In this document: positions 1-43,286 of the stretch, piece after piece | Numbering within the stretch: the stretch's first letter is position 1 | How the letters are laid out: every line of letters begins with the position of its first letter | IMG/VR virus record: IMGVR_UViG_3300047564_002857 | Coordinates: 1 to 43,286 of that record | DNA: 43,286 nucleotides | Source of the DNA: a virus | Direction: 5' to 3' (one strand) | The notes under the pieces: generated by a model | What the model was told of the DNA's origin: nothing | What the model saw: only the letters and a program-made list of their open reading frames with translations | Databases searched by the model: none | Program-made: the position numbers and the translations under genes

Positions 1-3000
1 ATCTTTAACACTATCATTGCTAAAGATATCAATAATAAACCATCTGTATATAAACCAAGAGACTTTACATATAAGTCATCAGATTCCAATTGGATCAATA
101 TTTACTCACTGAAAGTAAAGGTTTTATCTGGCGATCCAAAAGAATTGATAGGGTTAAAAATAGTTCAGAATCCTTCCAATGAGTATGACTATGCTTCAGC
201 TGTTGTAGATAATGTTTTTCCTGATGGAACTATAGACAAAGAAAGGATTTGGAATATTGTTCTAGCACCAGAGACTGTAAATGGAACATTTGCTATTTCA
301 ACAAAAACAAGATTAGAAAAAGATCTTCCTGCAAATGCATCTACTGGTGATAGAGTTGATGCTTTCTCAACGGTTGGTTGGGACTCTGTTGGAGAAATTT
401 TAATTGAAGATGAGTTAATAACTTTTGAAGATAAGAATGTAACTCAATTCTACATTAAAACCAGAGGTGCAATTCCAGTAGAACACGAAAGTGGATCGTC
501 TATTTACAAACCAGTTATTATTAATGGATCTGGTGTTAAACTGCTAACACTGGGACTAGTCTATAATCTACCTCCAGAAATTGTAAGTCCATATTCATCT
601 CCTGGAGACAAAGTACAAATTTCGGATCCAGGATTTCAGACTTCGGATCAGAAAATTGTATTAACTGGCACAAATACTCCAAGATGGATTTTGAATCAGG
701 GAACTCCAATTAATTCTCCAACGAATATTCCTGTTCAAACTGCATTGAGTAATGTCAAATCTGATGTATCAGCAATTTTTGAAGATGATCAATATTATTA
801 TATTGCTAGTTCCAGTTATCCATCATATAAAATTCTCGATGGATCGACAGTAACTCAAGAAGTTTTTGATCAAAAGTTACTGAAGATAGTCAGAAAAGAA
901 TCTATTAGAACAACGGAAGTTTATAAGACTCCAAAGAGAGATATTGGTATTTTGGTTAATGGAGTACCAATTTACGGATTTAGAGATACTGAGAGTATCA
1001 ATTATGGAAAATTAGAAAAAATCGAAGTAAATACTCGCGGAAGAGGATATAATAATCCACCATTTGTTCTTATCAATGGACAACCAGATAAGGCAAGAGC
1101 TTTTCTATCTGGACAAGTTTTAGATAGAATTGTTGTTAATACAGATGAAATATTCTTAAGAGAACCAGAAATTGTTGTCACATCTGGATTTGGAGCAAAG
1201 GTAAAAGCTATTGTTACTGGCGGTGCAATTACAAGTCTTGTCGTTGAAAATCCTGGAAAATTCTATTCATCTCCACCGTTGGTTCAAATTAGAGATTCTG
1301 CTGGTAGAGGTAGATTTGCCAATTACACTACAATTGTTGATACAGATGGAAGAATAATAGGTTTCAATAAAATTTCTGGTGGAAATTTTTATACTCAAGA
1401 AAATGTTATTGTGGATATCATTCCAGTTGGATCTGATGCATCAGCAATTCCAGTCTTAAAAGAATGGAACTTTAACCGATTTGAAAAGTATAAAACAAAT
1501 CTAGACGACCAAAATGGTTATCTTTTCCAAAACTACAACAAATTACTAGAGTATGGTTACGGACATGTCGGCAATCCCAAAGCTCTAAGAGTGTTATTAA
1601 ATGACAATCTATCAAATTCTGGATTAGAATCACCAGTTTTAAGTCATTCTCCCATAATCGGATTTGCTTATGATGGAAATCCCATCTATGGTCCGTATGG
1701 TTATGAAGATGGTTTAGATTCATCATCGGATATCATCAGAATGTCATCTAGCTATTCATTGAATGCTAATAGATCTGGGGGACCTTCTACTACAAAATAT
1801 CCCCTAGGATCTTTTGCAAATGATTATGTCTATAGACCAAATAGCGGATCTCTTGATCAAAACAACGGAAGATTCTGTGTTACTCCAGATTATCCGAATG
1901 GGATATATGCATATTTCTTGACTATTGATGCATCACAAAAACCAGTATTCCCATATTTCATTGGAGAGAATTTCTATTCACTTCCAGTAGATAGTAACTA
2001 CAATTCAAACATCAATCAAAATGATGTTCCAAAAAATTCCAGAAGATTTTTTATTCCAGGTATGCCTGGAAATGGCGGTGGTGTGATCGCAAAGATAAAT
2101 GATGTTCAAACTGGTTCTATTGATAGAGTTTCTATTGATTATTCTTCTAGCAATTTCTCCATAAACTCAAAAGTTTATTTTGACAATAAAGGAACAGAAG
2201 GATTTGACGTAGAAGCCATTGTATCTTCCGTATCTGGTAGAAATGTAAATTATCTTGAAAGTAAAGAAGATAAGGTAGTAAAACTAACTACTATTCAAAA
2301 TGCATATCTATTCACAGATGATGTTCTGAGACAACCAGCATCTGGTGCATCTGGACAAATTGTTGGTACGGTTCAAAACGATAATGAAATTGTTTTGAGA
2401 AATGTTGTTGGAACTTTTAATAACACAGGAACCTTCTCTGCTGACATTAAAACTTTTATACTATTAATAGATCAGGATAGTTCATATACTCAAGGAGCTA
2501 TTCTAAGTTTAACAGACGGATTAAACCCACCGATTGCTACAGCAGAGGTTCTAGAGGGTACAGATAGACAAAATACTGTTACAATAAAAGTTCTATCTGG
2601 AACATGGATTGTTGATGATGATTATTTCATACAGTCAAGTAATCTATTCAATACAGCTGGATCAAAGATTATTACTTTGACATCCCTGAGTGATAACCTA
2701 GAACCATTCGAAGTAAATCAGAATGTTGCTTTGATTGAAACAAATTCTCCTCATGGTCTTGGAGTTGGAGACAAAGTAAATATCAGTATTTCCCCAGATG
2801 ATTCCACTAAGACAAAGACTTATTATATCAGAAAGAGACTATATCAGTCTGTTGTATTTAAAGCACCCAAAAACTCAACAGTAATTGATTATACTGGTGT
2901 TGGAAGATTCCAAATACTAAATGGAGGGGCAGACTATACTCCAGGAGTTTATAATAATGTTCCTTTGACTGGTGGATCTGGTACTGGAGCAACAGCATCG

Positions 3001-6000
3001 ATTACAGTATCTGGTAGTGGTGTAGTTTCATCTGTAGTTATTCAGTCTGGTGGTAGAGGTTATAAAAAAGCTGATTATATTGGAGTAGATGATGGTGATC
3101 TACAAAGATCAGGTGGATCTTTAAGTTCTTCCAGATTAGCGATTTATATTGATCATGTTGGAGTGGCTTTGGAGTCTTCTGTATTTGATTTAGAAACTAC
3201 TGTAGGATTTGCAATTGGAGATCTTGTAAAGATCGGTCAGGAAATTGTAGAAATAACAGCAATTAATGGTAATAGAATTACTGTCATAAGAGGAATTGAG
3301 AATACTGAGATTATAGATCATTATGATCAGCAACCAGTAGAACTTTATAAGGCAAAATATAATTTTACCGATAATTATAGAATATCCACAAACACTGGAA
3401 GTGGTTTTGTTCAGTCATATGATTCGGAAACACAGAAGGCAGTAATTGTTTATGACTACTCAACTCAAATATCCAACGCAGAAAAAATTCAGTTGAGCAC
3501 TACTTTCTTTGATGTTAGTGTCCCACAGAGCAGATTGGTTAGAATTCAGAGTATTGAAAACATAGGTTTTAAATTTGAATTCTCTGAGGATAATGTAAAA
3601 TTTGTACCAAATCCAAATATAAACATTCAAGAATTTTATAAGTATGTTTTTGATACTTCGCATCCATCATTAACTGGAACCAACTTTGATGTAAGTCCGA
3701 GTAGAAGTTTTAATTTAGAAACTGTTGAGAAAATAGAATCAACAATTCTACCTGGAAATCCAGGAGCATTTACAGATTTAAAATTTGGATTTGGTCCAAG
3801 ATTAGCAAGCAACAATTATGCCAATAGAGTTGGAACTGATTTTGCTAATTTTTATTATTTTGATAAGAATAAAATTGTCAATTCAGATGGATCTTATTTA
3901 AAGATTATTGATGATCCCCTACAAGGTTCAAAAACAGTTGTTTATGTAACACCAACAAGATTTGTATATGAATTAAATTCCGTCCCACTATGGGATGGTT
4001 CTGGTGATATTTCATACACAACTACGGGTCAATTTGCAGTAGGAAGAATTAACTCCGTAAATATCACAAATTCTGGATCAAACTATAAAAAAGTTCCAGT
4101 TGTTTTAGGATGTGCTCCAAATAGTAGTTTTGAAGGTACAGCAACGGTTATTTTCGACAACAAAATAAACAAGATACTCAGTGTAAGAATTGATAATCTT
4201 GGTTCAAATTATTCAAATCCAAAGGTTGTTATTGTGGATGGAGATGGTGTTGATGCAGAATTTAATGTCGTAGCTAGAGGAGGAAAATTATTCTCAATTA
4301 CTGTAGAAAATCCTGGAAAAGGATACACTTATGCGCCAGAGATTAAGATTATAGAAGGTGATTTAAAGGCATATGCTGAAAGCAATACCATAGGTATTCC
4401 AGTTAGTGTTTCTATAATTAGAAACGGCGGTGCTTTCCATTTAGATAAAACAGTATTAAGAAACTACACTACCAACTACACGGTATCTTTAAAAGATTTT
4501 ACTGGCGATTACCAAAGTGGAGAAGTTGTAACACAAGTTATAAATGGAGTTGAAGTTTTAAGAGCTAAGGTTTCGGAATGGAGAATTGGATCTAATCTTC
4601 TAAAATTACAAGATATTAGTGGAACAATAAGAGAAGGAGTTCCTATCAAAGGAAGGATCTCAAGAACAGAAGGTATTATCACAAAGATATTTGTTAGCAA
4701 TTTTACAAGCAACATTACCAGTTTCTACAATAATCTGGGATATTATTCTTCTGATAGAGGAAGACTGGGAGTATCAAATCAAAAAATTACAGATAGCTTC
4801 TTTTATCAAGATTATTCTTATGTCGTAAAGTCTCAAACTCCAATCAACCAGTGGAGAGATTTAATCAAATCAACCACACACCCATCTGGATTCAAATTGT
4901 TTGGCCAGGTTGATATTGAATCTGCTGGCGATACAAAGATGCCAGAGACTAGACCAGATCAAGAAGCAAGTCGTTTCTCCATTATCCAACTTTGGGACCC
5001 AGAAAAGAATAAGATAACTGTAGAAAATACAAGAAGAACTGTAACTCAAACTATTCAGAAAGTTGAAAATACTAGAATTAGAAGAGGTGTAGGATCTGCA
5101 GCAACGTCAGAATTCAATTTTAATGAAACAAGAGCATTTACATTTACTCTAGCAGCACCATTAGATGGATATTATGATTCCGATGGAAGACTCCAAGGAA
5201 CAACTATATTCCAGGTTTTGGATGATAGGGGTATTCCATTCAATCCAATTAGTGCCGAAAGTTTAATTATATCCTTAGATGGTATTTTACAAGAACCAAA
5301 TGTAGCATATACTGTAGAAGATGATAAGATTATTTTCTCACAACCACCACTTGGACCTGGAGCAGAACCAACAGGAAATGTCTCAGGCGACCTTACTTTG
5401 TATAAAGGAGTTACTTTCTACGGTAAGTGTTTCTACTTCAGGGAAAATCAATCTAATAGCAGATATCTCAGGAAAATAAGAAACATTTTCCAAAGAAATG
5501 GTAGGTGGTTAGATGCATCCAATCAAATAGAAAGAAATAAGCAATTTATCATCGAAGAGTCTATTGGATATGGAAGACAAGAATATCCATATGTTGAATG
5601 GAATACTAGACTAGAAGATTATAAAGAAGTAGTAGAATTCTTCTTGGACGCATATAACCATGATATAAGGTTTGGAGGAAACTCTAAGACTGTTGATTAT
5701 ACTAATATCTTTGTTAGCTCAAAAGAGTATCAATTTGCTCGTAGAAGAAAAGCAGAAACTTTAGATATCATTAGTTATGCAACAAGACTAGTATCTCTAT
5801 CAATTAGAAACTGGGATGTTATTGAAACATCCGTGAATTATCTTCAGGGATCTGATGAGATTATTGTTTCTGATACTGATAGATTAGCAGTTGGAATGTA
5901 TGTGAGTTCTGGTAGAGATTTTCCATCTGATACGAGAATTATTTCCATCGATAGTCAAACTCAGGTAACAGTTTCAGAACAAGCACTTACTTCATCATCT

Positions 6001-9000
6001 TCATCCACCGATGCCACTTTCTACATGAGTGGAATAAACAATGGAACTTTTTATGACGCATCAAACTTAATAGCATCAAACAAAGAATATTTACAGGAAG
6101 AAATTAGTGAATATATTTACGATAATTATAATCTTCCACAGACAGACAAAGCAAAGTGTCGCAGAGATCTTGGATATCTCATTGATGCCGTTGTTTATCA
6201 TTTAAGGTTTGGAGGAAACAGAAAAGTAGTAGAGTTTGCCCAGCTATACTATACAAATTTTGGATATCCGTATGGAGAAGAATTAACCTATATCAATAGA
6301 ACTGCAGAGGAAACTACAGCAGCTCTGGATGCTTGGACCAAATTACAAGAACAAATGGTTCTTGCTATGAGAAATGAATTGGGAGCAGGAGTTTATACAC
6401 AAATTACACCATTTGTAGATAATTCAATATCCAATGATACACAACTTCCATATTGTGCTGAGGTAGAATCTTCTATTGTTGAAATGATAAACCTCGTAAA
6501 GGATATCATAGACAGAGGAACTGGTGTTGTTGAAATAACTGAAGTAAATGCAAACAAGAGTGGTTTCTGGACCAATACATTAACATATTCAAATTATAAC
6601 TTAATAGATGATCCTCTTCTCTACAGTCAAGAATGTGATGATGTAGTTTCATCTATCAATTCTCTATATGATAATTTAAAGGATGTGGTTGATTCTAAAA
6701 AAGTCAAGAGAACCACTCCAGATTATATTGACGGAGAAACAAAAGTATTTGATTTATATTGGGAAAATGGAGATCCAGTAATCACAGAAGAGGATGAAGA
6801 TCTTTTCTTAACTATCAATGCTGTTTTGCAAAAACCAAAATATAATGAGTTCTATCCTGGTCCAGATGCTTACTATATCGATAGGAATTTTATTCCAAAC
6901 AAGCTTGTTTTTGATGTTGCTCCAATTTGGGATCAAGATTTTGGCGCAAAAACTATTGGAGAACCAACAGCTGTAGAAAAAGTTGTTGGTGTTGGAGTTG
7001 GAAACTACAAGAGACTTACAATTGACTATAATCTAGTTGATGGTACGAGATCTGGTCCTTTCCTTATTTTGGATCTAGAAGATCTAACCGTAGAGAATGT
7101 AGAAGAACCAGATTATCTATTTGTTTTCTTGGATGGTGTTTTGCAGCGAGAGAACTTCTCATATACAGTCTCTGGTCCAAATATTTACTTTACTACTCCA
7201 TTAGTCAGGGAGAATAAAATAGACATTAGATATTTGTATGGAAGAGAAGTAGGACAGATTTTAAAAATCTATGATTTTGATCCAGATGGTCTCTATGCAA
7301 AATCGAATGTTTCACTTCAAGTTGCTTCAGGACTAAATAATCTACTTTCATTCACTTGGTTGGGTGGAGACTTTGGAAATCCAATCCATGCTTTCCAATT
7401 CAATCCAAATGGCACATTCAACATGATTGGAAGTGTTAGAAACTTAAAAAGAAATGGAAGTACTCTAACATTTGATTGTATTGGAAATAAGAGTGAAATT
7501 CTCCCAGGTGTAAATGTTTATTTTGCTTCCGCTGGAAAATACACCACCTTAAATACTTCTGTTTCTATAACTACTGGCACAATTAATTATGAAACAGATG
7601 AAGATGGAAGAACCATTTTAGAAGATAATGAATCCTGGAAAGGAACTTTCTATAGATGGAGATATAAAAATCCATTCATCAATATTTCTAATGGAGATCT
7701 AATTCGTGTAGATGGCCAGGATAAGTTTAGGCGTATCAAACAAATTCCAAGAAAAGCAACTACAAAAGAAGAAAGACCCCAAGAACAAGTATCAAACAAT
7801 TTCTATTCTGCTGTAGAAATCGAAAGATATAATGGCATAACACGAGGAGAAGGTCTGAGTGTAGTTGCTATTATAGAAAATGGTGTTGTTGTAGATCTTC
7901 AGTGGAATCAGCGTAGTTACGACCCAATTACTCAACCAACTGCATATCAATACTTCACTCCACCAGTATTACAATTTATACCAAAAAATGGAAATGGTGG
8001 CGGAGCAAAAGCAAATGTTTTAGTAAGTAAAGGACAAGTAATTAGCGTTGATTTAATTGATGGTGGATCTGGATATACAGAACCTCCTCAAGTTGTAGTG
8101 GCAAGGGGATTTGATGTAATTGAAGAAAATAGAGATATTGGTGTATCTGTAATATATGCTGGTCTTAATTTAGAAGTCACTGGTTTTACAATGGTTGCTA
8201 GTTCAACTATTGATGCATTTGGAAACCAAGTATCTGGAATCAATACATTTACATCAATATTTTTCGAAAGTCCCATTAGTTCCGACAGATTTATCACTGC
8301 AGAAATTCAACTGGTAAGAGAAAATAATAATCTAGAATTAGTTGGAAGAGAATTCCTCAATACAACAAGACCAGAATTAGATGAAATTCAAGTCTTAGAT
8401 GTTTTCCCAAATGCCTCGGAATATATTTCCGTTATTTCTGGAAGAGTTGAAGATGTTATTTCATCATCTATTGTTACAACTGGCAGACAGATTACCACAA
8501 CAATAAGTCATGAAATTGATAATACTTCACTATCTAACATTAATTACTTTGAAGTTGGTGCATATCTAGAAATCAATCTAGACATTACTGATAATATTGT
8601 CTATATTCCAGACACCAGTAAGTTTAAGAAAAATGGATATTTACTTATTGGCAATGAGATAGTAAGATACTACAGAAAACTCACAGATCGTTTCTTAAGC
8701 GTTCAGAGAGGTCAAAATAATACAACTGCACAATTCTGGCCAGCAGGAACGTTCTTACGTCAAATCCCAGATCCAGTATCTATAGCGTTTGCTGGAGTAT
8801 CTATAATTGAATCTGATAGCGTATCAGTAACTCTCACAGAAGCTGGCACTACTGATATCGTTCTTTCCGAAAGAGAAAGAACAATTCAAATTCTAACAAA
8901 TGCTTCTGTAACTACTGTTAATAGAGAATTTGTAGAGATTGTACAGATTCCATTAAATGTGGAGTCTATCACTGATGTTCGTTTTGAAAGAGTAACTAAA

Positions 9001-9729
9001 TTTGATCCTTCTTTTGATTTGATCCCAGTTGCTTCTATTATACAGGGAGAGACTAGAGTTCTGGCAACTGTACAAACAGTCATTGCAGAATTTAATATCC
9101 AAAGAGAAAAATTAGAATTTGTTATTATACCACCTCCATCTGGAGTTGTGGATGGTTATGAAGAAAGTGTTTTTATTACAGATCCAATTCAAACGAGATT
9201 AAACGGATTTGTAGATCTTCTGGATGATTATGGTGTGGTACAAAGAAGTGGAGATATAATTTTTGTTTCAAATGCTGTATTCGGTCAAGGTGTTGGGTAT
9301 GTTGGAAACTACACAACTGGAAATGCTGGTCACAGAATTTCCCATTTTGATGGAATTTTTGATGATGGAAATGCCAATGCATCTGGTCTTTCTATATTAG
9401 AACTTTCCACATATTATCCAGCTCTTACAATTAGAGATTTTATATTAAGAGCCAATTCTAGTTACACTCTCGCTGGAGATAAATTCACTTTATTGCCTCC
9501 ATCAATTCAGAATCCAGTTGCGATAACTACATCAGTCGGAACTATTGGAGCAACAATCGAAGTTCAAAGTACAATATATTTTGAAAATTCTGGACATTTA
9601 TTCACATCAGGTGGAAGTGTAATTCATTATACCAGCAAAACTACGACTACATTTGAAGGTTGTACTCTTGTCAATGGTCCAGATTCAATTAGTGCAGGTG
9701 ATGAATTGATACCATATTCAATTTCCTAA
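1..9729 (+). CDS. Giant baseplate/tail structural protein with YHYH domain, 3' part (5' truncated by window)
   Basis: The reading frame is open from the first base, so the true start lies upstream and only the C-terminal 3242 residues are present. A TTG at 145 is not a credible start. Visible parts, numbered from the window edge: repeated G-x-G-Y-x(3)-P motifs (around 345, 415, 975, 1020, 1355, 1395, 1435 and 2690). A YHYH-type domain lies at about 548-660 (GFAYDGNPIYGPYGY, later FPYFIG). Two helical segments with R/LRFGGN motifs (about 1834-1945 and 2014-2178) flank an Ig-like module at about 1947-2011. Cyanophages of the T4 group carry very large virion proteins of this kind beside gp8. Position directly before gp8 is that of T4 gp7 (1032 aa), but no sequence match to gp7 can be shown by eye. 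Codons are AT-rich and arginine is almost always AGA. It probably forms part of the baseplate wedge or periphery; that role is inferred from position. Confidence 0.85.
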   Translation: MFNTIIAKDINNKPSVYKPRDFTYKSSDSNWINIYSLKVKVLSGDPKELIGLKIVQNPSNEYDYASAVVDNVFPDGTIDKERIWNIVLAPETVNGTFAISTKTRLEKDLPANASTGDRVDAFSTVGWDSVGEILIEDELITFEDKNVTQFYIKTRGAIPVEHESGSSIYKPVIINGSGVKLLTLGLVYNLPPEIVSPYSSPGDKVQISDPGFQTSDQKIVLTGTNTPRWILNQGTPINSPTNIPVQTALSNVKSDVSAIFEDDQYYYIASSSYPSYKILDGSTVTQEVFDQKLLKIVRKESIRTTEVYKTPKRDIGILVNGVPIYGFRDTESINYGKLEKIEVNTRGRGYNNPPFVLINGQPDKARAFLSGQVLDRIVVNTDEIFLREPEIVVTSGFGAKVKAIVTGGAITSLVVENPGKFYSSPPLVQIRDSAGRGRFANYTTIVDTDGRIIGFNKISGGNFYTQENVIVDIIPVGSDASAIPVLKEWNFNRFEKYKTNLDDQNGYLFQNYNKLLEYGYGHVGNPKALRVLLNDNLSNSGLESPVLSHSPIIGFAYDGNPIYGPYGYEDGLDSSSDIIRMSSSYSLNANRSGGPSTTKYPLGSFANDYVYRPNSGSLDQNNGRFCVTPDYPNGIYAYFLTIDASQKPVFPYFIGENFYSLPVDSNYNSNINQNDVPKNSRRFFIPGMPGNGGGVIAKINDVQTGSIDRVSIDYSSSNFSINSKVYFDNKGTEGFDVEAIVSSVSGRNVNYLESKEDKVVKLTTIQNAYLFTDDVLRQPASGASGQIVGTVQNDNEIVLRNVVGTFNNTGTFSADIKTFILLIDQDSSYTQGAILSLTDGLNPPIATAEVLEGTDRQNTVTIKVLSGTWIVDDDYFIQSSNLFNTAGSKIITLTSLSDNLEPFEVNQNVALIETNSPHGLGVGDKVNISISPDDSTKTKTYYIRKRLYQSVVFKAPKNSTVIDYTGVGRFQILNGGADYTPGVYNNVPLTGGSGTGATASITVSGSGVVSSVVIQSGGRGYKKADYIGVDDGDLQRSGGSLSSSRLAIYIDHVGVALESSVFDLETTVGFAIGDLVKIGQEIVEITAINGNRITVIRGIENTEIIDHYDQQPVELYKAKYNFTDNYRISTNTGSGFVQSYDSETQKAVIVYDYSTQISNAEKIQLSTTFFDVSVPQSRLVRIQSIENIGFKFEFSEDNVKFVPNPNINIQEFYKYVFDTSHPSLTGTNFDVSPSRSFNLETVEKIESTILPGNPGAFTDLKFGFGPRLASNNYANRVGTDFANFYYFDKNKIVNSDGSYLKIIDDPLQGSKTVVYVTPTRFVYELNSVPLWDGSGDISYTTTGQFAVGRINSVNITNSGSNYKKVPVVLGCAPNSSFEGTATVIFDNKINKILSVRIDNLGSNYSNPKVVIVDGDGVDAEFNVVARGGKLFSITVENPGKGYTYAPEIKIIEGDLKAYAESNTIGIPVSVSIIRNGGAFHLDKTVLRNYTTNYTVSLKDFTGDYQSGEVVTQVINGVEVLRAKVSEWRIGSNLLKLQDISGTIREGVPIKGRISRTEGIITKIFVSNFTSNITSFYNNLGYYSSDRGRLGVSNQKITDSFFYQDYSYVVKSQTPINQWRDLIKSTTHPSGFKLFGQVDIESAGDTKMPETRPDQEASRFSIIQLWDPEKNKITVENTRRTVTQTIQKVENTRIRRGVGSAATSEFNFNETRAFTFTLAAPLDGYYDSDGRLQGTTIFQVLDDRGIPFNPISAESLIISLDGILQEPNVAYTVEDDKIIFSQPPLGPGAEPTGNVSGDLTLYKGVTFYGKCFYFRENQSNSRYLRKIRNIFQRNGRWLDASNQIERNKQFIIEESIGYGRQEYPYVEWNTRLEDYKEVVEFFLDAYNHDIRFGGNSKTVDYTNIFVSSKEYQFARRRKAETLDIISYATRLVSLSIRNWDVIETSVNYLQGSDEIIVSDTDRLAVGMYVSSGRDFPSDTRIISIDSQTQVTVSEQALTSSSSSTDATFYMSGINNGTFYDASNLIASNKEYLQEEISEYIYDNYNLPQTDKAKCRRDLGYLIDAVVYHLRFGGNRKVVEFAQLYYTNFGYPYGEELTYINRTAEETTAALDAWTKLQEQMVLAMRNELGAGVYTQITPFVDNSISNDTQLPYCAEVESSIVEMINLVKDIIDRGTGVVEITEVNANKSGFWTNTLTYSNYNLIDDPLLYSQECDDVVSSINSLYDNLKDVVDSKKVKRTTPDYIDGETKVFDLYWENGDPVITEEDEDLFLTINAVLQKPKYNEFYPGPDAYYIDRNFIPNKLVFDVAPIWDQDFGAKTIGEPTAVEKVVGVGVGNYKRLTIDYNLVDGTRSGPFLILDLEDLTVENVEEPDYLFVFLDGVLQRENFSYTVSGPNIYFTTPLVRENKIDIRYLYGREVGQILKIYDFDPDGLYAKSNVSLQVASGLNNLLSFTWLGGDFGNPIHAFQFNPNGTFNMIGSVRNLKRNGSTLTFDCIGNKSEILPGVNVYFASAGKYTTLNTSVSITTGTINYETDEDGRTILEDNESWKGTFYRWRYKNPFINISNGDLIRVDGQDKFRRIKQIPRKATTKEERPQEQVSNNFYSAVEIERYNGITRGEGLSVVAIIENGVVVDLQWNQRSYDPITQPTAYQYFTPPVLQFIPKNGNGGGAKANVLVSKGQVISVDLIDGGSGYTEPPQVVVARGFDVIEENRDIGVSVIYAGLNLEVTGFTMVASSTIDAFGNQVSGINTFTSIFFESPISSDRFITAEIQLVRENNNLELVGREFLNTTRPELDEIQVLDVFPNASEYISVISGRVEDVISSSIVTTGRQITTTISHEIDNTSLSNINYFEVGAYLEINLDITDNIVYIPDTSKFKKNGYLLIGNEIVRYYRKLTDRFLSVQRGQNNTTAQFWPAGTFLRQIPDPVSIAFAGVSIIESDSVSVTLTEAGTTDIVLSERERTIQILTNASVTTVNREFVEIVQIPLNVESITDVRFERVTKFDPSFDLIPVASIIQGETRVLATVQTVIAEFNIQREKLEFVIIPPPSGVVDGYEESVFITDPIQTRLNGFVDLLDDYGVVQRSGDIIFVSNAVFGQGVGYVGNYTTGNAGHRISHFDGIFDDGNANASGLSILELSTYYPALTIRDFILRANSSYTLAGDKFTLLPPSIQNPVAITTSVGTIGATIEVQSTIYFENSGHLFTSGGSVIHYTSKTTTTFEGCTLVNGPDSISAGDELIPYSIS

Positions 9730-9742
9730 ATAACTGCATAAA

Positions 9743-9750
9743 TATAAATA
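9743..9750 (+). promoter_or_regulatory. T4-type late promoter (TATAAATA) for gp8
   Basis: An exact copy of the T4 late -10 element TATAAATA lies 31 bases before the gp8 start. It is preceded by two partial copies, CTAAATA at 9726-9732 (overlapping the upstream stop codon) and CATAAATA at 9737-9744. T4 late promoters consist of this single element, read by the phage sigma factor gp55 with the sliding clamp. The gap between the genes is only 52 bases and consists largely of these elements. Start-site position is inferred. Confidence 0.8.
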
Positions 9751-9781
9751 ACTCAGGCACAAACAACGTCGGAAAAAACAA

Positions 9782-11596
9782 ATGGCTGCTATTATCTCTG
9801 ATAAGTTTAGAATTTTTAATGCGAAGCAATTCTTAGAATCGCTAACTGAAGGTGCTACCGACACTAGCGCCGAACGATCCAGAATGTATTTCTTCGTGGG
9901 TCGTCCTCAACCTTGGAGAGCATACCTAGAGGTATATTCCAAAGGCACTACGAACTTCACTGTAGGAAATGAAGTTTTTGTTGGTACGTATGGATCTACA
10001 GCATTCCGTGCAACGATTGCCGCAGTTTATGATAGTGCCCTTCTTCTCACCGACGTTTTTGGAGCAAGCGGTATTAATTCAGTTCCTGGCACTGGCAGCA
10101 CTTTGCTAGAAACAGCAGATGGTGGATCCACTACAACAGGAGCAACCGCTAAGACTGGCGTTTATCGTTATGCCACTGAGGAAATTCCACCACTACCTCT
10201 AGATAACCAGAGAGAAAAGATTAATATCTACGACGAGATCATTGCAGCTAAGCGCATTACTGATGCATATGCAAGAACTGTTATTCGTCGTTACAATTGG
10301 GATTTAGTTGCCAATCCCAAGTTTGACATGTGGAAACCAGATTACTCAGCTACTCCTGGCGGCGGTGGTCAAATTGGTAAGCAAAGTGCAACTGGTCAAG
10401 ATTCGATCTCAACATCCAAGTTCTATGTTATGAACTCCAATTATGAGGTATTTAAGTGCCTCTATAACGGAGAAACTCCAGCAACTGGCACAGCAGCAGC
10501 AAATGCTACTGAAGAACCATTAACAACTGGCGGAAACTACGATGCAGCAACTGGTCTTTATACAGAGTCTACTGGAGCTGGTTACATCTGGAAGTATATG
10601 TATACCATTCCAACTGATGATGTTTTGAAGTTCCTTTCCTCGGACTTCATGCCAATTGTTCTTCCATCCAACTTCTCAAGAACAAATGTAGAGGCATTGG
10701 CAACTCCTGGTGCTATTGATGTAGTACTAATTGAAGATGCTGGTGAAGATCTTCCTGCTTCTCAAACTCTATACACATCAATCAAGGGTGATGGAACTGG
10801 TGGCGTGATTGAATTTGCAACAGATGCAAATGGTTCTATTACTTCAGCATCCGTTGTTGCTCGTGGTCAAGACTACACATATGCTACAGTTAGACTAGGA
10901 AACGGCAATCTCTTTAGTAATCAAGGTTTGACTGTTGGAGTAGCTACTCCTGCTGGTGCAACTGGAGCTCTAGAAGTTGTAATGCCTCCTCAAGGTGGTC
11001 ATGGTTCTGATCACGAAACAGAATTAAATGGAAAGCGTGTGATGACAAATATTCGTCTCACTTACGCAGAAGGTTCTGGAGATTTCCCTGTAGACAATGA
11101 TTTCCGCAGAATTGGTATTATCAAGGATCCATATAACTATGGAACTACAACTTTCTCGACATCAGATACTTTATCTGGTCTAAAAGCAGTTAAAGTTACT
11201 GGTGCTACTGCTGACTTCATTCCAGATGAGACAATTTCACAAACGGTAACTGGTGGCACTGCATACGGTACTGTTGTTTCATGGACTCTTGACAGTGGTT
11301 CAACAACTGCTGGTGTTCTTAAGTATATCCAAACAGTTGATGCTCACACGGATAACGGTATTGTGAGAGCATTTGAAAGCAATGGTGCTAATGCTATCTC
11401 TGGTGCTCTATCAGCAGCTGCTGGTAACGTAGCAACTGGATACGCAGGAACACTACTAGGAGCAACTTTTGTTGCTGGTCTAGCAACTCCAGAGATTGAA
11501 AATAACTCTGGCGATGTTATCTACCTAGAGAACCGTCGTCTAATCACTCGTGCTCCTGACCAGATCGAAGATATTAAACTTGTAATTGAATTCTGA
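9782..11596 (+). CDS. gp8: Baseplate wedge subunit gp8
   Basis: In T4, gp8 is a dimeric wedge protein that joins gp6, gp7 and gp10 in the baseplate. The 604-aa product keeps gp8 landmarks from end to end: an N-terminal SDKFR...NAKQF segment, GRPQPW near residue 40 (T4 has GRSEPW), a central YEVFKCLYN and GYIWKYMYTIP (T4 GYVWEYLFEIP), and a C-terminal IYLENRRLITRAPDQIEDI (T4 IYMENRPPI, DQTEEI). T4 gp8 has 334 residues; the extra length sits in beta-rich insertions at about 50-125 and 300-550. These include a GNEVFVGTYGSTAF module and a G-rich ARGQDYTYATVRLG repeat like those in the giant neighbours. The ATG follows a weak GGA ribosome site (GGAAAAAACAA). Unlike its upstream neighbour it uses many CGT arginine codons, which may reflect stronger expression or stronger conservation. 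Confidence 0.93.
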   Translation: MAAIISDKFRIFNAKQFLESLTEGATDTSAERSRMYFFVGRPQPWRAYLEVYSKGTTNFTVGNEVFVGTYGSTAFRATIAAVYDSALLLTDVFGASGINSVPGTGSTLLETADGGSTTTGATAKTGVYRYATEEIPPLPLDNQREKINIYDEIIAAKRITDAYARTVIRRYNWDLVANPKFDMWKPDYSATPGGGGQIGKQSATGQDSISTSKFYVMNSNYEVFKCLYNGETPATGTAAANATEEPLTTGGNYDAATGLYTESTGAGYIWKYMYTIPTDDVLKFLSSDFMPIVLPSNFSRTNVEALATPGAIDVVLIEDAGEDLPASQTLYTSIKGDGTGGVIEFATDANGSITSASVVARGQDYTYATVRLGNGNLFSNQGLTVGVATPAGATGALEVVMPPQGGHGSDHETELNGKRVMTNIRLTYAEGSGDFPVDNDFRRIGIIKDPYNYGTTTFSTSDTLSGLKAVKVTGATADFIPDETISQTVTGGTAYGTVVSWTLDSGSTTAGVLKYIQTVDAHTDNGIVRAFESNGANAISGALSAAAGNVATGYAGTLLGATFVAGLATPEIENNSGDVIYLENRRLITRAPDQIEDIKLVIEF

Positions 11597-11614
11597 TTAA
11601 AATTTCAACCTTAC

Positions 11615-11644
11615 AAATCCTCCCAAATAGGGAGGATTTTTTTT
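11615..11644 (+). terminator. Rho-independent terminator after gp8
   Basis: A perfect 10-bp stem (AAATCCTCCC at 11615-11624 with GGGAGGATTT at 11630-11639) closes a 5-base AAATA loop and runs into eight T residues (11637-11644). It lies 18 bases after the gp8 stop codon and before the next late promoter, so it should end the gp8 transcript. Confidence 0.9.
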
Positions 11645-11651
11645 ATCTCTA

Positions 11652-11658
11652 CTAAATA
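11652..11658 (+). promoter_or_regulatory. Late promoter element CTAAATA for the DUF4815 gene
   Basis: CTAAATA, a one-base variant of the T4 late core TATAAATA and the form that recurs in this window, lies 34 bases before the start at 11693 and immediately after the gp8 terminator. That order, terminator then late element then start, supports a new transcription unit. Confidence 0.65.
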
Positions 11659-11692
11659 TTAGGGACTAGATACTAGTATTTGGCGAAGTACG

Positions 11693-14600
11693 ATGCCTCA
11701 GAAGACTAACCTTAATGTAAATCCTTATTATGAGGACTTTGACGCGAATAAGAATTTTTATAAGATTCTATTCCGTCCAGGTTACTCTATTCAAGGTAGA
11801 GAATTAACTCAAGTTCAATCTATTCTACAGAATCAAATTGAAAGTTTTGGCAAGTATGCTTTCAAACAAGGAGATCTTGTTGTTCCTGGAGAAGTTGGAC
11901 TCAATACAAAATTAGACTATGTGAAGTTGTCTTCTGTATCAGAAGTTGCTGTTAATGAAAATAATAGCATCGTATATAAGAAGTATGATATTTCCCAATT
12001 GCTAGGTCAGCAATTAAGAGGTTTAAGTTCTGGTGTTATTGCAACTATTTTATCTACAAGGAATGCAACTGAAAGTTCCGCTGATACATTATATCTAAAT
12101 TATTTGAATAGTGGTGACTCCAACACAGAAACTAAATTTAGACAGGGAGAAACCCTAGAAGTTATTGATGGAGTTAATACTCCACTTCTTGTTGTTGGAA
12201 CGGACGGAAGTGTTCTCCCAACTAGCATTCGTGTTCAAAATCCAGATACAGGAGAATTCTTCTCTCTAGATAGTCCAGCAATGGGATATGCTTCTGCTAT
12301 TAAAGTAGAAGAAGGGATATATTTCGTAAATGGTTTTTTTGTAAGAAATGATTCAGAATTACTTGTTATCGATCCATACTATGACCGTCCTACAGCGAAA
12401 GTAGGATTCAATATTATAGAAAAAATTGTAACACCAGAAGAAGATGCAAGTCTTTATGACAATTCAATAGGTTCTTCTAACTTTACTTCCCCTGGAGCTC
12501 ATAGACTGAAAATTAGTTTAGAGTTGAAAAAGTTTGCGTTGGATGAAATTACCGATAAGAATTTTATTCAATTAATTACTGTATTCAAAGGGTCTATACA
12601 AAGAAAAGTATCCCCAACTAATTATAATTTACTTGAGCAAACTCTCGCAAGAAGAACATTTGATGAAAGTGGAGATTATGTAGTAGATAATTTCTCAATT
12701 GATGTCAGAGAGTGGGCGCAGAAAAATGGCAATAGAGGTGTATTCTCTTTAGACGAGTTTGGCACTTTTAATGGACTTTCTGAAATAGAAGCAACTAGAA
12801 AAATGGTTGCAACTATTGGCCCAGGAAAAGCATATGTTAGAGGTTTTGAAATTGTTAATAAAGAAACAAAGTATCTAGAAATCAATAAAGCTAGAGAAAG
12901 TCTCTCAAGTGATAATATAACACTAAAAACTAAAGGTCTCCCAACATTTAGTGTAACCAATGTTTATGGAAGTGTTCCTTTAAATAAAGAAGGAGCAGAT
13001 CTTACAGCATATCCTTTTGTATATTTAAATTCTACTTTCAATGATGGATCTGTTGGATTAAACGATACAGAATCTGCTTCTGCTTATCGACAAACTCTGA
13101 ACAGGAGAGGAAAGAATTTTTCTCTGAATGATGGCATCAAAACAATTACAATTCAAATTACTAGTCCAGTTAATCCACTCGGATCTATTACGGATGGAAA
13201 TTTTGAATCATTACTTGGAACAATTTATTATGTTAAATCAAGAGGCGATGGTGGAGCTCCAACTTCTATTGGAACTGTAAAGTCTTTAGCATTTGCTGCT
13301 ATTAATAGACCTCTTATAAATTTTTCGGAAAATGTTAAATTTTTAGAGCTTACTATCTTTGGTCAAAAAGATGAATTAGAAGCGATCTTTAAAGAATATG
13401 ACATGGGTGATTCTGATTTCACCCGAAAGTTATTCGTTAGTCAGTCCGATGCTTTGGCAGATGCAAATGCTCTTGGATTTATTGTAGATTACAGTGAAAC
13501 AATAACTCCAGTAGTTGGCAGAGCAAAACCAAACAACTTCAAACTATTAAAGAGAGGATCTGGTTTTAATTCTGATACAGACATAGTTATTTCCAGGGGA
13601 AGATTGGCAGATGGCACTTCTGCATACAATAGTATTTTTGGTTTGTCATATTTTGATCCCGAGTTCTATACCAAGATTATTCTGGAAAATAAACCCGTAG
13701 AAACAGGATCTTTCACACAAGGAAAATATGTATTTGGTCTTGATAGCGGTGCATATGGAGTAGTAGAGGGTCCAGCAAACGGTGTATATTCAACAAATAA
13801 CATTTTGTTTGTAAAAACTCTATCTGGAAGATTTGTATCTGGAGAGACTTTACGAGATGAATTAGGAAATACTGCAAAGATTGCAACAGATAATACTGTT
13901 GCATATTTCATTGTCCAAAATAGAGGTCTTGGGTATGCAGATGGTGTAAAGTTATTGGTAAATGGAGTTGAGTTTGACCCATCTGTAATAGGAGTATCAC
14001 GTTCCAATGATGGTAGAATTTACAAAGTTGTTATAAACAACAGAGGTGCATTTAGAACAGAATATGCTCAACCACCTGCAGTAACAGTATTAAATCCATC
14101 TGGTGCTGCGGCCCCAGCAGCAGGAGCGGCAGTAGTACCAGTATTGTTCAGAAACACTGTTACAACTTACAACCCACAAAATGTAAAATCTGTTAGTTGC
14201 CAATATGGTTCTGGAAATTCCAATGCTTTTACAGCAGATATTGTTGTTGATGATCAGGAATATGGAGACATTAAATCAGTAACAGAATTTACTTTCTTTG
14301 GAAGTAAAGGATTTAAATTTATTGAATCTACCAGTTTCAATGCAGATGCTACAACATCATTACAGCAAGGAGATGTTATTCAGTTTTCTGATGTTGATAA
14401 TAACTTAGTAAGAGCGACTGTTCAATATGCTACATCCAGAGAGGGAGCTTTTAAAACCAGAGTATATCTTGATACAGCACTACCTGGAGATGTAACAAAC
14501 ACCAGTGTTGTGAGATTACGCCCAAGAGTACAAAATCCTAATTCTGGAACATTAGTTTTCCCAACAGGTAGTAAGCAGATTAAACAAATTGCTGCCAGTT

Positions 14601-17600
14601 CAGAGGATAGTAAAATTAAGTATTTCTTCAGAAGAGACTTTGTTACTACAGCTTCAACATCTGGGGGAACGATTACATTCGCTGCTCAGTTAGAATTTGG
14701 AACTCAAAGATTTGTAGCATTCTCAGAATCAAATTATATCATCACTGTTTTAGATCCTGGAGATGCTCCAAACATCGAAAAGGGTGACATTGTTTATATT
14801 GAGAGAGATAATATTACAATTTCCTCTTCTACAGATACTGCAAGTGGTTTGACTTCTGGTTCAATAAGCCTACAACTACCTTCAGATTATTTTGGAACTA
14901 TTCCAAATAATGGAGAATTTCCTAAATTAAAATTAACAGCAACTCTTGAAGTTACCAGAGCAAAACCAAGACTAAAGACTGCTATTAGAAATAAGAGAAT
15001 TGTTGTTTCTTCTTCTGGGGATAGAGTAGTTCCATTCAGAGGAACTGATTATGATAGCGAAGTTGTAGAAATCCTATCATACTCCGATGCATTTAAACTC
15101 AGATATGTGTATGAGGGAACAAGCGCACAACCACCAGATATCGACACCGCTGGAAATCTTATTACTGGAACAGATGTTACTGATAGATTTACTTTTGATG
15201 ATGGACAAAGAGATACAATCTATGATGTGTCTAGACTAGTTTTAAAACCAGGATTCCCACAAACCTCTGGTCAGTTGGTAATTGCTTTTGATTATTTCGA
15301 ACAATCACAGGGAGACTTCTGTGTTATAGATAGCTATTTACATGAAGCTGGAGTAACTGAAGATGAGATTCCATCTTTTAACTCAGCAGTAAATGGCATA
15401 GTAAATTTAAAAAATGTTATCGATTTTAGACCTAAGGTTGATAGCAATAAAATTATTGCTGGATTCCAAGATGCATCATCCCTATCTCAAGCAAATGGTA
15501 GTTTCTCTGGACCAGGATCAGTAATTGCCAGTTCTCCAGCTTCCGATGACAATCTAGAATTTACAATATCTTTCAGTCAGATTCAATACTTAGATCGTAT
15601 AGATGGAATCTTCTTAACTAAGAAGGGAGATTTTATCGTTAAGGAAGGAAACTCTTCTCTTAACCCATCCAAGCCAGATTTAATTGATGATGCTATTCCA
15701 CTCTTCTATGTTTATATTCCAGCATTTACTCTCAGTAGTAAAGATGTAAGAGTAACTCCAGTTGATAATCGTAGATATACGATGAGAGATATTGGAAAAC
15801 TTGAGAAGCGCATTGAGCGTCTAGAATACTATACATCATTGAGTATTCTAGAGCAGCAAGCTCTAAACATGCAAGTTAAGGACGATATTGGTTTTGATAG
15901 ATTTAAGTCGGGATTCTTTGTTGATAATTTCGAATCACACAGAACTGGCAATTTATCTTCACTGGATTATCAGTGTGCAATAGACACACAACAATCTGTT
16001 CTTCGCCCACAATCAAAAGAGAATTCTTTTGTTCTAAAAGAAGTAAATGTTAGAGAAGATCAACGAGTGGTTTCTGGATACAAAAAATCTGGAGACATCG
16101 TTACTCTTCCATATACTAGCTTAGAACTTCTTGGAAATAGTTTTGCATCCAAAACTTTAAATCCAAATCCTTTCGTTGTCCTTCAATATGTTGGTGATGT
16201 GCAAATTTCACCAAGTATTGATCAATGGTATGACGACAGCGTAGAACCAGTTGTTGTGGATACAAATACAGATCTATATAAAATTTTTATTGCTAAAGAT
16301 AATGTAAAAGAAAGTTTGTCTAGTATTCACAATTCATTTATCGTCAATTGGATTGGAGCGAATACATCATTCACATCGATTAATTCATTAGGAGAAAATG
16401 CCACAGAAAGATCAGTAACTTCTGTTGATATTGCTTCTGTTGCTAGTTCTTCGAACATTAGTCCCCAGAATAATGAAGTTGGTAAAGGAGTTCAAACAAA
16501 GACTGTTAGGGGCAATTCAGTATCAACAGATCTTCAGTTTTTTGCCAGAAGTATTCCAGTTAAATTTGTTATTAGAAGATTAAAACCAAATACAAATATT
16601 TCAGTGTTCTTAGAAGGAAGAAATATCAATCGTTGGGTAAATCCAGATTTGAGATTTACTGGAATTGCTGGTAATTCTCTATCGGCATTTAATGGTTCAG
16701 TGACAACAGATGAAAATGGAAATGCCAGCGGATTGATCTTAGTACCAGCTGGTCTTCCACCAAGAGAAAACGCTGTTTGGACTGGAGATGTTGATACAGT
16801 AGATTATGATAAATCAGGAGAAGAAATTAGAATTACTACTGGAATTACAACTTTCCGATTTACTTCAAGTCCAACCGATGAGGATAAACTTTCTGTTGAT
16901 ACATATGCAGAAGTTAAATATTATGCTACTGGTATTTTACCAGAAAACCCATCTGGAATAGTTTCAACCAAACCAGCATTCTTTAAAGCGAATGAAGGTG
17001 TTCAGTTTGTGGAAAGTAATACAGATAATCCAATAAGACCAAATCCACTAGCGCAAACATTTAAAATTGAAAACTATGAAGGCGGTCTATTTGTAACTGG
17101 TGTTGATCTCTTCTTCAGTAAGAAGAGCTCAAAAATTCCAGTAAAAGTTTATTTGACTAATGTAGATTCCGATAAACCAGGAAAGAATGTTATACCTGGA
17201 ACAGAAAGAACTATGTCTCCATTTACTTTACTCAAGTGCTTCGCAAATGGAAACGTTTCTGTTACTAAAGGAGAGTTTGTAACTGGAACTAGTTCTGCAT
17301 CTAGTGGTCCAATCGAAAAAATTATTGACAAAAATGGAGTTGAGTTGGTTCCATCATCAACTGGAAGATACTCCCTGACTAATGAGCAAGTATATACTCT
17401 AGTTCTCTCAAATCATAATGGACGCTCTTTCAGACCAAATGAAGATCTAGTTATTCCATCAGTAATTGCTACTAATGCATCTAACGGGACTCAACTAAAA
17501 TTAACTATAGCAAAAGATAGTGGAAAAGTTAGTGACATTAGAGTAAAGAATCCAGGTCTAAATTATGACAGTGCTGTTTTAACAATTGAGAGTCCTCAAT

Positions 17601-19786
17601 TGCCTGGAGGAGCTGTAGCAACTGCTCGTGTTGAAATATCAGATGGTAAAATTTATAATGCAGAGGTTTCACTAAATGGTTTTGGATACACAGAAGCACC
17701 TTCTGTCGTTATCAGAGGCATCGGAAATGGCGCTGGAGGGTGCGAGTTAGAGACTTTCATAGCGATTGATACACCAGCAGTTAGAATGGGCGTAGCGGTC
17801 GATAATGAAGGTGTTACAAATTCAACCACACCGACACATTTTGCGTTCGATCATCCAATTTATCTACAGAATGACACAGACTATGCTTTAGCAGTGGAGA
17901 CCGATTCTGTCGATTATGAGTTATGGGCATCAAGACTTGGTGAGATTGATATTTCAACAAGTACAGTAATTACAACACAACCTTCTCTTGGATCTGTTTA
18001 TAGATCTCAGAATGTTGATAATTGGACGGAAGATAATTTTGAAGATCTCAAGTTCAGACTCTTTAGAGCAGAATTCTCGATTGAAAGAAATGCTGAACTT
18101 GTTTTGAAAAATGAAAGTCTTGGTTACGAATTATTGAATAAAAATCCATTTGAAACTAATGCTAGTGCAAATACAAACGCAACATCAAAACTGTTTAGAA
18201 ATAACAATCAGATTGTAAAGGTATATCATAGAGATAATGGTTTTGAAGATTCTGGTAATTCATACGTCTTTTATAGAAGTGCCCAAGAAACTGGCGGAGT
18301 TACAGCAGATGCGTTGAATACAAGATTATTCAAGGTTAGCAATTGTGGAGTTGATAGTTACAACATTACTTCTCCAATTAAAGCATCTGGAAACTCTTTT
18401 GGTGGTGGAGATGAGGTTTATGCAACATACAATAGAAAGTATGAAACTCTTTACCCACAGATTCAATATCTGTCCTTCACTGGAACTAAGATAGAATCTG
18501 TCGTAAAAACCACCAATGTAATTCCCGTTGATTCAAATACCAATAATTATGTTTCATACTCGCAAACTGATTATGAAAGAACTTTCCTCAATGAACCACA
18601 ATATTTCTCAAATCAAAAAATAATTGCTTCTGATATTAATGAGACTTTAAATAACATTGATAGATCTCTAGAATATAAACTAACCCTTTCTTCTAGTATT
18701 TCGTATCTATCACCTGTTATTGATTTGTCAAGTTGCAGCGTAAAAGCTGTTTCAAACAGAATAGAAAATGCTTCTGGAAAAGAAGATAGATTTGGAAGAA
18801 GGGATCAAATTATTACCTTCAATCAAGTGTATCAGTTTAACCTTGCTGGTGCTGGTGTTGAAATTCAGAATGATCAACCAATTAAAGGGGTTGCATCAAA
18901 AGCTGTTGGTGTTATTGCCAAAGTGGAAGGTTCTACAGTCTGGGTTAGATTGAAAACTTCCACGATTTTCCAAATTGGAGAGACAGTAAATCTCGGAAGT
19001 CAGCCAGGATTAACTAGTGTTACTATAGATACAAACCCATCTCAAGTTTTCTTTGAAATTGCTGACGCCGCTACTATCATTGCCAGAAATCCATCAAATA
19101 TTCTCCAAACCTATGACAATATTATTACTGGAAAGTCTGTAATTTGGAATAATAAAACACAACAATTGACACTAAGAATTGACTCACAACCAATCGATAA
19201 TGACTTTACTGGAAGAATTGTTGATAGTGCTACTTTCAATAGAAATGCAGATGTCAATGATCAATTGACTGATATATTCCGTGTTGGTGATATCATCAAA
19301 TATCCAAATCAAGAAGATGAGGATGCCAGACTTCTTGAGATAGGAAATATTGAATATACAAATGGTTTTGATTTTGTTGCTGAAAATACTTCAAAGAATG
19401 GATCAGCAATCGCAAAATATATCACCAAAGAAATTGTGATTACAAATCCTGCTGTTGCTATTGATGTTCATCTGACAGCTAATGCTAAGGACATTTCAAA
19501 TATTGAAGTTTTGTATAAGTATAAGAGAGCATCAAGTCAAGAAAATCTGGATGATGTTGATTGGATTTACTTCAATGGCAATGGACAACCAGATTCTCTA
19601 GAGATTGCAACTCCAGAAAATAGTATTTCTAGTATTGTAGAAAAGCAGTCTTCATATCAGGATTTAACATATAGTGTCTCGGATCTTCCAGAATTTTCGT
19701 CGTTTGCTGTCAAGATTGTATTGAAATCCGTTGATCCAGCATATGTTCCAAAGATCCAGGATATTCGTGCAGTTGCTGGATTCTAA
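11693..19786 (+). CDS. DUF4815 giant baseplate/tail-fibre structural protein
   Basis: The 2697-aa product opens with the DUF4815 signature (NVNPYYEDFDANKNFYKILF, then RPGYSIQGRELTQVQSILQ and GKYAFKQGDLVVPG), which is typical of large virion proteins in T4-like cyanophages and some other phages. Later recognisable parts are a coiled-coil stretch at about 1360-1415 (RRYTMRDIGKLEKRIERLE followed by GFDRFKSGFFVDNFES), a segment near 1800 (GGLFVTGVDLFFSKKSSKIP), the block FAFDHPIYLQNDTDYALAVE near 2050, and YRSQN...FEDLKFRLFRAEF after it. G-x-G-Y repeats occur at about 745, 1955 and 2000. The molecular role is not established for the family. Position between gp8 and the fibre genes suggests the baseplate periphery or fibre attachment zone, where T4 has gp9-gp12. 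A late promoter and a clear ATG support the start; codon use is AT-rich. Confidence 0.9.
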   Translation: MPQKTNLNVNPYYEDFDANKNFYKILFRPGYSIQGRELTQVQSILQNQIESFGKYAFKQGDLVVPGEVGLNTKLDYVKLSSVSEVAVNENNSIVYKKYDISQLLGQQLRGLSSGVIATILSTRNATESSADTLYLNYLNSGDSNTETKFRQGETLEVIDGVNTPLLVVGTDGSVLPTSIRVQNPDTGEFFSLDSPAMGYASAIKVEEGIYFVNGFFVRNDSELLVIDPYYDRPTAKVGFNIIEKIVTPEEDASLYDNSIGSSNFTSPGAHRLKISLELKKFALDEITDKNFIQLITVFKGSIQRKVSPTNYNLLEQTLARRTFDESGDYVVDNFSIDVREWAQKNGNRGVFSLDEFGTFNGLSEIEATRKMVATIGPGKAYVRGFEIVNKETKYLEINKARESLSSDNITLKTKGLPTFSVTNVYGSVPLNKEGADLTAYPFVYLNSTFNDGSVGLNDTESASAYRQTLNRRGKNFSLNDGIKTITIQITSPVNPLGSITDGNFESLLGTIYYVKSRGDGGAPTSIGTVKSLAFAAINRPLINFSENVKFLELTIFGQKDELEAIFKEYDMGDSDFTRKLFVSQSDALADANALGFIVDYSETITPVVGRAKPNNFKLLKRGSGFNSDTDIVISRGRLADGTSAYNSIFGLSYFDPEFYTKIILENKPVETGSFTQGKYVFGLDSGAYGVVEGPANGVYSTNNILFVKTLSGRFVSGETLRDELGNTAKIATDNTVAYFIVQNRGLGYADGVKLLVNGVEFDPSVIGVSRSNDGRIYKVVINNRGAFRTEYAQPPAVTVLNPSGAAAPAAGAAVVPVLFRNTVTTYNPQNVKSVSCQYGSGNSNAFTADIVVDDQEYGDIKSVTEFTFFGSKGFKFIESTSFNADATTSLQQGDVIQFSDVDNNLVRATVQYATSREGAFKTRVYLDTALPGDVTNTSVVRLRPRVQNPNSGTLVFPTGSKQIKQIAASSEDSKIKYFFRRDFVTTASTSGGTITFAAQLEFGTQRFVAFSESNYIITVLDPGDAPNIEKGDIVYIERDNITISSSTDTASGLTSGSISLQLPSDYFGTIPNNGEFPKLKLTATLEVTRAKPRLKTAIRNKRIVVSSSGDRVVPFRGTDYDSEVVEILSYSDAFKLRYVYEGTSAQPPDIDTAGNLITGTDVTDRFTFDDGQRDTIYDVSRLVLKPGFPQTSGQLVIAFDYFEQSQGDFCVIDSYLHEAGVTEDEIPSFNSAVNGIVNLKNVIDFRPKVDSNKIIAGFQDASSLSQANGSFSGPGSVIASSPASDDNLEFTISFSQIQYLDRIDGIFLTKKGDFIVKEGNSSLNPSKPDLIDDAIPLFYVYIPAFTLSSKDVRVTPVDNRRYTMRDIGKLEKRIERLEYYTSLSILEQQALNMQVKDDIGFDRFKSGFFVDNFESHRTGNLSSLDYQCAIDTQQSVLRPQSKENSFVLKEVNVREDQRVVSGYKKSGDIVTLPYTSLELLGNSFASKTLNPNPFVVLQYVGDVQISPSIDQWYDDSVEPVVVDTNTDLYKIFIAKDNVKESLSSIHNSFIVNWIGANTSFTSINSLGENATERSVTSVDIASVASSSNISPQNNEVGKGVQTKTVRGNSVSTDLQFFARSIPVKFVIRRLKPNTNISVFLEGRNINRWVNPDLRFTGIAGNSLSAFNGSVTTDENGNASGLILVPAGLPPRENAVWTGDVDTVDYDKSGEEIRITTGITTFRFTSSPTDEDKLSVDTYAEVKYYATGILPENPSGIVSTKPAFFKANEGVQFVESNTDNPIRPNPLAQTFKIENYEGGLFVTGVDLFFSKKSSKIPVKVYLTNVDSDKPGKNVIPGTERTMSPFTLLKCFANGNVSVTKGEFVTGTSSASSGPIEKIIDKNGVELVPSSTGRYSLTNEQVYTLVLSNHNGRSFRPNEDLVIPSVIATNASNGTQLKLTIAKDSGKVSDIRVKNPGLNYDSAVLTIESPQLPGGAVATARVEISDGKIYNAEVSLNGFGYTEAPSVVIRGIGNGAGGCELETFIAIDTPAVRMGVAVDNEGVTNSTTPTHFAFDHPIYLQNDTDYALAVETDSVDYELWASRLGEIDISTSTVITTQPSLGSVYRSQNVDNWTEDNFEDLKFRLFRAEFSIERNAELVLKNESLGYELLNKNPFETNASANTNATSKLFRNNNQIVKVYHRDNGFEDSGNSYVFYRSAQETGGVTADALNTRLFKVSNCGVDSYNITSPIKASGNSFGGGDEVYATYNRKYETLYPQIQYLSFTGTKIESVVKTTNVIPVDSNTNNYVSYSQTDYERTFLNEPQYFSNQKIIASDINETLNNIDRSLEYKLTLSSSISYLSPVIDLSSCSVKAVSNRIENASGKEDRFGRRDQIITFNQVYQFNLAGAGVEIQNDQPIKGVASKAVGVIAKVEGSTVWVRLKTSTIFQIGETVNLGSQPGLTSVTIDTNPSQVFFEIADAATIIARNPSNILQTYDNIITGKSVIWNNKTQQLTLRIDSQPIDNDFTGRIVDSATFNRNADVNDQLTDIFRVGDIIKYPNQEDEDARLLEIGNIEYTNGFDFVAENTSKNGSAIAKYITKEIVITNPAVAIDVHLTANAKDISNIEVLYKYKRASSQENLDDVDWIYFNGNGQPDSLEIATPENSISSIVEKQSSYQDLTYSVSDLPEFSSFAVKIVLKSVDPAYVPKIQDIRAVAGF

Positions 19787-19794
19787 TTCCGCGT

Positions 19795-20001
19795 ATGTCT
19801 TACATTAAAGTTAAAGGTCACGATGGTCTTGTAAGAGATCAAAACACAGGTGCCATCTTGAATCACGACGATTCTGCTATAGAAGCTAGACGAAAACAAA
19901 AGCATCTCAATTCCGCGCTTGACGACATAAATATGTTGAAGAATGAAGTTTCTGAGATCAAATCCTTACTTCGAGAGTTAATCAAAAATGCCAGCAATTA
20001 A
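19795..20001 (+). CDS. Small conserved phage protein with C-terminal coiled coil
   Basis: This 68-aa protein begins MSYIKVKGHDGLVRDQNTGA and ends in a heptad-like helix (LDDINMLKNEVSEIKSLLRE). A short KVKGHDxLVRDxxTGAIxN opening is familiar from small hypothetical proteins of T4-like cyanophages; that is recalled knowledge, not a search result. It starts 8 bases after the DUF4815 stop codon, and its end overlaps the next start by 14 bases, so the three genes are likely translated together. No enzyme motif is present. A role as a small virion or assembly factor is possible but not shown. Confidence 0.75.
   Translation: MSYIKVKGHDGLVRDQNTGAILNHDDSAIEARRKQKHLNSALDDINMLKNEVSEIKSLLRELIKNASN
19926..19933 (+). 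promoter_or_regulatory. Possible internal late promoter (CATAAATA)
   Basis: CATAAATA lies inside the 68-aa gene, 54 bases before the start of the 1398-aa gene. The sequence matches the late element in seven of eight bases, but an AT-rich genome will contain chance copies, so confidence is low. Confidence 0.35.
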
Positions 20002-23000
20002 TGTCGCCAGAACTGATACCTTTGAGCAGCAAAGGGTAAAGATTAATGAAATTGGTTCTCAGGTATTTACAATCACCCAAGGTGGTAGTGATCTTGCTAC
20101 TGGTAATTTAAAAATTGGAGATGGAACTGTTTATGATCCATCACTATCATTTATATCTGATAATACACTAGGAATATACAAAGAATCCACAAAGACTCTA
20201 GGATTTGCAAGTAATGAAAAGAGAATATTCAATATATCAGATTCTTCATTATCCTCTTACAAAGATTTTAATTTTTTCAAAACTTCTATAGTTGATACTA
20301 ATGTTTCTATCTCAAACTCTGGAAGCAATTATTCGTCTGGAATTTTTACATCAGTTCCACTTACTGGTGGTTTGGGTGTTGGGGCATCAGCTGATTTTGA
20401 AGTAGCCTCCCATATAGGAAATGTTACTATTGGCACTGGATATAATCCAGGAACATACAATTCAATATCTTTATCTGGAGGAACTGGATCTGGATGTAGT
20501 GTTTCGTTTGTTGTAGATTCTTTAGTTGGAACAATCAATAATCCTGGAACAGGATATGTAAATGGATTGTATACAAATATTCAATTAACTGGAGGATCTG
20601 GAACTGGAGCAATTGCAACTGTCTCAGTTTCAGGAACTCAGATAATTAATGTTACAATTTTTTCCTCGGGAACTGGTTATGTCTTAGGAGACTTATTGAG
20701 TGTTGATAATGCAAATCTTGGTGGAACTGGTAGTGGATTTGAATTTGAAGTTACAAACAATCCTGGAAGAATTGAAACTATAACTTTTACAAACAGAGGT
20801 TCTGGATATTCAATAGGAAATGTATTGACTTTACCTGGACCAATTACTAGTATATCTACAACACTACAAGCATCTGTAAATAATATTGCAGCAACATTAG
20901 GATCTGGAAGTCAAATTACTGTATCTAGCACTGCAGGAATACTTGCTGGATATTCTGTAGTTTTTGTTTCTGGAACTGGTCAATTAGATTCAAATGTTAC
21001 TGTTCAATCAATTGATGGCCCAACTACACTTACATTATCTTCTGCTCCAATTCAGTCTGGATCGTGTGTATTAAACTTTATACCACAGAATTCTACACAA
21101 ATAACTGTTACAGATTCTACTGGAATTAAAACTGGAGATTTTGTAACTGTAACTTCTGGAACTGGAACTTTGGCACAAGGAGTTACTGTTGTGACTGTAA
21201 GTGGCAACACAATAACTTTATCTCAAGCTCCATTAACTGGTGGGAATGTTACCCTAACATTTAGTCCAGCATATGGACTTGGTACTGGATTTTCTTATAC
21301 AATAACACAATTAGGATCTGTTGAATCTGTATCTATTGTTTCTGGTGGTATCGGATATGCAGACAATGATATATTAGGAGTATCTCCTACAGATTTGATT
21401 GTTCCAATTGTATATTATTTGTCCGTAATATACGTTCAGGAAGTTAGTTTTGTTGGATCTGTTCCAACATCTGCATTTTCAGTTGGAGATTCTCTAGAAC
21501 TTTCTTCTGGTGGATCTCCATATGTGGTTAGAAAAATAAATTCATCTGGTGGAAATATTACTTCTATTTTATTAGATAATAGTGGATTGATTGGAGGAGA
21601 AGAATTAATTGTTTCTGGAAATATCAACGTAACGTTTGATGTTAATACAGCTTCATCTGCATATTACTTATATGTTATTGGCGATGGAACAACTACAAGT
21701 ATTACTCCAGATTTAACATTCTATGTTGGCAATAAGTATAGAATTGATTTTTCCGACAATTCTAATAGTGGTCACGTTTTTGCATTTAGTGAGTTTCCAG
21801 ACGGTAAATGGTCTCCAAGTTTGGTTTCTAACTTAAATGCAACGATAGTTTCTGGATCTAATATTATTCAAGTTACAGATACAACTGGAATTTTACCTGG
21901 AATGACAGTTGAACAGATGTCTGGATCTGGAGATCTTTCCAATACAACTGTTATCAGTGTTGATAGTCCTACACAATTCACAGTAGAATCACCAGCCAAT
22001 ACATCTGGATCTCCAGTAATAGATGTCTATGGAAGTGAATATACAGATGGTGTAGTAAGATCAACTACTTATATTGATATCCAAGTTACAGAGACTACAC
22101 CATCTACGTTATATTATTATTGTGTCAATCACCCAAATATGGGAGGTGCTGATGGCAACGAATCCACGATAACTATTGATCCAAATAATCCAGCATCTTT
22201 CGGAAGTGGATTCTTACTTAACATTGGTTCTGTTGAAGAATTAAATAATATTGCTTTTGATATTGACACGGGTAGTGTAAATTCGACCAGTGTTTTTGCG
22301 ATAAATGGAACTATTGATAATCTAAATTCAAATAGTGTTTCTGCATCAATTAATCTAACAACCCCACTTATATCAACTAGTTTAATATCTTCTGGTTCTT
22401 CGTTATCATTAACTGCACCAAGTTCGATATCTTTTACAACACCGACTATTTCTTTTGGATCCAGAGCATCTTTATCAACATCTACTGGAAACTTTACTTC
22501 TAATGGTATTATAAAATCATTAACCGAAGTAAATGTAAATGATGTTTTAAGAATAACTCCAACAGAAATAAGAACATTTGGTACAACTGATGTTGTTATA
22601 ACTCCAGCAAGTAACAGAATTGCAAAGGTTAATTCTTCTTCTGCATTAATAATACCAGTAGGAGATACTTTACAAAGACCTTCTATTTTAGCTGAATCTG
22701 GGGCGATAAGATTTAATACAGAAACTGGACAATACGAAGGATATAGTGGCACAACTTCTTCTTGGTCTTCCCTAGGTGGTGTTAGAGATCTTGATGGAAA
22801 TACATATATTCTCGCAGAAGAATCTGTTGGATCTAATGATAATACACTCTGGTTTTATAACGATAATATAAACACAGTAAGATTCACTCCAACATACCTA
22901 GATTTCAGAAATAATAAATCAATAAGATCATCAAATGTTTCTGCCCCTCCATTTATTACATGGATAGCAAATACTCCAGTAACTCTTGGTCAATTTGTAA

Positions 23001-24184
23001 AATACAGAAATAATTTATATGAAGTAACAATTTCTGGAACAACTGGAAGTTCTGGTAGCGAACCAACACACACATCGGGATCTTTACCTAATGGTACTGC
23101 AGAATTAACATGGTCACAATTAGCAGTTGCTCCATTAACCTTTGAAGATATTGAGGTATTGAGAATTGGACCTTTAGGTGGATTACCAGTTGTAATTAAT
23201 GGGGATTTGAGATTATTTGAAAATTCGATATCTACTGATATTAATGACTTAATTATTCGTCCAAATTCTGGAAAGAAAGTTACAATTGACGCAGCAACTA
23301 CTTTAGTACTACCATCTGGTGCAGATACAGATAGAGGTGTTCCAAGCCAAGGATCTATTAGATTTAGCACAACATCTGGACAATTCGAAGGTTATGATGG
23401 TGCAAACTGGGGATCTCTTGGTGGTGTAAAAGATGTTGATCAAAATACTTACATTATTCCAGAACTATTACCTGGATCAAATGAAAATATTTTATACTTC
23501 TATAATGATAACAATAATACTCTACAATTATCAACCACATCATTAGATTTTTATTCTGTTGATACTATCAGATCTGTAACCAGTGATGAACTTGAAATTA
23601 CAGCTTCTCTATTAACATTTGATAATGGTGCATCTACATTTGATAATACTGCTACAGATAGAACATTCCTAAGTACAACAAAACAATATTTTGATCTCGG
23701 ACTTTCTGCTGGATTGACAACAGATCCAGTATTAAGATTGGATGATCAGGGAGATGTTTATTTAAATATTGGATTTGGCACAGGTGTTTATAATGGCGTA
23801 AAAGTTTTTGATGGGGATTTGAAAGAATTTGAATTGGCAGATGTTAGGATTCTTACAGAGAAATTAACATTGGTAAAAGGAACTTCTGATAATGGGAGCT
23901 CTGTAATCTATGCAGTAGCATCAAATGCTGGTGCAAAAACTACTATTGTTGCAGAAAATTCCACCTCAGGAGACAAAGAATTCATCGAATTTGGTATTTT
24001 AGATGATGGAACAGATGTATTCCACACAGAGTATGGAAATATAAGAACTGGAACACAGTTAATTGCTACAACATTTGAAGTTACTGGAGCAGGTGATGTA
24101 AGAATAAATATTTCATTAGGGACTGGAGTAAATCCAACTGAGGCAGTTAATATTACTGTTGTATCAAACATTACCAAGAAATAA
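19988..24184 (+). CDS. Repeat-rich tail/baseplate structural protein with predicted cupredoxin domain
   Basis: The 1398-aa product has visible modular structure. After an N-terminal segment come five or six G-x-G-Y/TGGSGTGA repeats (about 100-290), two Ig-like modules (about 302-426), a plastocyanin-like domain (about 560-722) interrupted by a third Ig-like module (about 613-682), and a C-terminal half with two copies of an IRFNTxTGQxEGY module (nt 22646-22906 and 23303-23551). Between those copies lies a W...EPTHTSG module. Cupredoxin ligands are H596, C712, H715 and M718, with HPNMGG after the cysteine. These domains suit an extended virion appendage, perhaps fibre-like; no T4 counterpart can be named. 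The start overlaps the 68-aa gene by 14 bases. Codons are very AT-rich, with GGA for glycine and AGA for arginine. Confidence 0.85.
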   Translation: MPAINVARTDTFEQQRVKINEIGSQVFTITQGGSDLATGNLKIGDGTVYDPSLSFISDNTLGIYKESTKTLGFASNEKRIFNISDSSLSSYKDFNFFKTSIVDTNVSISNSGSNYSSGIFTSVPLTGGLGVGASADFEVASHIGNVTIGTGYNPGTYNSISLSGGTGSGCSVSFVVDSLVGTINNPGTGYVNGLYTNIQLTGGSGTGAIATVSVSGTQIINVTIFSSGTGYVLGDLLSVDNANLGGTGSGFEFEVTNNPGRIETITFTNRGSGYSIGNVLTLPGPITSISTTLQASVNNIAATLGSGSQITVSSTAGILAGYSVVFVSGTGQLDSNVTVQSIDGPTTLTLSSAPIQSGSCVLNFIPQNSTQITVTDSTGIKTGDFVTVTSGTGTLAQGVTVVTVSGNTITLSQAPLTGGNVTLTFSPAYGLGTGFSYTITQLGSVESVSIVSGGIGYADNDILGVSPTDLIVPIVYYLSVIYVQEVSFVGSVPTSAFSVGDSLELSSGGSPYVVRKINSSGGNITSILLDNSGLIGGEELIVSGNINVTFDVNTASSAYYLYVIGDGTTTSITPDLTFYVGNKYRIDFSDNSNSGHVFAFSEFPDGKWSPSLVSNLNATIVSGSNIIQVTDTTGILPGMTVEQMSGSGDLSNTTVISVDSPTQFTVESPANTSGSPVIDVYGSEYTDGVVRSTTYIDIQVTETTPSTLYYYCVNHPNMGGADGNESTITIDPNNPASFGSGFLLNIGSVEELNNIAFDIDTGSVNSTSVFAINGTIDNLNSNSVSASINLTTPLISTSLISSGSSLSLTAPSSISFTTPTISFGSRASLSTSTGNFTSNGIIKSLTEVNVNDVLRITPTEIRTFGTTDVVITPASNRIAKVNSSSALIIPVGDTLQRPSILAESGAIRFNTETGQYEGYSGTTSSWSSLGGVRDLDGNTYILAEESVGSNDNTLWFYNDNINTVRFTPTYLDFRNNKSIRSSNVSAPPFITWIANTPVTLGQFVKYRNNLYEVTISGTTGSSGSEPTHTSGSLPNGTAELTWSQLAVAPLTFEDIEVLRIGPLGGLPVVINGDLRLFENSISTDINDLIIRPNSGKKVTIDAATTLVLPSGADTDRGVPSQGSIRFSTTSGQFEGYDGANWGSLGGVKDVDQNTYIIPELLPGSNENILYFYNDNNNTLQLSTTSLDFYSVDTIRSVTSDELEITASLLTFDNGASTFDNTATDRTFLSTTKQYFDLGLSAGLTTDPVLRLDDQGDVYLNIGFGTGVYNGVKVFDGDLKEFELADVRILTEKLTLVKGTSDNGSSVIYAVASNAGAKTTIVAENSTSGDKEFIEFGILDDGTDVFHTEYGNIRTGTQLIATTFEVTGAGDVRINISLGTGVNPTEAVNITVVSNITKK
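20891..21265 (+). repeat. Two tandem Ig-like protein modules
   Basis: Copy one (20891-21082) and copy two (21089-21265) encode matching segments with the pattern QITVxxTGIxxGxxVxxxSGTGxL followed by VTVxxxxxxTxTLS. A third copy lies at 21824-22033, inside the cupredoxin domain, and a more distant one at about 5839-6033 in the first gene. The likeness is at protein level only; the DNA has diverged. Confidence 0.7.
22646..23551 (+). repeat. Duplicated IRFNTxTGQxEGY module pair
   Basis: The segments at 22646-22906 and 23303-23551 encode the same order of motifs: IP/LPxG, then xGxIRFxTxxGQxEGYxG, W.SLGGV.D.D.NTYI, GSN.N.L.FYNDN and LDF. They are about 85 residues each and about 40 percent or more identical by eye. 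They frame a separate W...EPTHTSG module. Confidence 0.7.
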
Positions 24185-24187
24185 AAA

Positions 24188-24688
24188 ATGGCAACTACAA
24201 GAGAAAAATTTGATTCAGTTGGTGGATTTTCTATCGACAAAACCGTTATTGTCGATGAACTAAGAAACGCTAAAGATCTCAATAGTTTAGAAATAAAAAA
24301 TTCCACATTTCAAGACAGTAAAGTATCAAATTATATACTTAGAGGTTTGAATACTTCTGTTCTCGAATTAGATAATGTTGGCACTCAAATTACAATTGAT
24401 AATAATACTCTTAATTTTATAACTGGACACATTATTGCTGTTAATCCACAGGGATCTGTATATTCGGCAAAATTGGAAACAGCACTATCTTGTGATGCAA
24501 TTGGATCTACTACAGTTCTTTCAAGCATGAGAACCGTTATTAAGGATGATATCCCCTCTGGACAATCTTGGATTATCGATCCTTTAGGATCTTCAAATAG
24601 ATTTAGTTACGCCACAACTAGAGCTGGTACTACAAATAATATTAAGTGGGTTGTATCAACACAAGTCATTAGTATTGAATGGGCTTGA
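24188..24688 (+). CDS. Hypothetical virion-associated protein
   Basis: The 166-aa product begins MATTREKFDSVGGFSIDKTV and shows no recognisable enzyme motif, signal peptide or membrane segment. Predicted strand-rich sequence (for example TQITIDNNTLNFITGHIIAV) and its place between two large structural genes suggest a small virion or fibre-associated protein. It starts 3 bases after the preceding stop codon, so the two genes are probably co-translated. I do not recognise a named family. Confidence 0.75.
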   Translation: MATTREKFDSVGGFSIDKTVIVDELRNAKDLNSLEIKNSTFQDSKVSNYILRGLNTSVLELDNVGTQITIDNNTLNFITGHIIAVNPQGSVYSAKLETALSCDAIGSTTVLSSMRTVIKDDIPSGQSWIIDPLGSSNRFSYATTRAGTTNNIKWVVSTQVISIEWA

Positions 24689-24690
24689 TG

Positions 24691-24697
24691 CTAAATA
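24691..24697 (+). promoter_or_regulatory. Late promoter element CTAAATA for the beta-helix fibre gene
   Basis: CTAAATA sits 2 bases after the TGA of the 166-aa gene and 37 bases before the ATG at 24735, the same arrangement as the element at 11652-11658. The 46-base gap holds no terminator hairpin that I can see. Confidence 0.65.
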
Positions 24698-24734
24698 TAA
24701 CTGAGGATAATAAGGGCGGGAGCTAGTAAGCACC

Positions 24735-27700
24735 ATGAGTTTTAATATCAATTCCGATAAAGAGTTTGTAAGAGGTTCTAAACCACAGCTCATCGGTGAT
24801 AACGAACTTGTCATTAAAGGTGGAGTTGGATCTCTTGAGAGAGAAATCCTCAGAACACAGCTAGATACTAGCACGGGTTTGCCTCGTGTTGGTATTAATA
24901 GAACTGGTCAAAGAGTTAATAATATTTCTATCACAAATGGTGGTACTGGTTATACATTACAACCAACTGTAACTATTGATCCACCAACAACTGCTGGTGG
25001 TGTTCAGGCTCTTGCTTCTGCATTCATCTTCAACGGTCAAGTAGTCAATATTGCTATCAATAATCCTGGTAATGGATATACAACTACTCCCAACGTAGTT
25101 ATTAGTGGTGGTAATGGTGCTGGTGCTGCAGCAGAAGCATTCCTAGACACTGTTGATTTTGAATTGGATATTAACGGTGCTATTAGAACTTCGACATCCA
25201 TCATTTCGGACACCGCGAGAATTCTAAACCTTGATATTGATAACTTTGTTACACCAGATTTGGCACTAAGAGGTCCAAGTCTCAAGACTTATGTAAATAA
25301 CACAGGAACTCCTTGGGCGAGTAACGTTATTGTTCAAAAAAATTCTTATCGATATTTTGGATCTAATGTATATCAAGCATTAAATCAAGGAGAAACTGGA
25401 TCATTAGCTCCAACTCATACAGATGGTATTGTACTTAATGGAGAAGTAAATTTTAAGCATATTGGTTTCCGTGTGGTTGATCAAAGTGCTTTGGGATTTG
25501 GAACTACTGGTGAGGCAGGATTATTTCCACGTTCTATCACACCATTACTTGGTGATAGATCTGATAAGATTGCTACTACAGAATACGTCCTCAACCTAGC
25601 AACTAATGACGTTGGTGGTCGTATCTATGTTTCTGAGCAGATTGGTAGTAATGACAACGATGGTCGTTCTGCTGTTGCTCCAGTTAGAACGATTAAAAAG
25701 GCAGCACAACTTGCTTGGGCAACTCCTGGCGTTAAGGAAACCATCATCGTTTCTGGTGGTGATTATATAGAAGATAATCCTATTTCATTACCACCAGATG
25801 CTTCCGTTGTTGGTGATAACTTACGTTTGGTAATTATTCGTCCAGCAAACCCTGGAAAGCATATTTTTAAATTTGGTGACAAAAACTACGTTACTGGTGT
25901 AACTTATAGAGATAAGATTGATTCAAATGGAGATCCAGTTTCTACTTGGGATTATGCCATGGTCTTTGACGATAAGCAACGCATTATCGTCGATTATGAA
26001 GTAAATGGAGATTTTGGTACAGAGTTCCCAATTGGACATCAGATTTTTGGACCAGACCAGTTCCGAGTAGGATTCCAACAAAATACTGGTCTAAGTGCCC
26101 TACAGACTGGAGTGGAAGTTGTCGGTGTCAATACTGGTGCAAGAGCAAAAGTTATTGGAATATTCCACACTTCTACAACTGGATCTAATGCATTTGTTAG
26201 TGGAACGGTTGATGTTAGGTTAATGAGTGGATCTTTTGTTGAAGGTGAACAATTTAGATATATCACTTCAGCAACGCAAGGATCTTCTATTGCTCTGACA
26301 ATTACTCAAACATCTGGACAAAACAAATTTAGAACAACTACAGATCCATCTGGAATTATTGCTGGTGGTACTTACATTTACCTAGATGACACAGATGATA
26401 GTAGCTTCACCGCTGGATATTATGAAGTTGCGGATGTTGATGATTCTAATCCTGGTTACTGGGATGTTCAAGTTGTTCCAATTCTAAATGCACCTGAGTG
26501 GAATACAACTCAGTCAGAAACGATCCAGATCTTCAACGCATCTGTAACTAGTTTCACATTTGACTCAACATCTCTGAAGTCAATTAGAGCAGAAGGTGAG
26601 GTAGTATTTGTTGATGAAGATATTACAAATACTCTACCAATCCAAAGAATTGACTTCTCTCAGCAGGGTGGATTTACAGATGGTTTCCAGAGCGATCAGT
26701 TTGGTAACTCAGAAGATCTTGGTGGTATTGTATTCTACACCAATGAACTAGTTGGTAGATCGAATATCCACAATTTCAAAGAGGGTCAGGAAATTCTTAT
26801 TCAAGGTCTTCCAACTGGAACACCCGATCTCTCATTCTTGAATGGTAAGCAGAGAATTTACAAGGTTCTTGAAGATGCCGATGGTCGTGCAAGAAGATTT
26901 GTAATTCCAAAGAAAGCTCCTTCAATCAACGACGCAAACTTTGATCCAGGACAATTTGCAACTGTTAGCACATACTCTAAAAGTGTTACCCTATCGCTAC
27001 TCAACTCACCAAACACCTTCCCACTAGCAACTCCTGTCGATAGAAGATATCAAGATGCTTGCATCTACATCAGAAACAACAGAGACTTTATTGCCGATGA
27101 AGTTGTTGGACGTATTAATAGCGAATTCAAGAAGGAATACTTCTCAGTATATAATATTTCTGGTCTAGACTTCCAAATCTATCTCGGAACATCCAGATTT
27201 GAACACACATATATTAGCGGTGGAACTGTAACATTTGGTGGAGTTAATTATAATATTACTGGATTCACATATGACACTGCTGTAACTGGTATTGCAACTA
27301 TAACCACAGACGTTTCCATCCCTGGATTAGCAGAAGATGACATTGTAAAACTTGCTGGTATTCTTGTTGAATGTGATAATGGACAAAAGGTATATCCAAG
27401 TTTCAACATTCCAGTAAGTGATACTCAGTGTAAGCAAGATATTGTACATTTCATCAACGCCCTTGTAAGAGACCTTGAGTTTGGTTCGAACCACAATATC
27501 ATCGAAGCGGCACAGAAGTATATTGTAGGCGCTAAAATCGACTATGTAGAGAATGAAATTATTCAGACTGTACGTGCTATTGAGTATGCTAGAGAGTTAG
27601 CAATTTATGCGATGTGTAACTGGAGAACTGGTAATAGACTTCCAGGTGCTCCAGTATATGCACCACAATATTCATCAGTACCAAGATACTTTGATAATAG

Positions 27701-30700
27701 TGTTATCACAGCAACTGCTGGAACGCCAGCTTGTGATGACGTAAGATCTGCTATCGATACTCTATCGTATCTCTGGGTCGATGTTATTTCAAATGATGCA
27801 TCTGGTAGATATTTGGATGCTGCATATTTGATTGCAAGAAACAGAGATCTAATTGCAGATCAGGCACTAATTGATACCGAAGCTTCGTATCCAACTCTCA
27901 ACCTTTCTGATATCCACCAAAGAAAGTGCCGCAGAGATATTAATTATATTTTATCTGGTCTAATCAGAGACCTTGTACTTGGTGGAAATAGTGGTATAGT
28001 TACTGCCGCAGAAGCATATTTTAGCGGCACTGCGCTTGTTGGTATTGATGCGTCGCAACTTGACGAGACAATCTATGCATATCAACAAGTAAAAGATTAT
28101 GCTATCGCTGCGATGCGTAATTGGACAGATGGAGCAGGTAATGCGATTTCCACCACTTCCCCAATTCCCAAGTTTATTGATAACACAATCATTGCCGACC
28201 CAGCATCTCCAGATTGTGCTAACGTTGCATCTTCCATCACAACATCGATGGGTCTTCTTGAGGATATCCTAGATGGAACAATTGAACCAGGAGAAACAGC
28301 AAAGACTACTGGAACTCTGCATGGTATATCCGACATTATCACATATCCAGATTCCTATATCTATGATGCCAATAATGTAAGAATGGCAATTCGCGGAGAC
28401 TTTGATGATTATCCAATTATTGAAGCTTCACCATATACACAGAACGCATCTGTAATCTCCTTCCTAGGTGGCAGTGGAGCTCTGATTGACGGATCTAAGG
28501 TAAAGCAACCCAACTGCCCATTCCCTGGTCTAGAACTCGATGGTACTGCCTCTTTCCCAAATCAGGGTAAGTCGATGGTTGCTGCGGCATTCACGATTGT
28601 TTCCTTCGGTGGTACTGGTTACAAGATTATCGAAGATGGATACGTTCAGTTGGTTTCTGTTTTCGTAATTTTCTGTGCCGATGGTGTCCTTGCAGAGTCT
28701 GGTGGTTATGCTTCTATCACGAACTCAGCAACAAACTTTGGTATTGCTGCTCTCCGTGGTAGTGGATACAGAAGAGAAGCATATAGTTTTGACGTTGCAA
28801 CAATCACTAATGTTTCTTCAACTCCAACTGGAAGAGCAATTCTAACAGTCGATGGTCTCGGAAGAGAACCACTTGAGCACTATGTTGTCAAGATTGATGG
28901 ATATGAAAATACAAATCCAGATCTTGAATATTTTATTGATTCCGTTGCTGGAGTTGGTGCTGGACCACCATTCCAGGCACAATTAACAATCGACGACGGA
29001 CAGGGACAACCCATGGACCTGACCGATAGTTCTACAGGTCTCCCAGTATCTTTAGGAAATGTCACTGGTGCAACTATCAGACTACATAGACCATCTATCG
29101 TCAATAGCTCCTCTCACACTTGGGAATTTGCTGGTTCTGGTACTAACTACCTTGCTCTACCAGAGAACGGTGGAACTAAGGACGAAGCGCAAGAGCAGGT
29201 ATCTGAAAATTACGGACGTGTTTATGTTTCTGGTACTGACGAACTTGGTGACTTTAAGGTTGGTACGTTCGCTAGAATTGAGAACAGAACTGGTAACATC
29301 ACTTTCACGGGTACAGTTACGATTTCGGAAGTTGAATTCCTCAAACTGAAAGGTGGAGACGTTGTTGTTACTGGATTCTCTGCTGATAATACCTTGGGTG
29401 GAGCAAGCACCAGCAACTCTGTTTTACCTACTCAGAAGGCAGTTAGAGACTACATCACTAACAACCTCGGTCCATACATCAACAAACCATACTCCACGAA
29501 CGCTGTTCCCAGAGCACTGGTTGAACTTACCGACTCTGGCAAGATCTCTATTGACCAGATCCCAGCTCTAAGACCATTCCAGGTTTATACTGTTGCTAAT
29601 CAGACAGAAAGACTGAATATTGAAGGAGCACTTGCTGGCGATATTGCAATTCAACAAGATACAACCACTTCATATATTCTAAATAACGATCTTGATTCTC
29701 TATTCCTAGCATTCCAACCAGATCCAACATTACAATTTACCATCGGTGACATTTTTGATGGAAGTGTAAGTGGTGGTCGCATTCAGGCAACTGAGTACAG
29801 ACAGGGTGTTGTTTATAGAATCAACCTAACAGATGGTGGTTCTGGTTATGTGTCTCCACCAAACGTTGTAATTTCTGGCACTCTACAGCAAGGTGGTGTA
29901 GAAGCAAGAGCGGTTACAACTATTGCTAATGGAGAAGTTGTAACAATTGAAATAGTTTTATATAATGGATATATTGGTGGTAAAGGATATACATCCGCCC
30001 CAACTGTTACGATTGCTGCACCTGCAGGAACTGGAACTCAGGCTACTGCGGTTGCTTTAATTGAAAGCAGACTTTATGGAGATATTGTCAATAGAATTGC
30101 TATCGAAGATACAGATACTATTGAAAGTAGTGATATTCCATCCGAAACTGTTAATATTACAAGAGCTGTAAATACGTCGTCATTTGATAATAATAACTGG
30201 GTATCGCTATCTTCCAATCAGATTGCCGCCACAGATATTGTTTCTGGTGTTATCGAAACTGACCGTCTTGCTTCTGGTGGTGCTGCAAACTCATTCACAT
30301 TCCTCAGAGGAGATCAGAACTGGGCACTTGCAGTTCAATCTATCAAAGGTGCTGAGATTAGATACTTTGATAAACTATACAGCACAGCAAGTAGCGGATC
30401 GAGCCAACTAATCTTCCAAACGAACTCTGACGTTCTACTAGGCCACGAAGTTGTAAATAGTGTTCTTGGTATTCAGGCAAACACCAATATTACTGGTGTT
30501 ATTACTGATGCTGGACTAACGACAATTTCACTCAATAACCCACTCACACAAACTATCAACGCGGGAACAATTATTGAATTCAAGCGTGGTGCTTCTCCAA
30601 TGATCTTTGAGTCATCATACACTCAAGGAAACTTTGTTGATAATATTATTATTGCCAACGGTGGAAGTGGATTTACAGATGGTCAGTATTTTGATGTAGA

Positions 30701-33410
30701 ATTACAAGGTGGTACTGGAACTGGACTAAGAACAAATATTATTGTTACTGGAAATACAATTACAGAAATTACAGTTACTGATGGTGGATCTGGATATAAT
30801 AATGATTTTTCGATCACAAATCCACCAGCAGTTATTGGTTCTGGATCTGCGATGGTCCTAGCAGCAAAAATTGCTACCGTAAATAGACAGTATGCAAACG
30901 TCGCGCTTGATGTTCAGAGAGTAACCAATCTCACAATCTCGTCTGATCTATACGGTACGATTGGTGTTTCTAGATTCAAGAAAGATCAATTCAAGATTGG
31001 TGAATCTGGTAATGGATCTATCGAACTCAAGACTGGTCCTGGTTCAGGTCTGGATGCTGACTTACTTGATACAAGGCAGGGTTCATTCTATCTCAACTCA
31101 AGCAACCAGAATGCTGGTACGCTTCCAACTGATAGACTTGCTGGCACATACAACATCAGCGTTTCTGGTTCTTCTGGAAACACTATCCGTCTTGCAACTG
31201 GTACTAACAACCCAACTTCAAACCCAACTCCAAACAACTTTGTTGAGGGTCTTGTTGCTAACACGATCAATAACTCTGCCGACCAACTATTTGACGGTGG
31301 ATCTCAGCACCTTGTTCTAACAATTAGAAATAAGGGTCAAGGTCTAACTGCTGAAGGTGGTGTCAGACAGATGGCATTTACTGATAACGATAATATTTGG
31401 TTGCGTGGTTCGGGAACTGGTGTTACCACATTTGGTACATGGGCAAAAATGTGGACATCTCTAAATGATGGTATTGGTTCTGGTCTAGATTCAGATAGAT
31501 TGGATGGTAAGCAAGGAACTTGGTATCAAAATGCACTAAACCTCAACAGTGGCACTGTTTCTGATAACAGAATGCCAAAATTCATTAGTGCCACTAAGGT
31601 AAGGGATTCGATTACAGTTCAGTCCTTCAACGGAGATCCTAAGTATAGAATCTATCTTGCTGGCAGAATTCTAAACGTTTCTCCATTCACTCCTGGTAGT
31701 GCGGTAAAACTATATGATGCAGATTCTCAGGCAACTGGAGATATTGCTATCGATAATTTGATTATTAACGATGCTGCAGATAGCACAGAAGATTATACTA
31801 TCATTGTCGGACGTTTGGTTTCTGGTAACTTTGTTGGAGCCCGTACAATTGGTACTGCATCAAATAGAGAAGAGTTCCAAGACTTTACGATCGATGATGA
31901 TAACGTAATTCAAGTCGCAAAACTTGAGAGTGACGGTGGAACTGCAAACCTAAGACTTGGAAGAAGAGACGGAGTTGCCACATCTCCTGGTCTATATTTC
32001 ACCAGTGCTCAATTAGTACCATCAAGCTACAATGCCGCTATTGTTGCTACTGGTGGTAATGCTAGCGATGGTTCTGGTACTCTAAATGCTCTTGTAGTAA
32101 ATGCTAACGGATTCAATGTAAATGGAAATATTGTTTGGAACGCTGGTAATATCACATTCCAATCAACAAACGTTGTTAATACTGCCGTTAGACGTGATGC
32201 CTCTGGTAATTTCTCCGCTGGAACAATCACAGCATCTCTAACTGGTGCTGCTTCACTAAACGTCTTGAAGACTGGAGATACCATGACTGGTCCTCTGACC
32301 CTAACTGGTGCATCTTCAAACCTAAGTGTTGCTGGAACTGGCACATTCTTATCTACTGTTTCTATTACGGACGACCTTGCTGTTGATACTGATACATTAT
32401 TTGTTGATGTCTCCGACGATGAAGTTGGTATCAACGCAGGTACTGCTCCAAGATCAACCCTTGACGTTGTTGGTGATCTTGGTGTTTATATCAGATCTGC
32501 TACATCTGGTGTTGGTGCTAAACTAAGATTTAGTGATAACGTTGGTAATGATTGGGCACAACAAGGAACTATTAGTTATGTTCATGCAGACGCTCAAACC
32601 CCCAATGCTGCATATGGAAATGCTTTCCTCGTTAGTGGTACTGAAGCAACATTAGCATTCCAAGTTACTGGTGATATTATTGCTACCAGAAGAATTGGTA
32701 TCAACGTTACTGCTCCTGGTCTTGCTCTTGATGTTGGCGGGGGTGCTAAATTTACTGAGGCACTTACAGTTGAGAATACTTCAAACGGAGCGATAAACTT
32801 CTATAATAACACGGCAACAAGATACTGGAGGATTGGTAGCAATACCCAATCAAATAACTTCTTTACATTCCAAGCATCAACTGCTGCTGGTGGAACTACG
32901 TTTAATTCCACTCCTGCTCTTGGAATTAGTGGTGCCAATAACGCGGTAACTATTAACACTACAGCAACTTCTGGAACTGATCCAACTGATGGAACTACGG
33001 TAAGAAATTATAAGTTTAATGTACAGGGTGATGTTAATATCAACGGGCAATTATTCCAAAATAATGCTCCATTTGTTACATCAAGATGGACACAAGCAAC
33101 AAACGGGAATGATATTTATAGATTATCGAGTGTTGGTATTAACAAGGCAAATCCATCTTATACTTTGCATATTGCTGGAAGTACAAATATTGAAGGTCTT
33201 GCATCTAGTGGATCAAATACAAGTGTTCTTTATGCCAATGCAGATAAGCAGTGGTTGGATAGTTATGGCGTATTTAAATCAAATAGAAATACAATTGCGG
33301 AGGATATCTCAATTCCAGCAAACACAAATACCATGTCTTCTGGACCTATAACCATAAATAGTGGCAGAACAATTACTATACCAGTTGGTTCTAGTTGGAG
33401 TGTCGTTTAA
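24735..33410 (+). CDS. Giant tail-fibre-like protein with beta-helix and fibre repeats
   Basis: The 2891-aa product opens with MSFNINSDKEFVRGSKPQLI and G-x-G-Y repeats. A W...PTHTDG module lies at 194-244. A pectate-lyase-like beta-helix start is at about 294-419 (NDGRSAVAPVRTIKKAAQL, then PDASVVGDNLRLVIIRP). Two helical segments follow with C-(K/R)-x-D-I and LEFGSN or LVLGGN motifs (about 769-972 and 1026-1137). A second conserved beta-helix part lies at about 1190-1400 (IDGSKVKQPNCPFPGLELDG). Further on are fibre motifs: GLDADLLD near 2106, GLDSDRLDGKQGTWY near 2250, and KTGDTMTGPLTLTG near 2512. The C-terminus is GPITINSGRTITIPVGSSW. Such proteins in T4-like cyanophages are regarded as tail fibres; this one is probably a trimeric fibre for host binding. 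No S74 autoprotease domain is visible at the end. Conserved central parts use more GGT and CGT codons than the flanks. Confidence 0.9.
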   Translation: MSFNINSDKEFVRGSKPQLIGDNELVIKGGVGSLEREILRTQLDTSTGLPRVGINRTGQRVNNISITNGGTGYTLQPTVTIDPPTTAGGVQALASAFIFNGQVVNIAINNPGNGYTTTPNVVISGGNGAGAAAEAFLDTVDFELDINGAIRTSTSIISDTARILNLDIDNFVTPDLALRGPSLKTYVNNTGTPWASNVIVQKNSYRYFGSNVYQALNQGETGSLAPTHTDGIVLNGEVNFKHIGFRVVDQSALGFGTTGEAGLFPRSITPLLGDRSDKIATTEYVLNLATNDVGGRIYVSEQIGSNDNDGRSAVAPVRTIKKAAQLAWATPGVKETIIVSGGDYIEDNPISLPPDASVVGDNLRLVIIRPANPGKHIFKFGDKNYVTGVTYRDKIDSNGDPVSTWDYAMVFDDKQRIIVDYEVNGDFGTEFPIGHQIFGPDQFRVGFQQNTGLSALQTGVEVVGVNTGARAKVIGIFHTSTTGSNAFVSGTVDVRLMSGSFVEGEQFRYITSATQGSSIALTITQTSGQNKFRTTTDPSGIIAGGTYIYLDDTDDSSFTAGYYEVADVDDSNPGYWDVQVVPILNAPEWNTTQSETIQIFNASVTSFTFDSTSLKSIRAEGEVVFVDEDITNTLPIQRIDFSQQGGFTDGFQSDQFGNSEDLGGIVFYTNELVGRSNIHNFKEGQEILIQGLPTGTPDLSFLNGKQRIYKVLEDADGRARRFVIPKKAPSINDANFDPGQFATVSTYSKSVTLSLLNSPNTFPLATPVDRRYQDACIYIRNNRDFIADEVVGRINSEFKKEYFSVYNISGLDFQIYLGTSRFEHTYISGGTVTFGGVNYNITGFTYDTAVTGIATITTDVSIPGLAEDDIVKLAGILVECDNGQKVYPSFNIPVSDTQCKQDIVHFINALVRDLEFGSNHNIIEAAQKYIVGAKIDYVENEIIQTVRAIEYARELAIYAMCNWRTGNRLPGAPVYAPQYSSVPRYFDNSVITATAGTPACDDVRSAIDTLSYLWVDVISNDASGRYLDAAYLIARNRDLIADQALIDTEASYPTLNLSDIHQRKCRRDINYILSGLIRDLVLGGNSGIVTAAEAYFSGTALVGIDASQLDETIYAYQQVKDYAIAAMRNWTDGAGNAISTTSPIPKFIDNTIIADPASPDCANVASSITTSMGLLEDILDGTIEPGETAKTTGTLHGISDIITYPDSYIYDANNVRMAIRGDFDDYPIIEASPYTQNASVISFLGGSGALIDGSKVKQPNCPFPGLELDGTASFPNQGKSMVAAAFTIVSFGGTGYKIIEDGYVQLVSVFVIFCADGVLAESGGYASITNSATNFGIAALRGSGYRREAYSFDVATITNVSSTPTGRAILTVDGLGREPLEHYVVKIDGYENTNPDLEYFIDSVAGVGAGPPFQAQLTIDDGQGQPMDLTDSSTGLPVSLGNVTGATIRLHRPSIVNSSSHTWEFAGSGTNYLALPENGGTKDEAQEQVSENYGRVYVSGTDELGDFKVGTFARIENRTGNITFTGTVTISEVEFLKLKGGDVVVTGFSADNTLGGASTSNSVLPTQKAVRDYITNNLGPYINKPYSTNAVPRALVELTDSGKISIDQIPALRPFQVYTVANQTERLNIEGALAGDIAIQQDTTTSYILNNDLDSLFLAFQPDPTLQFTIGDIFDGSVSGGRIQATEYRQGVVYRINLTDGGSGYVSPPNVVISGTLQQGGVEARAVTTIANGEVVTIEIVLYNGYIGGKGYTSAPTVTIAAPAGTGTQATAVALIESRLYGDIVNRIAIEDTDTIESSDIPSETVNITRAVNTSSFDNNNWVSLSSNQIAATDIVSGVIETDRLASGGAANSFTFLRGDQNWALAVQSIKGAEIRYFDKLYSTASSGSSQLIFQTNSDVLLGHEVVNSVLGIQANTNITGVITDAGLTTISLNNPLTQTINAGTIIEFKRGASPMIFESSYTQGNFVDNIIIANGGSGFTDGQYFDVELQGGTGTGLRTNIIVTGNTITEITVTDGGSGYNNDFSITNPPAVIGSGSAMVLAAKIATVNRQYANVALDVQRVTNLTISSDLYGTIGVSRFKKDQFKIGESGNGSIELKTGPGSGLDADLLDTRQGSFYLNSSNQNAGTLPTDRLAGTYNISVSGSSGNTIRLATGTNNPTSNPTPNNFVEGLVANTINNSADQLFDGGSQHLVLTIRNKGQGLTAEGGVRQMAFTDNDNIWLRGSGTGVTTFGTWAKMWTSLNDGIGSGLDSDRLDGKQGTWYQNALNLNSGTVSDNRMPKFISATKVRDSITVQSFNGDPKYRIYLAGRILNVSPFTPGSAVKLYDADSQATGDIAIDNLIINDAADSTEDYTIIVGRLVSGNFVGARTIGTASNREEFQDFTIDDDNVIQVAKLESDGGTANLRLGRRDGVATSPGLYFTSAQLVPSSYNAAIVATGGNASDGSGTLNALVVNANGFNVNGNIVWNAGNITFQSTNVVNTAVRRDASGNFSAGTITASLTGAASLNVLKTGDTMTGPLTLTGASSNLSVAGTGTFLSTVSITDDLAVDTDTLFVDVSDDEVGINAGTAPRSTLDVVGDLGVYIRSATSGVGAKLRFSDNVGNDWAQQGTISYVHADAQTPNAAYGNAFLVSGTEATLAFQVTGDIIATRRIGINVTAPGLALDVGGGAKFTEALTVENTSNGAINFYNNTATRYWRIGSNTQSNNFFTFQASTAAGGTTFNSTPALGISGANNAVTINTTATSGTDPTDGTTVRNYKFNVQGDVNINGQLFQNNAPFVTSRWTQATNGNDIYRLSSVGINKANPSYTLHIAGSTNIEGLASSGSNTSVLYANADKQWLDSYGVFKSNRNTIAEDISIPANTNTMSSGPITINSGRTITIPVGSSWSVV
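33353..33360 (+). promoter_or_regulatory. Possible late promoter (CATAAATA) before the adhesin cluster
   Basis: CATAAATA lies in the last codons of the giant fibre gene, 50 bases before the start of the first small adhesin. The spacing resembles the better supported late promoters here, but the element is inside a coding region. Confidence 0.4.
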
Positions 33411-34343
33411 ATGAGTAGCGTATCAGTAAATCAAATTGAAGGACCAGGGGGGAGATTAATTCTAGACAAAGATTCTAGAATGGATATTTCCACTGGATTG
33501 GTATTACCGTCCTGGGAAAATACTTCCCAGGGATTAACTCAGGGAGGTTTTGGGTCTCTAGGATATAATAAAGAGAATCAAGACCTAGAATACATATCAG
33601 CTTCATCAATTGATGCAGCTGCAAGTGGCGGTATTCCAGGTTCCTCGGCAGATAATCCAGCATCTAGTCCAGCAGAAATTATCGCTGCTGGAGTAACTAC
33701 AGATGGAGCATATTATATCAATCTTCCATCGGTTGGTCCAAAATTAACATATTGTGCATTAAATTCTGGATTCCAAGGTGGTGGGTGGATGCTTGCTTGG
33801 AAATGCACCACTGGAACTACATTTAGTTACACATCATCATATTGGACATCCCAGAATACATTAAATGAAACTGATATGAGTAGAAATAATGCTGATGCGA
33901 AATATGATGTTTTTAATTATTATAATGCCACGCAATTCATGGCAATTTTTCCAACTTTGAATAGTGGTGGCCAAGCAAGTGGATATGGTACAGGATGGAG
34001 TTGGTTGGTTACTGGTCAAAATTCAACTTGCTTAAATCGTTTTCAGGCTAACCAACAGTTATCTGGAAACCCAAGAGGAGAAAACATGTGGGTTGGTTCT
34101 GGATTTTCTGCCCAGAGTGGTTTCCAGTGGTATGGATTTAATTATAATACTTCTTATAATGGATCTCAAGTTAGATGGGGATTTGGATGGAATAATGAAG
34201 GTGATCAAGCATCTAATGATGTTGGTGGTGGAATTGGTTGCAATAGTACTTGGGGTAGTCATTCTTGTGGCGATAGAATCAACTGTTGCCAGTCAACCAC
34301 AGGATTTAACAGTTCAACCAGAGCAGAAATTTGGGTAAAGTAA
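33411..34343 (+). CDS. Small tail fibre/adhesin with fibrinogen-like C-terminal domain
   Basis: The 310-aa protein has an N-terminal adaptor (about 1-62, ending FGSLGYNKENQDLEYI) shared in form with the next two genes. A Ser/Ala/Gly linker leads to a fibrinogen-related domain at about 86-310. Signs of that domain are DGAYYINLP, a cysteine at 115, the GGGWMLAWKC core at 123-132, SYWTSQNTLNE, and a closing RAEIWVK. Other cysteines are at 207, 277, 286, 292 and 293. Fibrinogen-related domains in animals bind acetylated sugars and other glycans, so glycan recognition on the host surface is a reasonable inference. The ATG abuts the TAA of the giant fibre gene, which suggests linked translation and perhaps joint assembly. 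A general C-terminal lectin-like domain is the main alternative. Confidence 0.8.
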   Translation: MSSVSVNQIEGPGGRLILDKDSRMDISTGLVLPSWENTSQGLTQGGFGSLGYNKENQDLEYISASSIDAAASGGIPGSSADNPASSPAEIIAAGVTTDGAYYINLPSVGPKLTYCALNSGFQGGGWMLAWKCTTGTTFSYTSSYWTSQNTLNETDMSRNNADAKYDVFNYYNATQFMAIFPTLNSGGQASGYGTGWSWLVTGQNSTCLNRFQANQQLSGNPRGENMWVGSGFSAQSGFQWYGFNYNTSYNGSQVRWGFGWNNEGDQASNDVGGGIGCNSTWGSHSCGDRINCCQSTTGFNSSTRAEIWVK

Positions 34344-34344
34344 A

Positions 34345-35109
34345 ATGAGTAGCTTAAAAGTAACAAACATCAAAGGTTTGAGTACAACAATTACAGTACC
34401 ATCTTCAACTACATTAAACATGTCAGAAGCAGATGGATTAAAACTTCCAACCTGGACGAATAATACTCGTCCAGGTTCTCCAGTTACTGGAATGATTGGA
34501 TATAATGTAGAAGAACAAGTGCTTGAATTTTGGAATGGAACTTCTTGGGCAACTGGTGGAGCTCCACAAGAACAACTTTGGTATAATGAAGGAAATGACG
34601 TAAGAGCTTACGCTAATAACTGGAATTATACTGGAACATATAACATGACAACTTTGGCTTCCTTTGGAAACTCATATGTTCACGAATGGGGAGGAAGTCC
34701 AAGAACCTATGAATTGACACTAAATAATATCCCATCACATGCCGAAGTTAGATATAAGTGCAGAATTCACATGATTGATTCTTGGGATGATGAATATAAT
34801 GAAATTAGAATGACTAATGATTCTGACACTCAACTGACATATTTGACTTGGAGAAAAATTTGGAATAACGATTATCTAAGAAATACAACTTCAAACTATG
34901 GAGCAACGATGTATTTTTATGGCAATCAACCATATTCATACGAACCCTGGAATGGAAACAATCAATTAACAAATGGTTATGTCGATATCGATACCAATTG
35001 GCAACCTCATACAAATTCCTCAATTAAAGTATATCACTATACTGGATTAGATCAGGGATCATCGGACGAAGCTTATTATATTTCACACTCTCAATTGTAC
35101 ATTAGGTAA
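34345..35109 (+). CDS. Small tail fibre/adhesin with IDSWDDE beta-sandwich domain
   Basis: The 254-aa protein shares its N-terminal adaptor with its neighbours (about 33-70: LPTWTNNTRPGSPVTGMIGY, then VLEFWNGTSW). Its C-terminal domain (about 96-254) is different. It is strand-rich and contains HAEVRYKCRIHMIDSWDDE near 132-150, a pattern seen in jelly-roll-like extracellular domains of bacteria and protists, where acidic residues are thought to bind calcium. It starts one base after the stop of the fibrinogen-like gene. A host-surface binding role is inferred from position and architecture. I cannot name the domain family with certainty. Confidence 0.75.
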   Translation: MSSLKVTNIKGLSTTITVPSSTTLNMSEADGLKLPTWTNNTRPGSPVTGMIGYNVEEQVLEFWNGTSWATGGAPQEQLWYNEGNDVRAYANNWNYTGTYNMTTLASFGNSYVHEWGGSPRTYELTLNNIPSHAEVRYKCRIHMIDSWDDEYNEIRMTNDSDTQLTYLTWRKIWNNDYLRNTTSNYGATMYFYGNQPYSYEPWNGNNQLTNGYVDIDTNWQPHTNSSIKVYHYTGLDQGSSDEAYYISHSQLYIR

Positions 35110-35115
35110 ATAATT

Positions 35116-35958
35116 ATGTCTGTTCTATCATTTTCTACTTTACAAGCACAGAGCGGTGGTGTGGTAAAAATACCATATGGTCAAATATTTGATATCCAAG
35201 GACAGTTTAAAGTTCCAAATTGGACAACTGGCACAAGGCCAACTGGAGAAACAGGAAAATTTGGATATAATACTTCAATATCATCTCTAGAAATTTATAC
35301 TGGGTCTGCGTGGAAAGCAGTTGGCATTATTCTTCGTGATGGATCATCAGCAGATGCGGCAGCTCTAAACGGACAGACATTAAAAAGAGATTATCCAAGT
35401 TTAGCAAATGGCGTGTATTGGATAAAAAATGAAAACATGCCAAACGCACTACAAATGTATGTTGATATGACAGAGGATGGTGGGGGATATGATTTTTATG
35501 CTATCACTAATGGAAATGGGCCAGCATATATTACTGACAACTTTACTGGTAGTGGAACTGGACTGCAGTTATGGGAGGGAAGATCACCTCAATGTTGGAG
35601 GGCAGCTTCAAAGGCAGTAGCCTATTTCGATAATGCCAATTTTGGATCATACTGGGAGGGAGTTGGTCATGTTTATAAATCAAGTGGCGGTGGAAATTAT
35701 ACTGGGTGTATTATGAGAAGTAATGACTATGGCGGAAGTAATTGTTCAGATTGGAGAGTTAGAAGTGGAATGAGATGGTGGATTAGAAATAATACTCACT
35801 CTGAACCAAATGGAGATTATAATGCATTTGGATTTTTAAGAATTTATGGTAGTCAAATTGGAAATCCTTTTGATGTTAATACAAATATGGGATTTAATGA
35901 TGGTGGTGCTTATGGTATAGGATCTAGATATCTACTATCTACAAACGCAAAATTATGA
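35116..35958 (+). CDS. Small tail fibre/adhesin, second fibrinogen-like protein
   Basis: The 280-aa protein carries the adaptor in its clearest form (about 33-68: VPNWTTGTRPTGETGKFGYN, then LEIYTGSAW). It is followed by a fibrinogen-related domain (about 80-280) with SLANGVYWIKN, MYVDMTEDGGGYDFYAI at 114-130, and C-terminal WWIRNNTHSEPNGDYNAFGF. Cysteines are at 160, 198 and 210. The domain is clearly diverged from that two genes upstream, so this is not a recent duplication. It starts 6 bases after the preceding stop codon. It should be a third receptor-binding or accessory fibre protein; which part of the virion it joins is unknown. Confidence 0.8.
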   Translation: MSVLSFSTLQAQSGGVVKIPYGQIFDIQGQFKVPNWTTGTRPTGETGKFGYNTSISSLEIYTGSAWKAVGIILRDGSSADAAALNGQTLKRDYPSLANGVYWIKNENMPNALQMYVDMTEDGGGYDFYAITNGNGPAYITDNFTGSGTGLQLWEGRSPQCWRAASKAVAYFDNANFGSYWEGVGHVYKSSGGGNYTGCIMRSNDYGGSNCSDWRVRSGMRWWIRNNTHSEPNGDYNAFGFLRIYGSQIGNPFDVNTNMGFNDGGAYGIGSRYLLSTNAKL

Positions 35959-35972
35959 TATGATGCTATTTT

Positions 35973-36644
35973 ATGAAATTGTTGTTTGATGGTTTAAATA
36001 CCAAAGTTTATGATAATGTGTTGGATTCAGATTCATTTGGTTCTTTATTTGATTTTTTAAATTATCATCCATACACATTTCGCCAATCTCATGGTGAATG
36101 GAATAAGGTATGGAATTTTTCGGATGGACAAATACTGATGGGCGAAGAATATATTTGGCCTATCGGTAAAGTTCCACCATTTAAGGATGAGAGAAGAATA
36201 CTATTGAATTTAATAGAGAAAATTAATAGTTTTATTGTTGAATCAAATTTATTTGATTGCGGAGAAATATCTACTATTTCTATGACTCCATATTGTTGGC
36301 CACCTGGAACTGGTCTGAGTTGGCATAATGATAGTAAGTACCTTGGAGCAATAACTTTTTACGGTCATCACTACTGGTCTCCAGAGTGGGGTGGAGAATT
36401 CGTTACATGTGAAGCAAATAAATATATCATCGAGGATAAAAACAATATTACTTGGAAAGTTTTTGATAACAAAGAATTATTTAATTTATTGATGGAAGAA
36501 GGTACTGGTAATTATTTTTATCCAAAACCAAATCGTATGATCATCAATAAGGGTGGTCAGAATGGTATTCTTCATAAAGTAAATAAAAGTACTTTAAATA
36601 GCAATCCAAGATTAACCTTACAGTGTTTTATTAAATCAAAATAA
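35973..36644 (+). CDS. 2-oxoglutarate/Fe(II)-dependent dioxygenase (prolyl 4-hydroxylase-like)
   Basis: The 223-aa protein shows the double-stranded beta-helix signature: WHND (H118, D120) for the HxD iron site, followed by LGAITFYGHHYWSPEWGGEF. The distal iron ligand is H201 in GILHKVN, and R213 in NPRLTLQCFI can bind the 2-oxoglutarate carboxylate. Family members hydroxylate protein side chains or small molecules, using O2, 2-oxoglutarate and Fe(II). The gene lies 14 bases after the last small adhesin and just before a second dioxygenase, so a virion fibre protein is a possible substrate; that is inference. T4-like cyanophages are known to carry several such enzymes. The ATG at 35973 is the only start that gives the full domain. 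Confidence 0.85.
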   Translation: MKLLFDGLNTKVYDNVLDSDSFGSLFDFLNYHPYTFRQSHGEWNKVWNFSDGQILMGEEYIWPIGKVPPFKDERRILLNLIEKINSFIVESNLFDCGEISTISMTPYCWPPGTGLSWHNDSKYLGAITFYGHHYWSPEWGGEFVTCEANKYIIEDKNNITWKVFDNKELFNLLMEEGTGNYFYPKPNRMIINKGGQNGILHKVNKSTLNSNPRLTLQCFIKSK

Positions 36645-36646
36645 TT

Positions 36647-37342
36647 ATGAAATTTGAAAATTTTGAATTGTTCCCTAAAGTTGTAACCATCTACAAATAC
36701 GATCCAGATAAAGTAGAAAAAATAAAAGAAATATGTACTGATATTCAGCAGAGAATAACAGAGAGTGATAAAGAATATAATACTAATAATGCTGATAGTT
36801 CGCTGAAACATTACTATAATGATTCGTGGTCTTCTCTTCTTCATGAAGAGAAGGAACTGATTGAATTTAGACTTTGGGTAGAATCATGCTCACGTCATTT
36901 TATGACAGAGGTTTTAGATTATCAAATAGAAGAAGATAACCAAATCATCACCACAGATTCCTGGTTAAATGTATGTGGGGAAAGAACACATCAAGTAAAA
37001 CATAATCACCATAATTGTATTGTTTCTGGAACTTACTATGTTGATAGACAAGAATGGGTACATGCTGGTATAGAATTTTACAAACCTCACATAGAATTAG
37101 TGCCAGTTATCTCCCAAAAAAGACCTAGGGATGATAATTCTAATAAATATACTAGGTATATTGAAACTCTATATCCAAGCAGCGGTGATTTGTTATTATG
37201 GTCTTCCGAGATGTTACATGGTTATAACGGAATAACTAATTTTTGGGAAGGTAGAACTTCTATTTCCATGAACTTCCTTCCACAAACTATAGATAATGGT
37301 AAATACTCTTTCACAATCAAAGAAAACGGAGAGCGCGTTTAA
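36647..37342 (+). CDS. Putative 2OG-Fe(II) oxygenase of the PF13759-like type
   Basis: The 231-aa protein resembles the 2OG-Fe(II)_Oxy_5 group: DSWLNVCGERTHQVKHNHHN at about 104-123, then SGTYYVD, then PSSGDLLLWSSEMLHGY (distal H191), and RTSISMNF (R203) at the end. Candidate iron ligands are H119 or H121 with H191; the usual HxD acid is not obvious, as is common in this group. Substrate is unknown. It starts 2 bases after the other dioxygenase but is not its paralogue by sequence, so two different enzymes act from one unit. It ends one base before the next gene. Confidence 0.75.
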   Translation: MKFENFELFPKVVTIYKYDPDKVEKIKEICTDIQQRITESDKEYNTNNADSSLKHYYNDSWSSLLHEEKELIEFRLWVESCSRHFMTEVLDYQIEEDNQIITTDSWLNVCGERTHQVKHNHHNCIVSGTYYVDRQEWVHAGIEFYKPHIELVPVISQKRPRDDNSNKYTRYIETLYPSSGDLLLWSSEMLHGYNGITNFWEGRTSISMNFLPQTIDNGKYSFTIKENGERV

Positions 37343-37343
37343 A

Positions 37344-37889
37344 ATGGAATTTCCAAAGTCAAGATCTGAATTCAACGCTTGGACAGAAGCTAAGAATAAA
37401 GAAGTAACAGATTTTCGCCAAAAGAGATCTGTTTTATATCCTATGATTGCTGAGCAACTCGACGCTCTGTGGAAAGACATTAATGATGGCGTGATTCCTG
37501 GAAAGGGTGGTAAGTTCCACACATCAATTAAGAAAGTTAAAGAAGCGGTTAGAAAACCAGATTGGCACGATGAGTACATTTATTACGACTTCTCAAAAGA
37601 AGAGTTTGTGGAAGATGTCCCACTTACAACTCTAAAGAGAGATGACGAATCCATTCTAGGATATATTAGAGAAGCAGAAAAATTCTTAGCACATGAAGAT
37701 AAAATTATTTCTGAGTATGCATTAAAGCTAACAAAAAATGCACATGATTTAATTGCTAATATGATTACATACCCAACATTTATTGGAAATGTTCAAAAAT
37801 TGAATTACTTAATGTATCTGGATGATGTAAATAGTATCAATTATATTTACGATCAAATTGTACTTATCTATAATAGACCACATAAATAA
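37344..37889 (+). CDS. Putative tail-fibre assembly-like protein
   Basis: The start is ATG 37344, one base after the previous stop codon, giving 181 aa; a GTG-initiated form from 37296 would overlap the upstream gene. The segment RQKRSVLYPMIAEQLDALWK at about 26-45 and the following ...IKKVKEAVRKP resemble the short RxxxYPxxxxQLDALW...IxxVKxxYPKP domain found in many phage tail-fibre assembly or chaperone proteins. The C-terminal half (about 90-181) is helical and has no recognised relative. Position after fibres and dioxygenases fits an assembly role, but the resemblance is short. Confidence 0.65.
   Translation: MEFPKSRSEFNAWTEAKNKEVTDFRQKRSVLYPMIAEQLDALWKDINDGVIPGKGGKFHTSIKKVKEAVRKPDWHDEYIYYDFSKEEFVEDVPLTTLKRDDESILGYIREAEKFLAHEDKIISEYALKLTKNAHDLIANMITYPTFIGNVQKLNYLMYLDDVNSINYIYDQIVLIYNRPHK
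37881..37888 (+). promoter_or_regulatory. Late promoter element CATAAATA overlapping a stop codon
   Basis: CATAAATA covers the TAA stop codon of the upstream gene (37887-37889) and lies 28 bases before ATG 37917. Placing the late element in the stop codon region is repeated at 9726 and 41050 in this window. Confidence 0.6.
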
Positions 37890-37916
37890 CCATATACACT
37901 ATTACATGTGATTACT

Positions 37917-38099
37917 ATGGATCCAGCAGCACTAAAAGCAAACTTCGAAGAACAGATTGCTACTACCACAAAGCAAATTGCAGAACTAGAAGAAAACCTA
38001 CAGAAAGCAAAGGAGTATAAGATCAAACTACAAGGTGGTCTCGAAACTCTTGGACTTCTAGAACAAGAAGAAGCACCTGCTGAAGAAGCAGCAGAATGA
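37917..38099 (+). CDS. Small coiled-coil protein
   Basis: From ATG 37917 the product is 60 aa (a GTG at 37908 would add three residues). It begins MDPAALKANFEEQIATTTKQ, continues as a long amphipathic helix (IAELEENLQKAKEYKIKLQG), and ends in an acidic Glu/Pro/Ala tail. Small proteins of this form are common in T4-like cyanophages; no function is established. It has its own late promoter just upstream and a terminator just downstream, so it may be made as a single-gene transcript. A scaffold or chaperone role is possible but unsupported. Confidence 0.75.
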   Translation: MDPAALKANFEEQIATTTKQIAELEENLQKAKEYKIKLQGGLETLGLLEQEEAPAEEAAE

Positions 38100-38106
38100 T
38101 CTCAAT

Positions 38107-38141
38107 TCCCGTCTTACTAAATAGGTAAGACGGGATTTTTT
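38107..38141 (+). terminator. Rho-independent terminator with a late element in its loop
   Basis: An 11-bp perfect stem (TCCCGTCTTAC at 38107-38117 with GTAAGACGGGA at 38125-38135) closes a 7-base loop TAAATAG and is followed by six T residues. It lies 7 bases after the small coiled-coil gene and 7 bases before gp13. Confidence 0.9.
38117..38123 (+). promoter_or_regulatory. Late promoter element CTAAATA for the neck genes
   Basis: CTAAATA spans the last stem base and six loop bases of the terminator hairpin, 25 bases before the gp13 ATG. It is the only late-like element in the gap, so the gp13-gp16 transcript probably starts within the downstream arm or T tract of the hairpin. Confidence 0.6.
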
Positions 38142-38148
38142 GTGTCTA

Positions 38149-38949
38149 ATGGCAAAACCAAGTTCAAGGTCTGAACTCATCACATATTGTAAGAGGCAGC
38201 TTGGAGAGCCTGTTCTGCAAATCAATATTGATGACGAACAGGTAAATAACGTTATTGACGATACCATCCAGTTCTTCCAAGAGAACTGCTACAACGGGAT
38301 GGAGCGTTGCTATTTGACGCATGAATTGACTGCTGCTGATAAGACAAGATTTGATACTACAACTCAGAAGACTGCTGGAACTACAACATGGAATGAAGCA
38401 ACTAACTACATTCCAATCCCAGATCATGTGGTTGGTATTTCAAAAGTATTTGGTATTGTTAGCAACTCAATTCGATCAAACCTATGGGGTATTGAATATC
38501 AACTATATTTAAATGATCTCTACGCTTTTGGATCACTTGATATTCTAAACTACTTCATGACAAAACAATATCTAGAAACTCTTGATATGGTCCTCAACAA
38601 CGGATCATTTCAGCAGTTCAGATATACCATGCGTCGTGATCGTTTGTATCTAGATGTAGATGCTGACTTCCTCGCAGAAGGTAAGTATATTCTCATCGAA
38701 GCTCATAGACTAATCGATCCCAACGATGCAACAGAAATGTATAATGACATGTTTGTGAAGCGTTATGCTACTGCTCTCATGAAAAAGCAATGGGGTCAAA
38801 ACCTAATCAAGTATAACAACGTTCAGCTGCCTGGCGGTTTGACACTCAACGGCAGACAGTTATATGAGGATGCTATTGGTGAGATAGCAACTATCGAAAG
38901 TGAAGTCCTCAGTAAGTATGCAGTTCCACCACTTGATATGATCGGATAA
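38149..38949 (+). CDS. gp13: Neck protein gp13
   Basis: In T4, gp13 and gp14 form the neck that closes the head portal after DNA packaging and accepts the tail. The 266-aa product (T4 gp13 has 309) starts MAKPSSRSELITYCKRQLGE and contains family blocks VNNVIDDTIQFFQENCYNG, YIPIPDHVVGISKVF, RYTMRRDRLYLDVD, MYNDMFVKRYATALMKKQWG and LPGGLTLNGRQLYEDAIGEI. ATG 38149 is preferred to an upstream TTG at 38140, which lies in the T tract of the terminator. It is followed one base later by gp14, the T4 gene order. The codon use is less AT-rich than in the giant proteins. Confidence 0.94.
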   Translation: MAKPSSRSELITYCKRQLGEPVLQINIDDEQVNNVIDDTIQFFQENCYNGMERCYLTHELTAADKTRFDTTTQKTAGTTTWNEATNYIPIPDHVVGISKVFGIVSNSIRSNLWGIEYQLYLNDLYAFGSLDILNYFMTKQYLETLDMVLNNGSFQQFRYTMRRDRLYLDVDADFLAEGKYILIEAHRLIDPNDATEMYNDMFVKRYATALMKKQWGQNLIKYNNVQLPGGLTLNGRQLYEDAIGEIATIESEVLSKYAVPPLDMIG

Positions 38950-38950
38950 A

Positions 38951-39835
38951 ATGCCTACTAGTCCTTATTTTCCTACCTACTATCAAGGTCATCCTGGAGA
39001 GCAGAACTTAGCTCAGGATCTTGCTGACGAACAGATCAAGTTGTTCGGGACAGATATCTATTACCTACCTAGAACTATTCTGAGGGATAATACTCTCGAT
39101 GATATTATCTACTCAAAGTATCAAGATCAATTTCAAGTTGAAATGCTCCTGCAGAATGTGGAAGGATTTGGAGAACAATCAGAATTCATCAGTAAGTTTG
39201 GTATTCGCATTACTGATGAAGTAAAGTTTATCGTGTCTAGCAGAAGATGGGATCAAGTAGAGGCACAATATACTCCACAACTGACTGTTCCTGGAAGACC
39301 TAACGATGGAGACCTATTATACTTTCCCCTTACAACCGATCTATACGAGATTAAATTTGTTGATAGAGAAAGTCCTTTCTATCAGTTTGGCAAAATTCAA
39401 TTTCTTATTATTACTGCCGAAATCTATGAGGTCGGTAATGATCTTATCGATACTGGAGTTCCAGCAATTGATGATATTGAGAAACTATTCAGTTCTGCTA
39501 TTGCCATTCAGTTTGGTCCTGGTGGAACTGATGACTTCGAAGAAGGTGAATTAGTTACTGGGGGAATTACTGGTGTAACTGCTACCGTTAAATCATGGAA
39601 TCCACTTACTGGAACTCTACAAGTCATCAACAGAACTGGAACATTTGCTACTGGTGAAACAGTAACTGGTGATGATAGTGGTGCTGTTTGGGTTGTTGGT
39701 ACTTTCGATACTCTAAATAATACGAACAGCGAATACGATCAGAATAGAGAGATCGAAAACACAGCTGATAATATTGTTGATTGGACAGAAAGAAATCCAT
39801 TCGGTGAATTTGGAAATTATACAGGTAGCATCTGA
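38951..39835 (+). CDS. gp14: Neck protein gp14
   Basis: The 294-aa product carries the gp14 pattern: a start with PTSPYFPTYYQGHPGEQNL, FGTDIYYLPRTILRDNTLDD, the conserved segment FGIRITDEVKFIVSSRRW near residue 83-100, GDLLYFPLTTDLYEIKFVD and a C-terminal DWTERNPFGEFGNY. T4 gp14 has 256 residues. The difference is largely an inserted beta-module at about 188-253 (DFEEGELVTGGITGVTATVK...GETVTGDDSGAVW) just before the conserved end. Similar GE-V-x-G-SGA modules occur in gp8 and the giant proteins. It works with gp13 in the neck. The TGA overlaps the gp15 ATG. Confidence 0.93.
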   Translation: MPTSPYFPTYYQGHPGEQNLAQDLADEQIKLFGTDIYYLPRTILRDNTLDDIIYSKYQDQFQVEMLLQNVEGFGEQSEFISKFGIRITDEVKFIVSSRRWDQVEAQYTPQLTVPGRPNDGDLLYFPLTTDLYEIKFVDRESPFYQFGKIQFLIITAEIYEVGNDLIDTGVPAIDDIEKLFSSAIAIQFGPGGTDDFEEGELVTGGITGVTATVKSWNPLTGTLQVINRTGTFATGETVTGDDSGAVWVVGTFDTLNNTNSEYDQNREIENTADNIVDWTERNPFGEFGNYTGSI

Positions 39836-40641
39836 TGTTAGGATCACATTTTTATAACGAAATTACCCGCAAGAATATTATTGCTTTCGGAACACTCTTT
39901 AATAATATTGAGTTGAAAAAGAAAGATCCTGGAACAGGTCTTATCCTAGAGGCAGAAAAGGTTCCTCTTGCTTATGGTCCAAAACAAAAATTCCTTGCTC
40001 GCCTAGAACAAAACCCAGAAGTAGGCAGAAAGGTAGCAATTACTTTACCACGTCTCTACTTTGAGATGACAGGAATTGAATACGATCCTACCCGTAAGAC
40101 ATCACCAATTCAAAAATACAAAGCGATCATTGATGATAATGGTAATGAGGTCAGAACTCAGTATGTTCCTGTTCCTTATAATCTAAGTTTCGAGTTAGGT
40201 GTTATCGCAAAGTCTCAGGACGATGCTCTACAAATTGTGGAACAGATTCTACCATACTTCCAACCATCTTTTTCACTCACTCTCAACATGATTCCAGATA
40301 TGGATGAGAGGAGAGATGTTGCGATTGTCTTGAATGATATTGCTTACGAAGATGAGTGGGAAGATGATTATATGCAGCGTAGATATATTGTCTATACTAT
40401 GCGCTTTACTGCCAAGACATACTTCTACGGTCCTTACAGCACATCGGATATCATCAAGAAAGCAATCATTCATGAGACGATTGGTGATAATGCTGTCAAT
40501 AAGAGAGTTGTAACTAGAGTCTATACACCTGTCGCAACAGAAGATCTTGATGGTGATGGTGACGTTGATGCAGCAGATACTGCAATAGTAACTGCTGATG
40601 ATGACTTTGGATTCAACGAAGGATTGACATTCTATAATTAA
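39835..40641 (+). CDS. gp15: Tail sheath stabiliser / tail completion protein gp15
   Basis: In T4, gp15 forms a hexameric ring that caps the tail and joins it to the neck. The 268-aa product (T4 gp15 has 272) keeps the start GSHFYNEITRKNIIAFGTLF, VPLAYGPKQKFLARLEQNP, ITLPRLYFEMTGIEYDPTRK and the very characteristic QIVEQILPYFQPSF, shared almost exactly with T4. The C-terminal 32 residues depart from T4 and contain a perfect EF-hand or dockerin-like calcium loop, DLDGDGDVDAAD at 237-248. The ATG overlaps the gp14 stop codon (ATGA-type junction written TGATG), suggesting coupled translation. Confidence 0.95.
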   Translation: MLGSHFYNEITRKNIIAFGTLFNNIELKKKDPGTGLILEAEKVPLAYGPKQKFLARLEQNPEVGRKVAITLPRLYFEMTGIEYDPTRKTSPIQKYKAIIDDNGNEVRTQYVPVPYNLSFELGVIAKSQDDALQIVEQILPYFQPSFSLTLNMIPDMDERRDVAIVLNDIAYEDEWEDDYMQRRYIVYTMRFTAKTYFYGPYSTSDIIKKAIIHETIGDNAVNKRVVTRVYTPVATEDLDGDGDVDAADTAIVTADDDFGFNEGLTFYN

Positions 40642-40646
40642 TTACT

Positions 40647-41054
40647 ATGGGACTTGAAGAGAACATGGAAGAACTTTTGAATATTAGTGCCGAGGTTGTT
40701 GAAGAACCAAAACCTATCAAGAAGGAACGCGAATCTGATAAGGATGATCGACAAAAAGATTACGAATATACCAGGGGTGAGTTATACACACTCATAGATC
40801 AGGGTCAGGAGGCGGTCAGAGGCGCTTTAGAGGTCGCTCAGGAGTCAGGGCACCCCAGAGCGTATGAAGTCGCTGTAGCGGCGATGAAGCACGTTGCAGA
40901 CATGACTGAGAAACTCCAAGATCTTCATAAGAAGATGAAGGATCTTGACGAGGAAAAGAAAGGTCCATCCCGCGTTACCAACAACGCTATGTTTGTTGGT
41001 AGTACCACAGAGCTTCAGAAGATGTTGAAGCAGATGGGCGGCGGCAAACGATAA
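40647..41054 (+). CDS. gp16: Terminase small subunit gp16
   Basis: The small subunit regulates the large terminase gp17 during DNA packaging into the prohead. The 135-aa product (T4 gp16 has 164) has an acidic and lysine-rich N-terminus, the conserved middle YEYTRGELYTLIDQGQEAVR followed by GALEVAQESGHPRAYEVAV, a coiled-coil TEKLQDLHKKMKDLDEEKK, and a C-terminal NNAMFVGSTTELQKMLKQM that is typical of T4-group gp16. It follows gp15 by 5 bases. The large subunit gene is not in the window and would be expected just downstream. Confidence 0.92.
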   Translation: MGLEENMEELLNISAEVVEEPKPIKKERESDKDDRQKDYEYTRGELYTLIDQGQEAVRGALEVAQESGHPRAYEVAVAAMKHVADMTEKLQDLHKKMKDLDEEKKGPSRVTNNAMFVGSTTELQKMLKQMGGGKR

Positions 41055-41057
41055 ATA
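41050..41057 (+). promoter_or_regulatory. Late promoter element GATAAATA overlapping the gp16 stop codon
   Basis: GATAAATA covers the TAA of gp16 (41052-41054) and lies 20 bases before ATG 41078. It would give the two downstream virion-type genes their own late transcript. Confidence 0.6.
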
Positions 41058-41077
41058 CCTTTACAGGTGTAATCTAA

Positions 41078-41695
41078 ATGGCATACGTCAGGTACGATAG
41101 TACAAATACAATTGTATCTCCACAACCTACTTCTGTGGATGTAACAATCTTCGATGATTGTGAAGGATGGAGCACGATTACATATAAAGATTGGAATGGA
41201 GATTATGTTGCCAGAAATTCTGATAATACTACAAGAACGCCTGGAACTTTCCAAGCAAGAAATTATGATAACACAACAAGAACTCCAGCAGCATATCAGC
41301 GTTATGATGTGAATAATCAACCAATTAATGATTGTGAGATTGGTGAAGATGACCCAGCAAACGCAGCAGAACCTGATGCTACAGCGTGGGTATTGATGGA
41401 CGGTCCTTTCTACAACACTCCTGGCGATCCTAACTCTGGATTTGTTGGAGGACAAAGTTGGAGAAAGATGGCTCCATCTGCTCCTGTAAATGGCAAAACT
41501 TCATACATTTATGGGGATGAAACAGTAACTTGGACTGGTACTGAATGGCAGTATGCCAATCTTTATACTGGAGTTATTGCTTCATCTTCAAGTGATGTTA
41601 CCTATCCATGGTTGGCTACATGGAATAATGGATATACTGGTGCCAAGATTACATCAACATATGTCAAGACAACTAATTACCCAGCGGTCCCCTAA
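41078..41695 (+). CDS. Hypothetical protein with 15-residue tandem repeat
   Basis: The 205-aa product begins MAYVRYDSTNTIVSPQPTSV and has no family I recognise. It contains a two-copy tandem repeat ARN(S/Y)DNTTRTP(G/A)(T/A)(F/Y)Q at residues 45-74, and a C-terminal part rich in Trp, Tyr and Thr that suggests a beta-structured virion protein. A short region around GFVGGQSWRKMAPSAPVNGK may be a loop. It lies between gp16 and a larger virion-type gene, which begins 2 bases after its stop codon. A structural role is inferred only from context. Confidence 0.7.
   Translation: MAYVRYDSTNTIVSPQPTSVDVTIFDDCEGWSTITYKDWNGDYVARNSDNTTRTPGTFQARNYDNTTRTPAAYQRYDVNNQPINDCEIGEDDPANAAEPDATAWVLMDGPFYNTPGDPNSGFVGGQSWRKMAPSAPVNGKTSYIYGDETVTWTGTEWQYANLYTGVIASSSSDVTYPWLATWNNGYTGAKITSTYVKTTNYPAVP
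41210..41299 (+). repeat. 45-base tandem repeat, two copies
   Basis: Two adjacent 45-base units encode ARNSDNTTRTPGTFQ and ARNYDNTTRTPAAYQ. Nucleotide identity is partial, with most changes silent, so the duplication is not very recent. It is in frame and would lengthen a repeated loop or strand. Confidence 0.75.
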
Positions 41696-41697
41696 TC

Positions 41698-43089
41698 ATG
41701 GCACAGTATAGCAAACACTACGAGGATTTCCTGCCACAGGAAAAAACAAACTTTGAGGTAGTCATGATTGCCGATAACTTCGGCAAACTTACTGCTGGAA
41801 CTGGTGCGACTGCTGTTGATGCTTTTGGTCGTTTGAGAGTTGCCGAGACATTTACTCTCGGTGACTATAAGCACATCTATGCTATTGATCCAAATTTTCT
41901 CGATCTAAAAGAAAATGGAGGTGATATTCAATATAATTTGAATAAAGCAGCTGCCATAATGACAACATCATCTAATGTTGCTTCTCGTGCTGTTCATCAA
42001 ACAAAGTTTTATCATCATTACCAACCAGGAAAATCACAGGTTATCTTTAGTTCCGTATGCTTTGGTTACTCCCAACAGAATGTAACCAAGAGAACTGGAT
42101 ACTTTGATGACAGAGATGGCATTTATTTCGAGCAAGTTGGAAATGGAACTTCCAACGGCACAACCAACGGCACACTCAATTTTGTAGTTCGTTCTTATGC
42201 TGGCGGTAGTGCTAGTGAAGCGACCGTAGGAACTTACAAGAGAAGAGTTCCTCAATCAGAATGGAATATTGATCCTTGTGATGGAACTGGTCCTTCCAAG
42301 TTCAATATTGATACTTCAAAAACTCAACTAGTTTATATTGACTTTCAGTGGCTTGGAGTTGGTAGAGTTCGTTGTGGATTTGTTCATGATGGTCAGATTG
42401 TTTTAGCACATGAATACTACTGCTCTAATGTGCTACCAGAAGTTTATATGTCTAATCCAAACCTTCCAGTAAGATGTGAGATTAGAAATACTGGAACAAC
42501 TACTGGTGGAACTATGGATCAGATTTGTTCTACAGTAATGTCTGAAGGTGGATATGTTGAGAGTGGTATTGACTGGGCGATTACCTCCCCAGCAATCAGA
42601 ACAAGTATTGCTCCTGGAGGAACAAGATTTCCTCTCATGGCAATTCGTCTCAAAAACTCATTCCAAGGATATCCAAATAGAATTAGTGTAAGACCAAACA
42701 CGATTGGTATTTTTGCTCAATCTGGTGATTGCTATTACGAGTTAATCAAACTATCAAGTGCCAGTCAATTAACAACGTCACTAAATGGTGGCACTCTAAC
42801 ATGGACAGATGCTGATACCAATAGTGGCGTTCAGTATTGTACAAATGCCGAAGTAATTACTGGAGATATTGATGTATTTGCTGCTGGTATTGTAACTGCT
42901 GGAGCATCGCCAAACTCACTTACTCCAGTAGCATCTGGTGGTCTAACGACGGCGAAGAAAAATATTATCGTTCAGAATTTAGACTCGACAAATTCTGAAG
43001 TGTTTGTTATTGCTATAAAAACTATTAGTGCTGCTAGTAATGCTACTGCTAATGCTGCCGCTACTATCCAATGGAGGGAGATTTACTAA
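41698..43089 (+). CDS. Virion structural protein of unknown role
   Basis: The 463-aa product begins MAQYSKHYEDFLPQEKTNFE and continues with VDAFGRLRVAETFTLGDYKH near 40-60. Other striking blocks are HQTKFYHHYQPGKSQVIFSS, RTGYFDDRDGIYFEQ, IDFQWLGVGRVRCGFVHDGQ and FPLMAIRLKNSFQGYPNRIS. Strand-rich sequence and length fit a virion surface protein, and similar proteins beside the terminase genes of T4-like cyanophages are called structural in published annotations as I recall them. No enzyme motif is seen. The gene starts 2 bases after its neighbour and its TAA overlaps the next ATG by one base, so the three genes form a coupled set. Confidence 0.75.
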   Translation: MAQYSKHYEDFLPQEKTNFEVVMIADNFGKLTAGTGATAVDAFGRLRVAETFTLGDYKHIYAIDPNFLDLKENGGDIQYNLNKAAAIMTTSSNVASRAVHQTKFYHHYQPGKSQVIFSSVCFGYSQQNVTKRTGYFDDRDGIYFEQVGNGTSNGTTNGTLNFVVRSYAGGSASEATVGTYKRRVPQSEWNIDPCDGTGPSKFNIDTSKTQLVYIDFQWLGVGRVRCGFVHDGQIVLAHEYYCSNVLPEVYMSNPNLPVRCEIRNTGTTTGGTMDQICSTVMSEGGYVESGIDWAITSPAIRTSIAPGGTRFPLMAIRLKNSFQGYPNRISVRPNTIGIFAQSGDCYYELIKLSSASQLTTSLNGGTLTWTDADTNSGVQYCTNAEVITGDIDVFAAGIVTAGASPNSLTPVASGGLTTAKKNIIVQNLDSTNSEVFVIAIKTISAASNATANAAATIQWREIY

Positions 43090-43286
43090 TGAAAAACTAT
43101 AAAGAAATCAAACACCTTGCTGAAGAAGCAAAGAAGAAAGAGAAAGAAGAGAAGAAGTTTTGTAGGCTCTGTCAGAAACCAGAGACCAGAGATGAATGTT
43201 CTTATGGCGAGAAAGCATGGGATCGTTTTGCTGTTCCCATCAAGTCAGTCAAGAAAGAAGAGGCGGACCTATCCGATCACTTTGAG
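43089..43286 (+). CDS. Small hypothetical gene, 3' truncated by window
   Basis: The ATG at 43089 overlaps the preceding TAA by one base, and the frame stays open to the window end, giving 66 residues so far. The product begins MKNYKEIKHLAEEAKKKEKE, a highly charged helix, followed by FCRLCQKPETRDECSYGEKA. The three cysteines, with one C-x2-C pair, could belong to a small zinc-binding fold, but a fourth ligand is not evident in the visible part. It may be a small gene between the structural genes and the large terminase, or the start of a longer one. Confidence 0.65.
   Translation, partial: MKNYKEIKHLAEEAKKKEKEEKKFCRLCQKPETRDECSYGEKAWDRFAVPIKSVKKEEADLSDHFE

Follow-up and report, generated by a model that had tools for sequence, protein, structure and literature searches.

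A candidate copper-binding domain of the cupredoxin type, split by an inserted module, in a baseplate-cluster protein of a T4-like cyanophage

A virion structural protein of a T4-like cyanophage contains a split domain that carries a full set of type 1 copper ligands and, judged through intermediate sequences, very probably belongs to the cupredoxin family (plastocyanin/azurin superfamily). A preliminary description of the DNA had proposed such a domain with a complete type 1 set, and this proposal finds support in family profiles, in bacterial relatives that pass the threshold of PF00127, in ligand conservation, and in linked ligand loss. Our overall reading of these sequences, to which we assign a probability of roughly 0.55, is that the domain would be a cupredoxin surface module holding one copper per subunit in a structural or contact role.

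Results

The window analyzed here, meaning the whole stretch of DNA, is a single virus record, 43,286 bases in length; genes of a T4-like baseplate (for gp8-type and DUF4815 proteins) are present. The domain lies in an ORF of 1398 amino acids on the plus strand (19988–24184). Orthologues of this protein are encoded by Synechococcus phages of the Kyanoviridae, where the gene lies downstream of one for a gp7/VrlC-type baseplate protein, and the presumed cyanophage origin of the window is therefore well supported. Neighboring genes, both on the plus strand, encode a gp8-type baseplate wedge protein (9782–11596; PF09215, E = 7e-12; phrog_438, E = 5e-171) and a DUF4815 protein (11693–19786; PF16075, E = 2e-48), the latter in the gp7/VrlC-type baseplate position according to annotation at the orthologous position. 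The product, initially labeled a phage tail protein, is a virion structural protein (phrog_6005), and its gene sits in the baseplate cluster. Residues 472–596 of a 3194-aa ORF (145–9729) gave a strong match to the YHYH domain (PF14240, E = 8e-30), for which a published analysis of phage tails predicts a zinc-site hydrolase (PMC7824862). Genes for Endonuclease V-like (phrog_19810) and 2OG-Fe(II) oxygenase-like (phrog_81) proteins lie beside structural genes at 35973–37342.

Translation of the ORF confirmed that all four of the proposed ligands, H596, C712, H715, and M718, are present at their positions in the 1398-aa protein. They form a full type 1 set in the order His ... Cys-x2-His-x2-Met, the last three in an amicyanin-type C-x2-H-x2-M loop. 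H596 (21773–21775) lies in the first part of the domain (residues ~561–612; 21668–21823, plus strand), and C712, H715, and M718 lie within YYYCVNHPNMGG (22112–22147) in the second part (residues 681–722; 22028–22153, plus strand). The whole protein has merely three Cys, five His, and four Met residues, and from this composition one would expect a C-x2-H-x2-M run ~3e-5 times (3 × 5 × 4/1398^2). Because the domain contains a single Cys and no second one, no internal disulphide can explain C712. The distance between H596 and C712 is 116 residues, compared with 49–50 in natural insert-free relatives, which is close to the spacing near 46 anticipated in the preliminary description once the insert is removed.

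Between the two parts lies a β-rich module (residues ~613–680; 21824–22027, plus strand), the bounds of which were set by the natural insert-free relatives. The insert-free family profile matched the window protein as two blocks flanking this module, residues 568–614 (i-E = 2.8e-7) and 692–722 (i-E = 7.2e-8), indicating that the window domain corresponds to the insert-free family plus ~68 inserted residues. The flanks DGKW... and GSEYTDGV align with DGTHGGGSEYTTGV of the insert-free relatives, and the insert falls in the loop that joins the strand following the ligand His to the strand preceding the Cys. A free-standing copy of the module was found in the same 1398-aa protein (20876–21076, plus strand; 49% identity, E = 4e-8), and this copy, together with the two-block match, upholds the claim that the domain is split by an inserted module. 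A further copy lies within the 3194-aa ORF (5833–6054, plus strand; 41% identity, E = 6e-7). In the AlphaFold2 model of the window domain, the insert has six strands, and fold comparison suggests a β-barrel-like module. A fold search with the whole window model, in which the insert was folded as part of the domain, was dominated by phage tailspike, E1, and F1-ATPase barrels with Ig chains scattered among them, and the earlier designation of the insert as Ig-like is therefore unsupported.

We used Pfam PF00127 (plastocyanin/azurin), with its own cut-off, as the reference family. The window domain alone had no match in Pfam, and direct comparison of the domain or the protein with Pfam, NCBIfam, and PDB sequences gave nothing useful. 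Surface proteins of Woeseiaceae that end in the domain exceed the PF00127 cut-off, one of them (L303) in both scans and another (L300) in one scan and just below it in the other; Woeseiaceae members also gave weak plastocyanin matches in NCBIfam. When the family profile was compared with plastocyanins, 87 columns aligned with the four ligands in register (P ~1e-5), and a reversed-profile control gave P = 0.22. The match fell to P = 0.0013 after one distant azurin-like sequence was added to the plastocyanin profile, and the outcome of the register test thus depends on which partners are chosen. In PDB profile searches, cyanobacterial plastocyanins scored no better than E = 0.15 and were interspersed with Ig chains. 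A match to an LRIG Ig domain, seen at E = 0.001 with an early profile, weakened to 0.03 with a deeper profile and was rejected.

AlphaFold2 confidently predicted β-rich structures both for window residues 554–735 (mean pLDDT 92.9) and for an insert-free relative (pLDDT 87.2), with the Cys ending the penultimate strand and the His and Met in the next loop. Foldseek placed Ig domains first for the insert-free model (best E = 7e-3, TM < 0.5), with no cupredoxin in the top 50; for the window model, the cupredoxin AcoP appeared at rank 16 (E = 0.06). For neither predicted model does the fold search discriminate between a cupredoxin and an Ig fold. No Ig family profile match was found in Pfam for the cupredoxin-like part, and the core disulphide is absent (one Cys).

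At least 80% of the length of the inserted domain was recovered in 40 records of the phage collection, and viral contigs add more. A shorter, insert-free form accompanies it in the orthologues and is also present in other proteins; this form abounds in marine viral contigs, where two scans confirmed >490 and >560 places. Among 74 insert-free copies that were found with an anchor holding no ligand and that are close relatives, 73 keep the His and the C-x2-H-x2-M loop. The sole ligand-losing copy of the 74 (L189, match 2053–2196) has lost two, with His changed to Asp and Met to Leu. In a diverse insert-free alignment (25–78% identical to the reference), the ligand columns are among the most conserved, at 98% for the Met, 96% for the Cys, and 94% for each His. 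One clade (L020, L165, L170, and L174) has an insert-free copy near residues 262–356 with C-x2-H-x4-M, the plastocyanin spacing, and an inserted domain without its Cys.

Proteins annotated as tail fibers in Pelagibacter, Methylophilales, Prochlorococcus, and Synechococcus phages bear the domain, which lies at most 15 residues from the open-frame end in 48 of the 74 viral copies. In cell proteins of marine bacteria and Group II archaea, the domain is C-terminal, and these proteins are lipoprotein-like with collagen-like or cadherin stretches. Four genome contigs (L286, L300, L303, and L309) encode archaeal or bacterial surface proteins that end in the domain with its ligands intact; some contigs with domain-bearing cell proteins may be viral or misbinned. 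For S-CREM2, whose virion proteome is published, no match of the domain was present among the matches listed.

We surveyed the inserted domain in 81 distinct orthologues. The canonical C-x2-H-x2-M is found in 22 of them and a longer loop, C-x5/6-H-x2-E or M, in 25, with Glu at the Met position (C-x5/6-H-x2-E) in 20 of the 81; the Cys is absent from the remaining 34. H596 is kept in 22/22 canonical, 25/25 long-loop, and 13/34 Cys-less domains (Fisher p = 7e-7, ignoring kinship). The long loop (L042, L111, L117, L136, and others), with H596 kept throughout, could be a different metal site.

Ligand loss in most homologues, which the preliminary description had named as an outcome that would speak against it, is literally what the inserted domain shows, as the canonical site is missing from 59 of 81; yet 53 of these 59 carry an intact insert-free copy near residues 260–410, compared with one of the 22 canonical proteins (L005). 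Of the 34 Cys-less proteins, 33 have an intact site in a second copy that lacks the insert. Counted without versus with an intact second copy, the canonical inserted sites divide 21/1 and the non-canonical ones 6/53 (raw Fisher p = 4e-13, ignoring kinship). One protein (L123) displays the reverse swap, a canonical inserted site with a broken insert-free copy; against the pattern, L109 is without either site and L005 is with both. On a tree built from 657 columns of the protein part downstream of the domain, the site states changed many times. A tree-aware sign test of canonical-site loss against an intact second copy drew on 10 independent pairs, of which 7.5 ran as expected and 1 ran the other way (median p = 0.04); the association of an intact second copy with complete Cys loss alone did not reach significance on this tree (median p = 0.6). 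As far as the sequences indicate, canonical sites in the inserted and insert-free copies nearly exclude each other, and this near exclusion, in which a protein that loses the ligands in one copy tends to have them intact in the other, points to functional ligands. The candidate copper site appears to be under selection, and the simplest reading would be that about one intact site is kept per subunit.

Discussion

From the comparisons above, a functional metal site in this domain seems moderately probable. It is unlikely that the domain is a purely structural cupredoxin- or Ig-like β-sandwich in which the His, Cys, His, and Met pack a core or a loop and bind nothing. Such a sandwich would fit the Foldseek preference for Ig domains with the insert-free model and the existence of ligand-free versions, one of them in virions (P-SS2; PMC2784084), but it does not account well for four separate residues that are kept or lost together, for a loss that is tied to an intact second copy, or for a Cys that has no partner for a disulphide. 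We also think it quite unlikely that the same ligands hold zinc or another ion in nature and serve only to stiffen the loop. In vitro, Zn or Co can occupy type 1 ligand sets, and Glu is common at the Met position in the survey; in addition, the YHYH domain of a neighboring ORF has a published predicted zinc site (PMC7824862). The canonical Met, however, is typical of copper sites, and relatives of the domain match plastocyanin/azurin profiles.

A redox or copper-capture device strikes us as very improbable. The phage would present a copper or electron carrier to its host, Ferrojan-horse style via a metal uptake receptor, or would take part in electron transfer. The site is of the type found in electron carriers, plastocyanin is used by the hosts of viruses akin to the window, and petE is itself carried by cyanophages (401 records, obtained with an approximate plastocyanin sequence used solely to find phage petE). 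Host plastocyanin, however, is located in the lumen of the thylakoids, remote from a phage that is adsorbing, and the same domain is found in SAR11 and Methylophilales phages and in surface proteins of archaea and heterotrophic bacteria. A photosynthesis link is thus unlikely, and the suggested connection with host plastocyanin electron transfer falls away. The C-terminal placement of the domain and its occurrence in tail-fiber proteins and in collagen-like or cadherin cell proteins favor a role as a surface tip or in stability over electron transfer.

We propose that the cupredoxin-family domain would act as a surface module of the phage baseplate-region protein, with a β-barrel-like module inserted between the post-His strand and the pre-Cys strand. 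H596, C712, H715, and M718 would hold one copper ion per subunit, drawn from seawater or from the host surface. The metal would lock the exposed ligand loop into shape, and the locked loop would serve particle stability or host-surface contact. Copper as the identity of the metal, its binding in the virion, and a structural or adhesive role, not a redox one, are inferences of ours.

Several Cys-less versions of the domain argue against the metal being necessary. A further point against copper is that phage particles are put together in the cytoplasm, which contains little free copper. The product of P-SS2 ORF080 was detected in virions by mass spectrometry with an average of 9 peptides (PMC2784084, Table 2), and in its sequence the first His, the Cys, and the second His are replaced. 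Because this ligand-poor protein occurs in virions, the fold can work without metal; in P-SS2 the metal is dispensable and the domain is a virion part. More tentatively than for the window itself, marine tailed phages (myo-, podo-, and siphoviruses) might commonly show a true copper site on their tails and baseplates, where selection would preserve roughly one intact site in each subunit of this protein and copper would act in adsorption or in particle stability in seawater.

If the site holds copper, copper proteins would be a regular part of marine phage particles, and phage stability or host attachment would be tied to a metal that is scarce and sometimes toxic in seawater. We found no report of a cupredoxin or of copper in phage virions in the open-licence papers that were searched, and the broader proposal, if true, would describe a metal role in virions that is not reported there. 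The paired degenerate and intact sites provide a natural experiment on the purpose of the metal. The domain has no Pfam family of its own, and naming it would give an annotation to many unknown tail proteins.

Compared with plastocyanin, amicyanin, and azurin (PF00127), the window domain carries the complete ligand set in an identical order. It shares C-x2-H-x2-M with amicyanin, and the clade of L020, L165, L170, and L174 shares C-x2-H-x4-M with plastocyanin; the His-Cys spacing of the insert-free relatives and the in-register alignment of the profile likewise connect the domain to the plastocyanin family. The PF00127 carriers are small and soluble, whereas the window domain is one module of a large virion protein, is split by an insert, and has many relatives without the site. 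Amicyanin, for instance, is a small soluble periplasmic carrier serving methylamine dehydrogenase, in contrast to a domain that forms part of a baseplate-cluster virion protein. The plastocyanin encoded by cyanophage petE, an auxiliary metabolic gene, is a copper protein in the same phage group, but it works as a carrier of its own, bears a signal peptide, is no virion module, and is only distantly related to the domain. Like the window domain as predicted, Ig-like domains of phage tail proteins combine a β-sandwich with a tail or baseplate location, and the insert-free model adjoins Ig in Foldseek; the window domain differs from them in lacking the Ig disulphide and in having the ligand set and the plastocyanin-family profile matches. 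Finally, although it has no window-type insert and three of its ligands are replaced, ORF080 of the Prochlorococcus siphovirus P-SS2 is the same domain in the form of a 112-aa stand-alone virion protein (PMC2784084).
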